Shown here piece by piece: positions 1-64,000 of a DNA stretch of 64,000 nucleotides. Numbering within the stretch: the first letter of the stretch is position 1; each line of letters starts with the position of its first letter. This DNA is from Magnetospirillum sp. (GTDB lineage: Bacteria > Pseudomonadota > Alphaproteobacteria > CACIAM-22H2), in contig JAPZUA010000002.1 of NCBI GenBank assembly GCA_027532905.1, forward strand, positions 496,001 through 560,000, read 5' to 3'. Under the pieces are notes generated by a model, which was not told the origin of the DNA, made no database searches, and saw nothing but the letters and a program-made list of their open reading frames with translations. Position numbers and translations under genes: made by a program.

Positions 1-954
1 GTCGAGCGCGGCGAAACCTTTGCCATCGTCGGCGAAAGCGGCTGCGGCAAGTCTACCTTGGCGCGGCTCGTAACAAGGCTGGTTGCGGTCCAGTCGGGAC
101 AGGTTCTGTTCGACGGTCAGGATATAACCGCGTTGCCCGAGGCGGCTGTTCGGCGGCTGCGGCGGCGCATGCAGATGATTTTCCAGGATCCGTTCGCGTC
201 GCTCGATCCGCGGCGCCGTCTTCGCGAGATACTTGGTGCACCGCTCGAACTGCACGGGATAGCGTCGGGTGCTGCGCGCGAGCGGCGCGTCGACGAGCTG
301 CTCGATCTCGTCGGACTTGCACCCCACCAGCGGGAGCGCTACCCGCACGAGTTTTCGGGTGGACAGCGCCAGCGGATCGGCATTGCGCGCGCACTTTCCG
401 TTGGCCCAGACCTGATCGTCGGCGACGAGCCGGTCGCGGCCCTTGATGTCTCGATCCAGGCGCAAATCATCAATCTTCTGATCGATCTCAAGGCGCGCTT
501 CGGCCTCAGTTTGATCGTGGTGTCGCACGATCTTGCGGTCGTCGCGCATATTTCGGATCGCGTCGCGGTCATGTATCTCGGGCGGTTCGTCGAAGTCGGA
601 CCGGTTGCGCACATCTTCGCTCGGCCGCGCCACCCCTATACGCAGGCGCTGCTGGCGGCGGTCGTGCGTCCCGCTGTCGGTCAAGGTAGCGCGCGCGCAG
701 TTCTGCCCGGCGACATTGCCAGCGCTATCGCTCCGCCTTCGGGCTGCCGCTTCCGCACGCGATGCCCGCATGCAACGCTGCTCTGTGCCGCCGAAATTCC
801 GCCGCTTGAGACCACACCGGAGGGCACAAGCGTTGCGTGCCACCGTTGGCGCGAATTGGACGTAAGCCCAGGCTTCGCACCGGAGACCGGGTCGCCGAAT
901 TTCCGTGCACGGCTTGCGATCTTGCGCGAGCGACGCGGTACCGCGACGGTCTAG
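1..954 (+). CDS. Peptide/nickel-type ABC transporter ATP-binding protein (DppF/OppF-like), 5' truncated
   Basis: The reading frame is open from the first base, so the N-terminus lies outside the window; about 317 residues remain. Walker A (GESGCGKST) lies at the very start. It is followed by the Q-loop region (QMIFQDPFASLDPR), the ABC signature (FSGGQRQRIGIARAL), a Walker B-like segment (LIVGDEPVAALD) and an H-loop (VVSHDLAVV). The C-terminal tail has the oligopeptide-transporter extension with a Cys-rich CRFRTRCPHA segment. The family hydrolyses ATP on the cytoplasmic face to drive import of peptides or related compounds. It converges on permease and binding-protein genes that lie on the opposite strand, so it may serve that system, but this is inferred from proximity only. 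Confidence 0.93.
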   Translation, partial: VERGETFAIVGESGCGKSTLARLVTRLVAVQSGQVLFDGQDITALPEAAVRRLRRRMQMIFQDPFASLDPRRRLREILGAPLELHGIASGAARERRVDELLDLVGLAPHQRERYPHEFSGGQRQRIGIARALSVGPDLIVGDEPVAALDVSIQAQIINLLIDLKARFGLSLIVVSHDLAVVAHISDRVAVMYLGRFVEVGPVAHIFARPRHPYTQALLAAVVRPAVGQGSARAVLPGDIASAIAPPSGCRFRTRCPHATLLCAAEIPPLETTPEGTSVACHRWRELDVSPGFAPETGSPNFRARLAILRERRGTATV

Positions 955-969
955 ACTTGGCGCTGGGCG

Positions 970-1758
970 CTAAGCGGCTTGCGTGAGCCAAGCTGCAGCT
1001 TGTCCGAACAGGCGCGCATAGCCCGGCCAGTCGACAAAGCGTCGCGGCAGCCAATGCGGGCCAATGTCCGAGGTCCAGGCGAGCGTCCGGCCCTTTTTAT
1101 ACGTGCCAGCGACCAGAAGCGGGTGCCCACCGCAATCGACGGGCAAACGCGCGAGGACCGTTCCGGTTGCTTTGGGCGCCACTTCGTTTGCCCCGAGCAG
1201 AACCGGCCACTTGCCTTTGAAGCCAGCGAGGATCGGATGGCGCCGCCCGCTCGCCGTCACGTCGGCCACGAAGCCTTCGGGGATTTCGAGCCGGTCGTCG
1301 GTTTCGCGCATCTTCACGGGCAGAATCTCTTCGATCGGTGTGCGTGCATAACGCGCCGATCCGTTGATGCCCTGGAAGCTCAGATAGCCGCCGACCATCA
1401 TGAACCCGCCACCGCCCGCGACGTAGTCGCGCAGCAGCTTCAGGCGATTGGGCGAGGGCTTGCCGTGCAGCCAAACGTCGGGCGGCAACAGCAGCGTGTT
1501 CGATCCGATGTCGCTCAGTACGACCGCGCTGTACGCGCCGAGAGCCGCAGCGGTCGACGGAAACTCGGCTGCCGCGAGATGGTTCGGCAGATAGTCGACG
1601 TCGAAGCCGTGCTTATCGAGCGCGCGCACGAAGTCTTCGCCCCCGAGATGGTAGGTAGCGCTCGAGAACTGATCCCAGCCTTTCACGTGGTAGGCGCTGG
1701 TCGCCCAAGATTCGCCGGCCAGCAGGATCTTCGGACGCGCTTTGCGTTTTGCTGCCAT
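970..1758 (-). CDS. GATase1-like protein (putative glutamine amidotransferase family)
   Basis: 262 residues. The ATG at 1758 is chosen because upstream in-frame codons run into the preceding binding-protein gene, which ends at 1766. The segment KILLAGESWATSAYHVKGWDQF, the stretch around YLPNH, then SDIGSNTLLL and GGGFMMVGGYLSFQGI match the class I glutamine-amidotransferase-like fold of the GATase1_like family (formerly DUF1355). I do not see a convincing catalytic Cys at the nucleophile elbow, where GGYLSF would sit, so amidotransferase activity is doubtful. The gene is last in a - strand set with a peptide-type binding protein and two permeases, 7 bp downstream of the binding protein, which suggests translational coupling and a role with the imported substrate. 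Substrate unknown. Confidence 0.8.
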   Translation of the reverse strand: MAAKRKARPKILLAGESWATSAYHVKGWDQFSSATYHLGGEDFVRALDKHGFDVDYLPNHLAAAEFPSTAAALGAYSAVVLSDIGSNTLLLPPDVWLHGKPSPNRLKLLRDYVAGGGGFMMVGGYLSFQGINGSARYARTPIEEILPVKMRETDDRLEIPEGFVADVTASGRRHPILAGFKGKWPVLLGANEVAPKATGTVLARLPVDCGGHPLLVAGTYKKGRTLAWTSDIGPHWLPRRFVDWPGYARLFGQAAAWLTQAA

Positions 1759-1765
1759 GGCTGGA

Positions 1766-3301
1766 TCAGGACTCCAGCCAAGCGTCGCCGAGCGCAAAAC
1801 CACCGTCGGGATACTGGGTCCAGCGCAGGCGGCTCGAAGAGGCCTGGATGATCGAGTCGAACTGGAAGAACAGCAGCGGCGCATCTGCTGCGAGCTGCTG
1901 CTGCACCTCGCGATAGAGCTGGGCACGCCGTGCCTGGTCGGAGGAAATCCGTGCCTCGCCCAGCAGCGCGGTCGTCTTTTCGCTGGCATAGCCGGTGAAG
2001 TTGGTCGGTCCGCCGGCCGTGAACATGTTGAAGGTGTTGCCGTCGGGATCCGAGCGCCCCGACCAGGGCGACCAGGCAATGTCGAAATCCTTGCCGCGCA
2101 GCACGGTGATGAGGCTCGTTGCGTCTATCTGGCGGATCTCGGCGCGGAAGCCGGCCTGGTTGGCTTGCGCCTGGATGAGCTGGGCGAGGCGGATCTGCAG
2201 CGGCGAGTTGGTGACCGTGATGGAGAAAGGTACTGGCGTCGCAACGCCGGCTTCCCGCAGCAGCGCTTGTGCACGCGCCGGATCGTACGTGAAGGGTTTG
2301 AATGCCGCATCGTGCGCCCAGCCGAAGGCGGGCGGGATGGGGCCGAAGGCGGGCGTTCCGGTCTGGAAATAGACGACGCGATTGATGGCGTCGCGGTCGA
2401 CCGCGTACATGAGCGCCTGCCGAACCTTGACGTCGGCGAAGGGCGCGCGAGTCACATTCAGCGACATCGCGTTCCAGCCGATGCTGGGCCGCTCGCGCAG
2501 TGTGATGTTGGCGGCCCCACGCAAACCGGCGACAGCCTGGGGCGGTACGAGATCGATGAGCTGGAGCGCACCGCTGCGCAAGTTCGTCAAGCGCACCGTC
2601 TCGTCCGGGATGGGACGATAGACAATCGAATCGAGCAGCGGCTGGTTCGGGCGCCAATAACCGGGGAATCGTTCCAGGACGAGTTCTGAATTTTTGGTCC
2701 AGCGCACGAGGCGGAAGGGGCCACAGCCGACCGTCTGCGTGCCGAAATCTGCACCCAGGCGCTGGGCGGCCGTCGGCGAGACCATCGCACCCGCGCGGGC
2801 ACCCATGACGTGCGGGAACGGCGCGAACGGCGTGCTAAGCGTCATCGTCACTTGCAGCGGGCCGGTCACCTCGACCGAGGTAAGCGGCCCCAGATCGGCA
2901 CGGCGCAGCGAGGCGGTCGCCGGATTCATAATCCGGTCGAAGTTCCATTTGACGGCAGCCGCATCGAGCGGTGTGTCGTCGTGGAACTTCAGATTGGGGC
3001 GCAGATCGAAGCGCATGACGGTGGGGCTTACCGCCGTCATCGTCGCAAGGCCAGGCTCGATCTGCAGGTCGGGCGTGATCCGCAGAAGCGTGTCGTGCAG
3101 CGTCCCGAAAACATAGACCTCGAAAAACGACGCCATGAAAGCGGGGTCGAGTGTCACCGGATCCGAGACGACGCCGACATTGAGCGTGCCGCCGCGCCGC
3201 GGCGTTTGGGCTTGCGCGTTTGCGGTGGAAAGCAGGCTCGGCATGATGCCTGCGGCGGGTACGGCTGCGGCCGTCGAAAGGAGCGTGCGGCGTGTGATCA
3301 T
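1766..3301 (-). CDS. ABC transporter substrate-binding protein, family 5 (peptide/nickel type)
   Basis: 511 residues, the usual length for SBP_bac_5 proteins. The N-terminus ITRRTLLSTAAAVPAAG looks like a twin-arginine export signal, with cleavage probably after the ANAQA segment near residue 30. The mature domain starts with GGTLNVGVVSDPVTLDPAF and continues with SPTVMRFDLRPNLKFHD and FDRIMNPATASLR, which are hallmarks of dipeptide, oligopeptide and glutathione binding proteins. It is periplasmic and delivers substrate to the two permeases encoded just upstream on the same strand (gap 73 bp). The substrate cannot be read from sequence. Confidence 0.93.
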   Translation of the reverse strand: MITRRTLLSTAAAVPAAGIMPSLLSTANAQAQTPRRGGTLNVGVVSDPVTLDPAFMASFFEVYVFGTLHDTLLRITPDLQIEPGLATMTAVSPTVMRFDLRPNLKFHDDTPLDAAAVKWNFDRIMNPATASLRRADLGPLTSVEVTGPLQVTMTLSTPFAPFPHVMGARAGAMVSPTAAQRLGADFGTQTVGCGPFRLVRWTKNSELVLERFPGYWRPNQPLLDSIVYRPIPDETVRLTNLRSGALQLIDLVPPQAVAGLRGAANITLRERPSIGWNAMSLNVTRAPFADVKVRQALMYAVDRDAINRVVYFQTGTPAFGPIPPAFGWAHDAAFKPFTYDPARAQALLREAGVATPVPFSITVTNSPLQIRLAQLIQAQANQAGFRAEIRQIDATSLITVLRGKDFDIAWSPWSGRSDPDGNTFNMFTAGGPTNFTGYASEKTTALLGEARISSDQARRAQLYREVQQQLAADAPLLFFQFDSIIQASSSRLRWTQYPDGGFALGDAWLES

Positions 3302-3374
3302 GGCGTTGGAACCTCCATTGTCGGCGCGCGCCCGGACGAAACGCGCGCATGAATTTGATGCAATGATGGGACAA

Positions 3375-4223
3375 CTATGCCCGTCTTGGATCGAACCTGT
3401 CCAGCAAACCGTCGCCCAGCAGGTTGAAACCCAGCACAGCCATGAAAATTGCGATGCCAGGATACCAAGCCATCCAAGGGGCGATCTCCATGAAGCCGAT
3501 CGCGTCGCGCAACATGCTGCCCCAGCTTGGCTGCGGCGGCTGCACGCCCAAACCGAGGAACGACAGATAGGTCTCGGTGATTATCGCCGAGGCGAAGAGG
3601 AGAGATCCTTGCACGATAAGCGGGCCAGCGACATTTGGCAGGATCGTACCGAACAGAATCTGGCCGCGGCGGAACCCCATCGCGCGCGCGGCTTCGACAT
3701 AGGCAAGTTCGCGCACGACCAGCACCTGGGCACGCGCAAGGCGCGCGAATACCGGCGTGTAGACGACGGCGATCGCGATGATGACATTGCCGAGCGACGG
3801 CCCCAGTACGGCGGTGATGGCAAGTGCCAGAAGGATGCTCGGAAAGGCGAACAGTACGTCCATCGCGCGCATGAGAAGCGTGTCGCCGAGCGGCCCGCCA
3901 TACCCCGCCAGCAGGCCGATCGTTGTGCCGAGGAAAAGGGCAAGACCGACACTAAGAGAGCCCACGAGCAGCGAAACGCGCGCACCCGTCGCCACGCGCG
4001 CCAGCAGATCACGGCCAAGATCGTCCGTACCCAGCCAGAAACGTCCGTCAGGTGGCGCAAGCGTCGCCAGAAAATCGGTCTTCAGCGCATCGTGGGGCAG
4101 CAGGGCAGGGCCAAGCAGCGCACCCAACACGACGGTGCCGACCAGTGCCGCACCTGCCAGCGTTCGCCAATTTCGCGCAACAAGGCTGCGCCGTCCGAAA
4201 TTCTTTCGCGCCTTCGCTATCAT
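3375..4223 (-). CDS. ABC transporter permease (DppC-like)
   Basis: 282 residues with start ATG at 4223, overlapping the stop of the upstream permease by 4 bp (ATGA). This coupling is why the long upstream extension of the frame is rejected. It has an N-terminal membrane segment (LAGAALVGTVVLGALLGPAL), then FWLGTDDLGRDLLARVATGAR, the conserved DppC/OppC entry motif. An EAA-type coupling loop (YVEAARAMGFRRGQILFGTI) contacts the ATPase, and the C-terminus has the usual GDGLLDRFDPR ending. It forms a heterodimeric channel with the DppB-like partner in the inner membrane. Confidence 0.93.
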   Translation of the reverse strand: MIAKARKNFGRRSLVARNWRTLAGAALVGTVVLGALLGPALLPHDALKTDFLATLAPPDGRFWLGTDDLGRDLLARVATGARVSLLVGSLSVGLALFLGTTIGLLAGYGGPLGDTLLMRAMDVLFAFPSILLALAITAVLGPSLGNVIIAIAVVYTPVFARLARAQVLVVRELAYVEAARAMGFRRGQILFGTILPNVAGPLIVQGSLLFASAIITETYLSFLGLGVQPPQPSWGSMLRDAIGFMEIAPWMAWYPGIAIFMAVLGFNLLGDGLLDRFDPRRA

Positions 4224-5167
4224 TGACCGAGCCTCACACGTGGATCGAGCACGGAATAAAGGAGATCGGTCACGAGATTGATCGTCACGAACAGCACCGC
4301 CATGCAAAGCACGGCGCCTTGGACCAGCGGATAGTCCCGCGCGAAGATCGCATCGACTGTAAGCTTGCCGACGCCGGGCCACGAGAAAATGGTTTCTGTC
4401 ACCACGACGCCACTGAGCATTTGGCCCATTTGGATTCCGATTAGCGTCACGATCGGCATGGACGCGTTCGCGAGTGCATGTTTCCAGACCACGATTGCGC
4501 GCGACAAACCTTTGGCGCGCGCAGTTCGGATATAGTCCTGACGCAGCACTTCGATCATCGTGGCCCGCGTCATGCGCATAGTTGCCGCAGCCAGGGCAGT
4601 GCCGAGCGTGACCGCAGGCAGCACAAGATGCAGCAGTGCCTGCGCGACGTCGACACTGGGCGCGACGAAGCCCGATGACGGGAGGATTGGCAAGCGGATC
4701 GAAAATGTCAGGATCAGCAAGATGCCGATCCAGAAACTCGGCAGGGACAGGCCGGCCAGTGCGCCCAACGACACGCCGAAGTCGATGCTCGTGTTCGGCC
4801 GCGTGGCCGATGCGATGCCTGCGGGAATCGCGATCAGCAGCGAGACGATCAGTGCTGCACCCGCCAGGAGCAACGTGGGGCCAAACGCCGTCGCCAGCAT
4901 CGCCGCGACCGGCCGACCGGTCTGTATCGACCGGCCGAAGTCGCCCTGGATGACCTGGGTGAACCAGATCGCAAACTGCGCAGGCAATGGCAGGTCGAGA
5001 CCGTATTTTGCGCGCAGTGCGGCAATCGTTGCGGCATCGGCCTCGACGCCGGCGATTGCGATGACGGGATCGCCCGGAACGAGCCTGACTAGAAAAAACG
5101 CGACAAACGATATCCCCAGCAGAATGGGGACAAGCGCTGCTATTCTCCCGACAACCAATTTCAGCAT
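4220..5167 (-). CDS. ABC transporter permease (DppB-like)
   Basis: 315 residues. Start ATG at 5167 gives the typical N-terminus MLKLVVGRIAALVPILLGIS with the first membrane helix. RLVPGDP and the loop YGLDLPLPAQFAIW are typical of DppB/GsiC permeases. The EAA loop is DYIRTARAKGLSRAIVVWKHAL, and the end is VTDLLYSVLDPRVRL. It is first of the - strand run DppB, DppC, binding protein, GATase1-like. The 44-bp gap to the divergent gene at 5212 must hold the promoters for both directions; no clear boxes were recognised. Confidence 0.93.
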   Translation of the reverse strand: MLKLVVGRIAALVPILLGISFVAFFLVRLVPGDPVIAIAGVEADAATIAALRAKYGLDLPLPAQFAIWFTQVIQGDFGRSIQTGRPVAAMLATAFGPTLLLAGAALIVSLLIAIPAGIASATRPNTSIDFGVSLGALAGLSLPSFWIGILLILTFSIRLPILPSSGFVAPSVDVAQALLHLVLPAVTLGTALAAATMRMTRATMIEVLRQDYIRTARAKGLSRAIVVWKHALANASMPIVTLIGIQMGQMLSGVVVTETIFSWPGVGKLTVDAIFARDYPLVQGAVLCMAVLFVTINLVTDLLYSVLDPRVRLGQ

Positions 5168-5211
5168 AGTGTCGTTGCCAAGCTGCAAACGTCAGAGCCG
5201 GAATTGCGAAG

Positions 5212-5598
5212 ATGCTTGAACTCAACATCCCCGAGATCGTCGCCGAAGTCGAGGAAGCGATCGCACGATACGAGCGCGCTCTTGTCGAGAACGATCTGGC
5301 GGCACTCGACGGAAGCTTCTGGCCGTCGCCGCTCGTCGTGCGTTTCGGCTACGCGAGCGCGCAGTACGGCGCCGAAGCATTGGCCGACTATCGACGGACG
5401 CGCACCCTCGGCGATTTCCGGCGGCACATCTGGAACCAGACAGTAACGACCTTCGGCCGCGATTTCGCTATTGCGACTGTCGAATACCAGCGGTCCGATC
5501 AGGACCGGCAAGGCCGGCAAAGCCAGACCTGGGTGCGTACGCCGGGCGGTTGGCGCATCGTTTTGGCGCATGTCAGTCGGCGCGATCCGGCCGAATAG
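5212..5598 (+). CDS. AtzH/HpxZ-like protein (NTF2-like fold)
   Basis: 128 residues. The order EIVAEVEEAIARYERALVEND, LDGSFW, VVRFGYASAQYGAEAL, RTRTLGDFRR, TFGRDFAIATVEYQR, GRQSQTWVRTPGGWRIVLAHVS follows the AtzH-like family, which includes HpxZ of oxalurate catabolism. These small NTF2-fold proteins usually sit beside AtzG/AtzE-type amidases acting on ureido compounds; no such amidase is next to it here. It is divergent from the peptide-type permease operon, which hints that the imported compound is a ureide or amide. That is inference. A weak GGA precedes the start. Confidence 0.85.
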   Translation: MLELNIPEIVAEVEEAIARYERALVENDLAALDGSFWPSPLVVRFGYASAQYGAEALADYRRTRTLGDFRRHIWNQTVTTFGRDFAIATVEYQRSDQDRQGRQSQTWVRTPGGWRIVLAHVSRRDPAE

Positions 5599-5617
5599 TC
5601 GGTCGCGTGGGAACATC

Positions 5618-6685
5618 CTAAAGCGCCATGATCCGTCGCGCATTGACATTCAGGATTGCTTGCTGCTGTTCGGCCGGCAAGCCGTCGATGGCCGCGTAGT
5701 TTTCCTGCGGCGACGGCCACAAACATGCGGCGAGATCCAGCGTTGCGTCGCGCGGCGGAAAGAACGGATGGTCGGTGCCGAACATGATGCGTTCGTGGCC
5801 GACGAGGGCAATCAGCGCCAGCAGGGCCGGCGTGTGATAGCCGATCGAGTCGAAATACATGCGCTTCAGATATTCGCTTGGCGCTGCCTTCAGCGCGAAA
5901 TCGATCTGCCGCTCGGTGCCGATACAACTGTCCAAACGTCCGGCGAGGTAGGGCAGTGTCCCCCCGGCATGGGCGACCAGCAGCTTGAGTGCGGGATGGC
6001 GGTCGAGGACGCCTGCCAGGATCAATCGGGCGATGGCAACGGACGTTTCGAACGGAAAACCGAGCGCAAGAAAAAGAGCGTGCCCGGTTCCCTCGTAAGC
6101 CGCATTGCCCAGGCCGTAGTGCGGATGCACGAACATCATATGGCCGCCGCGCGACGCCTCGGCCCATACGGGTTCGAGCGCTTGATCGTGCAGGCCGTTG
6201 CCTGCACCGCTGGTGCCGATGATAACGCCGCGCAAATGGCGAAGCGTCGAAATGCGCGCGAGTTCCTCGGCCGCTGCGGCTGGGGCTTTCAGCGGCAGAA
6301 CGCCGAAACCGCGCAGGCGTCCGCCGGACGCTGCGCATACGGCTTCCATATCGTTGTTGAAGATGCGCGAAAGCGCGACGGCCTCGGACGGCGGCAGAAA
6401 ATCGACCCACGGGTTGGCAAGGCTCAGCACCGACAGGGCGATGCCGTGATTGTCCATGAAGCGGATTTTGCCGCCGATGTCGAAGTACTCGCTGCCAAAG
6501 GAGCGGCCGGCGTCGGGGCTGTCTTCCTCGTCTTTGCCCGGCAGAATCAGCAGCCGCGACTGGCCGTTGCGGTCGACGACGCGCGGAACTGCCTTCCGCG
6601 TGCGCAGCATCTCGACATATGTCGGAAGGTAGATGTGCGTGTGCACATCGACGGACGCTTTCGATTCAAACTGAGCGGGTGGCAT
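5618..6685 (-). CDS. Amidohydrolase family protein, ACMSD-like (metal-dependent hydrolase/decarboxylase)
   Basis: 355 residues. VDVHTHIYLP near residues 12-21 gives the first HxH metal pair (His15, His17) of the amidohydrolase-2 branch. Later segments LVAHAGGTLPYLAGRLD (third His) and RIMFGTDHPFFPP (terminal Asp) complete the expected metal and catalytic set. The family includes aminocarboxymuconate-semialdehyde decarboxylase and related non-oxidative decarboxylases of aromatic or keto acids, cytosolic and metal-dependent. An AAAGGACC segment precedes the ATG, so the start is well supported. It stands alone on -, converging on the AtzH-like gene 19 bp away. Exact substrate unknown. Confidence 0.9.
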   Translation of the reverse strand: MPPAQFESKASVDVHTHIYLPTYVEMLRTRKAVPRVVDRNGQSRLLILPGKDEEDSPDAGRSFGSEYFDIGGKIRFMDNHGIALSVLSLANPWVDFLPPSEAVALSRIFNNDMEAVCAASGGRLRGFGVLPLKAPAAAAEELARISTLRHLRGVIIGTSGAGNGLHDQALEPVWAEASRGGHMMFVHPHYGLGNAAYEGTGHALFLALGFPFETSVAIARLILAGVLDRHPALKLLVAHAGGTLPYLAGRLDSCIGTERQIDFALKAAPSEYLKRMYFDSIGYHTPALLALIALVGHERIMFGTDHPFFPPRDATLDLAACLWPSPQENYAAIDGLPAEQQQAILNVNARRIMAL

Positions 6686-6867
6686 GTTGGTCCTTTTTCA
6701 GCGTTGCGGCAAGACCATGAGCCAAATGTTGCACGTTTCATACATCGATAAGCAAGGGCTTGCTGATTTTCTCCCCAAGTATGCGCAAGGATCGTTCTTG
6801 AGCCGCGAATTCGGGCCGTGGTGCGTTTGTCCTTGCTGCAGTTGGTGAGCTGATCGACACTCCTGCT

Positions 6868-7401
6868 GTGAGCCAAAGCATACGCGTATCGAACCCGATC
6901 ATCGATGACCTGACAGGCGAGGCGCCGTTCGCGCGTATCGGGACTGCTTGGCAACTCCTCACCGATCAGGTCATGGGTGGCGTTTCCAGCGGGGCCATGA
7001 CCCGCGAGATAGTAGGCGGCCGTCTCGCCATTCGCATGCGGGGCGACGTCCGCCTCGAGAACAATGGCGGTTTTGTGCAGATAGCGCTCGATCTTTCGCC
7101 TGTTTCCGGAACAGTAGATGCGAGTGCCTGGGGCGGGATCGAACTGGATTTCCATGGTGGCGCGGGGGAATATGGGGTTCATCTTCGGACGTCCGACCTC
7201 GCACGTCCTTGGCAGTCCTACCGAACGAACTTCGTGGCTTTGCCGAAATGGCAGACAGCTCGGTTGCCGTTTGGTGGCTTTGGCCCTCACCGGACCGACA
7301 CTCCGCTTGATCTGCGGCGATTGCGCCGTTTGGGACTGGTGGCTATCGGGCGCGCTTTTTCGGCAGATCTTGCTATTGGCGGTCTACGATTTTTTGCGTA
7401 A
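6868..7401 (+). CDS. CIA30-domain protein (NADH:ubiquinone oxidoreductase intermediate-associated family)
   Basis: 177 residues with GTG start at 6868, chosen because the conserved domain already begins at about residue 11. The segments IIDDLTGEAPFARIGTAW, LLTDQVMGGVSSGAM, LENNGGFVQIALDL and YGVHLRTSDLARPWQSYR match the CIA30/galactose-binding-like fold. In mitochondria CIA30 helps complex I assembly. Bacterial stand-alone versions have no established function, and no nuo gene is nearby. The full domain is present. The start codon is the least certain part, since no strong Shine-Dalgarno sequence precedes it. Confidence 0.8.
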   Translation: MSQSIRVSNPIIDDLTGEAPFARIGTAWQLLTDQVMGGVSSGAMTREIVGGRLAIRMRGDVRLENNGGFVQIALDLSPVSGTVDASAWGGIELDFHGGAGEYGVHLRTSDLARPWQSYRTNFVALPKWQTARLPFGGFGPHRTDTPLDLRRLRRLGLVAIGRAFSADLAIGGLRFFA

Positions 7402-7604
7402 GGCTGGTCCGAATTGGGCTTGTTGCAATTCTTGCGCGCAAGGTTGCCAAAGCGCGCGAGACGGGCGGCAAGTCGCCCTGGCAGGCAACGGTCGATTTGC
7501 ACAATTCGCAGACGAGTTCGAGGGGCGGGGACGTACTCGCGCCGACGGCGGCGCCATGAGCGAGTCAATTCCGTTTGTGCGCGATTGGCCCTATTGTTCA
7601 CGAG

Positions 7605-8360
7605 ATGGATAGCGAGACCGATGCAACCGGCCAGATCCCGCTCTATCAGCGTCTGCTTGTGTCGCTGCGCGAAAAGATTCGCCGCGCCGAATGGCCGGTG
7701 GGTGCAAATCTGCCGACCGAAGCTGAACTCTCCGAACAATACGGAGTAAGCCGCATCACCGTGCGCCATGCGCTGCAGCTCCTCGAGCAGGACGGGCTGA
7801 TCCGCAAAGCACGTGCACGGCGCACTGAGGTGGTTTCCGCCGGCCCGGCCTTGCGCCTGGGCTTTGCGGTTGAATCGCTGGGCGACATCGTGGCGATGGT
7901 GGCCAATGCCGTGTTGGCGATCGAAAGCTACGCACGCGAACGCCAGCCCGATGCAGCCGCGATCCTCGGCGAAACGCCACAGACGCGGCTCTATTGCCTG
8001 CGCGGCGTTCTCAAGCGCCAGGGGCGCGCCTATGCGCGCTCGACGATCTATTTTCCGCCCGCGATCGGCAAGCGTCTGCGGAAATCGGACTTCGACGATC
8101 CGGTCGTCTTTCGCGTGCTGCAGCGCCGCTTGGCGATCGAGATCGGCGACGTCACGCACTCGATTTGGGCCGACGGCGCCAACGAGTCAGATGCGTTGCG
8201 CTTGGGCTGCAGTCTTGGCACGCCGCTGCTGGCGACGCTGCTTCGCTACTGCGACACGGGCGGCAGACCGCTCGAAGCTGCCTACACGCGCGCGCTTGCA
8301 GGCGATGCGCGCGTTGCCTACCGCTTCGGCCAGAACCGGCATCCGCAAGCCGGGTCTTGA
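7605..8360 (+). CDS. GntR family regulator, HutC/UTRA type
   Basis: 251 residues from ATG 7605; an in-frame TTG at 7575 would add 10 residues and is less likely. The N-terminal winged helix is PLYQRLLVSLREKIRRAEWP, then LPTEAELSEQYGVSRITVRHAL and LLEQDGLIRKARARRTEV. A UTRA effector-binding domain follows (about residues 85-240; LYCLRGVLKRQGRAYARST, VQVFR-like core, AAYTRALAGDARVAYRF). Such proteins are usually ligand-released repressors. Its stop codon overlaps a TTGACA box and it lies directly before the catabolic operon starting at 8446, so it probably regulates that operon. Confidence 0.93.
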   Translation: MDSETDATGQIPLYQRLLVSLREKIRRAEWPVGANLPTEAELSEQYGVSRITVRHALQLLEQDGLIRKARARRTEVVSAGPALRLGFAVESLGDIVAMVANAVLAIESYARERQPDAAAILGETPQTRLYCLRGVLKRQGRAYARSTIYFPPAIGKRLRKSDFDDPVVFRVLQRRLAIEIGDVTHSIWADGANESDALRLGCSLGTPLLATLLRYCDTGGRPLEAAYTRALAGDARVAYRFGQNRHPQAGS

Positions 8361-8392
8361 CAAAGACCGACCGGTCGAGTTGTCATAACAAC
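8357..8392 (+). promoter_or_regulatory. Putative promoter/operator region of the SDR-TRAP operon
   Basis: A TTGACA hexamer at 8357-8362 overlaps the stop of the GntR gene. A perfect palindrome CGACCGGTCG lies at 8368-8377, and an inverted repeat GTTGTCATAACAAC (arms GTTGT/ACAAC) at 8379-8392. The last has the GT...AC outer form expected of GntR-family operators. I do not see a good -10 at the standard distance, so assignment of the promoter is tentative; the palindromes are directly visible. Confidence 0.5.
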
Positions 8393-8445
8393 GGGAGACC
8401 TGATCGGTTCGCCGACGGGACACGCGAGCGCTTCGGAGAAAGCGC

Positions 8446-9243
8446 ATGAAATGCGATCTAAGCGGACGCACGGCCCTTGTGACCGGCGCGGCGCAAGGTA
8501 TCGGTCGGGCCATTGCGCATGCGTTTGCGGCCAATGGGGCGCGGGTCGTGTTCAGCGACCGCGACGCCGACGGTGCGCGCCAAGCGGCGCTCGAAGCGCC
8601 CGCCCATGCGGCAGATCATCTCGTCTATGCACTCGATGTGGCCGATCGCGCGATGATTGCAAGCGTCGCGGCCGAAGCACTCGATGCGTCGGGCGGCATC
8701 GACATTCTCGTAAACAACGCAGGCATCGGCGTGAAGGCTGCCGACCGTAAGACTGTCGAGAATTTCCCGATTGCAGCCTGGGACGAGATGTTGGCGATCG
8801 ACCTTACCGGCGTCTTCCTGATGTCGCAGGCGATTGTGCCTTCGATGCGCGCCGCGAAATTCGGGCGCATCGTCAACATCGCATCGGTCCTGGGCCTTGT
8901 GCCGATGCGCCTGCAGAGTTCCTACGTGGCGGCCAAAGCCGGCGTGGTCAATCTCACGCGCTCGATGGCGCTCGAGCTTGCAGGCGACGGTATTCTCGTC
9001 AATGCGATAGCACCCGGGTCGACCGCGACGACGGGCTGGCGCGACTGGATCCACAATGCCAACAGTGCGGAGCGCGATCTGCATGCGCGCCTGCTTTCGC
9101 ACATTCCACTCGGTCGCCCGGCCGAGCCCGAGGAAATTGCACGCGGCGCACTTTTTCTTGGTGCGCCGGACAATACCTACGTGACCGGCCATGTTCTGGC
9201 GATCGACGGCGGCTGGACCGCCGGCTTTGCAAGGGATTTTTGA
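8446..9243 (+). CDS. SDR family NAD(P)-dependent oxidoreductase
   Basis: 265 residues. It has the cofactor motif TGAAQGIG at residues 13-20, LVNNAG at 88-93, and the catalytic Ser147, Tyr160 and Lys164 (YVAAK). The C-terminus YVTGHVLAIDGGW is standard for classical SDRs. The acidic residue after beta-2 (SDRDAD) suggests preference for NAD(H). GGAGAA lies 5 bp before the ATG. It is the first enzyme gene of the operon and is separated by 3 bp from the E1 fusion gene. It probably oxidises a hydroxyl of the imported acid; substrate not readable. Confidence 0.93.
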   Translation: MKCDLSGRTALVTGAAQGIGRAIAHAFAANGARVVFSDRDADGARQAALEAPAHAADHLVYALDVADRAMIASVAAEALDASGGIDILVNNAGIGVKAADRKTVENFPIAAWDEMLAIDLTGVFLMSQAIVPSMRAAKFGRIVNIASVLGLVPMRLQSSYVAAKAGVVNLTRSMALELAGDGILVNAIAPGSTATTGWRDWIHNANSAERDLHARLLSHIPLGRPAEPEEIARGALFLGAPDNTYVTGHVLAIDGGWTAGFARDF

Positions 9244-9246
9244 GCC

Positions 9247-11658
9247 ATGCCGCAAGCCCTGCCAGCGTCTCCGCGTCCCGAACTTGCCGCTAAAGCCTCA
9301 AATCGCCTGCCGCTTCCCGAGGGGCTCGACGCCAATGCGATGATCGAGCTCTATCGGCAGATGGTGCTGCTGCGGAAATTCGAACTGGCCGCCCAGATCG
9401 CGTGCCGTGCCGGCGAAACACCGGGGTTCCTGCATCTCTATATCGGCGAGGAAGCGACCGCCGTCGGCATCTGCGCGCATCTGGAGCCGACAGACTGGAT
9501 CACTTCTACGCATCGCGGCCATGGCCACGCGCTTGCCAAAGGCATGGACCCGAAAATCCTGATGGCCGAACTCTACGGCAAGCGCGACGGTTGCTGCGGC
9601 GGTCGCGGCGGTACCATGCATCTTTACGACCCGTCGGTTGGGCTGTTCGGTACCAATGGACTAGTCGGCGGCGGCCTTCCCTCGGCTGTCGGGGCCGCCT
9701 TCAGCGCACGCCATCGGCGCACGCGCGGCGTTGCTGTCGCCTTCTTCGGCGACGGGGCGACCAACCATGCGGCGTTCCACGAGGCAATCAATCTTGCCGG
9801 CGCATTCGACGCACCGGTCGTGTTCGTGTGCGAGAACAATCTCTACGCAACCGCGACGGCTCTCAGCAATGTCACCAAAAACCCCGAGATCGCGACGCGG
9901 GCGGCTGCGTACGGCATTCCGGGCATTGCGGTCGACGGCAACGATGTGGTTGCCGTGTGGCAGGCCGCCAACCGCGCGATCGAACGCGCGCGCGGGGGCG
10001 GGGGGCCGACGCTGATCGAGGCCAAGACCTATCGCACCGTCGGCCACCACGAGGGCGACCACTTGACCGGCACCTACCGCACGCAGCGCGAGGTCGACGA
10101 ATGGACCGAGCGGTGCCCGGTTAAGACCTTCCGCCGCCGCATCGTGGAAGACTACGCGATCGTCACGGGCCGCACGCTCGACCAGATCGACGAAAAGATC
10201 GACCGCGAGGTCGAGGTCGCGATCGAATTCGCGCGCCGTTCGGCCGAACCGGATCCCGCGACCGTCTTTCTTCACACCTTCGCGGATCCGATCAATCCGG
10301 CTGTGGCAAGCGTTTCGCGTGCACCCGGCGAGACGGTCGAAACTGGTTGGCTCGACGCCGTGCGCGACGGCATTGCCGAAGAGATGCGTTGCAACCGCAA
10401 CATCGTCTATTTCGGCGAAGGCACGGGCGAGCGCGGCGGAACTTTCGCGCACACCAAGAATCTGTGGCAGGAGTTCGGTGCCGGCCGCATGGTCGACACG
10501 CCGATCTCCGAACTCGGTTTCACCGGGGCGGCGTTGGGGGCTTCGGCCACCGGCGTGCGCACTATCGCCGATTTGATGTTCGCGGATTTTCTGTTCGAAG
10601 CGGCAGGCCAGATCGCACTTCAAGCGGCCAAACTGCGCTACATGTCGAACGGCATGGTCCACGCGCCGATGGTGGTGCGCGTTGGCTCCGGCGCCGTGCG
10701 CTCTGCAGGCCCGCACCATAGCGGTACTTACCATCCATCCTGGGCGCATATCCCGGGCTTGATCGTGTGCCTGCCTTCCACACCCGCCGATGCCAAAGGG
10801 TTGATGAAAACCGCACTCAATGCCGGCGATCCCGTGCTGATGCTCGAAACCAAGGCGCTGTTCGCGAGCAAGGGCCCGGTGCCGAAAGGCGAACACTACG
10901 TGCCGTTCGGCTTGGCGCGCATTGCGCGCGAAGGCAGCGACATCACGCTTGCGAGTGCAGGCCAGCTCGTGCATCGCGCGCTCGAAGCCGCCGAGATTCT
11001 GGCGGCAGAAGGCATTTCGGTCGAAATCGTCGATCTGCGCACGATCCAGCCGCTCGACGTCGACACTGTCGCCGCGAGCGTGCGCAAGACGCATCGGCTG
11101 CTGGTCGTGGACGAAGCCTACGCAATGTTCGGCGTCGGCGCCGAGCTTGCGCAGTCGATCAACGAACTCGCTTTCGATTCGCTCGACGGCCCGGTCGCAC
11201 GGTTGCATACCGAGCCGGTGCCACACCCGTTTGCGCCCGCTCTCGAACGCGCGATGCTGGTCGGTACCGAGGCGATCGTCGCCGCGATCCGCCGCACGAT
11301 CGCCGGGCACGCCGATCCCATTCGTCGCCATGGCCGCATTGCCGTCGGCATTGCGGCACCCGTCGAACGTCCGATCGCAACCACAAAGCCGCCAGCAGTC
11401 GCCGCAGCACCCGAAGCCAAGATCGACGGCACGCCGGTCAAAATGCCGTTCGGCGATCTTACGGTCAGCGAGGGGCGCTTGGTGCGTTGGCTGGTCCAGC
11501 CGGGCGAACCCGTTGCAGCCAATGCCGTGATCGCGGAAGTCGAGACCGACAAGGCCGTGGTCGAAATCGAAGCGCCTGCCGCCGGCACGATGGGGCCGCA
11601 TCTCGCGCGCGCAGGCGACGTCGTCAAAATGGGCCAAACCATCTCGGCAATCGGATAG
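9247..11658 (+). CDS. Fused 2-oxoacid/acetoin dehydrogenase E1 alpha-beta with C-terminal lipoyl domain
   Basis: 803 residues in one frame. Residues about 30-335 are an E1-alpha domain with the thiamine diphosphate motif GDGATNHAAFHEA (from 168) ending in CENN (195-198). Residues about 355-690 are an E1-beta domain (VYFGEGTGERGGTFAHTK, TPISELGFTGAALG, GLIVCLPSTPADAKGL, LVVDEAYAMFG). After a Pro/Ala linker a lipoyl domain ends the protein, with Lys769 in VETDKAVVEIEAP as the likely lipoylation site. The family decarboxylates 2-oxoacids or acetoin on ThDP and passes the acyl group to lipoate. No E2 acyltransferase or E3 gene lies in the window, so the protein may use partners encoded elsewhere. 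Alpha-beta fusions are known; the C-terminal lipoyl domain is unusual. Confidence 0.92.
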   Translation: MPQALPASPRPELAAKASNRLPLPEGLDANAMIELYRQMVLLRKFELAAQIACRAGETPGFLHLYIGEEATAVGICAHLEPTDWITSTHRGHGHALAKGMDPKILMAELYGKRDGCCGGRGGTMHLYDPSVGLFGTNGLVGGGLPSAVGAAFSARHRRTRGVAVAFFGDGATNHAAFHEAINLAGAFDAPVVFVCENNLYATATALSNVTKNPEIATRAAAYGIPGIAVDGNDVVAVWQAANRAIERARGGGGPTLIEAKTYRTVGHHEGDHLTGTYRTQREVDEWTERCPVKTFRRRIVEDYAIVTGRTLDQIDEKIDREVEVAIEFARRSAEPDPATVFLHTFADPINPAVASVSRAPGETVETGWLDAVRDGIAEEMRCNRNIVYFGEGTGERGGTFAHTKNLWQEFGAGRMVDTPISELGFTGAALGASATGVRTIADLMFADFLFEAAGQIALQAAKLRYMSNGMVHAPMVVRVGSGAVRSAGPHHSGTYHPSWAHIPGLIVCLPSTPADAKGLMKTALNAGDPVLMLETKALFASKGPVPKGEHYVPFGLARIAREGSDITLASAGQLVHRALEAAEILAAEGISVEIVDLRTIQPLDVDTVAASVRKTHRLLVVDEAYAMFGVGAELAQSINELAFDSLDGPVARLHTEPVPHPFAPALERAMLVGTEAIVAAIRRTIAGHADPIRRHGRIAVGIAAPVERPIATTKPPAVAAAPEAKIDGTPVKMPFGDLTVSEGRLVRWLVQPGEPVAANAVIAEVETDKAVVEIEAPAAGTMGPHLARAGDVVKMGQTISAIG

Positions 11659-11666
11659 AGGCAGCC

Positions 11667-12734
11667 ATGCTCGTCGTCCTCAGCCAATTCACGCATCCCG
11701 ACGACCGGCTCGAACAGCGGCTGGCGCGCGGGCGCTGCGAACTCTACGTGCAGCCGGTTGGTGCGGCCGCAAAAGCGCCGATTCCGGCGGCAATTCGCAG
11801 CCGTGCGGATGCCGTGATCCACTACCCGGCCGGAACCGGGATCGGAGGGCGCCCGGCCGATTGGCCAAAAGTGCGCGCCGTGCTGCGCTCGGGTGTGGGA
11901 TTCGATTGCATCGACATTGCTGCTTGGGGCAAGCGCGGCGTGGCGGTCTACAACGTGCCCGACTACGGCACCTCCGAAGTGGCCGACCACGCGATCGCGT
12001 TGATGCTGGCATTGACGCGCGGTACGGCGAGTTATCACGACTTGCTGCGCATCGACCCCGTCGCCAACTGGCACCACGCCAAAGCACCCGTCGTGCGGCG
12101 GTTGCGCGGCGCTACGTTCGGCGTCGTCGGGCTCGGTCGCATCGGGCTCGCGGCTGCCTTGCGCGCGCGCAGCTTCGGGATGGACATCGCGTTCTACGAT
12201 CCGTTTGCGTCTGCCGGTATCGAGATCTCGGTGGGTGCACGCCGCACCAAGACGCTCGGCGATTTGATGGCCACAAGCGACGTCGTCAGCGTGCATGCAC
12301 CTGCCTCACCCGAGACGGTCGGATTGATCGGCAAAGCCGCGCTCGCGCGCGCCAAGAAAGGCCTCGTCCTCGTCAATACAGCGCGCGGCGCTATCGTCGA
12401 TCTCGATGCGCTTTACGATGCATTGCGCAGCGGCCGCATTGCCGCTGCCGGGCTCGACGTTTTGCCGGTCGAACCTGCCGACCCGGCGAGCCGATTGATC
12501 CGTGCATGGACCGCGCGCGAAGCCTGGCTCGACGGCCGTCTCACCCTCAGTCCGCATGCTGCCTTCTACAGTCCTGCCTCGCTCGTCGATATGCGCTCGT
12601 TTTCGCTCGAGACGGTTCTTTCCCATCTCGAGACTGGTTCGAGTGCAAACTGCGTCAACGCCCCTTACCTCAAGACGCCGAAGATCCAAAAAACGGCTGC
12701 CAAAGCCGGAACCCGCAGAGGAGAAACGCCATGA
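11667..12734 (+). CDS. D-isomer-specific 2-hydroxyacid dehydrogenase (CtBP-like)
   Basis: 355 residues from ATG 11667, 8 bp after the E1 fusion stop; a long upstream extension of the frame lies inside that gene and is rejected. The NAD-binding motif GLGRIG is at 155-160. Catalytic Arg240 (NTARGAIVD), Glu269 (DVLPVEP) and His297 (LSPHAAF) are all present. The substrate-side signature RSGVGFDCIDI and VPDYGTSEVADHAI resemble the CtBP-like branch. The predicted reaction is reversible oxidation of a D-2-hydroxyacid to the 2-oxoacid with NAD, which would feed the neighbouring 2-oxoacid dehydrogenase. The stop overlaps the dctP start by 4 bp. Confidence 0.92.
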   Translation: MLVVLSQFTHPDDRLEQRLARGRCELYVQPVGAAAKAPIPAAIRSRADAVIHYPAGTGIGGRPADWPKVRAVLRSGVGFDCIDIAAWGKRGVAVYNVPDYGTSEVADHAIALMLALTRGTASYHDLLRIDPVANWHHAKAPVVRRLRGATFGVVGLGRIGLAAALRARSFGMDIAFYDPFASAGIEISVGARRTKTLGDLMATSDVVSVHAPASPETVGLIGKAALARAKKGLVLVNTARGAIVDLDALYDALRSGRIAAAGLDVLPVEPADPASRLIRAWTAREAWLDGRLTLSPHAAFYSPASLVDMRSFSLETVLSHLETGSSANCVNAPYLKTPKIQKTAAKAGTRRGETP

Positions 12735-13750
12735 AAACGACAACGCTTGCGCTCGCAGCACTCTTTGCCGTCGGCCTCGCCCACGGTGCCGACGCCCAGC
12801 AGAAAACGACGCTACGCTTTGCCATTGGCGCCCCCGACAGCCAGGGCGGCGAAATCCTCGGCATGAAAGCGCTGAAAGAATACGTCGAGTTCAAGAGCAA
12901 GGGGCAACTTGAAATTCGCCTGTTTTTCAACACGCTCGGCGGCAGCCTGCAGGTGACCGAGCAGGTCAAGAACGGCACTCTTGAAATGGCGCTGACCGAC
13001 GATTCGGTCCTCGGCTCGTTCCACAAGCCGATGCAGGTCTTCCAGATTCCCTATCTCTTCCCGTCGTCGCCTGTCGCTTGGGAGTTCATGCAAGGTCCGT
13101 TCATGCGCGAAATGACGGAAGACATGCGCAAGTCGACCGGCATTCGTACCCTGACGCTTTCCGAAAACGGCTTTCGCAACCTCACCAACAACGTGCGCGA
13201 AATCAAGAACCCCGACGACCTCAGGGGCCTCAAGATGCGCACGATGCAAAGCCAGGTCTACGTCAACTTCATGCGCGCTTTCGGCGCTTCGGCAACGCCG
13301 ATTTCGTTCCCGGAACTTATCCCTGCACTGAAGCAGAATGTCGTCGACGGCCAGGAAAACGCCGCCTCGACCGTGTGGGACGGCAAGCTCTACGAAGTCC
13401 AGAAATTCATGAGCGTCAACGAACATATCTTCGGCATGCATCTGGTCGTCATCAACGACCGAGTCTTCAACAGCCTTTCCGAAGACAACAAGCAGATCCT
13501 GATCGACGGCGCGCGCATGCATACGGAAGTGGCCAACTCGCGCAAGGCAATGGACAACCTCCAGGGTATCGAAAAGATCCGCCAGGCGGGCGTGCGCGTC
13601 TATGTCAACTCGCCGTCGGAGAAGGAAGCCTTCCGCAAGACGAGCCAACCTGCAGTCATCGAGTTTATCGCGTCCCAGACCAACAAGGAGCTGATCGACC
13701 GCCTTCTCGTCGCGGTCGAGGAGACCAAGAAGCGCGTCTATAATTTCTGA
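12731..13750 (+). CDS. dctP: TRAP transporter solute-binding protein DctP
   Basis: 339 residues with a clear signal peptide (KTTTLALAALFAVGLAHGADAQ, cleavage near residue 22). The core has GAPDSQGGEILGMKALKEYV, then LGGSLQVTEQVKNGTLEM and RTMQSQVYVNFMRAFGASATPISF. The family's carboxylate-binding Arg lies in GLKMRTM, and VDGQENAASTVWDGKLYEVQK follows. DctP proteins bind organic or sugar acids in the periplasm and hand them to DctQM. The catabolic neighbours point to a 2-hydroxy or aldonic acid. It is followed by a strong hairpin that could raise its expression over the membrane subunits. Confidence 0.94.
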   Translation: MKTTTLALAALFAVGLAHGADAQQKTTLRFAIGAPDSQGGEILGMKALKEYVEFKSKGQLEIRLFFNTLGGSLQVTEQVKNGTLEMALTDDSVLGSFHKPMQVFQIPYLFPSSPVAWEFMQGPFMREMTEDMRKSTGIRTLTLSENGFRNLTNNVREIKNPDDLRGLKMRTMQSQVYVNFMRAFGASATPISFPELIPALKQNVVDGQENAASTVWDGKLYEVQKFMSVNEHIFGMHLVVINDRVFNSLSEDNKQILIDGARMHTEVANSRKAMDNLQGIEKIRQAGVRVYVNSPSEKEAFRKTSQPAVIEFIASQTNKELIDRLLVAVEETKKRVYNF

Positions 13751-13762
13751 AGCGAACGCTGC

Positions 13763-13793
13763 GGCGGCCGGGCTCCCAAGGGGCTCGGCCGCC
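13763..13793 (+). terminator. 14-bp hairpin between dctP and dctQ (attenuator or mRNA-stabilising element)
   Basis: The left arm 13763-13776 (GGCGGCCGGGCTCC) pairs with 13780-13793 (GGGGCTCGGCCGCC) over all 14 positions, including two G-U pairs, with loop CAA. No T-run follows. The right arm ends exactly before an ATG at 13794. In binding-protein operons such elements often end part of the transcripts or protect the upstream message, giving more binding protein than permease. Confidence 0.7.
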
Positions 13794-13811
13794 ATGGGAA
13801 AGGCGAACCGC

Positions 13812-14294
13812 ATGGACATGCTGCGCAACGCAGTGGGAAAGCTGGCGGCACTCTGCGACCACGTCACGGGTTGGCTGTTGCTGGCGCTCGTTGTCGTCAA
13901 CGGCGCAAGCGTGTTCATGCGCTACGTCATGAACGATTCGATTTCCTGGAGCGAAGAATCGATCCGGTATCTTGCGATTTGGATCACGTTTCTCGGTTCC
14001 ACCGCAGCAAGCTGGCACGACGAGCATCTCGACATGAATCTGTTCGCCGAATTCGGCGGCGCTATTTTCCAATCGGCGCATCGCTTTTTTCTGCATGTGC
14101 TTAACACGGTCTTTGCCGTGGTTCTGGCTTGGCAGGGCTGGATCTATTGCACGCTCAACGGCACGCAGACCGCACCCACCAGCGGCGTGCCGATGATCTA
14201 CGTGTACGGCGCCATTGCACTCGGCGGCATTCTTCTGACGATCGTTCACGTAACTAAAGCTGCCGACTGCCTGCTGTCGAGGCGCCGCGCATGA
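13812..14294 (+). CDS. dctQ: TRAP transporter small permease DctQ
   Basis: 160 residues from ATG 13812. An in-frame ATG at 13794 would add 6 residues, but it abuts a strong hairpin and lacks a Shine-Dalgarno sequence; AAAGG at 13799-13803 sits 8 bp before 13812. Four membrane segments are visible (WLLLALVVVNGASVFMRYV; the region after SEESIRYLAIWITFLGS; FFLHVLNTVFAVVLAWQGW; YGAIALGGILLTIVHV). The family signature ISWSEESIRYLAIW is clear. It partners DctM in the inner membrane. Its stop overlaps the dctM start (ATGA). Confidence 0.92.
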   Translation: MDMLRNAVGKLAALCDHVTGWLLLALVVVNGASVFMRYVMNDSISWSEESIRYLAIWITFLGSTAASWHDEHLDMNLFAEFGGAIFQSAHRFFLHVLNTVFAVVLAWQGWIYCTLNGTQTAPTSGVPMIYVYGAIALGGILLTIVHVTKAADCLLSRRRA

Positions 14295-15565
14295 CGCCTA
14301 TTCTGGTGACGTTGACCGTTCTTCTGTTCGCTGGCATGCCGGTCGCGTTCGCGTTCGGTCTTGCGTCGGTCGTGGCTCTTCTCCTCGACAGTTCCTCGCT
14401 TCTCAACATCGCGTCGAGAATGTTCGCGGGCCTCGACAGTTTCGTGCTGCTGGCGGCACCCTTCTACATCCTCGCCGGCGAGATCATGAATCGCGGTGGC
14501 ATTTCGGCGCGTCTCATCGATCTCTCGCGCGCTCTGGTCGGACGCGTGCGCGGCGGTACTGCCTACGCCGCGATCTTCGCGGCCGTGTTGTTTTCGGGCA
14601 TTTCCGGTACCGCCGTCGCCGACATCGCGGCCCTTGGTCAAATATTCATCAACTCGATGCCGCGCGAGGGTTACAGCAAAGCTTTCGCCGCCGCTGTCGT
14701 GACAGCCGCCTCGGTGATCGGGCCGATCATTCCGCCGTCGGTGATTATGGTGTTGTACGCGGCCGTCGCCGACATCTCGGTGCTCAATCTATTCTTGGCC
14801 GGCATCGTGCCGGGGCTGCTGTTGGGCGTTGCGTGCGGTCTCGTGGTTTTCGTGCGCGGCCTAAAGGGTGGCCTGCCGATATCGAATGTCGAGATCAAGC
14901 GTTCGGACTTGCCGCGCCTCGCGCGTGACGGCTCGCTTGTGATGAGCCTGCCCGCCTTCATCGTGGTCGGCACGCTGTCCGGCGCGTTCACGCCGACCGA
15001 GGCGGGCGGCATCGCCGTCATCTACGCGATGTTCCTCGGGGTGTTCGTGTTCCGCAGCCTCGATTTCGCCTCGACGATGGAGGCAATGCGCAATGCGGCC
15101 CGGCTGACGGCCACGCTGTTTTTGCTGATCGCAACCGTCGAGATCGTCAACTATGTGTTGATCATGGCCGGGATCGGCGAATGGACGGCGGGACTTGCCA
15201 AAGCCTTTGCAGGTCAGCCGCAGCTTTTCCTGATCGCCTGCGTCGTATCGTTTCTATTGATCGGTCTCGCCCTCGACGCAGGCCCGGCGCTGCTGCTGCT
15301 CGCACCTTTTCTGCTGCCCGTGTCGCGCGAGATGGGCATCGACGACATTCATTTCTCGATTGTCATGATCGTCAGCTGCACCCTCGGCCTCATTTCGCCG
15401 CCGGTCGGCATCTGCCTGTTCGTGGCCTGCAAGATCGGCAACATCACGCTGCGTCAGCTGTGGCATGAGCTGCGCTGGTTCTTCTACGCCCAAATCGGCC
15501 TCATCCTGGTGCTCGTATTTTTTCCGATCCTATCGACGGGGCTGCCGCGATGGCTGCGGGGTTGA
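14291..15565 (+). CDS. dctM: TRAP transporter large permease DctM
   Basis: 424 residues, about 12 hydrophobic segments. The N-terminus MTPILVTLTVLLFAGMPVAFAFGLA, then LAAPFYILAGEIMNRGGIS, RGGTAYAAIFAAVLFSGISGTAVADIAALGQIF and the conserved IIPPSVIMVLYA are typical of DctM. It is the ion-coupled translocation subunit of the TRAP system, probably driven by sodium as in characterised relatives. It overlaps dctQ by 4 bp and the next gene by 16 bp, so the operon is tightly coupled. Confidence 0.94.
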   Translation: MTPILVTLTVLLFAGMPVAFAFGLASVVALLLDSSSLLNIASRMFAGLDSFVLLAAPFYILAGEIMNRGGISARLIDLSRALVGRVRGGTAYAAIFAAVLFSGISGTAVADIAALGQIFINSMPREGYSKAFAAAVVTAASVIGPIIPPSVIMVLYAAVADISVLNLFLAGIVPGLLLGVACGLVVFVRGLKGGLPISNVEIKRSDLPRLARDGSLVMSLPAFIVVGTLSGAFTPTEAGGIAVIYAMFLGVFVFRSLDFASTMEAMRNAARLTATLFLLIATVEIVNYVLIMAGIGEWTAGLAKAFAGQPQLFLIACVVSFLLIGLALDAGPALLLLAPFLLPVSREMGIDDIHFSIVMIVSCTLGLISPPVGICLFVACKIGNITLRQLWHELRWFFYAQIGLILVLVFFPILSTGLPRWLRG

Positions 15566-16740
15566 ATCTCGAGACGCCCGCCACGCGGCGCGCCTGCCGC
15601 ATTGTGCGTATCACCAGCTATGTCGTGGGCATGCGGTGGCGCAATTGCGTCTTCGCCCATGTCGAGACCGACGACGGGATCTGCGGGGTCGGGGAGGGGT
15701 CGCTCGAATACCAGCCGCAGGCCGTTGCGGCAGCCATCGATCAGCTTGCGCACCGCTACGCGATTGGCGCTTCGGCGTTTTCCATTGAGCGGTTGTCCAC
15801 CGACATTCAGCGTAATGAATTCATGCATGGTCCCATCCTCAACAGTGCCATTGCCGCTATCGAGACGGCGATGTGGGACATTGTCGGAAAAGCACTCGAC
15901 CGGCCAATCTACGATTTGCTCGGCGGGCGCATGTACGAACGTCTCCCGGCATACGCCAACGCTTGGTACGGCCAGGCAAGCTCTCCGGCCGAGATGGAGA
16001 AAGCCGCCGCTGCCGTCGCGGCGAAGGGATATCGCGGCCTTAAATTCGATCCGTTCGGCGACAGCGGGCGCGATCCTTCCGCCGCTGAGATCCGCAAGGC
16101 GCTCGATCTCGTGGCTGCCGTGCGCCAGGGCGTCGGACCCGACGTCGATATGCTGATCGATGCCCACGGGCGTTTCAGCGTGGGCGCCGCGATCGACGTA
16201 TGCCGCAAGCTCGAACCGTTCGGGCTCTATTGGATGGAAGAGCCGGTCGACCCGGAAAATCACGGCGCGCTGGCCGCCGTCGGGCGTGCCATCCCGCAGC
16301 GTCTGGCAACCGGCGAGCGCTGCACCAGCCGCTATCTGCTGCAGTCGCTGCTCGCCAGCAACGAGATCGACGTGCTGCAGCCCGACCTCATTCATGTCGG
16401 CGGCATTCTCGAAGGCAAAAAGATCGCCGCGATTGCGGATGCGGCCTATATCCCGGTTTCGTTTCACAATCCGTTCGGACCCGTCGCGACTGCGGCCGCA
16501 ATCCAACTCGATGCGTGTACGTCGAACATTGTGATGCAGGAGAGTTTCTGCGAATACGACGTGCTGATGCGTTTCGATCTGCTCGACCACGCACCCCGAC
16601 CGGTGGACGGGCATTACGACATCCCTGAGCGGCCGGGCCTCGGCGTCGGCGAGTTCCGGCCGGAGGTGGCGCTCGCTCATCCGTTCGACCGCGACGCGTT
16701 CCTGCCGCTGTTCCGCAGCGGCTGGGCGACCCGGTTCTGA
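15550..16740 (+). CDS. Mandelate racemase/muconate lactonizing enzyme family dehydratase
   Basis: 396 residues. The capping domain (about 15-140) contains ETDDGICGVGEGS. The barrel carries Lys165 in LKFDPF, metal ligands Asp204 (IDAHGR), Glu231 (MEEP) and Glu256 (ATGERC), and His306 (VSFHNPFGP) as the likely catalytic base or acid paired with an Asp near 275-279. This pattern fits the acid-sugar dehydratases of the mandelate racemase subgroup (galactonate dehydratase-like), which remove water from an aldonic or aldaric acid to give a 2-keto-3-deoxy acid. Its place directly after the TRAP genes supports this. Substrate identity needs assay. The frame overlaps dctM by 16 bp. Confidence 0.92.
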   Translation: MAAGLNLETPATRRACRIVRITSYVVGMRWRNCVFAHVETDDGICGVGEGSLEYQPQAVAAAIDQLAHRYAIGASAFSIERLSTDIQRNEFMHGPILNSAIAAIETAMWDIVGKALDRPIYDLLGGRMYERLPAYANAWYGQASSPAEMEKAAAAVAAKGYRGLKFDPFGDSGRDPSAAEIRKALDLVAAVRQGVGPDVDMLIDAHGRFSVGAAIDVCRKLEPFGLYWMEEPVDPENHGALAAVGRAIPQRLATGERCTSRYLLQSLLASNEIDVLQPDLIHVGGILEGKKIAAIADAAYIPVSFHNPFGPVATAAAIQLDACTSNIVMQESFCEYDVLMRFDLLDHAPRPVDGHYDIPERPGLGVGEFRPEVALAHPFDRDAFLPLFRSGWATRF

Positions 16741-16747
16741 GTCGGCA

Positions 16748-17815
16748 ATGCGCCGCGCGTTGCGCATTGTTGCGAGCGGCGACTATCTGCACACGATCGG
16801 CCGCGATGCGCCGCTCGATCTCGGCTTCGGCGTGTTCGACACAGGCCGGTTCGATCTGTCGCTGTTGCCCGCGGCCCCTCAGACAGAGGCCGTTCCGGCC
16901 TTAGCCCTTGCGAACGCAGACGTGTTGTTGATGCTCGGCCAGTACCTGCCCGAAGCATCGGTTGCACCTGCGGCTGCGACATTGACGGTGGTCGCGCGCG
17001 CAGGTGTGGGTATCGACAAGATCGACGTCGAAGCGCTCACCCGCCATGGCATTCTCCTGTTCAACGTTCCCGATGCGTTGACGCAAGGGACAGCCGCTGG
17101 GGCGCTGGCGTTGATGCTTGCCGCCTCGCGTCACGTCGTTGCCATGGACCGGCTGACGCGCGAGGGCCGTTGGGACGACCGCCAGTACCATCGCGGCCGC
17201 GAAATCTACGGCAAGACGCTCGGCGTGATCGGACCGGGCCGCATTGGCGCTGAACTCGTGCGCCTCGTGGCTCCTTTCGGCATGCGCTGTCTTGCCTATT
17301 CGCCGCGTCTGACACACGACCGCGCGAAGCGCATGGGCGCCGAGGCAATCGAGCTCGATCGCCTGCTGCAGGAGAGCCATTTCGTTGCGATCTGCGCACC
17401 GCTGACGGACGAGACGCGCGGCATGCTCGGCGCGCGCGAGCTCGGGTTAATGCGGCGCGACAGTGTTCTCGTCAATGTCGGTCGTGGGCCGATCGTCGAT
17501 CAGCAAGCACTTGCGCAAGTGCTGGGCGAACGTCGTATTGCCGCGGCCGGTCTCGACGTGTTCGATCCGCAGCCTTTTGCGGCCGATAACGCTCTTGCGC
17601 GTCTCGACAATGTCGTGCCGTCGCCGCACGCGATTTGCGACACTTACGAGCTGCGCGCCGATGTTCTTGCTGCGGTCGCGCGCGAACTTGCCGCATTCGT
17701 CGGCGGCGTGCTGCCTTCCGCATGCCAAAACCCTTTGGTTTTCCACTCGGCGCAGTTCCAAGCCAAACGCGCGCGGTTGATGCAAGTCTTGCCGGTGGCA
17801 AGCGTCCGCGCGTAG
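16748..17815 (+). CDS. D-isomer-specific 2-hydroxyacid dehydrogenase family protein (second copy, divergent)
   Basis: 355 residues. It has the NAD-binding GPGRIG (162-167; the usual second Gly is Pro), RAGVGIDKIDVEAL, Arg246 in NVGRGPIVD and His294 in PSPHAICD. At the position of the catalytic Glu (usual DVFxxEP) the sequence reads DVFDPQP, so Gln275 may replace it. The last about 50 residues are not conserved with the operon's other dehydrogenase, and the two copies are clearly different proteins. It is the last gene of the operon, 7 bp after the dehydratase. Activity may be altered or specialised. Confidence 0.88.
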   Translation: MRRALRIVASGDYLHTIGRDAPLDLGFGVFDTGRFDLSLLPAAPQTEAVPALALANADVLLMLGQYLPEASVAPAAATLTVVARAGVGIDKIDVEALTRHGILLFNVPDALTQGTAAGALALMLAASRHVVAMDRLTREGRWDDRQYHRGREIYGKTLGVIGPGRIGAELVRLVAPFGMRCLAYSPRLTHDRAKRMGAEAIELDRLLQESHFVAICAPLTDETRGMLGARELGLMRRDSVLVNVGRGPIVDQQALAQVLGERRIAAAGLDVFDPQPFAADNALARLDNVVPSPHAICDTYELRADVLAAVARELAAFVGGVLPSACQNPLVFHSAQFQAKRARLMQVLPVASVRA

Positions 17816-18009
17816 GCCGCTACAAAGTCTCGGTGACGTCGCTTTGGGCGCGCAACGTCGCATGTTTCAGATCCCAATGTCGGTTTCCGAAGCGCGACGG
17901 CGCGCGCCAAAAGTCTTCACCGACATCCACTGCGGCAATGTGTGCGCCTGCGTCAGGTGCGGTGATGGCAGGCGATGTGGCCTATCGGGTTTGCGATATC
18001 GATTGGCGT

Positions 18010-19797
18010 TTAGGTACTGAGGCCCGACGATCCGAGAAAGTGCCGGAGATAGCTCGACTTGATGTCCGCTGCGGCAAGCGACGATCGGCGTTTTGCGGTT
18101 GCGGTATGGTCGATCCCGTCGGGTACGACGACCACGCCGTAAACGTCGGCCGCGTAGGACGCGGTGATCAAGCCGTTCAGAACGTCGGCATGTACTGCAG
18201 CTGGATCGCGTTCGGCCGGGTCGCCGAAGCCGCCGGCACCGGCTTGGATATGGACGAACACGTCGCCCTTATTCATCGCCACACCTTCCATCGGGCAAGC
18301 CGGAAGGATGCGTTGGCCGGGACCGGGATTGATGATGTTCCAGGAGGGCGTGCCTGGAAGCCCGCCGTCGAGACCGTAAGGCGGAACGGCGCGGCGGTCG
18401 GAGCGCATGATCAGCACGGCGCCCTCCGCGAGCAGCCTATAGCCGCGCGACAAGGCTGCCCCGCCGCGATGGCGACCGGGCCCGCCCGAGTTTTCGACGA
18501 ACGAATAGTGCGTGATCTCGACAGGATGGCGCGCCTCCAGCATCTCGATAGGTGTGTTGCCGAGATTGGCGCCGGGATTCGAAATGCCTTCCTGTCCGTC
18601 GCGCTGGGCGCTCCCGCCCCAGCATCCCATCAAACCGCCGGACACGATGAACGGCTTGTTGTTGTGCCGTCCTGCGATATGCGGGGCCGACGAGCCGCCT
18701 TCGTTGGCGGCCGGAATACGGCCCGGCAAAATCTGGGCGAAGGCGCCCAGCAGCGTGTCGAACATGCGAAAGCAGATGATCCCGCGCGCGCCGCAGGCGG
18801 CGGGTTCGCGTGGATTTACGATCGAGCCGAGTGGTGCCGTCACCTTGATCGCGCGCATGTAGCCTTCGCAATTGGGTATTGCTGCGCCTAACGCGCATCG
18901 CACTGCGAGATAGCACATTGCATTCGTCGTCGGCATCGGCCCGTTGATCGCCGCTGCAACCTGCGCCGACGTGCCGGTCCAGTCGATGTGGACCGTGTCG
19001 CCGGCGATGGTCAGTGCGGCGTGAAATTTGATCCGCTCCGGGTGCTCGCCGAGACCGTCGAGATAGTCCTCGAAATGGTAGCAGCCGTCGGGCAGGGCGG
19101 CGATCTCGGCGCGGATCAGGCGTTCGGCGTAGTTGTGCAGTTCCTCGGTATAGCGGCGATAGTCGGCAAGGCCGTAGCGGCCGATGAGTTCCAAGAGTGC
19201 TTTTTCGCCGTTGTTGCAGGCGGCGATCTGCGCGCGTACGTCGCCCATCACGAATCTCGGCAGGCGTGTATTTTTTTCGATCAGGCGGAAGATCGCGTTG
19301 TTGGGTTTGCCCGCTTCGAAAAGCTTCAGGATCGGGATGCGAAGCCCCTCCTGGTAGATCTCTTTGGCGAACACGGCCATACCGCCGGGTGCAATGCCGC
19401 CGATGTCGCATTGGTGCGCGAGCGTTGCGACATAGCCTGCCAGTTCGCCGCCGACGAAGACCGGTTTGATTATGTAAAAATCGGGCAGATGCATGCCCCC
19501 GGCGCCGTAGGGGTCGTTGAAAATGAAGATATCGCCGGGCGCAATCTGGCCCGCATACTGTTCCGCCAGATTCCGCATCGCGTCGGGAAACGATCCGAGG
19601 TGGACGGGCGTTGTGAGGCCTTGGGCCACCGTGCGCCCTTCGTGGTCGCAGACGGCCGTCGAATAGTCCATCGAATCGCGCACGATGTTCGAGTAGGCGG
19701 CGCGCATGATCACGAGCGCCAGTTCGTCGGCAATGGAGCTAAGCGCACTCTGGATCACTTCGAGGGTGATCGGGTCGATCGTTTGTGCCGTCTTCAT
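18010..19797 (-). CDS. hyuB: Hydantoinase B/oxoprolinase family protein
   Basis: 595 residues. The ATG at 19797 overlaps the HyuA stop (ATGA), which settles the start; upstream codons of the frame lie inside HyuA. The N-terminus PITLEVIQSALSSIADELALVIMRAAYSNIVRDSMDYSTA is diagnostic. IFNDPYGAGGMHLPDF, ANEGGSSAPHIAG and ENSGGPGRHRGGAALSRGY follow in order. With HyuA it forms an ATP-dependent ring-opening enzyme acting on hydantoins, 5-oxoproline or acetone-like carboxylation substrates; which of these cannot be decided from sequence. Confidence 0.94.
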   Translation of the reverse strand: MKTAQTIDPITLEVIQSALSSIADELALVIMRAAYSNIVRDSMDYSTAVCDHEGRTVAQGLTTPVHLGSFPDAMRNLAEQYAGQIAPGDIFIFNDPYGAGGMHLPDFYIIKPVFVGGELAGYVATLAHQCDIGGIAPGGMAVFAKEIYQEGLRIPILKLFEAGKPNNAIFRLIEKNTRLPRFVMGDVRAQIAACNNGEKALLELIGRYGLADYRRYTEELHNYAERLIRAEIAALPDGCYHFEDYLDGLGEHPERIKFHAALTIAGDTVHIDWTGTSAQVAAAINGPMPTTNAMCYLAVRCALGAAIPNCEGYMRAIKVTAPLGSIVNPREPAACGARGIICFRMFDTLLGAFAQILPGRIPAANEGGSSAPHIAGRHNNKPFIVSGGLMGCWGGSAQRDGQEGISNPGANLGNTPIEMLEARHPVEITHYSFVENSGGPGRHRGGAALSRGYRLLAEGAVLIMRSDRRAVPPYGLDGGLPGTPSWNIINPGPGQRILPACPMEGVAMNKGDVFVHIQAGAGGFGDPAERDPAAVHADVLNGLITASYAADVYGVVVVPDGIDHTATAKRRSSLAAADIKSSYLRHFLGSSGLST

Positions 19798-21890
19798 GCG
19801 CCGATCTCCAGAACGAGATTGCCGCCGCCGTCGACATGCGCCTTGCAGTCGGGCGGCACCACGCAGGTCGCATCGTATTCTTCGACGATCATCGGCCCGC
19901 TGCGCGCGGTTTGCCCCAACTCGTCGCGGCGCAATACAGGTGTGGTGCAAATGCCGAACGTGGGTCCGAAATAGACGTCACGCGTGCGTGGAGGCGGCGC
20001 TGCAAGATCGGCTGCGTGGGTGAAGTGCGCCAAAGCCGGGCGCGGCACGCGGGCGACGATGCGCAAACTCACCATTTCGACGGCTTCGCCGGGCGCATGA
20101 TGCGCGAAGGTGCGCAGATGCTCGTCGTGGAAAGCCGCGCCAAGCTTCGCAAGGTCGGGGCTTGCGCCGTGATCGACCGGAACCGTCAACTCGAATGCCT
20201 GGCCCGTATAGCGTAGATCGGCGAAGAAGCGCACGCCGACGGTTGCGGGATCGAAACCGTCGCCGGCAAGGGCCGCGCGCGCTTCCCTCTCGAGTTCGAG
20301 CATTTTTGCATTCAGCGCGGTCGCGTCGAGCGCATCGAGTTCGCCTGGGCAGGAGCGGACGAATTCGTATTCGTTCTCGGCGACCAGCAACCCGAAGGCG
20401 CTCAGAACGCCGGGGCTCGGCGGAACGAGGATGCGGCGAATGCCGATGTCGCGCGCGATCGCCGCGGCGACGATCGGCCCGTTTCCGCCGAACGCGACCA
20501 GCGTGTAGCCGCGCGGATCTCGGCCGCGATAGGTGGATACCGATTTGACCGACCGCACCATGTTGGCGACCGAGACCGCAAGGATGCCGTGCGCGGCTTC
20601 GGCGGCGGGTCGGCCGAGCCGATCGGCAACGTCGCGTGCGAAAACGCCCGATGCCTGCGCCGCATCGAGCGCCAGATTGCCGCCGACAAGCGCTTGCGGA
20701 TTGATGTAGCCGAGCACGAGGAGGGCATCGGTCAGCGTCGCCTGTTTGCCGCCGCGCCCATAACAAACCGGGCCCGGTTCCGATCCCGCACTTTCGGGGC
20801 CGACTTTCAGTAGTCCGCCTTTGTCGAAATGGATAAGGCTGCCGCCGCCCGCACCGATTTCCGACACGTCGATAAAGGGCAGCTTGATCGCATAGCCGGC
20901 TCCTTTGACGAGTTTGCTCGAGAGATTTATTCCGGCACCGACTTCGTATTCCGCCGTCTTGATCGGCTCGCCGTTCTCGACGATCGCGGTCTTTGCGGTG
21001 GTCCCGCCCATGTCAAGTGTGATGACGTTGGGCAGATTCGCTTGTTTGGCGATGCGCGCAACGGCAATGACGCCGGCCGCAGGGCCGGATTCGACGAGAT
21101 AGGCGGGTTTGCGCATGGCGGCTGCCACGCTCATCTGGCCGCCGCCGGATGTCAGCACATGAAGCGGGCATCGTATGTCGAGGGCGAAGAGCCTGTCTCG
21201 AAGGCCGCGCAGATACGAGTCCATGACTGGACCCAGAAACGCGTTCACGACCGTCGTGCTGGTTCGTTCGTATTCGCGGATTTCAGGCAGAATCTCGTGC
21301 GAGCAGGTGAGGAAGATTTCGGGGCCGAGAATTTCCTTGGCAATGTCGCGCACGCGCCGTTCGTGGGCGCCGTTTGCGTAGGCGTGCAGAAGGCAGATCG
21401 CAACGGATCTGGCACCTGCAGCCGCGATGCGCTGTGCGGCTTCCACCGCCGTTTCGTCGGCCAGCGGAATGCGCACTTCGCCGAGCGGTCCCAAGCGTTC
21501 GCGCACTTCGAAGCGAAGCCGCCGCGGCACAAGCGGTTTGGGTTTGACGTAGTCGAGATTGTAGAGCTCCGGCACGCGTACGCGACGGAATTCGAGCACG
21601 TCGCGGAAGCCTTCGGTCGTGATGAGGGCTGTGGCGGCCCCTTTGCCTTCGAGCACGGCGTTGGTCGCAACCGTCGTCGCATGCACGACCTCGATGATCT
21701 GTTCGGGGCGAATGCCGTGGTCGCGCATCAGCTCGCCGACGCCCACGGATATGCCCAGGCCGTAGTCGCGCGGCGTGGACGAAACCTTCTTCGTAAGCAC
21801 GCGGCCTGCGGCATCCGTCGCGACGATGTCGGTGAAGGTGCCGCCGATGTCGATACCCAGCCGGAATACCGCCGTCGATTCAATCTGCAT
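19794..21890 (-). CDS. hyuA: Hydantoinase A/oxoprolinase family protein
   Basis: 698 residues. Start ATG 21890 places the phosphate-binding DIGGTFTDIVATDAAGRVLT near the N-terminus, as in the family. TDGxx-type and actin-like segments follow: HATTVATNAVLEGKGAATALITTEGF, LDMGGTTAKTAIVENGEP, GRDPRGYTLVAFGGNGPIVA and PPSPGVLSAFGLLVA. It is the ATP-binding partner of HyuB. It lies 55 bp downstream of a LysR-type regulator on the same strand, so the three may share a transcript. Confidence 0.94.
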   Translation of the reverse strand: MQIESTAVFRLGIDIGGTFTDIVATDAAGRVLTKKVSSTPRDYGLGISVGVGELMRDHGIRPEQIIEVVHATTVATNAVLEGKGAATALITTEGFRDVLEFRRVRVPELYNLDYVKPKPLVPRRLRFEVRERLGPLGEVRIPLADETAVEAAQRIAAAGARSVAICLLHAYANGAHERRVRDIAKEILGPEIFLTCSHEILPEIREYERTSTTVVNAFLGPVMDSYLRGLRDRLFALDIRCPLHVLTSGGGQMSVAAAMRKPAYLVESGPAAGVIAVARIAKQANLPNVITLDMGGTTAKTAIVENGEPIKTAEYEVGAGINLSSKLVKGAGYAIKLPFIDVSEIGAGGGSLIHFDKGGLLKVGPESAGSEPGPVCYGRGGKQATLTDALLVLGYINPQALVGGNLALDAAQASGVFARDVADRLGRPAAEAAHGILAVSVANMVRSVKSVSTYRGRDPRGYTLVAFGGNGPIVAAAIARDIGIRRILVPPSPGVLSAFGLLVAENEYEFVRSCPGELDALDATALNAKMLELEREARAALAGDGFDPATVGVRFFADLRYTGQAFELTVPVDHGASPDLAKLGAAFHDEHLRTFAHHAPGEAVEMVSLRIVARVPRPALAHFTHAADLAAPPPRTRDVYFGPTFGICTTPVLRRDELGQTARSGPMIVEEYDATCVVPPDCKAHVDGGGNLVLEIGA

Positions 21891-21945
21891 CGTTTGTTGC
21901 CCCGCGCGTCGAGGCTGCGATATCAGCGCGATGCGCGGCGGCGGT

Positions 21946-22902
21946 CTAATTTTTCTTTTGAATTCGACCGATAGAAACTTTTGATGGGCGTGCTCGCGCA
22001 TCGCGGCGGCGGGTGTCGAGGTGGCGTTCGGCGATCGCCGTCGCGACCTCCGCGACGGACGCCGCCAATCGATTGCCGCCTTTGGCAGCGTAGCTCACGA
22101 AAAACTCGATCGGCGGAACAGAATAGGGCACGTCGAGTTGGCGGAGCTTGCCCGCAGCCACTTCGTGGCGAACGACCGCGTAAGGCAGCACGCAGGGGCC
22201 GATCCCGTCGATCGCCATACGCATCGTTCCGGCAATCGACGAACTCCCAAAGATGCGTGCGTCTGCCATTCCGACGCCGGACAACATTTTGCGGATTGCA
22301 ACATGGGGGGCTGATTCGCGCCGAAACGTGACAATCGGCCAGCGGCAGATGTCTTTGAAGGTCAGCGCGCGTTTTGGAAACGTCACTTTGCGTCCAGCAA
22401 ACCAGCCAAGCGGATAGGCGCACAACGGTGCCGTAGTGAGCCTTGAATCGTCGGTTTTGCCGTGCAGAAACGCAAGATCGAGCTTCTCGGCAAGCAAGCC
22501 CTCACGCAAGGCAGGCGTCGAATCGACCTCGATGTCGAGGGTAACGGACGGGTAGGTGCTGCTGATCTGTTCGACGAGTTCGGCAAGCCAAGTATGCACG
22601 ATGGTTTCCGGCACGCCGAGCCGGAGGCTGCCGCGCAACGAAGCGGGGTCGCCGATCGCGCCCAGCATGTCCGCGCGAAGCTGCAGCATCTTTTCGACGT
22701 AATCGACGAGTTCGCTGCCTTTGGCCGTGAGCACCACTCGCCGGGCGCGGCGGTCGAACAAGCGCGCGCCTAGATCCCGTTCGAGTATCGCGATGCGGGC
22801 GGATATCGCGGGCTGCGTCGTGTTAAGCCTTTCTGCCGCCGCGCGAAAACCGCCCAGCCGCGACACCCAAAGGAACGTTTCGAGATTGCGAAGATCCAGC
22901 AT
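21946..22902 (-). CDS. LysR family transcriptional regulator
   Basis: 318 residues from ATG 22902; a TTG three codons upstream is less likely. The helix-turn-helix is LRNLETFLWVSRLGGFRAAAERLNTTQPAISARIAILERDLG (about residues 3-44). The C-terminal part is the periplasmic-binding-like effector domain. It lies between hyuAB on the same strand and the divergent amino-acid ABC operon, the classic LysR position for control of a divergent target. The 202-bp gap to 23105 contains an AT-rich tract suited to binding. Confidence 0.93.
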   Translation of the reverse strand: MLDLRNLETFLWVSRLGGFRAAAERLNTTQPAISARIAILERDLGARLFDRRARRVVLTAKGSELVDYVEKMLQLRADMLGAIGDPASLRGSLRLGVPETIVHTWLAELVEQISSTYPSVTLDIEVDSTPALREGLLAEKLDLAFLHGKTDDSRLTTAPLCAYPLGWFAGRKVTFPKRALTFKDICRWPIVTFRRESAPHVAIRKMLSGVGMADARIFGSSSIAGTMRMAIDGIGPCVLPYAVVRHEVAAGKLRQLDVPYSVPPIEFFVSYAAKGGNRLAASVAEVATAIAERHLDTRRRDARARPSKVSIGRIQKKN

Positions 22903-22959
22903 GCGACCCAAAACCTCAACCGGGGCGAATCCGTTTCGGCGTCAGTGTGCCGCAGGTGC

Positions 22960-22984
22960 TATAAAAATTCATTATCGATATGAT
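22960..22984. promoter_or_regulatory. AT-rich divergent promoter/operator region between LysR gene and amino-acid ABC operon
   Basis: In an otherwise GC-rich stretch, 22960-22984 reads as an AT-rich block including TATAAAAATTCATT and a central ATCGAT palindrome. It lies about 60 bp upstream of the LysR start and about 120 bp upstream of the binding-protein start. LysR boxes are loosely T-N11-A dyads; I cannot fix one here with certainty. Confidence 0.35.
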
Positions 22985-23104
22985 CCAAACACGGGATTGG
23001 ACGGTTATCCGCGCGTGCGTCCTAATTCTCGCGTCATAGGCGCATTCGAGCGCCGCCTCGCGCTGCGATGCGCGGACGAAAACGGTTCGCATGGGAGAGC
23101 AAAC

Positions 23105-24031
23105 ATGATGTTTCGACCCGCTGTTTCCGCAGTCTGCGCCGTCCTTGCAAGCCTTGTGGCCTTGGCGGCCTTCGGCACGGATGCGGCGGCCCAAAGCAAA
23201 TACGACAAGGTACTGCGCGAGAAACGCCTCGTCGTCGGCGCCCAGGAAGGCACGCCGCCCTACGGTTACGTTGACGAAAAGGGCGAAGTCGCCGGCTGGT
23301 CTGTCGAACTCAGCCGCGCACTCCATCAGCTCATCCAGCGCAAGATGGGGACGCCGATCGCCCTCGAGTTCCGCCGCGTGACGCCGGAAACGCGCATCCC
23401 GCTGATCGTGAATGGCACGCTCGACTGGGTACTCGGCTCGACCGGCAAAACGATCGAGCGCGAAGACGTGGTCGATTTCTCGCTGATTAACAACCTTACT
23501 TGCGTGCAGATGCTCCACCGCAAGAGCACGCCGATCCGCGACTATTCCGAACTCGGTGGCAAGCGCATCGGCGTCACGAACGGCAGTGTGGAGCAGAAAG
23601 TGCTCACGCAGATGGGCGAGACCGGCAAGATCGTGCCGCCGCCGCGAATTGTGACCTTTCCGACCCATGCCGTCGGGTTTCTGGCGCTCGATCAGGGGCG
23701 TACGGACGTTCACATCACGCTCGATTCCGCGTTGCGTGCACTCCAGGTCAAGGCCAAGGATCCCGAGGAGTGGACCGTGCACGGGCCGGAACTCTTCTGC
23801 ATCCCAAGCGGCATCATTCTTCCGCAGAACGATTCCAAATGGGCGCGCACGGTCAACCATGCGCTCTGTTACATGATCAGCACCGGCGATTTCGACAAGC
23901 TCTACGACGAATGGTTTGGCGAGAAGAACCCAAAGGCGGGATTCCCGCTGCCGATGACGAATGCGCTGCGCGTCGTGCTCGACAACCAGTGCCCCTTCGG
24001 GATCGAAGCCTGGCTGCCGCCGCGGACCTGA
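23105..24031 (+). CDS. Polar amino-acid ABC transporter substrate-binding protein (family 3)
   Basis: 308 residues with a signal peptide (FRPAVSAVCAVLASLVALAAFGTDAAAQ). The mature part KYDKVLREKRLVVGAQEGTPPYGYVDEKGEVAGWSVEL is the standard family-3 entry. LIVNGTLDWVLGSTGKTIERE and GGKRIGVTNGSVEQKVL follow. Two methionine codons (23105, 23108) are possible starts; GGGAGAGC lies just upstream. It is periplasmic and feeds the two permeases downstream. Such proteins bind Glu/Asp/Gln or other polar amino acids. Confidence 0.93.
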   Translation: MMFRPAVSAVCAVLASLVALAAFGTDAAAQSKYDKVLREKRLVVGAQEGTPPYGYVDEKGEVAGWSVELSRALHQLIQRKMGTPIALEFRRVTPETRIPLIVNGTLDWVLGSTGKTIEREDVVDFSLINNLTCVQMLHRKSTPIRDYSELGGKRIGVTNGSVEQKVLTQMGETGKIVPPPRIVTFPTHAVGFLALDQGRTDVHITLDSALRALQVKAKDPEEWTVHGPELFCIPSGIILPQNDSKWARTVNHALCYMISTGDFDKLYDEWFGEKNPKAGFPLPMTNALRVVLDNQCPFGIEAWLPPRT

Positions 24032-24052
24032 GCCGCACGCGAGGAGTTGCTG

Positions 24053-25240
24053 ATGGTGCGCCAGAAATTTGCAGAGCGGATCGCGAAGATCGCTTTTTCG
24101 TCGTCGCTCGCCTCGATCCGGCGCATTCGTGAGCTGCGCGCCGAGGGTGTTCGCATCCACGATTTCGGGACGAAAGCCGATACGCCTGCGCACATCAAAA
24201 AAGCGGCGGTTGCCTATTTGAAGTCGGCGCAGGCTTCGTTCTACGCCGACTCGCGCGGCATTCCGGAGCTGCGCGCAGCCATCGTGCACAAGCTCGCGCG
24301 CGAAAACGCAATGTCGGTCGATCCTGAAACGGACGTCACCGTGACGGTCGGGGGCAAGCAGGCGATTCTGTCGGCCCTGTTTGCGCTCGTCGATCGCGGC
24401 GACGAGGTGTTGCTCGAAGATCCGGGCTGGCTCAGCTTTGAGCCGATGGTGCGGCTGTCGGGGGCCACGCCTGTTCCGGTTCCGATCCACGAGAAGGACG
24501 GCTTCAAGCTCACCGAAGCCGCGTTGACGAAGCGGATCACGCCGAAGTCGCGAATTCTGATCCTTTGCAATCCGCACAATCCGACCGGACGCGTGCTCGA
24601 CCGCGCCGACCTCGAGATGGTGGCGCGCGTCGCGCGCAAGCACGATCTGATTGTTTTGATGGACGAAGCCTACGAGCGCTTCATGTACGACGGGCGCAGG
24701 CATGTGAGCCTTGCGTCGTTGCCCGGTATGTATGCGCGCACCATCACGGTGCAGACGGCCAGCAAGATCTACAACATGTTCGGCTGGCGCGTGGGCTGGA
24801 TCGTTGCACCCGCAGCGCTCAGCGAAAAGATCCAAATGATCTCTTCGCACACGATCACGTGCGTGACTTCGTTTGCGCAGGCGGGTACGGCTGCGGCGCT
24901 GATGCGCGACCGCGTGCAGGGCGATATTCCGCTCGCGAAGATGCTCGACAACTACCAGCGCCAGCGCGACGCACTCGTCGACGGACTCAACGATCTGCCG
25001 GGCGTTTCCTGCCATCGGGCGGAGGGGGCCTATTTTGCCTTTCCGTCGTTCAAGGGATATCGCATGAAGTCGGCGGCACTGCGTGCGGCGATGTTCGAGC
25101 AGGCGCGCGTTTCGGGCATTGCGGGCAGCGTGTTCGGGCGGAACGGCGAAGGGCATATGCGGTTCGTCTTCAATGCCTCGGTGCCCGAGATCGAAGCCGG
25201 CCTTGCGCAGATGCGCCGCTTTCTGCGAAAGCTGCGCTAG
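24053..25240 (+). CDS. Class I/II PLP-dependent aminotransferase
   Basis: 395 residues. GAGGAG at 24041-24046 places the ATG at 24053 at ideal distance; an upstream TTG at 24047 is rejected. The PLP fold is clear: YADSRGIPELRAAI, VTVGGKQAILSALFAL, CNPHNPTGRVLD, DEAYERFMYDG, and the cofactor Lys in TASKIYNMFGWRVGW. The C-terminal Arg for the carboxylate lies in GHMRFVFNAS. It probably transaminates the amino acid brought in by the surrounding ABC transporter; it is inserted between binding protein and permease genes, which argues for a shared substrate. Confidence 0.93.
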   Translation: MVRQKFAERIAKIAFSSSLASIRRIRELRAEGVRIHDFGTKADTPAHIKKAAVAYLKSAQASFYADSRGIPELRAAIVHKLARENAMSVDPETDVTVTVGGKQAILSALFALVDRGDEVLLEDPGWLSFEPMVRLSGATPVPVPIHEKDGFKLTEAALTKRITPKSRILILCNPHNPTGRVLDRADLEMVARVARKHDLIVLMDEAYERFMYDGRRHVSLASLPGMYARTITVQTASKIYNMFGWRVGWIVAPAALSEKIQMISSHTITCVTSFAQAGTAAALMRDRVQGDIPLAKMLDNYQRQRDALVDGLNDLPGVSCHRAEGAYFAFPSFKGYRMKSAALRAAMFEQARVSGIAGSVFGRNGEGHMRFVFNASVPEIEAGLAQMRRFLRKLR

Positions 25241-25243
25241 GCG

Positions 25244-25969
25244 ATGCGCTACGAATTCAGATGGGGGATGCTGCTCGAACAGCCTTACTTCACTTGGATC
25301 GTCGATGCCATCTTCACCACCCTCCATCTTGCCTTGCTCTCCTGGTTCCTGGCGCTTGGGATCGGCATCGCCGTCGGCGTGATGCGCAACACGCCGTCGC
25401 GTGCCTTGCGGTTTGCGGGCACCTTCTATGTCGAAGTTTTCCGCAACGTGCCTCTCTTGCTGCAGCTCTTTTTGTGGCTTTATGTTTTTCCGGAATTTCT
25501 GCCCAAGCATTTGCAGCTCTATTGGAACCGGCTCGACGAAGCGCCCTATTGGACGGCCGTGATCGGCCTGTCGTTGTTCACGGCCGCGCGCGTCGCCGAG
25601 CAGATTCGCTCGGCCATCCTCGCCATTCCGCCGGGGCAGTTCAAAGCTGCACTGTCGACGGGGCTGACGCCGTTCCAGATGTACCGGTACGTGATCGTTC
25701 CGTATGCCGTTCGGATCATTATTCCGGCGATCACGTCGGAGTTTCTAACCATCTTCAAGAACACGGCACTTGCGTTGACGATCGGCGTCGCCGAGATTTC
25801 GAGCGTGGCGCGCAAAATCGAAGCGTGGTCGTTCAAGGGCATCGAGGCGTATACGGTGGCGTCGGCGACCTATGTCTGCACCACGATCGCGGTCATCGTT
25901 CTCATGGGGTGGGTCGAGCGGCGCGCCTACATCCCAGGCCTCATCAAACGCGAAAAGAGCGACGCCTGA
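25244..25969 (+). CDS. Polar amino-acid ABC transporter permease (GltJ-like)
   Basis: 241 residues, about five membrane segments. The N-terminal IFTTLHLALLSWFLALGIGIAVGVMRN, then FYVEVFRNVPLLLQLFLWLY, and the EAA loop AILAIPPGQFKAALSTGLTPFQMYRYVIVPYAV are typical of the HisMQ/GltJK family. It starts 3 bp after the aminotransferase and pairs with the next gene as the heterodimeric inner-membrane channel. Confidence 0.93.
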   Translation: MRYEFRWGMLLEQPYFTWIVDAIFTTLHLALLSWFLALGIGIAVGVMRNTPSRALRFAGTFYVEVFRNVPLLLQLFLWLYVFPEFLPKHLQLYWNRLDEAPYWTAVIGLSLFTAARVAEQIRSAILAIPPGQFKAALSTGLTPFQMYRYVIVPYAVRIIIPAITSEFLTIFKNTALALTIGVAEISSVARKIEAWSFKGIEAYTVASATYVCTTIAVIVLMGWVERRAYIPGLIKREKSDA

Positions 25970-26611
25970 ATGGATTGGAACGTCGTCAGCGCCAATTTTC
26001 CGCTTCTGATGCGCGGCTTAGGCACCAGCCTGCAGCTTGCCGCCGTGGTGATCGTACTCAGCTTTCCGATCGGCTGCTTGATCGCGATCGGGCGACTCAG
26101 TCGGCGGCGTTGGCTCAGCACCGTCTGCGCTGGTTTCGTGCATACGCTGCGCAGCAATCCGCTCGTGCTGATCCTGTTCTGGTTCTATTTTTCGGTTCCG
26201 CTGATCGTCGGCCGTTCGATCGACGACGGCGCTTCCGTCATCGTCGCGTTCGTCGTATTTTTCGCGGCCTATTTCGGCGAAATCGTGCGTGCCGGCGTCC
26301 AGTCGGTTGGCACGCGCCAAGTCCAGGCGGGCCTGTCTTCGGGGCTCAGCTACGCGCAGACGATGCGCTACATCGTGTTGCCCCAAGCCATCCGCGCGAT
26401 GCGGCCCGCACTGACCACCCAATGCATCGTGGTGTTCCAAGGAACGACGGTTGCCTATGTGATCGGCTACCACGAACTTATGCATACGACGTCGATGATT
26501 GCGGAACGCACCGTTCGCCCCGTCGAACTCTACAGCTTTGCGGCACTCGCATACTTCGCGGTGTGCTACGCGGGCTCGCTCCTCTCCAGGCATTTCGAAA
26601 AGCAGGCATAG
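25970..26611 (+). CDS. Polar amino-acid ABC transporter permease (GltK-like)
   Basis: 213 residues beginning at the base after the previous stop codon. It has [53 protein letters not shown], and the EAA loop [33 protein letters not shown]. It is the second channel subunit. The ATPase start follows 2 bp later (the TAG and the next ATG are separated by one base), so translation is coupled along the operon. Confidence 0.93.
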
Positions 26612-26612
26612 A

Positions 26613-27353
26613 ATGACCCTACCGATCGTCGCGATACGGGATGTCTGTCTGGACTACGGTGCTTTTCGGGCACTCGAAAACGTGTCGCTCGACGTGAATA
26701 TCGGCAGCCGGATCGTGATCTGCGGGCCGAGCGGCTCGGGCAAGAGCACGCTGCTGCGCTGCGTGAACGGCCTCGAGCCGTTCCAAGGCGGCGAGGTATT
26801 CGTAGACGGCGTCGGCGTGCGGACCTGCAAGAATCTGCCGAAGCTGCGGCTCAATGTCGGCATGGTCTTTCAGCATTTCGAGCTCTATCCGCATCTGTCC
26901 GTGCTCGACAACGTGGTTCTGGCGCCAATGAAGGCCAAGGGTCTGCCGCGCCGCGAGGCGGAGGCGAAAGCGCGCCACTATCTCGACCGGGTCGGGATTC
27001 TCGACCAGGCGGACAAGTACCCTGCGCGCCTGTCGGGCGGTCAGCAGCAGCGTGCGGCGATCGCGCGGGCACTCGCGCTCGAGCCCAAGGTCATGATGTT
27101 CGACGAACCGACGTCGGCGTTGGACCCGGAAATGATCGGCGAAGTGCTGAAGGTCATGCGGGATCTTGCGCGCGACGGCATGACGATGCTGGTCGTGACC
27201 CACGAGATGGGATTTGCGCGCGAAGTCGCCGACGAGATCGTCTTCATGGACAAGGGCCGCATCGTCGAGCAGAGCGGTGTCGAGGATTTTTTTGGGTCGC
27301 CTAAGACAGAGCGCGCGCGCGAGTTCCTCAATCGGATTCTGCTCAAGATATAG
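26613..27353 (+). CDS. Polar amino-acid ABC transporter ATP-binding protein (GlnQ/GltL-like)
   Basis: 246 residues from ATG 26613. Walker [10 protein letters not shown] is at 38-46. Q-loop [18 protein letters not shown], signature [17 protein letters not shown], Walker [16 protein letters not shown] and H-loop [20 protein letters not shown] follow. This is the canonical GlnQ length and order. It is the last gene of the amino-acid transport operon; a convergent CheB-type gene ends 45 bp downstream. That gap holds only a weak TCGGC/GCCGA dyad, not a convincing terminator. Confidence 0.95.
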
Positions 27354-27398
27354 ACTCTCTGTCTCCGTCGGCGTCGCCGAACAAGCGCCGGGCCTCAC

Positions 27399-28025
27399 TC
27401 AAGCGAACGCGGCGGCACGCAGCTGCTTGGCGCGGAGCGCGCTTTTTTCGTGCGCGAGTGCCGCGATCGTTTGCCCGATCTTCTCGGGCGTCAGGATGAA
27501 ATCTATGAAGCCCGTGCCGATTGCCGATATCGGCATGTCCGGCTGTTTGGCCGATATCGGGTCTTGCGCGATTGTGATGCCGCCGACAGCTTTGATTCCG
27601 CGCAAGGCGGCCGCCCCGTCGCCGTCGAGGCCCGAAACGATGACGGCGACGAGCGGTCCTTTCCAGTTCCGCGCGAGCGAGCGCAAAAACACGGTGATCA
27701 CATCCGGCCAACCGCGCGGTTTGGATATAGCCGCGAGACGGAACCGGCCGTTGTGGACATGGAGATCGGTACGTTCCGGAATGATGAACACGCAGTCGAC
27801 GCGGATCGGCATGCCGTCTGCAATGAGCATGACCGGCATTGCGGTGTGTTTCGGCAGGATCTGGTGCAGCAATGTCGCCACCTGCCGCATATGGTTCACG
27901 ATGACGACCGCCACCCCCATATCCGCCGGCAGCTGCGACAGCAGCCGGACATACGCATCGAGGCCGCCGGCAGATCCGCCGACACAGACGATAGGAAAGG
28001 CCTTGGCAACGGTCGTACTGCGCAT
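27399..28025 (-). CDS. Stand-alone CheB-type protein-glutamate methylesterase domain
   Basis: 208 residues, the size of the catalytic domain alone; the receiver domain of full CheB (about 350 residues) is absent. The catalytic triad can be placed at Ser18 (GGSAGG), His45 (VNHM) and Asp136 (SGLDGDGAAAL). ATG 28025 is chosen because it directly precedes the domain. No cheR, cheA or receptor gene lies nearby, so a chemotaxis role is uncertain; hybrid CheB/CheR modules also act in stress signalling. It is divergent from a PRC-barrel gene. Confidence 0.85.
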   Translation of the reverse strand: MRSTTVAKAFPIVCVGGSAGGLDAYVRLLSQLPADMGVAVVIVNHMRQVATLLHQILPKHTAMPVMLIADGMPIRVDCVFIIPERTDLHVHNGRFRLAAISKPRGWPDVITVFLRSLARNWKGPLVAVIVSGLDGDGAAALRGIKAVGGITIAQDPISAKQPDMPISAIGTGFIDFILTPEKIGQTIAALAHEKSALRAKQLRAAAFA

Positions 28026-28283
28026 GTTGGCCCCCGGGCGTTGTGGCAGTTTGCGGGCTTGCCGGATGTATCGGCGCGATTGAAGGCGCCAATCGCGGCT
28101 TAAATATGGGGAGAGCGTGGCATCCGCGCTAAGTGGCCCTGCGTAGTTCCCGAAACTACCGCTGCAAAGCAAGCCGCACCTACATTGCGTCGATCTGCAG
28201 CGGCAGGGGCTGCCGGTACGGCTCGACATATTGCGATGCAGATCGTTTCGATCCACCCCCAATCGACATCAAGGAGTTTGCCG

Positions 28284-28652
28284 ATGATGAACAGCAATAC
28301 GGGTACAGTCGCTTCGCTTATCGCCGCCGACAAGGTCAAGGACGCCAAGGTTTTCAACCGCAAAGGCGAAAAGCTCGGCACGGTCGACGACATTCTGATC
28401 GACCGCACGAGCGGCCGCGCCATTTACGCCGTTCTTTCATTCGGCGGCTTTCTCGGCATGAACGAGAAGCACCATCCCATGCCGTGGGCGACGCTTGCCT
28501 ACGACACCAAACTGGGTGGTTACGTGGTGGATATCGACAAGAAGATTCTGGAAGCGGCCCCGAACTACGACAGCGACGGCAATTTCGAGTGGACCGCCGA
28601 GTACGGCCGCAAGGTCGATAAGTACTACAGCGCGCCCGGCTACTGGATGTAA
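28284..28652 (+). CDS. PRC-barrel domain protein
   Basis: 122 residues from ATG 28284 with AAGGAG 7 bp upstream. The PRC-barrel lies at about 15-85: VKDAKVFNRKGEKLGTVDDILIDRTSGRAIYAVLSFGGFLGMNEKHHPMPWATLAY. Aromatic and charged residues follow (YGRKVDKYYSAPGYWM). PRC-barrel proteins of this kind are common in alphaproteobacteria and often stress induced; their molecular role is unknown. A strong terminator follows, so it is a single-gene unit. The 258 bp upstream, shared with the divergent CheB-type gene, show no obvious promoter boxes. Confidence 0.88.
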   Translation: MMNSNTGTVASLIAADKVKDAKVFNRKGEKLGTVDDILIDRTSGRAIYAVLSFGGFLGMNEKHHPMPWATLAYDTKLGGYVVDIDKKILEAAPNYDSDGNFEWTAEYGRKVDKYYSAPGYWM

Positions 28653-28669
28653 TCGCCAAGCACGGCGAC

Positions 28670-28700
28670 AATGCGGCAAGCGTTTCCTGCTTGCCGCATT
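28670..28700 (+). terminator. Perfect 12-bp inverted repeat terminator after the PRC-barrel gene
   Basis: Arm AATGCGGCAAGC (28670-28681) pairs perfectly with GCTTGCCGCATT (28689-28700) around a 7-base loop, starting 17 bp after the stop codon. There is no long T-run, so termination may be partial. It rules out the upstream alternative start of the next gene. Confidence 0.7.
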
Positions 28701-28742
28701 GCTGCGTGCATCTGCAACCAGCGACGACCGACAGGACGCAAC

Positions 28743-29795
28743 ATGCCGCCGACAGCCCAACTCGTCTCGCTCGCGACGGCCGTGCCGCCGCACAAAATCG
28801 AGCAATGCGACGTCGCAGAGGCCGCGCATCGCGGATTTGCCGGACGTGTCGGCGACTACGAGCGCCTGGCGCGCGTGTTCGAGAGTTCCGGCATCCGCAG
28901 TCGCTATGCTGTGAGGCCGATCGACTGGTATTTCCAGCCCTTGGGATGGCCGGAACGTACCGAAGCTTTTCTCGACGGCGCGTTGGCGCTCTTCGTAGAT
29001 GCTGCGACGCGGGCTTTGGACGAAGCCGGTCTCGCGCCGTCGGCGGTCGACACGATCGTCACTGTGTCCTCGACGGGCATTGCGACGCCGAGCCTCGAGG
29101 CGCACGCTGCCGGACGCATGGGCTTTCGCGCCGACGTGGAACGCGTGCCCGTGTTCGGGCTTGGCTGTGCCGGCGGCGTCAGTGGGCTTGCGCTCGCAGC
29201 AAGGCTTGCCGTCGCGCGCCCCGGCAGTGTCGTACTGCTGGTCGTGATCGAGCTTTGCACGCTTGCCTTTCGCCTCGACAAATTGACCAAAGCCAACATT
29301 GTCGCGACCGCCTTGTTCGGCGACGGCGCGGCTGCCTGTGTGCTGCGCACGGACGGTGCAGGCATTGCCGCCCTCGAGATGAGCGGCCAGCATCTTTGGC
29401 CCGCAACGATCGACGTCATGGGCTGGTCGATCGATCCGCAAGGCTTCGGCGTGATCTTCGACCGCGCCATTCCGCCCTTTGCCGAGGCGCATATGCGCCC
29501 GGCCGTTGCGGGCATTCTCGCGCGCGCGGATTTGGAATTTGCCGATTTCGACCGGCTCGTCTTCCATCCGGGCGGCACCAAAGTGGTGGCGGCTCTCGAG
29601 CGCGCCTTTGCGCTGGAGCAGGGTTCGCTCGACCACGAACGCGCCGTGCTGGCCGATTTCGGCAACATGTCGGCGCCGACAGCACTCTTCGTGCTCGAGC
29701 GTGTTGTGCGCAGCGGGCTGGCGCCGCGCACGTTGCTGACGGCGATGGGACCTGGCTTTTCGGCAAGCTGCGTTTCGCTTAAAGACGCGGCATGA
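28743..29795 (+). CDS. Type III polyketide synthase (chalcone/stilbene synthase family)
   Basis: 350 residues from ATG 28743; an earlier in-frame codon at 28671 would sit inside the hairpin and is rejected. The catalytic triad is visible: Cys142 (GLGCAGG), His275 (FHPGGTK) and Asn308 (FGNMSAPT). The closing loop MGPGFSASC matches the family. These homodimeric enzymes extend a fatty acyl-CoA starter with malonyl-CoA to give alkylpyrones or alkylresorcinols. The next gene overlaps by 4 bp and encodes a membrane methyltransferase, an arrangement known from SrsA/SrsB- and BpsA/BpsB-type pairs that make methylated alkylpyrones or phenolic lipids. Confidence 0.93.
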   Translation: MPPTAQLVSLATAVPPHKIEQCDVAEAAHRGFAGRVGDYERLARVFESSGIRSRYAVRPIDWYFQPLGWPERTEAFLDGALALFVDAATRALDEAGLAPSAVDTIVTVSSTGIATPSLEAHAAGRMGFRADVERVPVFGLGCAGGVSGLALAARLAVARPGSVVLLVVIELCTLAFRLDKLTKANIVATALFGDGAAACVLRTDGAGIAALEMSGQHLWPATIDVMGWSIDPQGFGVIFDRAIPPFAEAHMRPAVAGILARADLEFADFDRLVFHPGGTKVVAALERAFALEQGSLDHERAVLADFGNMSAPTALFVLERVVRSGLAPRTLLTAMGPGFSASCVSLKDAA

Positions 29796-30298
29796 TCCCG
29801 GCGGCACTGCTTTTGGCCTTCGTAACCGCCGAACGTCTGGCCGAGCTGTGGTATGCCCGGCGCAACACTGCGGCGCTGATGGCGCAAGGCGCCGTCGAGT
29901 TCGGTGCAGGCCACTATCCGCTGATCGTGGCCCTGCATGCGGCATGGCTTGGCGGGCTCTGGATCGGCGGATGGGACAGCCCGGTCGAGAACGGCTGGCT
30001 GGCGGTTTTTCTCGCAATCCAGGTTTTGCGCGTTTGGACGATCGCGACCCTCGGGCGCCGCTGGACGACGCGCATCGTGGTGCTGCCGAATGCGCCGCTC
30101 GTGCGGCGCGGGCCGTATCGCTTCATGTCGCACCCCAACTATGCGGTTGTCGTGGGCGAGATTGCCGTGCTGCCGCTTTGTCTCGGCATGCCGGTCTATG
30201 CAGCCGCCTTTACGGCGCTGAACGCCGCCGCCCTCTTCGTGCGCATCCGTGCGGAAGATGCGGCTTTGGCCGGTGCACGCGATCTCGCAGCCCGCTGA
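29792..30298 (+). CDS. Isoprenylcysteine carboxyl methyltransferase (ICMT)-like membrane methyltransferase
   Basis: 168 residues, about four membrane helices (IPAALLLAFVTAERLAELW; HYPLIVALHAAWLGGLWIGG; WLAVFLAIQVLRVWTIATLG; the region around EIAVLPLCLGMPVYAAAF). The conserved part GRRWTTRIVVLPNAPLVRRGPYRFMSHPNYAVVV carries the ICMT SAM-binding and RGPYRxxxHPNY motif. In type III PKS operons this family O-methylates the polyketide. The start overlaps the PKS stop (ATGA), giving strong coupling. Confidence 0.9.
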   Translation: MIPAALLLAFVTAERLAELWYARRNTAALMAQGAVEFGAGHYPLIVALHAAWLGGLWIGGWDSPVENGWLAVFLAIQVLRVWTIATLGRRWTTRIVVLPNAPLVRRGPYRFMSHPNYAVVVGEIAVLPLCLGMPVYAAAFTALNAAALFVRIRAEDAALAGARDLAAR

Positions 30299-30370
30299 TC
30301 GCGCGCTCTTTTCGGCATGACGCGCTTGCCCGCGCGCATTTGAATTCATTGGCAGTTCGGCCGCCCCGAG

Positions 30371-30391
30371 GATCCCGCTTTCAGCGGGGTC
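30371..30391 (+). terminator. Short hairpin after the PKS operon
   Basis: GATCCCGCT (30371-30379) pairs with AGCGGGGTC (30383-30391) at eight of nine positions plus one A/C mismatch, loop TTC, 72 bp after the methyltransferase stop. A T-rich stretch comes about 28 bp later, too far for a classical intrinsic terminator, so this is tentative. Confidence 0.35.
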
Positions 30392-30445
30392 GCACGCACC
30401 GATTCGGCCCGCAAAAAGCCTTTTCTTTAACCATCTTAGAGGTGC

Positions 30446-30491
30446 TATAAGTTTTTCTTGTTGTCAGAAGACGACTTAGCCAATTAGGTGG
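30446..30491 (+). promoter_or_regulatory. Putative -10 box and ribosome binding site of the giant repeat gene
   Basis: TATAAG at 30446-30451 lies in an AT-rich stretch, 43 bp before the start codon; a matching -35 box is poor. AGGTGG at 30486-30491 precedes the ATG at 30495. The 196-bp gap from the previous gene is clearly more AT-rich near its 3' half than the flanking genes. Confidence 0.35.
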
Positions 30492-30494
30492 ACA

Positions 30495-33400
30495 ATGCCG
30501 ATATCGCTTGGAAATTCCGGTGGCACCTATAGCTATTCCGTTGCCGACACGATAATCGGCGGTACCGGTGCCGATACGGTTACGCTGGTTGGCAGCCAAT
30601 CGGGCGTCACCGTCGATCTGGCAGCAGGTGCTGACCGGCTGATCCTCGATGACGCGGCGAACACGGTCACGGTCCTGAACGTCGAAACGTTGGTCGCCGG
30701 TAGCGACAACGACACCATCACGGTCGGTACTGCCGTGACGGCCGGAACCCTCGATCTTCTCGACGGCAACGACCAACTCGTTCTGGGCAATTTCAACAAT
30801 ACGCTGACGGTCCGCAACGTCGAAACGCTGCTCGGAGGGACCCGCGCAGACACGATCACGCTGGGCACAGCGATCGCGTCGGGCAGCATCGACATGCTTG
30901 CCGGCAACGACCGCCTCGTGTTGGGCAATTTTGCCAACGAACTCACCGTGGCCAATGCCGAAACCCTCATGGGCGGTACGGGTGCGGATACCGTGACTAT
31001 CACGACGGCGATGGCTTCCGGCGTCGTGGATCTCGGGGCGGCCAATGACGCGCTCGTTCTCGGCGGTTTCGCGAATTCGCTGACGGTCGGGAACGTCGAG
31101 ACGCTGACGGGCGGCTCGCTTGCCGACACGGTGACACTGAGCACCGCAACGACGAGCGGCTCCATCGATCTTTCGGACGGGAACGATCGACTGATTCTCG
31201 GCGGCAGTGCCGGCAACACAATTACCGTCTCGAACGTCGAAACGCTGATCGGGAGCGCCGCCGCCGATACGGTCGTGCTGGTCGGCAGCCAGACCGGCGG
31301 CACGGTCGATTTGGGCGCAGGCCTCGACCGCCTCGTCCTCGATGCGGCTCCCAACACGCTGACGGTGGTGAACGTCGAAACGCTCGTCGCCAACGCCGAC
31401 GACGATACGATCACGATCGGTAACGCCGTCACGTCCGGCACGATCGATCTGCTCGACGGCAACGACCGTCTGGTGCTGGGCCAATTCAACAATACGGCGA
31501 CGCTCTTCAACGTGGAAACCCTCGTCGCCGGCACGCGTGCGGATACGATCACGTTCGGCACGGCTGTCGTATCCGGTACCGTCGATCTGCTGGCGGGCAA
31601 CGACCGTCTGGCGCTCGGCAACTTTGCCAACACAGCGGCGGTGGCCAATGTCGAGACATTGGTCGGCGGCACGGATAGCGACACGATCACGATCGCGGCG
31701 GCGCTGAATGCGGCTTCGATCGATCTCGGTGCCGGCAACGACGCGCTCGTCCTGGGCGATTTTGCCAACACGCTGTCGCTTGCAAATGTCGAGACGCTGA
31801 CGGGCGGAACGCTTGCCGACGCGGTTACGCTGGGCAGCGCTCTGACGGACGGCTCGGTCGATCTTTTGGCCGGCAACGATCGCCTTGTGCTGGGCGGCAC
31901 CTCCGGCAACACGGTTTCGGTCGCGAATGTCGAAACGCTGATCGGTACCGCCGGGGCGGATACGATCGCGCTCGTCGGCAGCCAAGCGGGCATCACCTTG
32001 GATTTGGGAGCCGGTACTGACCGCGTGGTTCTCGACGCTGCGGCGAACACGGTCACGGTGCTGAACGTCGAGACTTTGGTTGCTAACAGCGACGACGACA
32101 CTGTCACGTTCGGTACGGCTGTCACCTCGGGTACGATCGACCTGCTGGCAGGCAACGATCGCCTCGTGCTGTCGGGCGGCACATTTGCCAATACCGTCGC
32201 GGTCGTAAATGTTGAAACACTGATCGGCAGCAGCGGCGCCGACACGGTCACGCTGGCCGATAGCCAATCGGGCACCAGTGTGGATTTGGGGGCGGGTAAC
32301 GACCGTCTCGTGCTCGGCGATTTCGCGAATGCGCTGACGGCAAGCAATATCGAAACGTTGGTCGGCGGCACATCCGACGATACGGTAACGCTCGGGGCCG
32401 GAATAAATTTGGGCCGGATCGATTTGGGGGCGGGCAACGACGCGCTTGCGCTCGGCAACTTTGCCAATACGGCTACGGCCACGAACGTCGAAACGATCAC
32501 CGGCGGGACGCTTGCCGATACGGTCACATTGGGTTCGGCGGCGTCCAACGGCACGATCGACCTTTCGACCGGCAACGATCGTCTCGTTCTTGGCAACTTC
32601 GCCAACACGCTGACCGTTTCCAATATTGAAACCATCGTCGGCGGTACGGGTGCGGATACGGTCGCACTGGTTGGCGGCCAGACAGGCGCCACGGTCGATC
32701 TGGGGGCCGGTGCGGACCGGCTGATCTTCGACACCACGGCCAACACACTCACCGTGCTGAACGTCGAAACATTGGTCGCCAACAGCGACAACGATACGGT
32801 CACGATCGGCTCGGCCGTGCTGTCGGGCAGCATCGACCTGCTGGACGGCAACGACCGACTGGTTCTCGCGAACGGCACGGCTTCCAACACGCTCACGGTC
32901 GCGAATGTCGAAACTCTGATCGGCAGCACCGGTGCCGATACGGTCACGCTGGTCGGCGCCCAGTTGGGCACGGCGGTGGATCTGGGGACGGGGGCCGACC
33001 GCTTGGTGCTCGACAATCTTGCCAATACGCTGACGGTAGGCAATGTCGAAACGCTGCTCGGCGGCACGAGCGACGACACCGTGACGCTCTCGGCGGCAGC
33101 AGGTTCGAGCACGATTGATCTCGGTGCGGGCAACGATGCGCTCGCCCTCGGCAGTTTTGCCAACACGCTGACGGTCGCGAACGTCGAAACGATCACGGGT
33201 GCTTCGCTTGCCGACACGGTCACGCTTGGCGCTGCGCTCGCGAGCGGTTCCGTCGATCTTTTGGCCGGCAATGACCGTCTGGTTCTCGGCGGCACGTCCG
33301 GAAATACGGTTGACGTGGCGAATGTCGAAACAGTGATCGGCAGTGCCGGTGCGGATACAGTGACGCTTGTCGGCAGCCAATCGAATTCCACGGTGGACCT

Positions 33401-36400
33401 GGGGGCAGGTGCCGATCGTCTGATCCTGCAGAGTCTCGGTCTTGGCAATACGCTCGCGGTGTTGAACGTCGAGAGCTTGGTCGCCGATACTGGCAACGAC
33501 ACGGTCACGTTCGGCGCATCCGTCACTTCGGGCAGCGTCGATCTGTTGGGCGGCAACGATCGCTTGGTGCTGGGCGGCGGCGCGGGCAATACGGTTTCGG
33601 TCGCTAACGCCGAGACGATCGTCGGTAGTTCCGGTGCGGATACCGTCATTTTGGTTGGCAGCCAGACAGGCTCCACGGTGGATCTGGGTGCCGGCAGCGA
33701 TCGCCTCGTCCTTGATACGACGGCCAATACGCTGACCGTGTTGAACGTCGAAACCTTGATCGCCAATGTCGACAACGACACGATCGTGTTCGGCACGGCC
33801 CTAACGAGCGGCAGCATCGACCTTCAGTCCGGCAACGACCGCGTCACATTGGCGGGCGGTACGGTCGGCAACACGATCACGATCGCGGGCGTCGAAACCT
33901 TGGTTGGCGGCTCTGCTGCGGATACCGTCACGCTGGCCGGCACGCAGCTCGGCGTCCTTGTGGATCTTGGGGCCGGCAACGACCGCCTCGTGATGGGCAA
34001 TTTCTACAACGAAGTGACTGTCAGCAACGTTGAAACCTTGCTTGGCGGCACCGACGACGACAGCGTGACGCTCGGCACGGCAATGACTGCGGGCTCCATC
34101 GATCTTGGCGGCGGCAACGATGCGCTTGTGCTGGGCGGTTTCGCCAATACGCTCACTGTCAGCAACGTCGCAACCCTGACCGGCGGTGCGCTTGCCGACA
34201 CGGTCACGCTGGGTGCTGCGATGACGCGCGGGTCGATTGATCTTGCGGCCGGCAACGATCGCTTGACGCTCGGCGGCACGTCCGGCAATACGATTACCGT
34301 CGCTAACGCCGAAACGCTGATCGGCAGTGCGGGAGCGGATACCGTAACGCTGGTCGGCGGCCAGTCGGGCTCCACGGTGGATCTGGGCGCCGACTTGGAC
34401 CGCCTGGTTTTGAACAGTGCCGGGGCCGCGAATACGCTGACGGTCACGAACGTCGAATCCGTGCTCGGCGATACCGGCAACGACAGTGTGACGTTCGGTA
34501 CCGCCGTGATGGCCGGCAGCGTCGATCTTTCGAGCGGCAACGACCGCCTCGTGCTGGCGAGCGGCACGGCGGGCAACACGCTCGCGGTTGCGAATGTCGA
34601 AACGCTGGTCGGCGGCACTGCCAACGATACGGTAACGCTCGTCGGCAGCCAGCTCGGCATCTCGGTCGATCTGGGGGCGGGAAACGACCGCTTGGCGCTC
34701 GGCAATTTCTACAATGAACTTTCGGCTGCGAACGTCGAAACGCTGGTCGGCGGGACCGACGAAGATACGGTCGCCATCACGACAGCCATGACGACAGGTT
34801 TGGTCGATCTCTTGGGCGGCAACGACGCGCTTGTCCTCGGCAGCTTTGCCAATACGGTGACGGTTGCGAACGTCGAAACGCTCACCGGCGGCGCGCTCGG
34901 CGATACGGTCACGCTGGGTGCTGCGGTGGCGAGCGGGTCCGTCGATCTTGCGGCCGGCAGCGATCGCTTGGTTCTCGGCGGCACTTCCGCCAACACGATC
35001 ACGGTCCTCAATGTCGAAACCTTGATCGGCAGTGCGGGTGCGGACACGGTCACGCTGGTTGGCGGCCAGTCCGGCACGACCGTCGATCTGGGGGCGGGAA
35101 ACGATCGCTTGGTTCTCGACTCGGCGGCTAACACGTTGATTGTGTCGAACGTCGAAACTTTGATCGCCGGCGTCGGCAACGACAGCATCACGTTCGGCAC
35201 AGCCATCACAGCCGGCACCATCGACTTTCTTGCCGGCAACGATCGCCTTGTGCTGGCAAGCGGCACAAGCGCCAACACCGTCGCGGTTGCGAATGTCGAA
35301 ACGCTCGTTGGCGGGTCCGGTGCGGATACCGTCACGTTGCTCGGAAGCCAGTCGGGCACATCCGTGGATTTGGGTGCGGGTGCAGACCGTCTCGTGCTCG
35401 GCAACTCCGCGAACGCGCTGACGGTCGCCAACGTCGAAACCGTCGCCGGCGGCACGGCGGCCGACACCGTGGCGGTCAGTTCGGCGGCAGCGTCGGCGCT
35501 GGTCGATCTGGGGGCCGGCAACGATACGCTATCGCTCGGCAGCTTTGCCAACACGGTGACCGTCGCGAACGTCGAAACGCTCACGGGCGGCGCGCTCGGC
35601 GACACAGTCACGCTGAGTGCGGCGCAGGCGAATGGTTCGATCGACCTATTGGCCGACAATGATCGGTTGGTTCTGGGCGGCACGTCTGGCAATACGCTGA
35701 CGGTCGCGAACATCGAAACGATCGTCGGCAGTTCGGGTGCCGATACAGTTACGTTTGTCGGCAGCCAATCGGGCGCGACGGTGGATCTGGGGGCGGGCAA
35801 CGACCGCCTGATCCTCGACACCACGGCCAATACGCTGACGGTGCTGAATGTCGAGACGCTGGTCGCCAATACCGACAACGACACGATCACGTTCGGCACG
35901 GCCGTCACGGCCGGCACCGTCGATCTGCTGGCGGGCAACGACCGGCTCGTGCTGGCGAGCGGCATGGCCGCCAACACGGTCACGGTCGCGAATGCCGAAA
36001 CGATCGTCGGTGCCACGGGTGCGGACACGGTCTCCCTGGTTGGTGCTCAGTCGGGCACGACGGTGGATTTGGGGGCGGGCGAAGACCGCCTGATTCTCGA
36101 TGCGACGGCCAACACGCTGACTTTGCTGAATGTTGAAGCCTTGGTCGCCAATACCGACAACGACACGATCACCTTTGGCACCGCCATCACCACGGGCGCC
36201 GTAGATTTGTTGGCGGGTAACGACCGTTTGGTGCTCGGCAATTTCGCCAATATGCTGACGGCGACTAACGTCGAAACGCTGACCGGTGGTTCGCTTGCCG
36301 ATACGATCACCTTGGGCAGCCGCATGCTCGACGGATCGGTCGATCTTGGTGCCGGAAACGACCGACTTGTGCTGGGCAATTTCCCGAACTCGGTGACCGT

Positions 36401-39400
36401 CGCCAATGTCGAAACCTTGGTCGGTGGCACCGAAGACGACACGGTAACAATCGGCACGTCGATGACGGCTGGATCGATCGATCTCGGCGCCGACACCGAC
36501 AGGCTGACCTTGGGCGATTTCGCCAATACGCTGACGGCCACAAACGTCGAAACGCTGACCGGCGGATCGCTTGCCGATACGGTCACGCTCGCGGCCTCGC
36601 TTGCCAGCGGGTCGATCGATCTTGCGGCCGGCAGCGACCGCTTGGTGTTGGGCGGAACCGCAGGCAACACCATTGCCGTCGCGAATGTCGAAACGCTGGT
36701 CGGCAGTTCGGGTGCGGATACGGTTACGCTGGTTGGCAGCCAGTCCGACACGACGGTGGATCTGGGGGCCGGCAACGATCGCCTGATCCTCAACAGCGCC
36801 GGTGCGGACAATACGCTTGCGCTGCTGAACGTCGAATCCTTGATCGCCGACACGGGCAACGACAGCGTCACGCTCGGCTCGGCAATGACGGCAGGCAGTA
36901 TCGATCTTTCGGACGGCAACGACCGCCTCGTGCTGGCGAGCGGGACGGCGGCCAATACCCTCGCTGTCGCGAACGTCGAAACGCTGGTCGGCGGTTCTGG
37001 CGCCGACACGGTCACGCTCGTCGGCGCCCAGTTGGGGACCACGGTCGATCTTGGTGCTGGTGCCGACAGGTTGGTGCTGGGCAATGTTGCCAACGAGGTG
37101 ACGGCGAGCAACGTCGAAACCATCGTCGGCGGAACCGACGCCGACACGGTGGCGCTCGCTTCCGCGATGAGTGCCGGTTCGGTCGATCTCGGTGCGGGCA
37201 GCGACGCGCTCGTGCTTGGCGATTTCGCCAATACGCTGACGCTCACGAACGTCGAAACAGTCGTCGCCGGATCGCTTGCGGATACGGTCACGCTGGGCTC
37301 GGCCATCGGTGCGGGGGCGACGATCGATCTGGGAGCGGGCAACGATCGGCTGATCTTGGGCGGCAGTGCCGCCAACATGGGTGCCGTTGCGAATGTCGAA
37401 ACGCTGATCGGCAGTGCGGCCGCCGACACGATCGCGCTGATCGGCAGCCAATCGGGCACGACCGTGGATCTGGGGGCTGGCAACGACCGCCTGAGCCTCG
37501 ACACCGTGGCCAACACGGTGACGGTGCTGAACGTCGAAACCCTCGTCGCCAATACCGACAACGATACGATTACATTCGGCTCGGCTGTGGCGAGCGGCAC
37601 CATCGATCTGCTCGACGGCAGCGACCGTCTTGTGCTGGGCAACTTCGCCAATACGCTGACGGCGACGAACGTCGAAACGCTGATCGGCGGATCGCTTGCC
37701 GATACGGTGGCGCTGGGCACGCAGGCGATCGACGGTTCGGTCGATCTGGGGGCGGGGGCTGACCGCCTTGCGCTCGGCAACTTTGCCAATGAACTGACGG
37801 CATCGAACGTCGAAACTTTGGTCGGCGGCACGACCGACGACACGGTTACGATCGGCGCGGCGTTGAGTGCAGGCTCGATCGATCTGGGCGCGGGCACCGA
37901 CCAGCTGTTCTTGGGCGACTTTGCAAATACGCTGACCGTCGCGAATGTCGAAACGCTGACCGGCGGTTCGCTTGCCGATACTGTTACGTTGGGTGCCGCT
38001 GTAACCAGCGGGACCGTCGATCTTTCGGGCGGCAGCGATCGGCTCGTGCTGGGCGGCACTTCGGGCAACACGATTTCCGTTTTCAACATCGAAACGCTGG
38101 TCGGCAGTGCCGGTGCCGATACGATCTCGCTCGGAACGGCGGTCGTATCGGGCACCGTCGATCTGCTGGGCGGCAACGACCGTTTGGCGCTCGGCGATCA
38201 GGCCAATACGTTGACGGTCGCCAACGTCGAAACTTTGGTCGGCGGCACCGAAGACGATACGGTGTCGATCGCGACCGCGATAACGGCCGGGACGGTCGAT
38301 CTGGGCGACGGCAACGACCGTCTCGTGCTGGGCAATTTCGCCAATACGCTGACTGTCCTCAATGTCGAAACGGTCGTCGGCGGCTCGCTTGCAGCCACGA
38401 TCACGCTGGCAACCCAGATGCTCGACGGTGCTGTCGATCTCGGGGCCGGCAACGACCGCTTGGTGCTGGGTAATTTCGAGAACACGCTGACGGCAACCAA
38501 TGTCGAAACCTTCGTCGGCGGTACCACGAGCGATACGGTGACGATCGGCACGGCGATGACGACGGGCTTGGTCGATCTGGGCGACGGCGACGATTCGCTC
38601 GCCCTCGGCAATTTCGCGAACACGCTCACGGCGAGCAACGTCGAAACGGTCGTCGGCGGTTCGCTGGCTGACACGGTCACGCTGGGCGTGGCGACGACGA
38701 GCGCTTCGATCGACCTTGTCGCAGGCAACGATCGCTTGGTGCTGGCCAGCAGCACGGTAGGCAACACAGTCACGGTATCGAACGTCGAAACGATCGTCGG
38801 CGGCACCGGTGCCGATACGGTCACGCTGTTCGGCACTCAATCGGGCGCGTCGGTGGATCTGGGGGCGGGTAACGACCAGCTGATCCTCGACACTGCCGCA
38901 AATACGATCACGGTGCTGAACGTCGAAACCCTGGTCGGCAATACCGACAACGACACGGTCACGCTCGGTGCGGCGGCGACGGCAGGCACGGTCGATCTGC
39001 TCGAGGGCAACGACCGGCTTGTGCTCGGCAATTTCGCCAACACGCTGACGGTCGTGAATGTCGAAACCATAATCGGCGGTACGGGTGCCGACACGGTGGC
39101 GCTGGTCGGCGGGCAATCCGGCGGCACTGTGGATCTGGGGGCGGGCAACGACCGCCTGATCCTCGACAGCACGACCAACACGCTGACGGTGCTGAATGTC
39201 GAGACATTGGTCGCCAGCACCGACGACGATACGATTGCGCTGGGTACGGCCATTGTGTCCGGCAGCATCGACCTTTCGGGCGGCAACGACCGTCTCGTAC
39301 TGTCCAGTGCCGCGAACACGCTTACGGTCGCGAACGTCGAGACGCTGATTGGTGCGGCCGGCGCCGACACGGTCACGCTGGCGGGCAGCCAATCGGGCAC

Positions 39401-42400
39401 CGAGGTGGATCTGGGGGCGGGGGCCGATCGCCTCGTGCTCGGCAACCTCGGAAATACGCTGACGGCCAGCAACGTCGAAACGCTGGTTGGCGGTACCGGT
39501 GCCGACACGGTGACGATCGCTGCGGCGATGGCTTCGGGCTCGATCGATCTTGGGGTCGGCAACGATGCGCTGGTGCTCGGCGACTTCGCCAATACGATAA
39601 CGGTCACGAACGTCGAGACCGTTACCGGCGGATCGCTTGCGGATACAGTCGCACTCGGTGCTGGCATCCAGTCGGGCGTCACGATCGACTTGATGGACGG
39701 CAACGATCGCCTCGTCCTGGGCGGCACAGCCGGCAATACGGGCGCCGTTGCGAATGTCGAAACGCTGATCGGCAGCACGGGTGCGGACACGATCACGCTG
39801 CTCGGCAGCCAGACGGGCACCACGGTGGATCTGGGGGCCGGCAACGACCGCCTGATCCTCGACGCGACGGCCAACACAGTGACGCTGCTGAATGTCGAAA
39901 CGCTGGTCGCTAATTCCGACGACGATACGGTCACGTTCGGCACGGCAATTACATCCGGCACAGTCGATCTGCTCGACGGCAACGACCGTCTGGTGCTGGG
40001 CCAGTTCGCCAATACCGTCACGATTTTCAACGTCGAAACGCTGGTTGCCGGGACGCGGGCCGATACGATCACCCTCGGCACGGAGATCACGGCTGGCACC
40101 ATCGATCTGTTGGCCGGCAACGACCGCCTTACGCTCGGCAACTTCGCCAATACCCTGGCGGTCGCGAATGTCGAAACCTTGGTCGGCGGCACGGCGGACG
40201 ACACGGCCACACTCGCGACCTCGATGGGCTCGGGCACGGTCGATCTGCGCGGCGGCAACGATGCGCTCGTTCTCGGCGATTTCGCCAACGCCCTGACCGT
40301 GGCCAATGTCGAGACTGTCACCGGCGGATCGCTCGCAGATACGGTTACGCTCGCCGCCGCGATCGTCGGCGGGTCCGTCGATCTTATGTCCGGCAATGAT
40401 CGACTGATTCTGGGCGGTTCCGGCAACACGGTCACGATCTCGAACATCGAGACGATCGTCGGCAGTTCCGGCGCCGACACGGTTTCGCTGGTCGGCAGCC
40501 AGGCAGGCACCACGATCGATCTCGGGGCCGGCAACGACCGCCTGATCCTCGATGCGGTCGCCAACACGTTTACGGTTCTCAACGTCGAAACTTTGACCGC
40601 CAATGCCGACGACGACACGATCACGTTCGGTACGGCTATCGTCTCGGGCAGCATCGATCTTCTGGACGGCAGCGACCGCTTGGTGCTCGGCAATTTCAAC
40701 AACACGCTGACGGTTTTCAACGTCGAAACGCTGGTTGCCGGCACGCGCGCGGATACGGTCACGCTCGGCACGGTGATGACGGCCGGCACGATCGATCTGC
40801 TGGCAGGCGCCGATCGTTTGACGCTCGGCAATTTCGTCAACACGCTTGCGGTCGCAAATATCGAGACCTTGGTCGGCGGTACTGCCGCAGACACTGTGAC
40901 GATCGGCACGGCGATGGGCTCGGGCACCGTCGATCTGCGGGGCGGCAACGACGCGCTCGTGCTCGGCAACTTCGCGAACACGCTGACGGTCGCGAATGTC
41001 GAAACCGTCACCGGCGGAACGCTGGCGGACACGGTCACCTTCGGTTCCGCATTGGCGAGCGGATCGGTCGATCTTTCGGACGGCAACGATCGTTTGGTTT
41101 TGGGCGGCACGTCTGGCAACACCGTATCGGTCGCCAACGTCGAAACGCTTGTCGGCAGTGCAGGTGCGGATACGGTGACGCTGGTTGGCGCTCAATCGGG
41201 GGCCATCGTGGATCTCGGTGCCGGCACCGACCGCCTGATCCTGGACAGCTCGGCCAACACGCTCACGGTGCTGAACGTCGAAGCCGTTGTCGCCAACACC
41301 GACAACGACACGATCACGTTCGGCACGGCCGTGACGTCGGGTACCATTGATCTGCTGGCGGGCAACGACCGCCTCGTGCTCGGTAATTTCGCCAACACGG
41401 TGACGGTGCTGAATGTCGAAACCCTTGTCGCGGGCACGCGCGCCGACACCGTCACGCTCGGGACGGCTGCCGTTTCGGGAACGATCGATCTGGGAGCCGG
41501 CAACGACCGCTTGCTGCTCGGCAACTTCGCCAATACGCTGACGGTCGCGAACGTCGAAACCCTGATCGGCGGATCCGGCGACGACACGGCGACGCTCGGC
41601 GCTGCGATGACGACGGGCTCGATCGATCTGCGCGACGGCAGCGATGCGCTCGCGCTCGGCAACTTCGCCAACACGATTGCGGTTGCGAACGTCGAAACGC
41701 TTACAGGCGGCACGCTTGCCGACACGATCGTACTATCGACCGCGACGACAAGCGGGTCCATCGACCTTGCGGGCGGCAATGACCGTCTGGCACTGGGTGG
41801 AACCACGGGCAACACCGTCGCGGTTTCGAACGTCGAAACGCTGATCGGCAGCGGTGCAGCCGATACGGTCACGCTCGGCGCGCAGATGACCGCAGGCTCG
41901 ATCGATCTCGGGGCCGGCACCGACCGTTTGACATTGTCCGACAGCGCCAACACGCTGACGATTACAAACGTCGAAACCATCGTCGGCGGTACCGATGCCG
42001 ATACCGTCACGCTCGGCAATGCGTCGACGGCCGGTCAGATCGATTTGGGGGCAGGGTCGGACGCGCTTCGCCTCGGCAATTTCGCCAACAGGATCACGGC
42101 AACCGATGTCGAGACGATCACCGGCGGCAATTCTGCTGACAACATCACGGTCGCTGGCAGCACGGGTGCGCGCATCGACGGCGGATCCGGCAACGATACG
42201 CTGATCGGCGGCGACGGCAACGACACGCTGGTCGGCAGCGGCGGCAACGATTCGTTGACCGGCGGGGCGGGCACCGACACGTTCGTGATGGGCAGCGGTG
42301 CGGACACGGTATCCGGCTTCGTTTCGGGTACCGACCAGATCGACATTGCCGCCTTCGCGTCTTTTGCCAGCATAACGGACGTCCAGTCCGCAACGACCTA

Positions 42401-42509
42401 TTCGGGCGGCAATGCGACGATCAGTCTCGGCTCCGGAACGACAGTTACGTTGCTGGGAGTCACGACGATCACCGGAGGCATGGCCGCCGACTTCGTATTC
42501 CACAGCTGA
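30495..42509 (+). CDS. Giant (4004-residue) repeat protein with C-terminal RTX motifs, probable type I-secreted adhesin/matrix protein
   Basis: After about 18 N-terminal residues the protein is a tandem array of a ~46-residue unit with core NVETLxGGxxADTVTLG, then SGTIDLxxGNDRLVLG and a short turn FANT; I estimate about 84 units. Units come in five recognisable types in fixed order: A with LVGSQ and RLILD; B with ANTDNDTITFG; C; D with GNDALVLG; E with GGSLADTVTLG and GGTSGNT. They form a 231-residue block seen about 17 times. Near residue 3895 come true RTX nonapeptides (GGSGNDTLIGGDGNDTLVGS), then a tail ending ADFVFHS like alphaproteobacterial type I secretion signals. There is no N-terminal signal peptide. 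Asp is very abundant; I saw no Lys, Cys or Trp. It probably forms a calcium-dependent beta-solenoid outside the cell. No HlyB/HlyD genes are in the window. Confidence 0.92.
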   Translation: MPISLGNSGGTYSYSVADTIIGGTGADTVTLVGSQSGVTVDLAAGADRLILDDAANTVTVLNVETLVAGSDNDTITVGTAVTAGTLDLLDGNDQLVLGNFNNTLTVRNVETLLGGTRADTITLGTAIASGSIDMLAGNDRLVLGNFANELTVANAETLMGGTGADTVTITTAMASGVVDLGAANDALVLGGFANSLTVGNVETLTGGSLADTVTLSTATTSGSIDLSDGNDRLILGGSAGNTITVSNVETLIGSAAADTVVLVGSQTGGTVDLGAGLDRLVLDAAPNTLTVVNVETLVANADDDTITIGNAVTSGTIDLLDGNDRLVLGQFNNTATLFNVETLVAGTRADTITFGTAVVSGTVDLLAGNDRLALGNFANTAAVANVETLVGGTDSDTITIAAALNAASIDLGAGNDALVLGDFANTLSLANVETLTGGTLADAVTLGSALTDGSVDLLAGNDRLVLGGTSGNTVSVANVETLIGTAGADTIALVGSQAGITLDLGAGTDRVVLDAAANTVTVLNVETLVANSDDDTVTFGTAVTSGTIDLLAGNDRLVLSGGTFANTVAVVNVETLIGSSGADTVTLADSQSGTSVDLGAGNDRLVLGDFANALTASNIETLVGGTSDDTVTLGAGINLGRIDLGAGNDALALGNFANTATATNVETITGGTLADTVTLGSAASNGTIDLSTGNDRLVLGNFANTLTVSNIETIVGGTGADTVALVGGQTGATVDLGAGADRLIFDTTANTLTVLNVETLVANSDNDTVTIGSAVLSGSIDLLDGNDRLVLANGTASNTLTVANVETLIGSTGADTVTLVGAQLGTAVDLGTGADRLVLDNLANTLTVGNVETLLGGTSDDTVTLSAAAGSSTIDLGAGNDALALGSFANTLTVANVETITGASLADTVTLGAALASGSVDLLAGNDRLVLGGTSGNTVDVANVETVIGSAGADTVTLVGSQSNSTVDLGAGADRLILQSLGLGNTLAVLNVESLVADTGNDTVTFGASVTSGSVDLLGGNDRLVLGGGAGNTVSVANAETIVGSSGADTVILVGSQTGSTVDLGAGSDRLVLDTTANTLTVLNVETLIANVDNDTIVFGTALTSGSIDLQSGNDRVTLAGGTVGNTITIAGVETLVGGSAADTVTLAGTQLGVLVDLGAGNDRLVMGNFYNEVTVSNVETLLGGTDDDSVTLGTAMTAGSIDLGGGNDALVLGGFANTLTVSNVATLTGGALADTVTLGAAMTRGSIDLAAGNDRLTLGGTSGNTITVANAETLIGSAGADTVTLVGGQSGSTVDLGADLDRLVLNSAGAANTLTVTNVESVLGDTGNDSVTFGTAVMAGSVDLSSGNDRLVLASGTAGNTLAVANVETLVGGTANDTVTLVGSQLGISVDLGAGNDRLALGNFYNELSAANVETLVGGTDEDTVAITTAMTTGLVDLLGGNDALVLGSFANTVTVANVETLTGGALGDTVTLGAAVASGSVDLAAGSDRLVLGGTSANTITVLNVETLIGSAGADTVTLVGGQSGTTVDLGAGNDRLVLDSAANTLIVSNVETLIAGVGNDSITFGTAITAGTIDFLAGNDRLVLASGTSANTVAVANVETLVGGSGADTVTLLGSQSGTSVDLGAGADRLVLGNSANALTVANVETVAGGTAADTVAVSSAAASALVDLGAGNDTLSLGSFANTVTVANVETLTGGALGDTVTLSAAQANGSIDLLADNDRLVLGGTSGNTLTVANIETIVGSSGADTVTFVGSQSGATVDLGAGNDRLILDTTANTLTVLNVETLVANTDNDTITFGTAVTAGTVDLLAGNDRLVLASGMAANTVTVANAETIVGATGADTVSLVGAQSGTTVDLGAGEDRLILDATANTLTLLNVEALVANTDNDTITFGTAITTGAVDLLAGNDRLVLGNFANMLTATNVETLTGGSLADTITLGSRMLDGSVDLGAGNDRLVLGNFPNSVTVANVETLVGGTEDDTVTIGTSMTAGSIDLGADTDRLTLGDFANTLTATNVETLTGGSLADTVTLAASLASGSIDLAAGSDRLVLGGTAGNTIAVANVETLVGSSGADTVTLVGSQSDTTVDLGAGNDRLILNSAGADNTLALLNVESLIADTGNDSVTLGSAMTAGSIDLSDGNDRLVLASGTAANTLAVANVETLVGGSGADTVTLVGAQLGTTVDLGAGADRLVLGNVANEVTASNVETIVGGTDADTVALASAMSAGSVDLGAGSDALVLGDFANTLTLTNVETVVAGSLADTVTLGSAIGAGATIDLGAGNDRLILGGSAANMGAVANVETLIGSAAADTIALIGSQSGTTVDLGAGNDRLSLDTVANTVTVLNVETLVANTDNDTITFGSAVASGTIDLLDGSDRLVLGNFANTLTATNVETLIGGSLADTVALGTQAIDGSVDLGAGADRLALGNFANELTASNVETLVGGTTDDTVTIGAALSAGSIDLGAGTDQLFLGDFANTLTVANVETLTGGSLADTVTLGAAVTSGTVDLSGGSDRLVLGGTSGNTISVFNIETLVGSAGADTISLGTAVVSGTVDLLGGNDRLALGDQANTLTVANVETLVGGTEDDTVSIATAITAGTVDLGDGNDRLVLGNFANTLTVLNVETVVGGSLAATITLATQMLDGAVDLGAGNDRLVLGNFENTLTATNVETFVGGTTSDTVTIGTAMTTGLVDLGDGDDSLALGNFANTLTASNVETVVGGSLADTVTLGVATTSASIDLVAGNDRLVLASSTVGNTVTVSNVETIVGGTGADTVTLFGTQSGASVDLGAGNDQLILDTAANTITVLNVETLVGNTDNDTVTLGAAATAGTVDLLEGNDRLVLGNFANTLTVVNVETIIGGTGADTVALVGGQSGGTVDLGAGNDRLILDSTTNTLTVLNVETLVASTDDDTIALGTAIVSGSIDLSGGNDRLVLSSAANTLTVANVETLIGAAGADTVTLAGSQSGTEVDLGAGADRLVLGNLGNTLTASNVETLVGGTGADTVTIAAAMASGSIDLGVGNDALVLGDFANTITVTNVETVTGGSLADTVALGAGIQSGVTIDLMDGNDRLVLGGTAGNTGAVANVETLIGSTGADTITLLGSQTGTTVDLGAGNDRLILDATANTVTLLNVETLVANSDDDTVTFGTAITSGTVDLLDGNDRLVLGQFANTVTIFNVETLVAGTRADTITLGTEITAGTIDLLAGNDRLTLGNFANTLAVANVETLVGGTADDTATLATSMGSGTVDLRGGNDALVLGDFANALTVANVETVTGGSLADTVTLAAAIVGGSVDLMSGNDRLILGGSGNTVTISNIETIVGSSGADTVSLVGSQAGTTIDLGAGNDRLILDAVANTFTVLNVETLTANADDDTITFGTAIVSGSIDLLDGSDRLVLGNFNNTLTVFNVETLVAGTRADTVTLGTVMTAGTIDLLAGADRLTLGNFVNTLAVANIETLVGGTAADTVTIGTAMGSGTVDLRGGNDALVLGNFANTLTVANVETVTGGTLADTVTFGSALASGSVDLSDGNDRLVLGGTSGNTVSVANVETLVGSAGADTVTLVGAQSGAIVDLGAGTDRLILDSSANTLTVLNVEAVVANTDNDTITFGTAVTSGTIDLLAGNDRLVLGNFANTVTVLNVETLVAGTRADTVTLGTAAVSGTIDLGAGNDRLLLGNFANTLTVANVETLIGGSGDDTATLGAAMTTGSIDLRDGSDALALGNFANTIAVANVETLTGGTLADTIVLSTATTSGSIDLAGGNDRLALGGTTGNTVAVSNVETLIGSGAADTVTLGAQMTAGSIDLGAGTDRLTLSDSANTLTITNVETIVGGTDADTVTLGNASTAGQIDLGAGSDALRLGNFANRITATDVETITGGNSADNITVAGSTGARIDGGSGNDTLIGGDGNDTLVGSGGNDSLTGGAGTDTFVMGSGADTVSGFVSGTDQIDIAAFASFASITDVQSATTYSGGNATISLGSGTTVTLLGVTTITGGMAADFVFHS
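30570..42140 (+). repeat. Higher-order tandem DNA repeat (about 138-bp unit, 693-bp block)
   Basis: The LVGSQ-coding segment recurs at 30585, 31278 and 31971, exactly 693 bp apart, then at 32667 (696 bp). Each block contains five ~138-bp subunits. Subunits at the same place in different blocks are more alike than neighbours within a block, which shows the blocks multiplied as a whole. Some blocks are shortened or contain hybrid units (for example near 36050-36240 and 38060-38200), a sign of unequal recombination. Confidence 0.9.
42178..42300 (+). repeat. RTX calcium-binding nonapeptide repeats
   Basis: The segment codes for GGSGNDTL, GGDGNDTL, GSGGNDSL and GGAGTDTF in succession, matching the GGxGxDxUx RTX consensus. 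It caps the giant repeat protein before the probable secretion tail. Confidence 0.88.
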
Positions 42510-42519
42510 TGGCCGGCGG

Positions 42520-44136
42520 TCAGTGCAGGCCGGGCGCTTCCTGGCCGGTGCGTGCGACGTACTCGGTGTAGCCGCCGTCGTAGCGGTGGATGCCTTCGGG
42601 GGTGAGTTCGAGCACCCGATTGGAGAGTGCCGCGAGGAACCGCCGGTCGTGCGAGACGAACAGCATCGTGCCCTCGTAGTTCGCGAGAGCGGCGATCAGC
42701 ATCTCCTTAGTTGCCATGTCGAGATGGTTCGTCGGCTCGTCGAGCACGAGGAAGTTCGGCGGATCGTAGAGCATCTGCGCCATGACCAGGCGCGCCTTTT
42801 CGCCGCCCGAGAGAACGCGGCATTTCTTTTCCACCTCGTCCCCGGAAAAGCCGAAGCAGCCTGCCAGCGTGCGCAGCGATCCTTGGCCTGCGCGCGGAAA
42901 CGAGCCTTCCAGCGATTCGAAGACCGTGCGGTCGCCGTCGAGAAGATCCATCGCATGTTGGGCGAAATAGCCCATCTTGACACTGCCGCCGAGCGCCACG
43001 CTTCCGGTGTCGGGTTTTGTCGTGCCCGCGACCAGCTTTAGCAGCGTCGATTTGCCCGCCCCGTTGACGCCGAGCACGCAACAGCGCTCGCGGCGGCGGA
43101 TCGTGTAATCGAGCGCTTCGTAGATGGTCCGGTTGCCGTAGCGCTTGTGAACGTTCCGCAGCACGACCACGTCGTCACCCGATCGCGGTGCCGCCATGAA
43201 TTCGAACGCGACCGTCTGGCGCCGCTTGGGCGGTTCGACGCGATCGATCTTCTCGAGCTTTTTGACGCGACTCTGCACCTGGGCGGCGTGCGACGCGCGC
43301 GCTTTGAAGCGTTCGATGAACTTGATTTCCTTGGCGAGCATGGCCTGCTGGCGCTCGAACTGCGCTTGTTGCTGCTTCTCGTTCTGCGCTCGCTGCATCT
43401 CGTAGAATTCGTAGTTGCCCGAATAGGTCGTCAGCGTGCCGCCGTCGATCTCGACCACTTTGTCGACGATGCGGTTCATGAATTCTCGGTCGTGCGAAGT
43501 CAGCATCAACGCGCCCTCGTAGCCCTTGAGGAAGGCTTCGAGCCAGATGAGGCTTTCAAGATCGAGGTGGTTGCTGGGCTCGTCGAGCAGCATCACGTCG
43601 GGGCGCATCAGCAGGATGCGGGCCAGCGCCACGCGCATTTTCCAGCCGCCCGACAATGCGCCGACGTCGCCGTCCATCATCTCCTGGCTGAAGCTGAGGC
43701 CGGCCAGCGTTTCGCGCGCCCGGCTCTCGAGCGCGTAGCCGCCAAGCTCTTCGAAGCGCGCCTGCACTTCCCCGAAGCGTTCGAGGACCTGCTCGAAATC
43801 TTCGGCGTCGGGATCCGCCATGCGGGCCTCGAGCGCTTTCAATTCCGCCGCGACCGCGCTCACCGCACCGGCACCGTCCATCACCTCGGCCACGGCACTG
43901 CGGCCGGACATTTCGCCCACGTCCTGGCTGAAATAGCCGATTGAGATGCCGCGATCGGTCGATACTTGGCCTTCGTCGGGTTGCTCGCGCCCCGCGATCA
44001 TGCGGAAGATTGTCGTCTTGCCGGCCCCGTTGGGACCGACGAGACCGATTTTCTCGCCCCTGAGGAGGGCTGCCGACGCTTCGATGAAGAGAAGCTGCTG
44101 GCCGTTCTGCTTGCTGATGTTGTCGAGACGAATCAT
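42520..44136 (-). CDS. ABC-F family ATP-binding protein (translation factor type)
   Basis: 538 residues from ATG 44136, with AGGA just before it; a GTG four codons upstream is rejected. It has two ABC domains without membrane segments: first Walker A GPNGAGKTT (34-42) with LSGGWKMRVALARIL, second Walker A GVNGAGKST with LSGGEKARLVMAQML and VLDEPTNHLDMATKEML. Between them is a charged coiled linker (EMQRAQNEKQQQAQFERQQAMLAKEI...), the ABC-F P-site tRNA interaction motif region. Such proteins act on the ribosome rather than in transport. It converges on the giant repeat gene with only 10 bp between stops. No terminator is visible there. Confidence 0.93.
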   Translation of the reverse strand: MIRLDNISKQNGQQLLFIEASAALLRGEKIGLVGPNGAGKTTIFRMIAGREQPDEGQVSTDRGISIGYFSQDVGEMSGRSAVAEVMDGAGAVSAVAAELKALEARMADPDAEDFEQVLERFGEVQARFEELGGYALESRARETLAGLSFSQEMMDGDVGALSGGWKMRVALARILLMRPDVMLLDEPSNHLDLESLIWLEAFLKGYEGALMLTSHDREFMNRIVDKVVEIDGGTLTTYSGNYEFYEMQRAQNEKQQQAQFERQQAMLAKEIKFIERFKARASHAAQVQSRVKKLEKIDRVEPPKRRQTVAFEFMAAPRSGDDVVVLRNVHKRYGNRTIYEALDYTIRRRERCCVLGVNGAGKSTLLKLVAGTTKPDTGSVALGGSVKMGYFAQHAMDLLDGDRTVFESLEGSFPRAGQGSLRTLAGCFGFSGDEVEKKCRVLSGGEKARLVMAQMLYDPPNFLVLDEPTNHLDMATKEMLIAALANYEGTMLFVSHDRRFLAALSNRVLELTPEGIHRYDGGYTEYVARTGQEAPGLH

Positions 44137-44361
44137 GTGTTCCTGCACTCCAAGGCCGGGACCTTAGACATTCGAGTCCGCACCCGTCCATGCCTTTGAA
44201 GGTCATTCTGCAATGCCCCGCTTGCGGCTGCGCATTTTCTCGAGGATATCTTAGCGCCTGGCGACCGCATTTGGATCGCAAGGCGGGCCGAGACTGCGCA
44301 CCATTTGATTCCCCATTTTTCGGCAAGCGGCAGACCGTAAGCACCGAGCCGATGCGTTGGC

Positions 44362-45300
44362 TTAGCCCGCGATACGGGCGCCAAGTGAATTTCCCGACAG
44401 CCAAGCGGCTTCTACGCCGGGGCCCAAAAGCCAGTCGCCGCATACGCCGAGCTTTTGGGTCGCATCGAACATGATGCCAGGGCCGGCTGCAACCGGGTTG
44501 GCGTAGCGCCAGCGATGCGCCGCGCGCGCTATTGGTGACGGCAATACAGCGGCGATGCGCATGGCGAAGGCAGCTGTCAGCGCGTCGGCGATCCAGTCCG
44601 GGTCCGCTTCGACATGCGCGCGCGACCATTCGGCCGTAGCCTGCAGGACCCAAGCGTCGGGACCTGTGCGTCCGGGCTTGGCATTGTTGCGTACCGCCAA
44701 TCCAATCGCGTCGCCTGGGCCGCCTTGGAGCCAATCGATGTCCGCCGCTAGTTTTTCGTCAAAGGCGAGCATCACGGTCCAGCAAGCTATGCTCCGCACC
44801 GCAGCGGCCTGGGCCGCAAACACCGGTGCGATCGGTTTCAACAGCGCGCTTGCCTGTTCGGCTGGGGTCGCGATGACAGCAAGATCGACGTCGATCGCTT
44901 CGCCCTGGTCGAGAACGAAGCGCCAGCCTAGATCTGTCGCGTCGATCCGCAGCACGCGTTGGGCAAACCGTACCGGTTGGGCGGCTGCCATCTGCCGGAT
45001 CGGCGCGCCCATCGTCGGCACGCCGACATAGGAAGCCGGACCCGCCGCCGGCCAGGCCGCAGCCAGACCCGCCGCGATCCACGCATCGACCCGTTGCCGA
45101 AAGGCGGGGTCGCTGGCCGTAAAAGCGGGGGCGCCATGGTCGAAGGAAGCTTCGCCGGCGGAGGTCGAAATGCGCCGCGTCGACATGCGGCCACCTGGAC
45201 CGCGCCCTTTATCGAACAACTGCACCGCGTAGTTCTGCCGCGACAGCCTTTCGGCACAGGCAAGGCCTGCCATGCCGGCCCCGACGATTCCAATTCGCAT
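44362..45300 (-). CDS. FAD-dependent oxidoreductase (renalase/amine-oxidase-like)
   Basis: 312 residues. The N-terminal dinucleotide fold MRIGIVGAGMAGLACAERL is followed by LFDKGRGPGGRMSTRR, the GG doublet typical of renalase-like flavoproteins, then FDHGAPAFTA. The C-terminus LGVCGDWLLGPGVEAAWLSGNSLG is the usual FAD-binding end. Members oxidise small amines or dihydronicotinamide isomers; the bacterial substrate here is unknown. It is the last gene of the - strand photolyase operon, 21 bp after the DCC gene. The 225-bp gap to the ABC-F gene holds no recognised gene. Confidence 0.9.
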   Translation of the reverse strand: MRIGIVGAGMAGLACAERLSRQNYAVQLFDKGRGPGGRMSTRRISTSAGEASFDHGAPAFTASDPAFRQRVDAWIAAGLAAAWPAAGPASYVGVPTMGAPIRQMAAAQPVRFAQRVLRIDATDLGWRFVLDQGEAIDVDLAVIATPAEQASALLKPIAPVFAAQAAAVRSIACWTVMLAFDEKLAADIDWLQGGPGDAIGLAVRNNAKPGRTGPDAWVLQATAEWSRAHVEADPDWIADALTAAFAMRIAAVLPSPIARAAHRWRYANPVAAGPGIMFDATQKLGVCGDWLLGPGVEAAWLSGNSLGARIAG

Positions 45301-45321
45301 GACTCTGTTTTCCTCGGAAGG

Positions 45322-45699
45322 TTAGGTACGTCTGCCCCCGGCAAGGCGCGAAACATAGGGACGGATCGGAAGAAATAAGCGATAGCCCAGTTCCAGAAGA
45401 GGCAAGACGCCCGGCAACGCGGCGACGCGCGCGGCCCAGCGCCAGCCCGGCAACTGCGTCCAGATCGCAACGAACGCTGCAGCGCCCGAGCGAACTTGGC
45501 CGTCGTCGGCGCGGACATGGAACCGCTGCAGCGCTTGCGCTTGCGTAACGCCCTCGGGCGTGGCGGCATCGGCTGCGGTGACATCGACGAAGCAGACCGC
45601 ACCGGTCTTGTCCTGGCGCCGATAATAGGCGATCTCGGCGCGGCAAAGCGGGCAGGCGCCGTCGTAGTAAGCCGTTGTTCTGGGTCGTTCGGATGTCAT
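45322..45699 (-). CDS. DCC family thiol-disulfide oxidoreductase-like protein (DUF393)
   Basis: 125 residues from ATG 45699. TAYYDGACPLCRAEIAYYRRQD carries the family motif DxxCPxC near residue 14. DVTAADAATPEGVTQAQALQRFHVRADDGQVRSGAAAFVAIWTQLP and the C-terminal GYRLFLPIRPYVSRL complete the DUF393 domain. The function is predicted from the CxxC redox motif only. It sits between a membrane methyltransferase-like gene and an FAD oxidoreductase in the photolyase operon; these partners recur near photolyases in many proteobacteria. Confidence 0.9.
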   Translation of the reverse strand: MTSERPRTTAYYDGACPLCRAEIAYYRRQDKTGAVCFVDVTAADAATPEGVTQAQALQRFHVRADDGQVRSGAAAFVAIWTQLPGWRWAARVAALPGVLPLLELGYRLFLPIRPYVSRLAGGRRT

Positions 45700-45727
45700 G
45701 TGCTGTTTCTCGATCGCGGAACAATTT

Positions 45728-46591
45728 CTATTTTTCGGCGTCGGCTGGGATTTTCGCGCGTCTGAGGCGCGGCAGCGCGTAAGGGACTTGTTCGCAATAG
45801 CGCGCAAAGCGCTCGCGATAGCGTGCCGCGAACCTTTTCTCTTTGAGGCGCGGCGCGAGCAGGCAATAGAGCGTGAAGCAGAATGCGACGGCAAGTTGGT
45901 CCGGCGTCCACACGGGCACCGTCCAAAGCGTCAGCGCGAATGCAACGTAGATCGGCTGCCGGATCAAACGGAAGAGACCGCGCGTCGGCATGTCCGGAAA
46001 GACCGGCCGGATGCGCGCGAGCAGCGACACCCAGCCCAAAGCACCCGTCTGCACTTCCGCACCGGCATCGAAGCTTGCTTTGAGCAACAGCAGCCAGCTA
46101 GCGGCATAGGCGGCCGAGACGGCCCAAAACGCGATCCCCTCGGCGCGCCACCACACGATGCCGGACGGCGTCCACAGCGCGAACAGCGCCAGCAGCTGCG
46201 CCGACGCGACGATGGCGTAGGTCGTGGTTGCGAGCGTAGCACCGTACGGGCCAGGGACTGCGCGCGTCAGCGTACGTTCGCCGCGCCGCGTGAGCAGCAG
46301 CGAATGGGCGAGCGGAAATTGCAGGATCAAGAAGGCATTGGCGACCGCCGCCCACGGCCATGCAAGTGTGCCGAAGCTCTCGCTCATGCCGAAAAACATC
46401 GCTGCGACCATCGCAAGCACGGCGGCTGCGAACAAGCTGTGGCACACAATCCCGAGCAGAATGGCAAATGCGATGCGCGCCCGCCCGGGCGGTGGCTTCA
46501 GCGCAGCCGCAACGAGGGCAACAAGGCCTGCCACACGAGGATCTGCGAGGAACGGATGTTTGTGCGGGGGCTGCATGAGGCGATCAAACAT
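45728..46591 (-). CDS. Membrane methyltransferase-like protein (NnrU/MddA/ICMT-related)
   Basis: 287 residues from ATG 46591, overlapping the upstream photolyase stop by 8 bp. About six to seven membrane segments are visible (AFAILLGIVCHSLFAAAVLAMVAAMFFG; FLILQFPLAHSLLL; ATTTYAIVASAQLLALFALW; WAVSAAYAASWLLLL). The C-terminal part GLFRLIRQPIYVAFALTLWTVPVWT and LEEK-like KEKRFAARYRERFARYCEQVPY resembles the SAM-dependent membrane methyltransferase group that includes methanethiol S-methyltransferase and ICMT. The substrate is unknown. The N-terminal 60 residues are less conserved. Confidence 0.82.
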   Translation of the reverse strand: MFDRLMQPPHKHPFLADPRVAGLVALVAAALKPPPGRARIAFAILLGIVCHSLFAAAVLAMVAAMFFGMSESFGTLAWPWAAVANAFLILQFPLAHSLLLTRRGERTLTRAVPGPYGATLATTTYAIVASAQLLALFALWTPSGIVWWRAEGIAFWAVSAAYAASWLLLLKASFDAGAEVQTGALGWVSLLARIRPVFPDMPTRGLFRLIRQPIYVAFALTLWTVPVWTPDQLAVAFCFTLYCLLAPRLKEKRFAARYRERFARYCEQVPYALPRLRRAKIPADAEK

Positions 46592-48119
46592 CAAAGGCAA
46601 ATTGGGGGTTGGGCGCGTCGGCTTTGGCGGCCTTCGGGTTGCGTCTCGGCTTGGCGAGACCTGCTTTGCGGCTTCCGTGTTTATCGACGATACGGCGTGC
46701 CGTCTCTTTGTGGTCGGCACGCCGCCGCAGCGCGTAGAGGGCGTCGCGGGCGGCACGCGCCGCTGACGCATTGTCGACGATCGGCGGCGGATAGCGCAAC
46801 ATCTCCGCCTGTTCCCAGCGCCAAGGCTCGTGTATGAACATGTCGGGCACTTGGGCAAGCTCGGGCACATGGGCCCGCACGAAAGTACCGGTCGGGTCCT
46901 GGTCGAAACCCTGCTTGACGGGGTTGTAGATGCGCATCGCGTTGATGCCCGTGGTGCCGGATTGCATCTGCACCTGGGGCCAATGGATGCCGGGTTCGTA
47001 GTCGACGAATTTGCGCGCGAGGTGCAGCCCGGTATCGCGCCACGGCAGCCACAGATGATAGCTCGCAAACGACATGAGCATTGCGCGCATTCTGAAATTG
47101 ATCCAGCCATGCCGATCGAGCGCGCGCATGCAGGCATCGACGAATGGAAAACCTGTGTTGCCGCTGCGCCAGGCGTCCAGCCGCTCGGGATCGGCGATGT
47201 CGGGGCGGATGCAGTCATAAGCACGATGCAGATTTTCAAATTCGAGGCGCGGTTCGTCTTCGAGCTTTTGCATGAAATGGCAGTGCCAATGCTGGCGTGC
47301 GGCAAACGACCGCATGGACGCACGCCAACGCTGCGTGTCGGGTCGGTCGGCAGTATCGATAGCTGCCACGCGCTTCCACGTCGCTTGCGCCACTTCGCGC
47401 ATCGAGATGGTGCCCCAGGCCAAGTGCGGCGACAGGCGTGAGCTTGCAGCGAACGCGGTCACGGGACTCGACATCTCGAAGCGATAGTCGCGGCCTCGCT
47501 GCTCGAGAAAGCTTGCGAGTGTTTCGAGCGCTGCGGCGCGTCCACCCGCTTGGCGATGCGGGCATGGGTCGGTCGCCAGGCCGAGTTCCGCGCTGGTCGG
47601 CACAGATGTGGGACCCGTCGTCGCGATCGGCTGTAGGGCAAGGGGAGGGGGTGCGGTGGGCAACGCCATGTCGCGGTCCCAAGCTTGTGCCCAGCCGTTG
47701 CGCGATTTGATACGGCGGATCACCCCGAATTGCCGTGATTCGTGCCAGGGCAAGCCCGCTCGCTTGCACCAGGCCCCAACGGCACGGTCGCGCGCATAGG
47801 TCCAGCCATTGCCGGTTTCCTCGTGGCTGAACAAGGCTGCAATGCCGAAGCGCCTGTACAGTTTCTCGAAGATTGTGACGGCGTCGCCAACCATTACCCA
47901 CAGCGGTTGACCGAGGGCGGCAAGATCATTCTGAAGCTCGGTTAGGCACTCGGCTGCGAAGTCCCATTGGCGCGCGGCTGCATCGGGCTGCTGCCACAGC
48001 GCGGGCTCGACGATGTAAAGCGGCAGCACCGGTCCGGCCTCGGCGGCCAGCGTCAGCGGGCGGTGGTCGGCGAGGCGCAGATCGCGTTTGAACCAGACGA
48101 TGTTGAGCGGCGCCGTCAT
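46584..48119 (-). CDS. Cryptochrome/DNA photolyase family protein
   Basis: 511 residues from ATG 48119, overlapping the upstream stop by 4 bp (ATGA). The N-terminal antenna domain is IVWFKRDLRLADHRPLTLAAEAGPVLPLYI (about 1-165). The FAD-binding domain follows from about 230: SRLSPHLAWGTIS, CHFMQKLEDEPRLE, GFPFVDACMRALDRHGWINFRMRAMLMSFASYHLW, and IHWPQVQMQSGTTGINAMRIYNP. The enzyme uses FADH- and blue/UV-A light to repair UV-induced pyrimidine dimers, or acts as a photoreceptor. The Lys/Arg-rich tail (about 485-505) may aid DNA binding. It is second in the operon, after a permuted photolyase-like gene. Confidence 0.92.
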   Translation of the reverse strand: MTAPLNIVWFKRDLRLADHRPLTLAAEAGPVLPLYIVEPALWQQPDAAARQWDFAAECLTELQNDLAALGQPLWVMVGDAVTIFEKLYRRFGIAALFSHEETGNGWTYARDRAVGAWCKRAGLPWHESRQFGVIRRIKSRNGWAQAWDRDMALPTAPPPLALQPIATTGPTSVPTSAELGLATDPCPHRQAGGRAAALETLASFLEQRGRDYRFEMSSPVTAFAASSRLSPHLAWGTISMREVAQATWKRVAAIDTADRPDTQRWRASMRSFAARQHWHCHFMQKLEDEPRLEFENLHRAYDCIRPDIADPERLDAWRSGNTGFPFVDACMRALDRHGWINFRMRAMLMSFASYHLWLPWRDTGLHLARKFVDYEPGIHWPQVQMQSGTTGINAMRIYNPVKQGFDQDPTGTFVRAHVPELAQVPDMFIHEPWRWEQAEMLRYPPPIVDNASAARAARDALYALRRRADHKETARRIVDKHGSRKAGLAKPRRNPKAAKADAPNPQFAFDV

Positions 48120-49300
48120 GTGCAACCGAGTTCCCGCAAATTAGTGGGGATCTGTTTTCTGAAGGCGAAGAAGCCGCGTGTGGCATGCGGCCAGAACGCG
48201 TCGTCCCAGCGGCGGCGTACATAGCTGAGCCAAATGCCCGTTTTGGAGAGATCGGATTTGATTTTCGTCAAGGCATCGGCGATCGGTCCCACCGGTGCCG
48301 CCGCGGTCACGACGTGTCGCACGCCGGCTTCGCGCGCGGCCGCAACGATGTTCGCCATATCGAGCTTCGCCGAAATTTGCACAGCGCAGCCGAACTTCTT
48401 CTGCACGCGCATCGCCGCATCGGCAGTTGCAGCATGCACAAATGTGCGCGCGTGGTTGCCCCACAGCAGATCGGCGTCGGCTGCGACGATTGCTGCAGCA
48501 AAGCACTTTTGCCCATCGAACAGCGATTCCGGATGGAGATCTTCCGCTGTGACTAGCAGTAAGGCGGGAGATGAGGGCGCGTCGGCCGGCAACGGTGCCA
48601 GCGGTCGGATCGGCGGAAGCGGGGCTTCGGTCAGCGCTTGCGCCTCCGTTGCCAGACCTTGCGGCGTGAAGCGGCCCTCGGTACAGCGCGCAATGTTGTC
48701 GCGCGTCGCAAGATAAGTCTTCCCCGCCGTCTGCAAGCCCGCCACCCAGCGCCAGGAAAGCGTGTTGCTGGCCGGATCGGCATCGATCAGATGGCGTAGG
48801 AAGAAGTCGGCGCCGAGCGCCCACGGCAGGCGCAGCGTAAAAATCCAAATCGAGGCGAACCACATGCGCGCATGATTGTGCAGATAGCCGGTCTCGACAA
48901 GTTCGCGCGCCCAATCGTCGAAACCTTTGATGCCTGTCTCGCCCTTTTCCGCAGACGCGACTTCGCCAGTGCGCTTAGATGCGTCGCGCGCGTCCAGAAA
49001 GCGCGACCAAACTGTCGGGTGCAACTCGAGCCATCCCTTCCAGTAGGTGCGCCACAGCACCTCCTGGACGAACTTCTCGGCGTCGTCGAATCTATGCCGA
49101 GCCAGAACCGCACCCACAATCTCGGCTTCGGTAACCAAGCGGTGCCGGAGATAAGGGGAAAGCCGCGATACCGCACTTCCGCGCCCAGGTCCTGGATCGA
49201 TATTTCGCTCGGCTGCGTAATGCGGCCCGGCACCCGGCACGAAAACTTCGAGACGGTCCAGGGCTGCGGCACGTGAAGGCGGAAAGGCAGGCGATGTCAT
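48116..49300 (-). CDS. Photolyase-like FAD-binding protein with apparently permuted domains
   Basis: 394 residues from ATG 49300. The photolyase FAD-binding region comes first: SRLSPYLRHRLVTEAEIV (from residue 46), WRTYWKGWLELHPTVW (83-98), GYLHNHARMWFASIWIF (138-154) and LIDADPASNTLSWRWVAGLQ (171-190). No antenna domain precedes it. Residues about 245-385 instead form an alpha/beta-like domain (ALLLVTAEDLHPESL, CFAAAIVAADADLLW, GVRHVVTAAAPVGPIADAL, GIWLSYVRRRWDDAFWPHA) that resembles the photolyase N-terminal domain by strand order and by its end. I infer a circular permutation. First gene of the photolyase operon; light-dependent repair or sensing is likely, but not shown. Confidence 0.82.
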   Translation of the reverse strand: MTSPAFPPSRAAALDRLEVFVPGAGPHYAAERNIDPGPGRGSAVSRLSPYLRHRLVTEAEIVGAVLARHRFDDAEKFVQEVLWRTYWKGWLELHPTVWSRFLDARDASKRTGEVASAEKGETGIKGFDDWARELVETGYLHNHARMWFASIWIFTLRLPWALGADFFLRHLIDADPASNTLSWRWVAGLQTAGKTYLATRDNIARCTEGRFTPQGLATEAQALTEAPLPPIRPLAPLPADAPSSPALLLVTAEDLHPESLFDGQKCFAAAIVAADADLLWGNHARTFVHAATADAAMRVQKKFGCAVQISAKLDMANIVAAAREAGVRHVVTAAAPVGPIADALTKIKSDLSKTGIWLSYVRRRWDDAFWPHATRGFFAFRKQIPTNLRELGCT

Positions 49301-49408
49301 GGCACAAATAAGCTGTTGCAAAAGCAGTGAATTTCAATCGCGACCGCCTGACGCTCCGGCAACCCCCTTGTTCTAGCTCAACTATTTCTTAAGCGCCTGA
49401 CCGCTCGT

Positions 49409-50143
49409 TTACGAGCGTCCGCCGTCCACCGACAGAATCTGGCCGCTTATCCATCCAGCCTGTTCGCTTGCCAGGAACAGCACCGCGTTGGCGATGTCTT
49501 TCGCCGTGCCCAAACGCCGCGTGTGGATACTTTCGACGAGCTGCGTTTGTTTGGCAGGCGAATAGGCTTGCCATTGCCGCTCGGTCGTCGGGTTCGAGCG
49601 AACGAAGCCGGGTGCGACCGAATTGCTGGTGATGCCGAACGGCCCTAGGTCCTGGCTCAGCTGTTTGGTGAGACCCACGAGCGCATGTTTGGCGGCCGTA
49701 TAGGCCTGAATGCCGGTGAGGCTCGGGCGCAAGCCGGCGCCCGACGAGATCGTGACGATGCGGCCGTAGCCCGCTTTGCGCATCGGTGTGCTTGCCGCTT
49801 GCGCAAGCCAGAAGGCGCTGTCGACATTGGCCGCGAAGATCGCGCGCCATGCCGCTTCGTCGACATTCTCGATGGGCCCGCCAACTTGGCCGCGCACGCC
49901 GCCTGCCGCATTGACCAAAACATCCAATGAGCCGACATCGGCAACGAGCCGATGCACGGCCGAACGGTCGCCGAGATCGACTTGGTGTGCTACGTAAACG
50001 CCGTCTACATTCCATGCGATCGGGGCGATGTCAGCGAGATGTACTTTCGCACCGGCCGCCTGCAACGATTCCGCGATCGCGCGGCCGATACCCTGGGCGG
50101 CACCCGTAACAAGAGCCGTGCGGCCTGCGAAATCTAGGCGCAT
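49409..50143 (-). CDS. SDR family oxidoreductase
   Basis: 244 residues. Cofactor motif TGAAQGIG is at 13-20; VNAAGG follows, then the catalytic Ser in VTISSGAG and YTAAK (Tyr and Lys). The C-terminus WISGQILSVDGG is standard. ATG 50143 lies inside the end of the upstream reductase gene (10-bp overlap), which indicates coupling. It is the last gene of a three-gene - strand set (peptidase, ketopantoate-reductase-like, SDR). It may act on a product of the peptide or amide catabolised here; substrate unknown. Confidence 0.92.
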   Translation of the reverse strand: MRLDFAGRTALVTGAAQGIGRAIAESLQAAGAKVHLADIAPIAWNVDGVYVAHQVDLGDRSAVHRLVADVGSLDVLVNAAGGVRGQVGGPIENVDEAAWRAIFAANVDSAFWLAQAASTPMRKAGYGRIVTISSGAGLRPSLTGIQAYTAAKHALVGLTKQLSQDLGPFGITSNSVAPGFVRSNPTTERQWQAYSPAKQTQLVESIHTRRLGTAKDIANAVLFLASEQAGWISGQILSVDGGRS

Positions 50144-51156
50144 TTGTCGAGCAACGCTTGGAAGGTTTCGAACGCCATCGGGCGCTTGCCGTCTTCGATG
50201 TCGTGGATCAGCGCGACGAGCGTAGCGAGGGCGGGCGTTGGCACGCCGGTCTCGCGCGCGAGTTCGACGATGATGCCGATCTGCGGATCGATCTCGGTCT
50301 TGCGCTTGCGCACTGCAAGATCGCGATAGATGCCGGTATGGGTCTTAGCCGTGTATCGGTTGAACTCGGCGAGCGCGGCGACGGATGCCTGCGCTTTAGC
50401 GAGCGGGGCTTCGGGCATGAAACATTCGGGATCGAAGCCGTTGAAGCCGATCGGCACGATCTTGCGTGCGCGTGCGGCCGCCATCACTTCGCGGCCTAGC
50501 GCAACAAACGCAGCAGTGCGGCGCGGATCTTCGAAATTGGCCGTCATGCTGTCGGTCGTCAGCGCGGTTGCAAACAGCATGGCGCCGTAGGCGAGCTTGC
50601 CCCACAGATAACCCCAGATGTTGTCGGTTAGCACGGCTTTGGGTTCGAATATCTGTAGCAATTCGAACATCGCACGTGTGCGCGGCTGAATCGTGCCGTC
50701 AATCTCACCGACCACGACGGCCGCACGGTTGCCGAACAGGATCTCGCCGGGCCCGTGCCAATCGGCGCCGAAATTCACGAAACACCCCATCGTGCGCGCC
50801 GCGCCTGCGTGCTTTGCGATCGCGATTTCGTTAAGCCCGTTCTGCGCCGACAGAATGAATCCGTCCGACGCAAGATGCGGCAGCAGTTGGGCCAGCGCTG
50901 CTTCGGTTGCCTGGGCCTTTACTGCCAGCACAATGCGCGAATAAGTCCCCGTCACTTCGCCCGGCGTTGCAGCCGGCACGATCTGTGTGAAATCCTCGAC
51001 GGGGCCGAACACATGGAGCCCACGCGTGCGGCAGGCCTCTACGTGTGACGCTTCGATATCGACGAGTTTGACCGGCACGCCTGCGCGCGCCCAATAGGCG
51101 CCGAGTGTGCCGCCGATCGCACCCGCACCCCAGATCAGGATCGGTTCGTTGCTCAT
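50134..51156 (-). CDS. Ketopantoate reductase (ApbA/PanE) family protein
   Basis: 340 residues from ATG 51156, overlapping the upstream peptidase stop by 4 bp. NAD(P)-binding GAGAIGG (10-16) is at the N-terminus. The segment VLAVKAQATEAAL, NGLNEIAIAKHAG, and the C-terminal helical part with NIWGYLWGKLAYGAMLFATALT carry the family's conserved Lys/Asn features. The biosynthetic PanE reduces 2-dehydropantoate, but the neighbours here are catabolic, so a different 2-oxoacid or hydroxyacid substrate is likely. That is inference from context. Confidence 0.88.
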   Translation of the reverse strand: MSNEPILIWGAGAIGGTLGAYWARAGVPVKLVDIEASHVEACRTRGLHVFGPVEDFTQIVPAATPGEVTGTYSRIVLAVKAQATEAALAQLLPHLASDGFILSAQNGLNEIAIAKHAGAARTMGCFVNFGADWHGPGEILFGNRAAVVVGEIDGTIQPRTRAMFELLQIFEPKAVLTDNIWGYLWGKLAYGAMLFATALTTDSMTANFEDPRRTAAFVALGREVMAAARARKIVPIGFNGFDPECFMPEAPLAKAQASVAALAEFNRYTAKTHTGIYRDLAVRKRKTEIDPQIGIIVELARETGVPTPALATLVALIHDIEDGKRPMAFETFQALLDKCA

Positions 51157-52112
51157 GCGACGGCTCCCAGAGGATGCTCTTCGGTATGGGTTGCAACGGT
51201 CATCTGGCCGTCGGCGCCGATCCAACCGCGATACATGCCGAGCGTATTGAAGGGCGCGCGCACCTTGCCGGCTGCGTCGATCGAAGCGAACCCGGCGCCG
51301 ATGCCGTAGCCTTTCAGCGTCTGGAACACGAGCGCATCGGTCGCTTCCTCAAGCGATTTGCCCGCATACATCATGCGCGCGGCAATGTCGTAGGCGGCCG
51401 AACTGCGGATGAAAAATTCGCCCTGGCCTGTGCCCGAAACGGCACAAACGCCGTTGCGTGCGTAAGTGCCGGCTCCGACGATAGGTGTATCGCCGATACG
51501 ACCGACCGGCTTGTTGTTAAAGCCGCCGGTCGACGTTCCGGCCGCAAGATTGCCGTGCGCGTCGAGTGCGACCGCACCGACCGTGCCGTGCTTCTCGGCT
51601 TCGCTGGCGGCAGCAAGCGTGCCACGCTGCGCGCGCTGCTTGAGCGACGCAAGCGCTTCGACGCGCTGCTGTGTGGTGAAATAGCTGTTCGCGACCATGG
51701 CGAGGCCCTGGCGTTCGGCGAACGCGTCGGCGGCTTCAGCTGCCAGCAGCACGCAGCCCGACTTCTCCATGACCGCGCGCGCCGCCGTGATCGGATTGCG
51801 GATGCGGCGGGCGGCACACACGGCACCTGCCGAAAGATCGGCTCCATTCATGATCGAGGCGTCGAGTTCGTGGAAGCTCGCCTCGTTGAGGGCGGCCCCG
51901 TAGCCCGCGTTGAAATGCGGGCTGTCCTCCATCACGCGCACGGCCGCTTCGACGGCGTCTAGGGCAGCTCCGCCCGCTTTCAGCACGCGCCATCCGGCTT
52001 TGAGCGACTGCGCCAGATGTTCGCGCGATTCGGCCCATTGGGCCTCGCTCTGCAGGCTACGGTCGAGCGTGCCGCAGCCGCCGTGGATGCAAATGCCGAT
52101 GGGGCTGGTCAT
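51153..52112 (-). CDS. Isoaspartyl peptidase/L-asparaginase (Ntn-hydrolase, plant type)
   Basis: 319 residues. It starts with IGICIHGGCGTLDRS; NAGYG lies at 68-72. The autocleavage site is Gly176-Thr177 (KHGTVGAVALD), with Thr177 as nucleophile of the beta chain. GGFNNKPVGRIGDTPIVGAGTYA follows, with the substrate-binding Arg and Asp. The precursor is cut into alpha and beta chains, and the enzyme hydrolyses isoaspartyl dipeptides and asparagine. Its place after a peptide-type binding protein gene suits catabolism of imported (iso)aspartyl compounds. Confidence 0.94.
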   Translation of the reverse strand: MTSPIGICIHGGCGTLDRSLQSEAQWAESREHLAQSLKAGWRVLKAGGAALDAVEAAVRVMEDSPHFNAGYGAALNEASFHELDASIMNGADLSAGAVCAARRIRNPITAARAVMEKSGCVLLAAEAADAFAERQGLAMVANSYFTTQQRVEALASLKQRAQRGTLAAASEAEKHGTVGAVALDAHGNLAAGTSTGGFNNKPVGRIGDTPIVGAGTYARNGVCAVSGTGQGEFFIRSSAAYDIAARMMYAGKSLEEATDALVFQTLKGYGIGAGFASIDAAGKVRAPFNTLGMYRGWIGADGQMTVATHTEEHPLGAVA

Positions 52113-52155
52113 CGAAATTCCTTTTCGTGTCGGGCGTCGTGCCAGCGCCGGAAGA

Positions 52156-52182
52156 CCGGGCCCGCAGACGATGCGGGCCCGG
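52156..52182 (-). terminator. Perfect 11-bp hairpin after the binding-protein gene
   Basis: CCGGGCCCGCA (52156-52166) pairs with TGCGGGCCCGG (52172-52182) around a 5-base loop, 22 bp downstream of the stop codon of the - strand binding protein. Read on the - strand it is followed by TCTTCC, not a strong T-run. It likely stabilises or partly ends the marR-binding protein transcript before the peptidase gene. Confidence 0.68.
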
Positions 52183-52203
52183 CCGTTTCAGCGTTTGGTT
52201 CGT

Positions 52204-53802
52204 CTAGCGCGTCGGTTTGATGTTCATTGCGAGCGTGTCTTCGTCAACGCGCGGCTTGATGCGCACCTTGTCCTTCTGCATGGCCCAGGCCGAGCCCACC
52301 GCGACGATCGGCAGGCGCGGACGATCCTTTGCCACGAGCGCATTAGCTTGCTCCAGCAACGAACGACGCTTGCCTTCGTCGAGTTCGACGGCGGCGTCCT
52401 GCAGCAGCTTGTCCATGACCGGGTTCTTGTAGCCGAGCACGTTGAATGCCCCCATTTTGACCACGGGGTCGTTCGAGTGCGCGATCGAGGACAGCGTGTA
52501 GTGCGCCTCGCCCGTCAGTGTGCCCCAGCCCGACATCGACATCGAGTATTCGCCGCGTGTGCGCGCTGGGAAGAACACCGCGGCAGGCGTTGCCGCTGCC
52601 GTCACGTCGATGCCGACTGAAGCCAACATCTGCGCGATCGAGGTGCCTACAAGCGAGTCGCCGGGCAAGCGGTCCGACGTGAAGGCAAAGCGAACGCGGA
52701 ATCCGTTCGGGTAACCCGCTTCGGCCAGCAGACGGCGCGACGCCGCCAGGTCGTAGCGGCGCGGCGGCAGGCTCTTGTTGTAGCCGAAGATCGACTCCGT
52801 CACGAGCTGGTTAACTGGCTTGCCAAGGCCTTCCATCGACACTTCGGCGAGCACCTTGCGATCGATCGCAAGATCGATCGCCTCGCGCACGCGCGGATCG
52901 GCAAGCGGGTTCTTCGGCAGCGGCGAACCGTCCTTGGCCAGAATTTGGCCCGCGGGTGGGTTGTCGCGCATGTCGAGTTCGAGGTTGAACACGTAGACTG
53001 TGTCGACCGTCGTGACTTCGATCTTGGCGTCGCGCTTGAGGGCGGCGACGTCGGTTGCGGGCACGCGCGTGATCAGATCGAGTTGGCCCGCCTTGAGCTG
53101 GGCGACGCGCGCAGCATCGTTCGGCACTTCGCGGCGCACATGGCGCGCCCACGGCTCTTTGGGACCCCAGAAGCCGTCGAAGCGGTCGAGCACGAGATCG
53201 CCCTTGGGCTGCCACGACACGAACTTGTAGGGACCCGTACCGATCGCGGCCTTGCCGGAGTTGAAGGCTTCGTTGGCCGTTTCCTTGGTGAGGCCGGCCG
53301 CCGCCTTGTGCGACACGATGAAAAGACGGATGAAATCATTCGGCAGGATCGGGGCCGGACCGTCGGTGATGAAATGCACCGTATACGGATCGACGATCTT
53401 GGTTTCCTTGACGCGGCGCACATAGATCGTGGTCGGGTTCGGGCCCGAAACGACCGGGATGCGCTCGACCGAGAACTTGACGTCTTCGGCCGTGAAGTCC
53501 GAGCCGTCGTGGAACTTGACGCCGCGACGCAGCTTGAACTCCCACGTTGTCGGATCGATCACGCGCCAGCTTTCGGCAAGACGCGGCTCGATTTCGAGAC
53601 CGTCGCCCGACCAGGTAAGCGTGTCGAACACGTGTTTCAGCGATTCGGCGTGCGTGCCGCTTGCGGTGAAATGCGGGTCGATCGAGTCCGGCCCGCCGCG
53701 CACGCCGATCGTCAGCGTCTGCGCGGAGACAGCACTTGCCAATGCGGCGGCCATCAGACCGCCGAGGATAGATGCCCTTGTCCATTTCGCGATGTGCTTC
53801 AT
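52204..53802 (-). CDS. ABC transporter substrate-binding protein, family 5 (peptide type)
   Basis: 532 residues with a Sec signal peptide (WTRASILGGLMAAALASAVSAQ, cleavage near 27). The mature start TLTIGVRGGPDSIDPHFTASGTHAESLKHVFDTL is typical of SBP_bac_5. WEFKLRRGVKFHDGSDFTAEDVKFSVERI and GTGPYKFVSWQPKGDLVLDRFDGFWG follow. It begins 1 bp after the MarR stop, so it shares its transcript. Its partner permeases and ATPases lie on the + strand from 55175. Ligand not readable. Confidence 0.94.
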   Translation of the reverse strand: MKHIAKWTRASILGGLMAAALASAVSAQTLTIGVRGGPDSIDPHFTASGTHAESLKHVFDTLTWSGDGLEIEPRLAESWRVIDPTTWEFKLRRGVKFHDGSDFTAEDVKFSVERIPVVSGPNPTTIYVRRVKETKIVDPYTVHFITDGPAPILPNDFIRLFIVSHKAAAGLTKETANEAFNSGKAAIGTGPYKFVSWQPKGDLVLDRFDGFWGPKEPWARHVRREVPNDAARVAQLKAGQLDLITRVPATDVAALKRDAKIEVTTVDTVYVFNLELDMRDNPPAGQILAKDGSPLPKNPLADPRVREAIDLAIDRKVLAEVSMEGLGKPVNQLVTESIFGYNKSLPPRRYDLAASRRLLAEAGYPNGFRVRFAFTSDRLPGDSLVGTSIAQMLASVGIDVTAAATPAAVFFPARTRGEYSMSMSGWGTLTGEAHYTLSSIAHSNDPVVKMGAFNVLGYKNPVMDKLLQDAAVELDEGKRRSLLEQANALVAKDRPRLPIVAVGSAWAMQKDKVRIKPRVDEDTLAMNIKPTR

Positions 53803-53803
53803 G

Positions 53804-54349
53804 TCACGCTCTCCCTTGGATTTGAGTGGGCCAGTTGCCCTTGTCGACGATGATCTTGTCGAAAAGAGCCGTAAGAAGTTTGCGTTCGGCCGGCGTCAGA
53901 GCGCGTGCCATCGCGCTTTCGTGCGCCACCAGCATCGGCACCGTCGCTTCGACGATGCGCCGCCCGCGCGCGGTGAGATTGAGGAACAGGCGGCGGCGGT
54001 CTTTCGCGTCGGGTTTTCGCACGATGAGTTTCTTGCGCAGAAGCGCGTTCACGCCGCGGCTCAGCGTGTTTTTGGGCCGCGCTGTCGAGGCGACGATGTC
54101 GTCGGCCGTAATCCCGTCTTTGAGGCCCAGCGCGTAGAGCACGATGTGCTCGGGCGGGGTGAGGTGAAACTTGCGCCAGATCCAGTCATAGACGGGTTGG
54201 TTGAAATGGTGGGCGACGAAGTTGGCGCGGAAGGAAAGCCAGCACGGATTGGCCCACAGCTTGGCAGCCAGCATCGGATGCAGGCCGTCGCCTGCCTGTG
54301 CGGCGGCTTTGGACGTCGATTTCGCGTCGGTCGGTTTGGCTTTGCGCAC
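53804..54349 (-). CDS. MarR family transcriptional regulator
   Basis: 181 residues. The winged helix spans about residues 70-140: LTPPEHIVLYALGLKDGITADDIVASTARPKNTLSRGVNALLRKKLIVRKPDAKDRRRLFLNLTARGRRIV. The Asp-Arg-Arg-wing (DAKDRRRLFL) is typical of MarR. A 45-residue N-terminal part precedes the dimerisation helix. It is divergent from the creatininase-transporter operon, with a 16-bp near-palindrome in the 99-bp gap, so it probably represses both directions until the substrate arrives. Confidence 0.92.
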   Translation of the reverse strand: MRKAKPTDAKSTSKAAAQAGDGLHPMLAAKLWANPCWLSFRANFVAHHFNQPVYDWIWRKFHLTPPEHIVLYALGLKDGITADDIVASTARPKNTLSRGVNALLRKKLIVRKPDAKDRRRLFLNLTARGRRIVEATVPMLVAHESAMARALTPAERKLLTALFDKIIVDKGNWPTQIQGRA

Positions 54350-54409
54350 GAACGCTCCGTCTTGATGACGAAGGACCTTGACGCATCTCGCGCGCGGCCG
54401 TCAAGATGC

Positions 54410-54425
54410 AGTTCTATATGGAACT
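54410..54425. promoter_or_regulatory. MarR-type palindromic operator
   Basis: AGTTCTATATGGAACT reads the same on both strands except for one symmetric base pair. It lies 61 bp upstream of the marR start and 24 bp upstream of the creatininase-family start, between the two divergent genes. It fits the length and form of MarR binding sites. Binding itself is inferred. Confidence 0.65.
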
Positions 54426-54448
54426 AACTTTCGTGGGAAGAGGGCACC

Positions 54449-55150
54449 ATGCGCGTCGTGGACATGAACTGGATGCAGCTGCGCGATCGCGCCGCCGCCG
54501 ACGACCGGGCCGTGCTCCCGATCGGCTCGATCGAACAGCACGCGTACTTAAGCCTCGGCGTCGATGCGATCCTCGCTGAGCGCGTGGCAACGGAGGCGGC
54601 CGCACCGCTCGGCATTCCGGTCTATCCGACGTTAAGCTATGGACTTACGCCGAATTTCGTCGATTATCCGGGTACTGTGACGCTGCGCCTGACGACGCTG
54701 ATTGCCGTGCTGACGGACGTGCTCGATGGTATTGCGCGGGCGGGGTTCAAGCGCATCGCTGTCGTCAATGGCCATGGCGGCAATAATCCCGCACACGGCG
54801 CCGTGCTCGAATGGCTCGACCGCCATCGCGGCTGCCAAGTGAAATGGCACAATTGGTGGAATGCGCCCAAGACTTGGGCAAAGGTCCAGGAAATCGACAA
54901 GGTCGCTTCGCACGCCTCGTGGATGGAGAATTTCCCGTGGACGCGCATCGGCAATGTCGCGATGCCCGACACGCAAAAGCCGATGGTCGATTTGCAGCTT
55001 CTGCCGCAGCTCGATCCTGGCCGCAAAAAGGAAGTTCTGGGCGACGGTAATTTTGGCGGCTACTACCGGCGCAGCGACGAGGAGATGACGGCGCTTTGGG
55101 AGATCGGCGTCGCGGAGACGCGTACAGCCTTGCTCGAGGGCTGGGCATGA
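54449..55150 (+). CDS. Creatininase family hydrolase
   Basis: 233 residues, close to the family length. The metal-binding entry GSIEQHAYLSLGVDA (Glu29, His31, Asp39), the PTLSYGLTPNFVDYPGT loop and VVNGHGGNNPAHGAVL (His109) match creatinine amidohydrolase and related amidases. The region ASHASWMENFPW replaces the more usual GHAGxxET of creatininase, so the substrate is probably another amide or lactam. AAGAGGGC precedes the ATG. It is first of a + strand operon with DppBCDF-type genes, so it probably acts on the imported compound. Confidence 0.9.
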   Translation: MRVVDMNWMQLRDRAAADDRAVLPIGSIEQHAYLSLGVDAILAERVATEAAAPLGIPVYPTLSYGLTPNFVDYPGTVTLRLTTLIAVLTDVLDGIARAGFKRIAVVNGHGGNNPAHGAVLEWLDRHRGCQVKWHNWWNAPKTWAKVQEIDKVASHASWMENFPWTRIGNVAMPDTQKPMVDLQLLPQLDPGRKKEVLGDGNFGGYYRRSDEEMTALWEIGVAETRTALLEGWA

Positions 55151-55174
55151 ACGCGGGCCGAGGCTGACCGGCCG

Positions 55175-56149
55175 ATGCTCGGCTTCGTCCTCCAACGTTT
55201 GCTGCAGGCGCTGGCCGTGATGCTGGCGATTTCGGCACTCGTGTTTGCGGGCGTCTACGGAATCGGCAATCCGATCGACGTTCTGATATCGCCGGATGCC
55301 ACGCAAGCGATCCGACTTGCCACGATCAAGGCCTACGGCCTCGACCAGCCGCTCCATATCCAGTATCGCGATTTTCTCGTGCGGCTGCTGGGCGGCGATT
55401 TCGGCCGCTCGTTTGTGTTCAACATGCCGGTGCTCGATTTGATCCTGTCGCGTCTGCCGGCGACGTTGGAGCTTACGCTGGTGGCGGTACTAGGTGCGAC
55501 CGCGATCGGCGTGCCGCTCGGCATGTATGCAGGCTATCGGCCGGACAGCATTGCCGCGCGCTTTGTCATGGCGCTGTCGGTGATCGGCTTCTCGGTACCG
55601 ACGTTTTGGATCGGGCTTGTGCTGATCTTGACTTTCGCCGTGTCGCTCGGCTGGCTGCCGGCGGGCGGGCGCGGCGAAACGGCGATGCTGTTCGGCACCG
55701 CCTGGAGTTTCCTCACGGTCGACGGCTGGAGCCATCTTTTGTTGCCCGCCGTCAATCTTTCGCTGTTCAAATTCGCGATGATGGTGCGCCTCGCGCGCGC
55801 GGGCACGCGCGAAGCGATGTTGAGCGACACCGTAAAATTCGCGCGCGCGGCGGGCGAAAGCGACGCGACGATTCTGCGTCGGCACGTGCTGCGGCTGATC
55901 GCGATCCCGATCGTGACCGTGTTCGGTCTGGAATTCGGCTCCACGCTCGCATTCGCCGTTGTGACGGAAACGATCTTTTCGTGGCCCGGCGTGGGCAAGC
56001 TCATCATCGACAGCATTTCCTCGCTCGACCGACCGGTGATGGTCGCCTATCTTATGCTGGTCGCGTTCCTGTTCATCTGTATCAATTTCACGGTCGACAT
56101 CGCTTATGCGGCCCTCGATCCGCGCCTGCGCGTGAAGGGGGCGGCATGA
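55175..56149 (+). CDS. ABC transporter permease (DppB-like)
   Basis: 324 residues. The N-terminus MLGFVLQRLLQALAVMLAISALVFAGVYGIGNPIDVL is the typical first helix. YGLDQPLHIQYRDFLVRLLGGDFGRSFVF, the EAA loop VKFARAAGESDATILRRHVL and the end VDIAYAALDPRLRVKG follow. It starts 24 bp after the creatininase gene and overlaps the next permease by 4 bp. It works with the - strand binding protein of 52204-53802. Confidence 0.94.
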   Translation: MLGFVLQRLLQALAVMLAISALVFAGVYGIGNPIDVLISPDATQAIRLATIKAYGLDQPLHIQYRDFLVRLLGGDFGRSFVFNMPVLDLILSRLPATLELTLVAVLGATAIGVPLGMYAGYRPDSIAARFVMALSVIGFSVPTFWIGLVLILTFAVSLGWLPAGGRGETAMLFGTAWSFLTVDGWSHLLLPAVNLSLFKFAMMVRLARAGTREAMLSDTVKFARAAGESDATILRRHVLRLIAIPIVTVFGLEFGSTLAFAVVTETIFSWPGVGKLIIDSISSLDRPVMVAYLMLVAFLFICINFTVDIAYAALDPRLRVKGAA

Positions 56150-57024
56150 ACGCGACAAGCCCTGTCGCCCGTTTCTGGCGCGAGTTCTGCGAGAACCGCG
56201 TGGCGCTTGCGGCCCTCATCGTCGTTGCTGCGACGATCTTGCTGGCGATCTTCGCACCGCTCGTGGTGCCGCAGAACCCGTACGATCTTGCGAGCCTTGC
56301 ATTGATCGATGCGCGCCGCCCGCCCGGCTATGTCGGTCGCGGCGGCTTCGTGCATTGGCTCGGCACGGATGCGCAAGGCCGCGATCTCCTGTCGGCGATC
56401 CTCTACGGTTTGCGGATTTCGCTGCAGGTCGGGCTTGCGGCGGGCGCTCTTGCCTTCGCGATTGGCGCCACGCTTGGTTCGGTCGCAGCATTCTTGGGCG
56501 GGCGCGTCGAAACGGCGCTGATGCGTTTCGTCGATCTGCAATTGTCGTTTCCAGCGATCTTGCTGGCGCTCGTACTCGTGGCTGTCCTGGGGCCGGGCAG
56601 GGGACAGTTGATCGCAGCGCTCGTCGCCGCCCAATATGCTTATTTCGCGCGCACGGCGCACGGCGCCGCTGCCGCTGAGCGCGCCAAAGACTATGTGGCC
56701 GCCGCCCTCTCGACGCCGATCCCGGCCTGGCAGGTTGTGTTCCGCCATATTCTGCCGAATTGCCTGCCGCCGCTGATCGTCGTAGCCACATTGCAGGTCG
56801 CAAACTCGATCGCACTCGAGGCGACTTTGTCGTTTCTCGGCCTCGGCTTGCCGGTCACGGAGCCTTCGCTCGGCATGCTGATCGCCAACGGCTTCCAGTA
56901 CATGCTGTCGGGTCGCTACTGGATTTCGATCTATCCAGGGATCGCCCTTATTCTGCTGATCGTTGCGATCAATCTGGTCGGCGACCAGGTTCGCGATCAA
57001 CTGAATCCGAGGCTAAAGCGATGA
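56146..57024 (+). CDS. ABC transporter permease (DppC-like)
   Basis: 292 residues from ATG 56146 (ATGA overlap). The segment VALAALIVVAATILLAIFAPLVVPQNPYDL is the first helix; HWLGTDAQGRDLLSAILYGLR is the DppC hallmark. The EAA loop is AERAKDYVAAALSTPIPAWQVVFRHILPN, and the end is NLVGDQVRDQLNPRLKR. It pairs with the DppB-like protein to form the channel. Its stop overlaps the start of the ATPase gene by 4 bp. Confidence 0.94.
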   Translation: MNATSPVARFWREFCENRVALAALIVVAATILLAIFAPLVVPQNPYDLASLALIDARRPPGYVGRGGFVHWLGTDAQGRDLLSAILYGLRISLQVGLAAGALAFAIGATLGSVAAFLGGRVETALMRFVDLQLSFPAILLALVLVAVLGPGRGQLIAALVAAQYAYFARTAHGAAAAERAKDYVAAALSTPIPAWQVVFRHILPNCLPPLIVVATLQVANSIALEATLSFLGLGLPVTEPSLGMLIANGFQYMLSGRYWISIYPGIALILLIVAINLVGDQVRDQLNPRLKR

Positions 57025-57998
57025 ACTCCCTGCTGACAGTCGAGAACCTCGCGACGCATTTTGCAGCCCGCAGCGGTCTTGTGAAGGCTGTCGACGGCGT
57101 GTCGTTCCATCTCGACGCGGGCGAGATCGTCGGGCTTGTCGGCGAGTCCGGATCCGGCAAGACGGTGACCGGTTTCTCGCTGCTCGGGCTTGTCGATGCG
57201 CCGGGGCGTATCGTCGACGGCTCGATCAAACTCGAAGGTCGCGAGTTGGTCGGGCTGCCGCAGCGCGAGTTGCGCAAGCTGCGCGGCCGTCGCATCGCGA
57301 TGGTGTTCCAGGATCCGTCGGCCACGCTCAATCCGGTTCTGACGATCGAAACGCAGATGCGTCTTGCACTCGAAGCGCACGAGCGTGTGGGTGCCCAGGC
57401 CGCGCGCGACCGTTCGGCCGATCTGCTGGCGCGCGTCGGCATCCCCGATGCGCGGCGGCGGCTCGAAACCTATCCGCATCAATTGTCGGGCGGAATGCGC
57501 CAGCGTGTCGCGATCGCGATCGCCTTGCTCAATCGGCCGTCGCTGATCGTGTGCGACGAGCCGACGACAGCATTGGACGTGTCGATCCAGGCGCAGATCT
57601 TGGCGCAGATGAAAGCGCTCGCCGCCGATTTTGGCACTTCCCTCATCTGGATCAGCCACGATCTTGCAACCGTGTCGGCCCTCGCAAGCCGCATTCTCGT
57701 GATGTATGCCGGGCGCATCGTCGAAGAGGGGGCGACGGGTGAAGTGCTGCGCAAGCCGGCCCATCCTTACACGCAAGGTCTTCTCGACTCTTTGCCCTCG
57801 ATTGCAGCACCGGGTGAGGATCTGCGCCAGATCCCCGGCAGCACGCCGTCTTTGGCAAACCTGCCTGAAGGCTGCGCCTTCGCGCCGCGCTGCAAATTCG
57901 CCGACGCTGCGTGCAAGACAGCGCCCGCGACGCGTCGAGCGGCGTCGCGCGCCGTTCGCTGCCATCATCCGTTGGGCGAGGTCGCATGGCCGCTCTGA
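57021..57998 (+). CDS. ABC transporter ATP-binding protein (DppD-like)
   Basis: 325 residues. Walker A GESGSGKT is near residue 40; the Q-loop is MVFQDPSATLNPVLTI, the signature LSGGMRQRVAIAIALLNRPSLIVCDEPTTALDVSIQAQIL. The H-loop is WISHDLATVSALASRI. The C-terminal extension has the Cys-rich segment CAFAPRCKFADAACKTAPA found in peptide transporter ATPases, a possible iron-sulfur or metal-binding patch. It forms a heterodimer with the next ATPase (13-bp overlap). Confidence 0.94.
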   Translation: MNSLLTVENLATHFAARSGLVKAVDGVSFHLDAGEIVGLVGESGSGKTVTGFSLLGLVDAPGRIVDGSIKLEGRELVGLPQRELRKLRGRRIAMVFQDPSATLNPVLTIETQMRLALEAHERVGAQAARDRSADLLARVGIPDARRRLETYPHQLSGGMRQRVAIAIALLNRPSLIVCDEPTTALDVSIQAQILAQMKALAADFGTSLIWISHDLATVSALASRILVMYAGRIVEEGATGEVLRKPAHPYTQGLLDSLPSIAAPGEDLRQIPGSTPSLANLPEGCAFAPRCKFADAACKTAPATRRAASRAVRCHHPLGEVAWPL

Positions 57999-58987
57999 TC
58001 GCATGCGAAAATCTCGCGAAGCGCTTTTCGAGCGCGCCGCGGCTCGGCGACCGTCTTGCACGTTTTCTCGGCCGACCTGTGCGGCCGCGCACCGTCCATG
58101 CCGTCGACGACGTGTCGCTTGAAATTGCCAAGGGCGAAGTGCTGGGCTTGGTCGGCGAGTCCGGCTGCGGCAAATCCACGCTCGGCCGCATGATCGCAGG
58201 CATCCAGCCACCGAGTGCTGGCCGCGCCTTGCTCGATGGTGCGCCGGTCATGGGCGGCGGGCGCAGGCCGGTCAAGACCACGACGCGCGTGCAGATGATC
58301 TTCCAGGATCCGTTTGCCTCGCTCGATCCGCGCATGCGCATCGGCGACATCGTGGCCGAGGGGCCGATCGCCAATGGGCTTGTATCGCGTGCCGAAGCCG
58401 CTGCCGACACCGCCAAATGGCTTGCGGCCGTGGGGCTCGATCCGACGGCATCCCAGCGCTATCCGCACCAATTCTCGGGCGGCCAACGCCAGCGCGTCGC
58501 GATCGCGCGCGCACTTGCGATGCAGCCCGACATTCTGGTGTGCGACGAGCCCGTGGCCTCGCTCGACGTGTCGATTCAAGCCCAGATCATCAATCTCTTC
58601 TTGAAGCTCAAGCGCGATCTTGGCCTCACGATGCTGTTCATCAGCCACGATCTCGGGCTCGTGCGCCACATTTCGGACCGTGTCGCGATCATGTATTTGG
58701 GCAAGCTCGTCGAAACGGGCGCTACGCAGGCTGTGTTCGACAATCCGCGCCATCCCTACACGCGCGCCTTGCTCGACAGCATGCCCAAGCTGCGGCTCGA
58801 CGATGCCGAAATTGCTTTCAGGCCTATCGAAGGCGAATTGCCCTCGCCGCTCGCACCGCCGCCGGGCTGCCATTTCCATCTGCGTTGTCCCGGCGTGCGC
58901 GCCGCGTGCCGAACGGCGGTGCCAGAGTTGATCCGTGCTGCCGACGGACGCGAACTCGCCTGCCACTATCCGCTGCAAGGAGGCTGA
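57986..58987 (+). CDS. ABC transporter ATP-binding protein (DppF-like)
   Basis: 333 residues from ATG 57986. An insertion at 15-30 (SAPRLGDRLARFLGRPVRPRTV) precedes the ABC core. Walker A GESGCGKST, Q-loop QMIFQDPFASLDPRM, signature FSGGQRQRVAIARALAMQPDILVCDEPVASLD and H-loop FISHDLGLVRHI are intact. The C-terminus CHFHLRCPGVRAACRTAVPEL is the DppF-type Cys-rich tail. It closes the transporter set; the deacetylase gene follows 2 bp later. Confidence 0.94.
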   Translation: MAALIACENLAKRFSSAPRLGDRLARFLGRPVRPRTVHAVDDVSLEIAKGEVLGLVGESGCGKSTLGRMIAGIQPPSAGRALLDGAPVMGGGRRPVKTTTRVQMIFQDPFASLDPRMRIGDIVAEGPIANGLVSRAEAAADTAKWLAAVGLDPTASQRYPHQFSGGQRQRVAIARALAMQPDILVCDEPVASLDVSIQAQIINLFLKLKRDLGLTMLFISHDLGLVRHISDRVAIMYLGKLVETGATQAVFDNPRHPYTRALLDSMPKLRLDDAEIAFRPIEGELPSPLAPPPGCHFHLRCPGVRAACRTAVPELIRAADGRELACHYPLQGG

Positions 58988-58989
58988 AC

Positions 58990-59889
58990 ATGTCGAATCC
59001 TGCTCTCGAACCTTGGCAGTGGCCGGAGGCCGAATGGCGCAAGCGCGTAGGGCACGTACGCGCCGGCCGCAATCTGAAGCCGAAGGCCTGGCCGGGCGGG
59101 TCGCGCTGTGCGGTCGCTCTGTCGTTCGACAGCGACCACGAAACCAACGAATTGCGTGACGGCGGGAAATCGATCGGCCGCATGTCGTGGGGCGAATTCG
59201 GCGTGCGCCAGGGTGTGCCGCGCATCCTCGCCGCACTCGCCAAGCACAGTGTGCCGGCGACGTTTTTCGTGCCGGCCGTCGCAGCCTTGCTGCATCCCGA
59301 AGAGCAGCACCGCGTGATCGCCGAAGGCCACGAGATCGGCTTGCATGGTTGGATTCACGAGCTCAATTCGGTGCTGCCCGAAGCAGTGGAGCGCGATCTT
59401 TACTTGCGCGCACGCGACGCGCTCGAAAAGATCACCGGCATTCGGCCGGTCGGCATGCGCACACCGTCCTGGGACTTCTCGCCCGCCACGCTGAAGATCC
59501 AACGCGAGATGGGGCTGCTCTACGACAGTTCGCTGATGGCCGACGACGATCCTTACGAACTACTCGAAGACGGTGAACGCACCGGCATCGTCGAATTGCC
59601 GGTTGAGTGGATCCGCGACGACGCGCCCTATTTCAACATGAACCGGCATGCGGCGTTGCGCCCCTATACGCCGCCGCCGGCGGTATTCGACATCTTCCGG
59701 CGCGAGTTTGATCGCGCGTGGGAGGAGGGTGGGCTGTTCCTCCTTACCATGCATCCGCATGTGATCGGCTACCGCTCGCGCATGTTCATCCTCGAGGATC
59801 TCATCGCGCACGCCAAAGCCAAAGGCAGCTGCTGGTTCGCCACGCACGCGCAAGTCGCCGAAGCATGCCGCGGCGAACTCGCCGGCTAG
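58990..59889 (+). CDS. Polysaccharide deacetylase (NodB-fold) family protein, possibly a cyclic imidase
   Basis: 299 residues from ATG 58990. The NodB motif 1 is LSFDSDHETNE (Asp47, Asp49), and motif 2 HGWIHE gives His119 and His123 as metal ligands. ATFFVPAVAALLHPEE and RTPSWDFSPATLKIQREMGLLYDSSLM follow, as in the PuuE/HpPgdA/cyclic imide hydrolase branch. There is no signal peptide, so it is cytosolic. This argues against an envelope role and for hydrolysis of a small amide or imide. As the last gene of the creatininase-transporter operon it may take part in the same pathway. Confidence 0.87.
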   Translation: MSNPALEPWQWPEAEWRKRVGHVRAGRNLKPKAWPGGSRCAVALSFDSDHETNELRDGGKSIGRMSWGEFGVRQGVPRILAALAKHSVPATFFVPAVAALLHPEEQHRVIAEGHEIGLHGWIHELNSVLPEAVERDLYLRARDALEKITGIRPVGMRTPSWDFSPATLKIQREMGLLYDSSLMADDDPYELLEDGERTGIVELPVEWIRDDAPYFNMNRHAALRPYTPPPAVFDIFRREFDRAWEEGGLFLLTMHPHVIGYRSRMFILEDLIAHAKAKGSCWFATHAQVAEACRGELAG

Positions 59890-59892
59890 ATT

Positions 59893-60822
59893 CTAGACGG
59901 CCAGCGTGTCGCCGCCCTTGAGGGAGAGCATTTCGCGCGCTTCATCGGGTGTTGCAACCGCAAGTCCCAAACCTTCGATGATCTGGCGCGCAAGGCGCAC
60001 CTGCTCGGCGTTCGATTTGGCCAAGCGGCCGGGACCCGCCCACAGCGAGTCTTCAAGACCGACGCGCACATTGCCACCCATCGCCGCCGACATCGCCGCG
60101 ATCGGCAGCTGGTTGCGGCCCGCTCCGAGAACCGACCATACATAAGCGTCGCCGAACAGCCGGTCGGCGGTGCGCTTCATATGCATAACGTCTTCGGCGT
60201 GCGCCCCGATGCCGCCCAACAGCCCGAATACCGTCTGCACGAACAGCGGCGCCTTCACGAGACCGCGCTCGAGAAAATGCGCAAGATTGTAGAGATGCGC
60301 CGTGTCATAGCACTCGAACTCGAAGCGCGTGCCGACCGCCGACAACGTGGCGATCACGTACTCGATGTCGGCGAACGTGTTGCGGAACAGGATGTCCTTG
60401 TTGGCGAGATAGGCCTGCTCCCACGGATGCTTGAAGTCCTTGAAGCGGTTCAGCATGCCGAACAGGCCGAAGTTCATCGAGCCCATGTTCAGCGACGCCA
60501 CTTCGGGCTTGAAGGTCGCGGCAGGGCGCACGCGCTCGGCCACCTGCATCGTCGGCGCACCGCCGGTGGTTAGGTTTAGGACGCAGTTCGAGCGCTGCTT
60601 GATCACTTTCAGGAACGGCAGGAAGGCTTCCGGCGTCTGGTCCGGTTGGCCGGTGACGGGGTTCCGCGCATGGAGATGGACGACGGCAGCGCCGGCTTCT
60701 GCCGCGCCGATCGCCGCTTCGGCGATTTCCTCGGCTGTGACAGGCAGGGCTGCCGACATCGATGGCGTGTGGATTGCACCGGTAACGGCGCATGTGATGA
60801 TGACTTTGCGGCTCAATGGCAT
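59893..60822 (-). CDS. Beta-keto acid cleavage enzyme (BKACE, DUF849) family protein
   Basis: 309 residues. KVIITCAVTGAIHTPSMS, the metal motif VVHLHARNP (His49, His51), LNLTTGGAP and RVGLEDSLWAGPGRLAKSNAEQV (with the third ligand Glu) are all family hallmarks. BKACE enzymes convert a 3-keto acid plus acetyl-CoA to acetoacetate and a CoA ester; 3-keto-5-aminohexanoate cleavage in lysine fermentation is the prototype. The exact keto acid cannot be read. It converges on the deacetylase gene, 3 bp between stop codons. Confidence 0.93.
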   Translation of the reverse strand: MPLSRKVIITCAVTGAIHTPSMSAALPVTAEEIAEAAIGAAEAGAAVVHLHARNPVTGQPDQTPEAFLPFLKVIKQRSNCVLNLTTGGAPTMQVAERVRPAATFKPEVASLNMGSMNFGLFGMLNRFKDFKHPWEQAYLANKDILFRNTFADIEYVIATLSAVGTRFEFECYDTAHLYNLAHFLERGLVKAPLFVQTVFGLLGGIGAHAEDVMHMKRTADRLFGDAYVWSVLGAGRNQLPIAAMSAAMGGNVRVGLEDSLWAGPGRLAKSNAEQVRLARQIIEGLGLAVATPDEAREMLSLKGGDTLAV

Positions 60823-60910
60823 CTCCCGTTGTCGTTTTGCAGATCGTGCATCAAAACCGCCTCAGGCGATAGGGTGAGGACATTGTTGCAGCCGCAGCCA
60901 GGAGGGATGG

Positions 60911-61072
60911 ATGCCGACCGGTAATGCCGAATTGCCGCCCGGATCCGTCGATTTGCTTGTAAGCGGCGGGCACGTGCTGGCAATGGACTCGACTTTCCCG
61001 AGATTACCGACGGCGCTGTCGCGGTCGATGCCGGTCGCATTGTTGCTGTGGGCGAGCGCAGCGACATCGAGG
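60911..61072 (+). pseudogene. Remnant of a TRZ/ATZ-type amidohydrolase N-terminus (frameshifted, truncated)
   Basis: After AGGAGG the frame from 60911 codes for SVDLLVSGGHVLAMDSTFP. At about 60997 the homologous text moves one frame, where PEITDGAVAVDAGRIVAVG and ERSDIEGGF continue to about 61071. This is the start of a cytosine/guanine/atrazine deaminase-like amidohydrolase, cut before its HxH metal site. The rest of the gene is absent. A good ribosome binding site remains, so decay looks fairly recent. Confidence 0.72.
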
Positions 61073-61385
61073 GCGGCTTTCATCTCGGGGCGAAAATGCA
61101 GCGTGAAGGCGATCATGTAGACGATGAGATCGGCGCGCGCGCAGACCGCTTCCAGTGCGCGTGCGGGCACGGGTGTGCTCGCGGCAAAGGTCGTCAGGCT
61201 CGTTTCGGCCCCAAGTTCTCGACAAGCCCCCATCGCCGCAGCCGCGTAAACGGGGTTCCAGGCCGTTCCGCGACAAGGGCGCAGAACTCGCCGCGTTTCA
61301 GGCGGCAGGCCTCGAATTGACGTGTAAAGAGATCGACGAGTTCGGTTGCGGCGAACGCGGCCGAAAAGCTGCGGGCGAGGGGCAT
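61060..61385 (-). pseudogene. Remnant of an aminopeptidase T/dihydroxypyridine dioxygenase-like gene (frameshifted, truncated)
   Basis: From ATG 61385 the - strand codes for FAATELVDLFTRQFEACRLKRGEFCALVAERPG. Near 61260 the frame changes and WNPVYAAAAMGACRELGAE, TSLTTFAASTPVPARALEAV and CARADLIVYMIAF continue to about 61062, where it runs into the amidohydrolase remnant. The pattern resembles the N-terminal domain of the M29/NicX-like family. The family match is from memory of its typical opening and is moderately sure; that it is broken is clear from the frame change and the loss of its C-terminal part. Confidence 0.55.
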
Positions 61386-61559
61386 CGGACCCTGCGTCGG
61401 TTCGGCCGCCCAGCGACGTTGCGCCGATGGCGCGCGGCAAACAATGCGTAACATTCCCGCGTTCGGGGTGCAAACGGCTGAGGCTTGCGTAGTTTCCGGC
61501 TCTCCCGGCAAGGATTTGCAGCGCCGAAAGTCGCCTTTTGCAAGCTAGAAGGTTCCTGG

Positions 61560-63368
61560 ATGTCGAGACGTGCCTTGCGATGGGTTCTGATGTCCGGTTT
61601 CGCGGCCAGCGGGTTCGCGGTCGCTCTGCTGGTCTTGACGGCATTTGTGTTTCCGCGCGCGGTCGTCGAGACGGTACTCGCGCATGCGCTCGGGCGAAAG
61701 GTGGCGATCGGCGCGCTGGAGATCGCGTGGGGATCGACGATTTCGTTTCGCCTGCGGGCGTTGGCGGTTGCTGGCGACGCGGACGCTTCCGCAGAAGCGT
61801 TTTTGTCGGTCGCTTCGATCGATGCGCGGATCGACGGCGCGCAGCTGTTGCGCGGTACGCTTGCCTTCCATACGCTGGCCATCGACAAGGCCGCACTTGT
61901 GCTCGCGCGCGACAGCCTGGGACGCGGCAATTGGCGATTCACGACGCGACCTGCCGGCCACGACGGAAAGGGCCGCACGCAGCTTCCCGATCTTGGTGAT
62001 TTCACGCTGACAGACAGCTCGGTGCGATATCGCACCAGCAGCGGCCATTGGCTCGTCGTGGCGCTGGACGATTTGCATCTGCGGGCAGAGGGATCTGCTG
62101 GACCCATCGCGGTCAAGCTTGCGGGCCGCTATCAAGGTCACGCGGCCACACTCTCGGCCTCGGGTGCTTCGTTCGACGCCTTGCGCGAAGCGACACTTCC
62201 CTATGCCGTGTCACTGCAGCTTTCCGCACCGCAGCTTCATCTCGCGTTCGACGGCACGTTTGCCGACCCGCTGGATGTGGACGGCGCGGTCGGGAAGCTC
62301 GAATTCTCCGCCGCGCGCCTGGGCGCCTTGCAGGCGTTCTTAGATGCTGATGCGACGATCGCAGCCGCCTTGCAGCTCGCGGGACAAGCCAGTCGTCACG
62401 GCGACCTCTGGAGCCTTGAAGCGGCACAAGGCCAGTTTGCGGGCCGTCGTGTCCAGGCGAAATACCTGACGCTCCTCGAAGGCCCGCGCGACGGTAGCGA
62501 TACGGTGACGGCGGATGTCGCGTTCGACGAGCTCGATTTGAACACGGTGCTAGCACGGACGGACCGCGACGGTGGGAACTTTCGGCCCGATCCGTCGGAC
62601 GACGCGCTTCGAACCGATCTTCGCGTTGCCGTCGCCTTGCTGCGTTACGACGGTGCCGCGATCCTGCGGGACATGCGCCTTGGGGCAACGAGCGGCCCCG
62701 GTGTTTTCGCTCTTCGCGAAGGAATTGCGCATCTCGCCGGCGGCGTCTTGGTGTTCAATGCGCGGCTGCAGACCGAAGGCGCGAACGACGGCGGCTTTCG
62801 GATGCAAGTGGGGCTGAAAGGGGCGCAAGTCGAATTGCTGACGCCTCTTGCCACCGGCGACCGGGATGGCCAACCGCCGGTCAGCGGCTTGCTCGATGCG
62901 GCGTTCGATCTGCGGATGCCGGGTACCGACATCGCGGCATCTTTGCAGCGTGGCCAAATGTCGCTGGCGGTCGCGATACGGAGCGGAACTGTCGATCGGG
63001 CTCTTGTCGAAGCGGCATCGACCGATCTGCGCGCTTTATTTCGCCGCCCGGGCGCTAAGATGGCGCTCGAATGCCTGTTCGGCGTTGCTACGTTGAAGGA
63101 CGGCATCGGCAATGTCGGTCCCGTTCGGGTGTGGGCGGCAGATGGACGCTTTTTGGCGAGCGGCTCGTTCGATCCTTTACGTCGTTCGATCGACATTCTT
63201 GTTTTGTCGGACGCCGCCGCGAGCGGCACTTTGGCGCTCGATGTGCCGCTGCGACTCCAGGGCGCATTCGGTCAGATGACGATCACGCCCGCACCCGGCG
63301 GAGGAATCGCGACGACTGCCGTACCACAATTCGTGCCGGAGTTCGCAGCCGGGAACCCGTGTCGGTAG
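61560..63368 (+). CDS. AsmA family protein
   Basis: 602 residues from ATG 61560. One N-terminal membrane segment (VLMSGFAASGFAVALLVLTAFVF) is followed by VVETVLAHALGRKVAIGALEIAWG, the usual AsmA-like opening. Long beta-rich periplasmic text follows, and the C-terminal AsmA domain reads PPVSGLLDAAFDLRMPGTDIAASLQRGQMSLAVAIRSGTVDRALVEAASTDLRALF. AsmA-like proteins bridge the envelope and take part in lipid transport or outer-membrane homeostasis. It is a single gene; no partner is adjacent. The 170 bp before it are partly remnant sequence. Confidence 0.88.
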   Translation: MSRRALRWVLMSGFAASGFAVALLVLTAFVFPRAVVETVLAHALGRKVAIGALEIAWGSTISFRLRALAVAGDADASAEAFLSVASIDARIDGAQLLRGTLAFHTLAIDKAALVLARDSLGRGNWRFTTRPAGHDGKGRTQLPDLGDFTLTDSSVRYRTSSGHWLVVALDDLHLRAEGSAGPIAVKLAGRYQGHAATLSASGASFDALREATLPYAVSLQLSAPQLHLAFDGTFADPLDVDGAVGKLEFSAARLGALQAFLDADATIAAALQLAGQASRHGDLWSLEAAQGQFAGRRVQAKYLTLLEGPRDGSDTVTADVAFDELDLNTVLARTDRDGGNFRPDPSDDALRTDLRVAVALLRYDGAAILRDMRLGATSGPGVFALREGIAHLAGGVLVFNARLQTEGANDGGFRMQVGLKGAQVELLTPLATGDRDGQPPVSGLLDAAFDLRMPGTDIAASLQRGQMSLAVAIRSGTVDRALVEAASTDLRALFRRPGAKMALECLFGVATLKDGIGNVGPVRVWAADGRFLASGSFDPLRRSIDILVLSDAAASGTLALDVPLRLQGAFGQMTITPAPGGGIATTAVPQFVPEFAAGNPCR

Positions 63369-63446
63369 TTGTGTTTGCAGCTGTTGGGCGATGGACAAGC
63401 CGTCATGCGAACGATTCGCGTTGCTCGGTCTATGGACAAGGTCGCT

Positions 63447-63460
63447 GTATTCAAATATAC
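63447..63460. promoter_or_regulatory. Inverted repeat upstream of the GntR/FCD gene
   Basis: GTATTCAAATATAC (arms GTAT/ATAC, 6-base centre) lies 110 bp before the regulator's start in the 201-bp gap after the AsmA-like gene. It is a possible autoregulatory site or part of a promoter. The arms are short, so chance cannot be ruled out. Confidence 0.3.
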
Positions 63461-63569
63461 GGATTCCACTCTGCGCCTGCGAATTTCAGGGGCGCTCCGA
63501 ATGGTTCCAAGCTGCGGCTTCCTTGGACTTCGCCGCCCGCTTTGAGGACGACGACGAGAGAATTCCCGT

Positions 63570-64000
63570 ATGACGACGGCGCGCGTGCAGGTCCAAGACG
63601 CTTTCGACGATTTCCCGCTACCGCAACGCGCGTCGCTTGCGACCGCGATCGCCGACTCGGTGGCCGAGGCAATCGCGACCGGCCATCTCGAGCCCGGCGA
63701 ACGCGTGATCGAAACTGCACTCGCCGAACGTTTCGGCGTGAGCCGCGTGCCGATCCGCGAAGCGCTCAAAGTGCTGCATGCGCAAGGCATCCTTTCGGGC
63801 GGCGGGCATCGCGGCTATCGCGTGGCGGCCTTCGATCTCAAGACCATCGACAAGGTCTTTGAAGTGCGGTTGGCGTTGGAAGCGTTTCTGCTGCGCGACG
63901 CAGTTGAGCGTTGGCGCAGCGGCGAAGCCAACATTGCCGAGCTCGACGCTGCGATCAAGCACATGGATGCGGCCGCGCGCGCCGACGACCGGCGCGCCTC
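63570..64000 (+). CDS. GntR family regulator, FCD type, 3' truncated by the window end
   Basis: The frame from ATG 63570 is open to the last base, giving 143 complete codons. The winged helix is LATAIADSVAEAIATGHLEPGERVIETALAERFGVSRVPIREALKVLHAQGIL (about residues 23-75). The first helices of the FCD effector domain follow (FDLKTIDKVFEVRLALEAFLLRDAVERW). FCD regulators usually control catabolism of organic acids or amino acids and bind a short dyad near the target gene, which lies outside this window. Confidence 0.9.
   Translation, partial: MTTARVQVQDAFDDFPLPQRASLATAIADSVAEAIATGHLEPGERVIETALAERFGVSRVPIREALKVLHAQGILSGGGHRGYRVAAFDLKTIDKVFEVRLALEAFLLRDAVERWRSGEANIAELDAAIKHMDAAARADDRRA

Follow-up and report, generated by a model that had tools for sequence, protein, structure and literature searches.

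Why does a Magnetospirillum genome that already encodes a canonical photolyase and an FeS-BCP carry, in addition, a tight row of five genes headed by two further photolyase-type proteins? The row lies in the window, the whole stretch of 64,000 nucleotides that was analysed. Because the canonical photolyase and the FeS-BCP are encoded elsewhere in the genome, the latter at a distance of ~214 kb on the window's contig, the need for such an operon is not obvious. A preliminary description had proposed that the genes may serve one pathway making or repairing a light-sensitive molecule. In our best reading, an operon for photodamage repair and photostress is favoured over such a pathway.

As that description had stated, all five genes are on the minus strand, and their ORF coordinates (Table 1) show neighbouring ends that either overlap, by 4 and 8 bp, or are separated by gaps of 28 and 21 bp. 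Searches against Pfam found FAD_binding_7 only in gene 1, DNA_photolyase and FAD_binding_7 in gene 2, a weak PEMT match below the cut-off in gene 3, a DCC1-like domain in gene 4 and NAD_binding_8/Amino_oxidase in gene 5. Two photolyase-type proteins, genes 1 and 2, are indeed found in one tight gene row. The five genes would form one transcription unit, presumably co-transcribed and responsive to light.

Table 1. Features of the five-gene row, with positions in the window
Feature	Position	Strand	Length	Assignment
Gene 1	49300-48116	-	394 aa	NewPHL/SPL-type photolyase
Gene 2	48119-46584	-	511 aa	Variant photolyase family, rebuilt active site
Gene 3	46591-45728	-	287 aa	Probable membrane protein, divergent MddA relative
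Gene 4	45699-45322	-	125 aa	DCC1-like thiol-disulfide oxidoreductase
Gene 5	45300-44362	-	312 aa	Renalase-type FAD oxidoreductase
Candidate promoter/leader block	49301-49341	-	~40 bp	Immediately 5' of gene 1, conserved

The intact set is present in 3 of the 11 genomes of the genus. Since two further genus genomes hold the five genes together and in identical order, with protein identities of 74-89%, the row is not a product of chance. Full-length orthologues of gene 1 were found in 3 of the 11 genomes of the genus and, at the family level, in 3 of 23. The block 5' of gene 1 reads GCGATTGAAAT...TTTTGCA.CAG.TTA and is conserved across three orthologous operons; judged by eye, it gave no convincing match to a promoter type and is regarded as a conserved block only. 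No sigma-70-like promoter was found within 44000-49800, hence none 5' of gene 1. Terminator-like matches in the same interval numbered 2 against 6.6 expected, and one of them is on the operon strand, at 46416-46402 within gene 3. An upstream SDR gene was rejected as a member of the operon, as nothing corresponds to it at that place in genomes G017 and G019; an SDR of 35% identity lies on the opposite side in G017. The downstream ABC-F gene was ruled out by G017 only, where it is not beside the operon; in G019 the ABC-F gene (96%) adjoins it.

Gene 1 belongs to the already published class NewPHL/SPL. Its AlphaFold2 model is confident (pLDDT 93.9, pTM 0.91) and shows an inverted topology, with an N-terminal FAD domain (~1-224) and a C-terminal alpha/beta domain (~245-394), the first strand of the model appearing not before residue 246. 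In VIA comparisons, residues 1-220 align on the C-terminal domain of 1iqr (Z 16.1) and residues 1-226 on that of 1dnp (Z 14.7); the match covers the FAD part, and at least a fifth of the VIA rows span residues 1-224 only. The permuted photolyase that had been proposed for the locus is thus present, and it is gene 1 alone. Residues E274, W277, N341, M345, N378 and W382 are retained in 108/108 NewPHL rows and W384 in 106/108, and all 16 control rows (15 distinct) are canonical at the CPD residues. The cysteines of an Fe-S cluster are absent, as no alignment column has Cys in at least half of 48 rows (Phr7 type). Emmerich et al. 2020 (as cited in PMC13274461 and PMC9426592) described the class NewPHL/SPL/Phr7 as CPD photolyases specific for single strands. 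Gene 1 is most likely to repair cyclobutane dimers in single-stranded DNA, with the electron predicted to come from light-excited FADH-.

The last two genes are well placed in known families. Gene 4 scores 94 bits against PF04134 (cut-off 27.8) and carries the motif DGACPLC, in which D13, G14, C16, P17 and C19 are invariant across 12 rows; no other protein of the genome matches PF04134, and the CxxC together with the score confirms it as a DCC protein. For gene 5, previously called an FAD oxidoreductase, renalase is the more exact name, since residues 3-309 of its 312 align with the bacterial renalase 4zcc (phmmer E 4.3e-48). It is the only full-length renalase found in the genome, a second match spanning residues 2-62. 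Renalase removes harmful NAD(P)H isomers by oxidising 2- and 6-dihydro-NAD(P).

Does this association extend beyond the genus? Neighbours within 5 kb were surveyed at the best-scoring 80 of at least 589 NewPHL loci in genome_contigs, a selection biased to close relatives because it holds the best scores, in which some contigs end early and the genomes are not independent; the full-length NewPHL threshold of 300 bits was set by the analyst. Homologues of gene 2 were found at 19 of these loci, FeS-BCP at 14, DCC at 13 and renalase at 9 (some of the renalases sharing just 26-33% identity with gene 5). One or more of these partners occur at 36 of the best 80, which supports a recurring light-related neighbourhood, as the preliminary description had suspected, and none of the four at 44 of the best 80 and at 12 of 19 loci in a class sample. 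This evenly drawn sample comprised 19 non-genus genomes with full-length NewPHL and gave gene 2 at 3 loci, FeS-BCP at 2, DCC at 3 and renalase at 0; genome G234 was left out because it had been picked for gene 2 beside a short NewPHL-like gene. UbiB and DUF3429, at 3 and 4 of the best 80 loci, were rejected as core partners and are treated as side partners for that reason.

NewPHL and the gene-2 family co-occur in 11 of 289 genomes against 2.2 expected, or in 9 against 1.9 without the genus. NewPHL, FeS-BCP, renalase or DCC lies near gene 2 in 10 of 24 non-genus genomes and none of them in the other 14, the 24 being those opened out of 28 (G261, G163, G030 and G058 left out); four had been chosen for a nearby NewPHL, and without them the count is 6 of 20. 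A Novosphingobium plasmid carries renalase, FeS-BCP, DCC, a gene-2 family member and a UbiB-like kinase inside ~8 kb, and a Bacteroidota plasmid a short NewPHL-like gene with the gene-2 family and FeS-BCP; no partners were found at the other 6 of the 8 gene-2 plasmid loci opened first. At least 5 of 53 non-genus renalase genes (G134, G169, G242, G118 and G270) have a photolyase gene no more than 5 kb away; the rough chance value for this is 2e-4, if every 3.5 Mb holds 3 photolyase-type genes. Among the best 80 of at least 589 loci, gene 2, DCC and renalase are all near NewPHL only in the genus copy L032, and the three together occur at 0 of the 79 + 19 NewPHL loci outside the genus. Lack of conservation in other genomes, earlier named as what would speak against a functional set, therefore applies to the exact set, unseen outside the genus in the 80 loci, but not to the pairwise links, which recur.

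That neighbour sets differ between genomes is what would be expected if a regulator of light or photo-oxidative stress drove five independent functions, spanning DNA repair, thiol redox, cofactor repair and a membrane protein, that belong to no single pathway, and such co-regulation is a serious possibility. There are precedents: in Vibrio cholerae, blue light induces operons that include cryptochrome/photolyase genes, ChrR and MerR being named as regulators of the response (PMC5241685), and a UV-B-inducible operon of two photolyases is known from Synechococcus PCC 7335 (excerpts of PMC9649867). However, DCC and NewPHL are very tightly linked, all 13 DCC genes near NewPHL being on the same strand and 12 of 13 within 200 bp (best 80 of at least 589 loci), and this spacing hints at more than shared regulation. 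We consider it fairly probable that the locus serves as a single transcription unit against photodamage, in which a NewPHL and a variant photolyase are combined with DCC and renalase. The DCC protein would act as a small dithiol redox helper and the renalase would clear harmful NAD(P)H isomers; the substrates, and any co-operation of genes 1 and 2 with genes 4 and 5, are inferred.

The newer element of the locus is the gene-2 family. Gene 2 carries PF00875 (93.6 bits) followed by PF03441 (200.1 bits); its best phmmer match in the PDB is an Arthrospira photolyase (6kii, E 3e-35), and its AlphaFold2 model (pLDDT 81.2, unreliable over 376-393) matches the fold of 4u63 (E 6.5e-29, TM 0.75 by query). 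Several assignments were rejected. As a class I CPD photolyase, gene 2 has the domains in order but has lost six CPD active-site residues; as a Cry-DASH, it reaches 136.9 bits against the TIGR02765 cut-off of 317; as an FeS-BCP (6-4) photolyase, it shows no PF04244 DPRP domain among Pfam matches at E 0.1. Against NCBIfam PRK10674 it scores 167.4 bits (cut-off 506). Its homologues, sampled from Alphaproteobacteria, Gammaproteobacteria, Deinococcus and one Bacteroidota plasmid, form a clade distinct from NewPHL with tree support of 100/100. Long-branch attraction between the gene-2 and NewPHL lineages is possible in this tree, from which the unity of the clade, not their relation, is taken. The tree holds no DASH rows, because 0 of 289 genomes reached the Cry-DASH cut-off when a class reference was sought. 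Family members were counted at an analyst-set threshold of 420 bits, which leaves out G280 and G183 (~328 bits). Ten phage records also had photolyase-like matches, 24-28% identical, which were not accepted as phage copies of gene 2.

By alignment (E. coli numbering), R274, F341, R344, D372 and H378 are present in 51/51 rows of the family, A345 and M384 in 50/51 each, and position 379 is aromatic. None of the 51 rows retains E274, N341, M345, N378, W382 or W384; W277 is unchanged, as are R344 and D372 of the FAD pocket. The calls at 378-384 rest on the alignment; phmmer against E. coli alone pairs Trp380 of gene 2 with Trp382 through a 3-residue gap. Gene 2 would be an FAD-binding superfamily protein of a separate family. 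Since its lesion-contact residues, the N5-facing Asn and the proximal Trp are replaced in a fixed way, it most likely targets another DNA lesion or relies on another photochemistry. In 4/4 Deinococcus records opened, a uracil-DNA glycosylase (UDG) with intact motifs is fused to a gene-2 homologue that shows the same residue pattern, which suggests a lesion from which uracil remains in the DNA; deaminated cytosine dimers would be an example. One of these fusions adjoins dinB, near a gene of the spore photoproduct lyase family. The family is probably an uncharacterised branch of DNA photorepair, going by paper searches whose subjects were other than His378 or the fusion of a photolyase to UDG. 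Only tentatively, this widespread branch with its fixed active site (R274, F341, A345, H378, aromatic 379, M384, no W382) may reverse a lesion other than a plain CPD or a 6-4 product, e.g., uracil-containing dimers from which UDG would then remove the uracil, and NewPHL, FeS-BCP, gene 2, DCC and renalase may constitute a shared photodamage toolkit for DNA and nicotinamide cofactors.

An active site altered in this way is as compatible with a photoreceptor as with a repair enzyme. The N5-facing residue differs between photolyases and cryptochromes, and its replacement by His in all 51 rows, along with the changes at E274, N341, M345, W382 and W384 and a retained W277, R344 and D372, would suit a blue-light receptor (cryptochrome) that no longer performs repair and governs the operon or light behaviour. 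Yet the UDG fusion and the repeated pairing with other photolyases favour DNA repair, and gene 2 scores 124.7 bits against the NCBIfam plant cryptochrome model, whose cut-off is 603.85; a receptor role is unlikely.

Gene 3 had been described as a membrane methyltransferase. It is a probable membrane protein and a distant MddA relative, with scores below the cut-offs at 71.9 bits against NF045656 (MddA; cut-off 270) and 14.8 bits against PEMT (cut-off 25). It was rejected as a methanethiol S-methyltransferase MddA; two other homologues in the class score 305.8 and 351.1 against NF045656. Where MddA-type enzymes carry the RHP motif, gene 3 has RQP, which is likewise found in L021, L022 and L204. 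Homologues occur in 17 of 190 class genomes (E 1e-10), the sole close one outside the genus being in G118, on a different contig from its gene-2 homologue; at the best 80 of at least 589 NewPHL loci, a gene-3-like gene lies beside NewPHL once, in the genus copy. Gene 3 is a genus-level addition to the operon. A single pathway making or repairing a light-sensitive molecule, suggested by the presence of flavoproteins together with a dithiol protein and a methyltransferase-like membrane protein, is very improbable and finds no support here, because neighbours vary (gene 2, DCC and renalase never together at the 79 + 19 NewPHL loci outside the genus), several of them are DNA-repair genes, and the methyltransferase-like gene, itself short of MddA in score and motif, is confined at this place to the genus across the examined loci.

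The mechanism of photolyases is usually explained through a small set of residues around FAD. The gene-2 clade represents a natural experiment in which FAD-pocket residues are kept and nearly all catalytic residues are uniformly replaced, so that the family either repairs something new or uses the excited flavin differently. The locus may help to explain why genomes with canonical photolyases hold several extra ones, and it links renalase, studied mostly in humans, to bacterial light damage.

Several known systems come close to parts of the locus. First, the UV-B operon of Synechococcus PCC 7335 likewise has a pair of photolyase-superfamily genes with an overlap of a few bases, but as described in excerpts of PMC9649867 it is a two-gene operon of other photolyase classes, without DCC, renalase or the membrane gene. 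Second, gene 5 resembles the bacterial renalase (PDB 4zcc) over its full length, its activity being putative, and differs in its association with photolyase genes. Third, class I/III CPD photolyases share with gene 2 the two domains, the whole fold, Arg344 and Asp372, whereas gene 2 has E274R, N341F, M345A, N378H and W384M and no W382. Cry-DASH and the "DASH-like" group named in part of PMC9178010 are of one superfamily with gene 2, and the gene-2 family could coincide with the latter group. Fourth, the FeS-BCP prokaryotic (6-4) photolyases are recurrent neighbours of the homologues of genes 1 and 2, neither of which matches PF04244. Finally, NewPHL/SPL/Phr7 proteins and gene 1 are alike in the N-terminal FAD domain, the C-terminal alpha/beta (Z) domain, the conserved CPD residues and the lack of a conserved Fe-S cysteine; the protein itself shows no difference, and here it heads a five-gene row.

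The five genes of the operon were each found as an open reading frame on the minus strand; genes 1 to 3 overlap successively by 4 and 8 bp, and genes 3 to 5 are separated by 28 and 21 bp, which bears out the row reported in the preliminary description. Two genomes of the same genus (G017 and G019) hold all five genes in the same order, with protein identities of 74–89%, and gene 1 was found at full length in 3 of the 11 genomes from the genus and in 3 of the 23 from the family. The SDR gene upstream of the operon has no counterpart upstream of it in either G017 or G019; the ABC-F gene downstream lies beside the operon in G019 and is absent there in G017. A block of ~40 bp directly before gene 1 is conserved across the three operon copies. 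Between 44000 and 49800, no sigma-70-like promoter was found on either strand, and terminator-like matches were fewer than in shuffles (2 vs 6.6), one lying inside gene 3. Elsewhere in the window, a 4004-aa ORF (30495–42509, plus strand) carries RTX calcium-binding repeats towards its C-terminus; its first 1000 residues gave no Pfam match at E 1e-5.

Open reading frames of the operon
Feature	Position in window	Strand
Gene 1	49300–48116	minus
Gene 2	48119–46584	minus
Gene 3	46591–45728	minus
Gene 4	45699–45322	minus
Gene 5	45300–44362	minus

Gene 1 is a permuted photolyase of the NewPHL or SPL class and is therefore the part of the finding that is already known. The Pfam match is confined to the opening portion of the FAD domain. 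An AlphaFold2 model built with 48 sequences (mean pLDDT 93.9, pTM 0.91) is helical as far as roughly residue 206 and has an alpha/beta domain that starts at 246, and residues 1 to about 224 superpose on the photolyase C-terminal domain (1iqr: Z 16.1, rmsd 2.9, 212 aligned; 1dnp: Z 14.7, rmsd 2.8, 213 aligned). Weaker NewPHL-like matches ending after the FAD domain (137–182 bits) were seen in G118, G239, G052, G234, G279, G050, G269, and G040, and six of these eight genomes also carry the gene-2 family. In Novosphingobium sp. THN1, the NewPHL gene (L030:7001–8115) matches in two different frames and is therefore possibly frameshifted.

Gene 2 is the unusual member of the operon, and its family is the main interest of the locus. 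Its domains follow the normal photolyase order in Pfam, and its model shows a whole photolyase fold (pLDDT 81.2; match to 4u63 at E 6.5e-29), yet it falls below the cut-off of all five matched NCBIfam models. Active-site positions were counted in E. coli photolyase numbering with the Met removed. E274, W277, N341, M345, N378, W382, and W384 occur in all 16 control photolyases (15 distinct) and are retained in 106–108 of 108 NewPHL sequences. The 51 gene-2 sequences, all distinct, were drawn from a 19-sequence alignment (A4), eight plasmid records (Alphaproteobacteria, Gammaproteobacteria, Deinococcus, and Bacteroidota), and 24 class-sample genomes. R274, F341, and H378 are present in all 51, and A345 and M384 in 50 each. 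W277, R344, and D372 are retained throughout and W359 in 50; position 379 is always Trp or Tyr, and positions 278–280 read His/Arg, then Cys (45/51), then His (49/51). Trp at 382 is found in none (Val 27, Phe 6, Met 4, Leu 3, Cys 3, Ala 3, Ile 2, Ser 2, Thr 1), a loss to be read with caution, as are the other residues at 378–384, since phmmer against E. coli photolyase alone paired Trp380 of gene 2 with Trp382 by opening a gap and the model is unreliable over 376–393; against 6kii, the stretch around Trp380 aligned gap-free. In the tree, the gene-2 sequences form a single clade (support 100/100) on a very long branch.

A clue to the function of this family may come from Deinococcus. In all four plasmid records opened, the gene-2 homologue continues in-frame into a uracil-DNA glycosylase, so that PF00875, PF03441, and PF03167 lie in one protein. 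All four fusions have GQDPYH and HPSPLS, motifs of family-1 uracil-DNA glycosylases, together with the gene-2 residues at 274, 341, 345, 378, and 384 and no Trp at 382. They are annotated merely as uracil-DNA glycosylase (L145, L302, L303, and L304), the annotated gene of L145 begins within the photolyase part, and seven listed Deinococcus rows have a glycosylase annotation beneath the gene-2 match. In one opened record, dinB also lies close by, as does a gene of the spore photoproduct lyase family. Cytosine in dimers deaminates to uracil, so it would be reasonable for a photolyase to be coupled with a uracil glycosylase, and the fusion may point to uracil from deaminated dimers.

Among 289 class genomes, full NewPHL was found in 21 and gene 2 in 30. 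Both occurred in 11 against 2.2 expected, and in 9 against 1.9 with the genus left out; p-values are indicative only because the genomes are related. A partner gene (NewPHL, prokaryotic (6-4) photolyase [FeS-BCP], renalase, or DCC) lay near gene 2 in 10 of 24 non-genus loci, in 6 of 20 once four loci fetched for a nearby NewPHL were dropped, and in 2 of the 8 plasmid loci opened first. A Novosphingobium plasmid groups renalase, FeS-BCP, DCC, gene 2, and UbiB, and on a Persicobacter plasmid gene 2 and FeS-BCP accompany a short NewPHL-like gene. A small protein recurs in 4 of the 24 loci (L257, L261, L267, and L268; the L267 copy is TIGR03643), and on two plasmids (L144 and L148) the gene immediately after gene 2 is DUF2256.

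Neighborhoods of NewPHL were surveyed within 5 kb in the best 80 of at least 589 loci in genome_contigs. Gene 2 was found in 19, FeS-BCP in 14, DCC in 13 (all on the same strand, 12 within 200 bp), renalase in 9, DUF3429 in 4, UbiB-like kinase in 3, and gene 3 in 1; any of the first four was present in 36 and none in 44. NewPHL, gene 2, and FeS-BCP stand in a row at five loci (L037, L040, L050, L051, and L052). Pairwise links recur, but gene 2, DCC, and renalase together were found among these 80 only in the genus copy (L032). In the evenly drawn class sample, 7 of 19 non-genus genomes with full-length NewPHL had any of the four neighbors (gene 2 in 3, FeS-BCP in 2, DCC in 3, renalase in 0). 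UbiB/ABC1-like kinase genes were seen near NewPHL at L026, L027, L028, L029, and L031, which include three Asticcacaulis plasmids where NewPHL also lies between renalase-like and DUF3429 genes. A divergent clpP adjoins NewPHL at 12 loci titled with Rhodobacteraceae or roseobacter names (L062, L066, L069, L072, L079, L087, L091, L096, L099, L100, L102, and L104), and a Nei-type DNA glycosylase gene, named by eye from sequence, lies within 5 kb in 6 of the best 80 (L059, L068, L075, L076, L084, and L103).

Gene 5 is, judged by its match to 4zcc (E 4.3e-48), a renalase, and gene 4 a DCC1-like protein by Pfam; each is the sole full-length copy found in the genome. Renalase is present in 51 of the 289 class genomes; by coordinates read by hand, a photolyase gene is found no more than 5 kb away from at least 5 of the 53 copies outside the genus. 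Gene 3 is related to MddA but divergent, scoring under the NCBIfam cut-off; G118 has homologues of gene 3 (59%) and gene 2 on separate contigs (C5 and C30).

We propose that this operon represents one locally assembled version of a loose guild of genes that counter light damage. The earlier suggestion of a single pathway making or repairing a light-sensitive molecule found no support. The products of genes 1 and 2 probably complement each other as photolyase-type enzymes, additional to a canonical photolyase and an FeS-BCP that the genome encodes elsewhere, and they might plausibly co-operate with those of genes 4 and 5. The Cry-DASH cut-off was reached in 0 of the 289 class-sample genomes, in line with the idea that NewPHL fills the single-strand role in bacteria without DASH. 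Compared to known systems, two published reports offer parallels: a two-photolyase operon inducible by UV-B (PMC9649867) and the cryptochrome/photolyase operons of Vibrio cholerae, which are induced by blue light (PMC5241685).

Follow-up and report, generated by a model that had tools for sequence, protein, structure and literature searches.

Photolyases with the FAD domain placed before the alpha/beta domain are already known from bacteria. In the NewPHL class, as Emmerich et al. 2020 are cited in PMC9426592 and PMC13274461, an N-terminal FAD domain is followed by a C-terminal Z-domain, and cyclobutane pyrimidine dimers (CPD) are repaired in single-stranded DNA; the characterised CPD-repairing members come from Dinoroseobacter shibae and Methylobacterium mesophilicum, according to the account of that work in PMC9426592. 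CPD repair in single-stranded DNA and an inverted domain topology are ascribed to NewPHLs/SPLs in PMC13274461. The D. shibae NewPHL has "a mere Trp dyad" (PMC8948257), and an Asn facing FAD is conserved in NewPHL (PMC12083526). Further reversed-order photolyases were described as Phr4/Phr5, Phr6 and Phr7 (Haney et al. 2022, PMC9426592), of which Phr4 and Phr6 have four cysteines for an Fe-S cluster (PMC9426592). A literature search combining "circular permutation" with photolyase returned nothing relevant.

The window, by which we mean the whole stretch of 64,000 nucleotides of Magnetospirillum sp. DNA that was analysed, contains on its minus strand an open reading frame of 394 aa whose ends agree exactly with those given by a first-pass annotation of the sequence. 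It starts with ATG at 49300, with an alternative TTG start at 49321, and is organised as follows:

48116..49300, minus strand: predicted NewPHL-type reversed-order photolyase gene, 394 aa (open reading frame, Pfam, alignment, model and tree)
48629..49300, minus strand: helical FAD-binding/catalytic domain, residues 1-224 (Pfam and structural alignment; the C-terminal part of the FAD_binding_7 profile is absent)
48569..48628, minus strand: linker, residues 225-244, without predicted helix or strand
48119..48568, minus strand: C-terminal alpha/beta domain, residues ~245-394, in the position of the NewPHL "Z-domain" (model and profile comparison)

Our analysis of the sequence and of a predicted structure, together with analogy to the characterised enzymes, indicates that the product of this gene is very probably a photolyase of the NewPHL class, which would likely carry out light-driven CPD repair in single-stranded DNA. 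Since NewPHLs have been published since 2020 and are widespread in bacteria, we regard the protein as a further member of a known photolyase kind. An earlier published description of the architecture, which the first-pass annotation had named as a ground for refutation, exists for NewPHL (Emmerich 2020) and for Phr4/5, Phr6 and Phr7 (PMC9426592).

The translation contains the motifs VSRLSPYL (residues 44-51), HNHARMWFAS (141-150), DADPASN (173-179), WRWVAG (183-188), WDDAFWP (365-371) and GFFAFRK (376-382), which had been placed correctly to within about one residue. Pfam detects FAD_binding_7 at residues 77-196 (E 7.7e-20, profile positions 1-126 of 203) and no DNA_photolyase domain N-terminal of it, in agreement with the proposal that the FAD domain comes first. 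This domain is also supported by PDB sequence matches, and the photolyase models of NCBIfam score far under their cut-offs for the 394-aa protein. A full-length AlphaFold2 model generated with 77 sequences has high confidence in both domains (pLDDT 95.2, pTM 0.92), and residues 1-224 align with the Thermus photolyase 2j07 with Z 16.1 and rmsd 2.9 A over 213 residues.

In the model, the C-terminal domain is predicted to form five strands (246-251, 267-273, 306-310, 329-333, 357-361) that alternate with helices and are followed by end helices; modelled alone, it reached pLDDT 93.5. Ranked by Z, the first 14 PDB matches of the isolated domain (Z 9.7-10.3) come without exception from photolyases or cryptochromes, whose N-terminal domain is the part that aligns, in most cases over 141-149 residues. 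Rossmann-like universal stress proteins, which have the same general fold, reach Z ~9.4 over ~110 residues, so that the two groups are tied by Z alone (difference <1), whereas the aligned length in these model-based comparisons favours the photolyases. Foldseek gave no match <1e-3 for the isolated domain, and no solved NewPHL structure was found in the PDB by sequence search. The assignment of this region as a photolyase-like alpha/beta domain, already suspected in the first-pass annotation, is thus supported by the predicted structure and by the profile comparisons described below.

In direct hhalign comparisons, the C-terminal domain gave weak, in-register alignments with photolyase N-terminal domains, at E 0.0015 and 0.003 and with a probability of 10-17%. 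A freestanding Phr5-like domain aligned along its length with the C-terminal domain of the window protein at E 5.9e-4 and with the photolyase N-terminal domains at E 7.5e-9 and 4.1e-9; pairings of unlike domains gave E 0.16 or worse. At the level of these profiles, the freestanding Phr5-like proteins support homology between the C-terminal domain and the photolyase alpha/beta domain. Such proteins are encoded in three alphaproteobacterial genomes, where the end of a FAD-only gene shortly overlaps a downstream gene of the same strand that encodes a freestanding alpha/beta domain of ~130-145 aa, a layout like that of phr4/phr5 in Synechococcus (PMC9426592):

L008:1013-2139: split FAD-only and Phr5-like pair
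L009:971-2124 (approx.): split FAD-only and Phr5-like pair
L010:969-2190: split FAD-only and Phr5-like pair

In L009, the split FAD protein has a Cys-rich C-terminal tail, GRFCRVCPHYGRCPF (~1408-1500, minus strand), that resembles the Fe-S cysteines described for Phr4. Matches of the C-terminal domains to BLH_phosphatase (8/77 sequences, best 7e-5) and to DNA_photolyase (1/77, 0.01) in Pfam were set aside as weak and inconsistent.

A circular permutation had been proposed for this protein, with the stretch from WDDAFWP to GFFAFRK resembling the start half of a photolyase. In the profile alignments, the WPHATRGFFAFRK tail pairs instead with the "yrVFtpFwk" segment that closes the alpha/beta domain of photolyases, which indicates that the internal order is kept and that only the domains are swapped. 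The exchange of domain order contained in that proposal therefore stands, but the internal order of each domain is unchanged, and the FAD domain is without the C-terminal part of its profile. Given the photolyase-like fold of the C-terminal domain and its sequence homology with Phr5-like proteins, the observation of a leading FAD domain is upheld, as an inversion of domain order, and this inversion in the protein encoded at 48116..49300 is real.

The family search suggested by the first-pass annotation revealed that this kind of protein is widespread: when one genome per species was scanned, 583 related stretches emerged, and the best 80 were kept as loci, 76 of them with full-length relatives. 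All 76, from other genomes and drawn from these best 80 of 583 stretches, have the two-domain layout in the same order, and two genomes of the same genus carry an orthologue at 78-80% identity; the arrangement is therefore the product of neither chance nor assembly error. The family comprises hundreds of candidate loci, extending to Actinomycetota, a Cyanobacteriota MAG and Eremiobacterota, and those kept belong mainly to Alphaproteobacteria, including Roseobacteraceae, with a smaller share from Gammaproteobacteria, Actinomycetota and other groups. The C-terminal domain was present in 21 of the 289 sampled genomes of the class, always within a frame of ~380-640 codons, and never found among these genomes as a short freestanding frame. 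Several Actinomycetota members with ~50% identity come from Microbacteriaceae (Frigoribacterium, Cryobacterium, Curtobacterium; L055, L057, L060, L068, L078, L082, L084, L088, L094, L100, L106); the members in this phylum were possibly acquired by transfer from proteobacteria.

The short FAD domain and the lack of a Pfam match in the C-terminal domain of the window protein itself would fit a truncated or chimeric pseudogene, in which a photolyase fragment and a Rossmann-like domain of unrelated origin were fused accidentally. The probability of this explanation is close to nil, because the layout is conserved across distant genomes, in the orthologues of the genus as in the full-length homologues, because D254, G338, D366, G376 and F378 of the C-terminal domain are invariant across the 77 sequences, and because the predicted structure of that domain is photolyase-like.

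To describe the active site of the presumed NewPHL-type enzyme, residues were mapped on the E. coli photolyase 1dnp, with conservation counted over 77 sequences (the window protein and its 76 relatives):

48752..48754, minus strand: W183, equivalent to E. coli W382, first Trp of the electron-transfer chain, 77/77
48821..48823, minus strand: W160, equivalent to E. coli W359, second Trp of the chain, 77/77
48764..48766, minus strand: N179, equivalent to E. coli N378, Asn facing FAD N5, 77/77
49052..49063, minus strand: E80 and W83, equivalent to E. coli E274 and W277, CPD lesion site, 77/77

M146 (E. coli M345) and W185 (E. coli W384) are likewise invariant (77/77). The third Trp of the chain, E. 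coli W306, lies opposite a gap and has no counterpart, leaving a Trp dyad in the window protein. Four conserved Fe-S cysteines were not found: only two columns have Cys in >20/77 sequences, and neither is conserved.

The tree built from FAD domains places the window protein together with 18 relatives on one side of a branch with support 100/98; the FAD proteins of the split pairs are their sister group (joint branch 100/99), and the class I photolyases fall outside. The exact join of the NewPHL-like and split-pair groups to class I is uncertain, since long branches meet at this point of the tree. The clade of the window protein includes proteins from Roseobacteraceae, the family of D. shibae, and may be that of the characterised NewPHLs. 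These data bear on the possibility that the protein is of the Phr4/Phr5-Phr6 type, which contains an Fe-S cluster and has been proposed to carry out (6-4) repair, rather than of the NewPHL/Phr7 type. The domain order is the same in both types and the split FAD and alpha/beta pairs are the closest group in the tree; however, the four expected cysteines have no conserved column in the 77 sequences and the NewPHL-like group is well separated from the split pairs, and we consider this assignment highly improbable.

Analysis of the region downstream showed an apparent operon on the same strand:

46584..48119, minus strand: atypical photolyase/cryptochrome paralogue, downstream partner (PF00875 and PF03441, normal domain order)
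45728..46591, minus strand: candidate methanethiol S-methyltransferase (MddA)-like protein, next in the apparent operon (weak, below family cut-off)
45322..45699, minus strand: DCC1-like thiol-disulfide oxidoreductase (PF04134, E 2.7e-26)
44362..45300, minus strand: putative NAD/FAD-dependent, renalase-like oxidoreductase (name assigned from the sequence)

The start of the partner gene overlaps the stop of the photolyase gene as ATGA (48119-48116). A partner homologue is found nearby in 18/76 relatives and directly abuts or overlaps downstream in 8/76, consistent with the co-operonic arrangement indicated in the first-pass annotation. The same annotation had called this neighbour a normal photolyase, which proved incorrect: in 13-17 of the 17 sequences of the partner group, R stands in place of class I E274, H in place of N378, mostly V in place of W382 and M in place of W384. 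By these residues, the partner is a conserved paralogue family and not an ordinary photolyase. Its family motifs are HWHCHF..QKLE, DYEPGIH and QMQSGTTGIN. The source genome has three genes with the FAD domain found in the window protein. Homologues of the DCC1-like gene occur near the photolyase gene in 12/76 loci and those of the renalase-like gene in 8/76, a recurrence of predicted functions that suggests a photo-oxidative stress cluster.

The apparent co-transcription with this atypical paralogue, and the loss of most radical pairs of the DsNewPHL Trp dyad within nanoseconds (PMC8948257), could point to a cryptochrome-like light sensor that regulates gene expression, perhaps together with the overlapping paralogue, instead of a repair enzyme. 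This role has only a small chance of being correct, since all tested CPD-site residues are retained in 77/77 sequences, unlike in the partner gene, and since CPD repair is the activity attributed to the two characterised NewPHLs in the paper that cites them. In addition to the assignment as a NewPHL-type repair enzyme, it could be proposed that the window protein and the paralogue form a functional pair and that the C-terminal domain derived from a freestanding Phr5-like domain by fusion of a split pair. We find this combined proposal unlikely; if true, the Phr5-like fusion would represent a step-by-step route to the reversed domain order.

From its family, we infer that the window protein binds FAD, repairs CPDs, prefers single strands and has no antenna. 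The N-terminal domain would bind FADH- and take up a flipped-out dimer, the light-excited flavin would donate an electron to the dimer, and the electron would return after the dimer has split; photoreduction of FAD would proceed through the two-tryptophan chain W183 and W160. The C-terminal domain would correspond to the photolyase "antenna" domain set after the catalytic domain, where its probable role is to close the flavin site; binding of an antenna cofactor may have been lost. A sealing of the FAD site by this domain was reportedly suggested by Emmerich et al. By analogy with the characterised enzymes of D. shibae and M. mesophilicum, the preferred substrate would be single-stranded DNA.

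These results confirm that reversed-order photolyases, an architecture already published, are widespread. Our study adds structural and bridged-sequence evidence on the C-terminal domain, as well as the atypical overlapping partner. That the best match of this domain is the alpha/beta domain of ordinary photolyases, with Phr5-like proteins as intermediates, bears on the evolution of domain order. Class I CPD photolyases (E. coli PhrB, T. thermophilus) have in common with the window protein the FAD fold and the E274/W277/M345/N378/W384 site, but differ in having the alpha/beta domain (PF00875) before the FAD domain, a full FAD domain and a Trp triad. In Phr4/Phr5 and Phr6 the FAD domain is encoded first, as in the window gene, and such split pairs are the sister of its FAD domain; Phr4/6 differ by their four Fe-S cysteines and Phr4/5 by consisting of two genes. 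Phr7 of Prochlorococcus is similar in its N-terminal FAD domain, its short C-terminal photolyase-type Z-domain and its lack of Fe-S cysteines (PMC9426592), and differs in its host lineage, the cyanobacteria. The short photolyase-like group SPL (Xu et al. 2021; S. elongatus SephrC) is named alongside NewPHL in PMC13274461. The NewPHLs share with the window protein the N-terminal FAD domain, the C-terminal Z-domain, matched by type and place, the Trp dyad, the FAD-facing Asn and the alphaproteobacterial distribution, and comparison by reported features revealed no difference between them.
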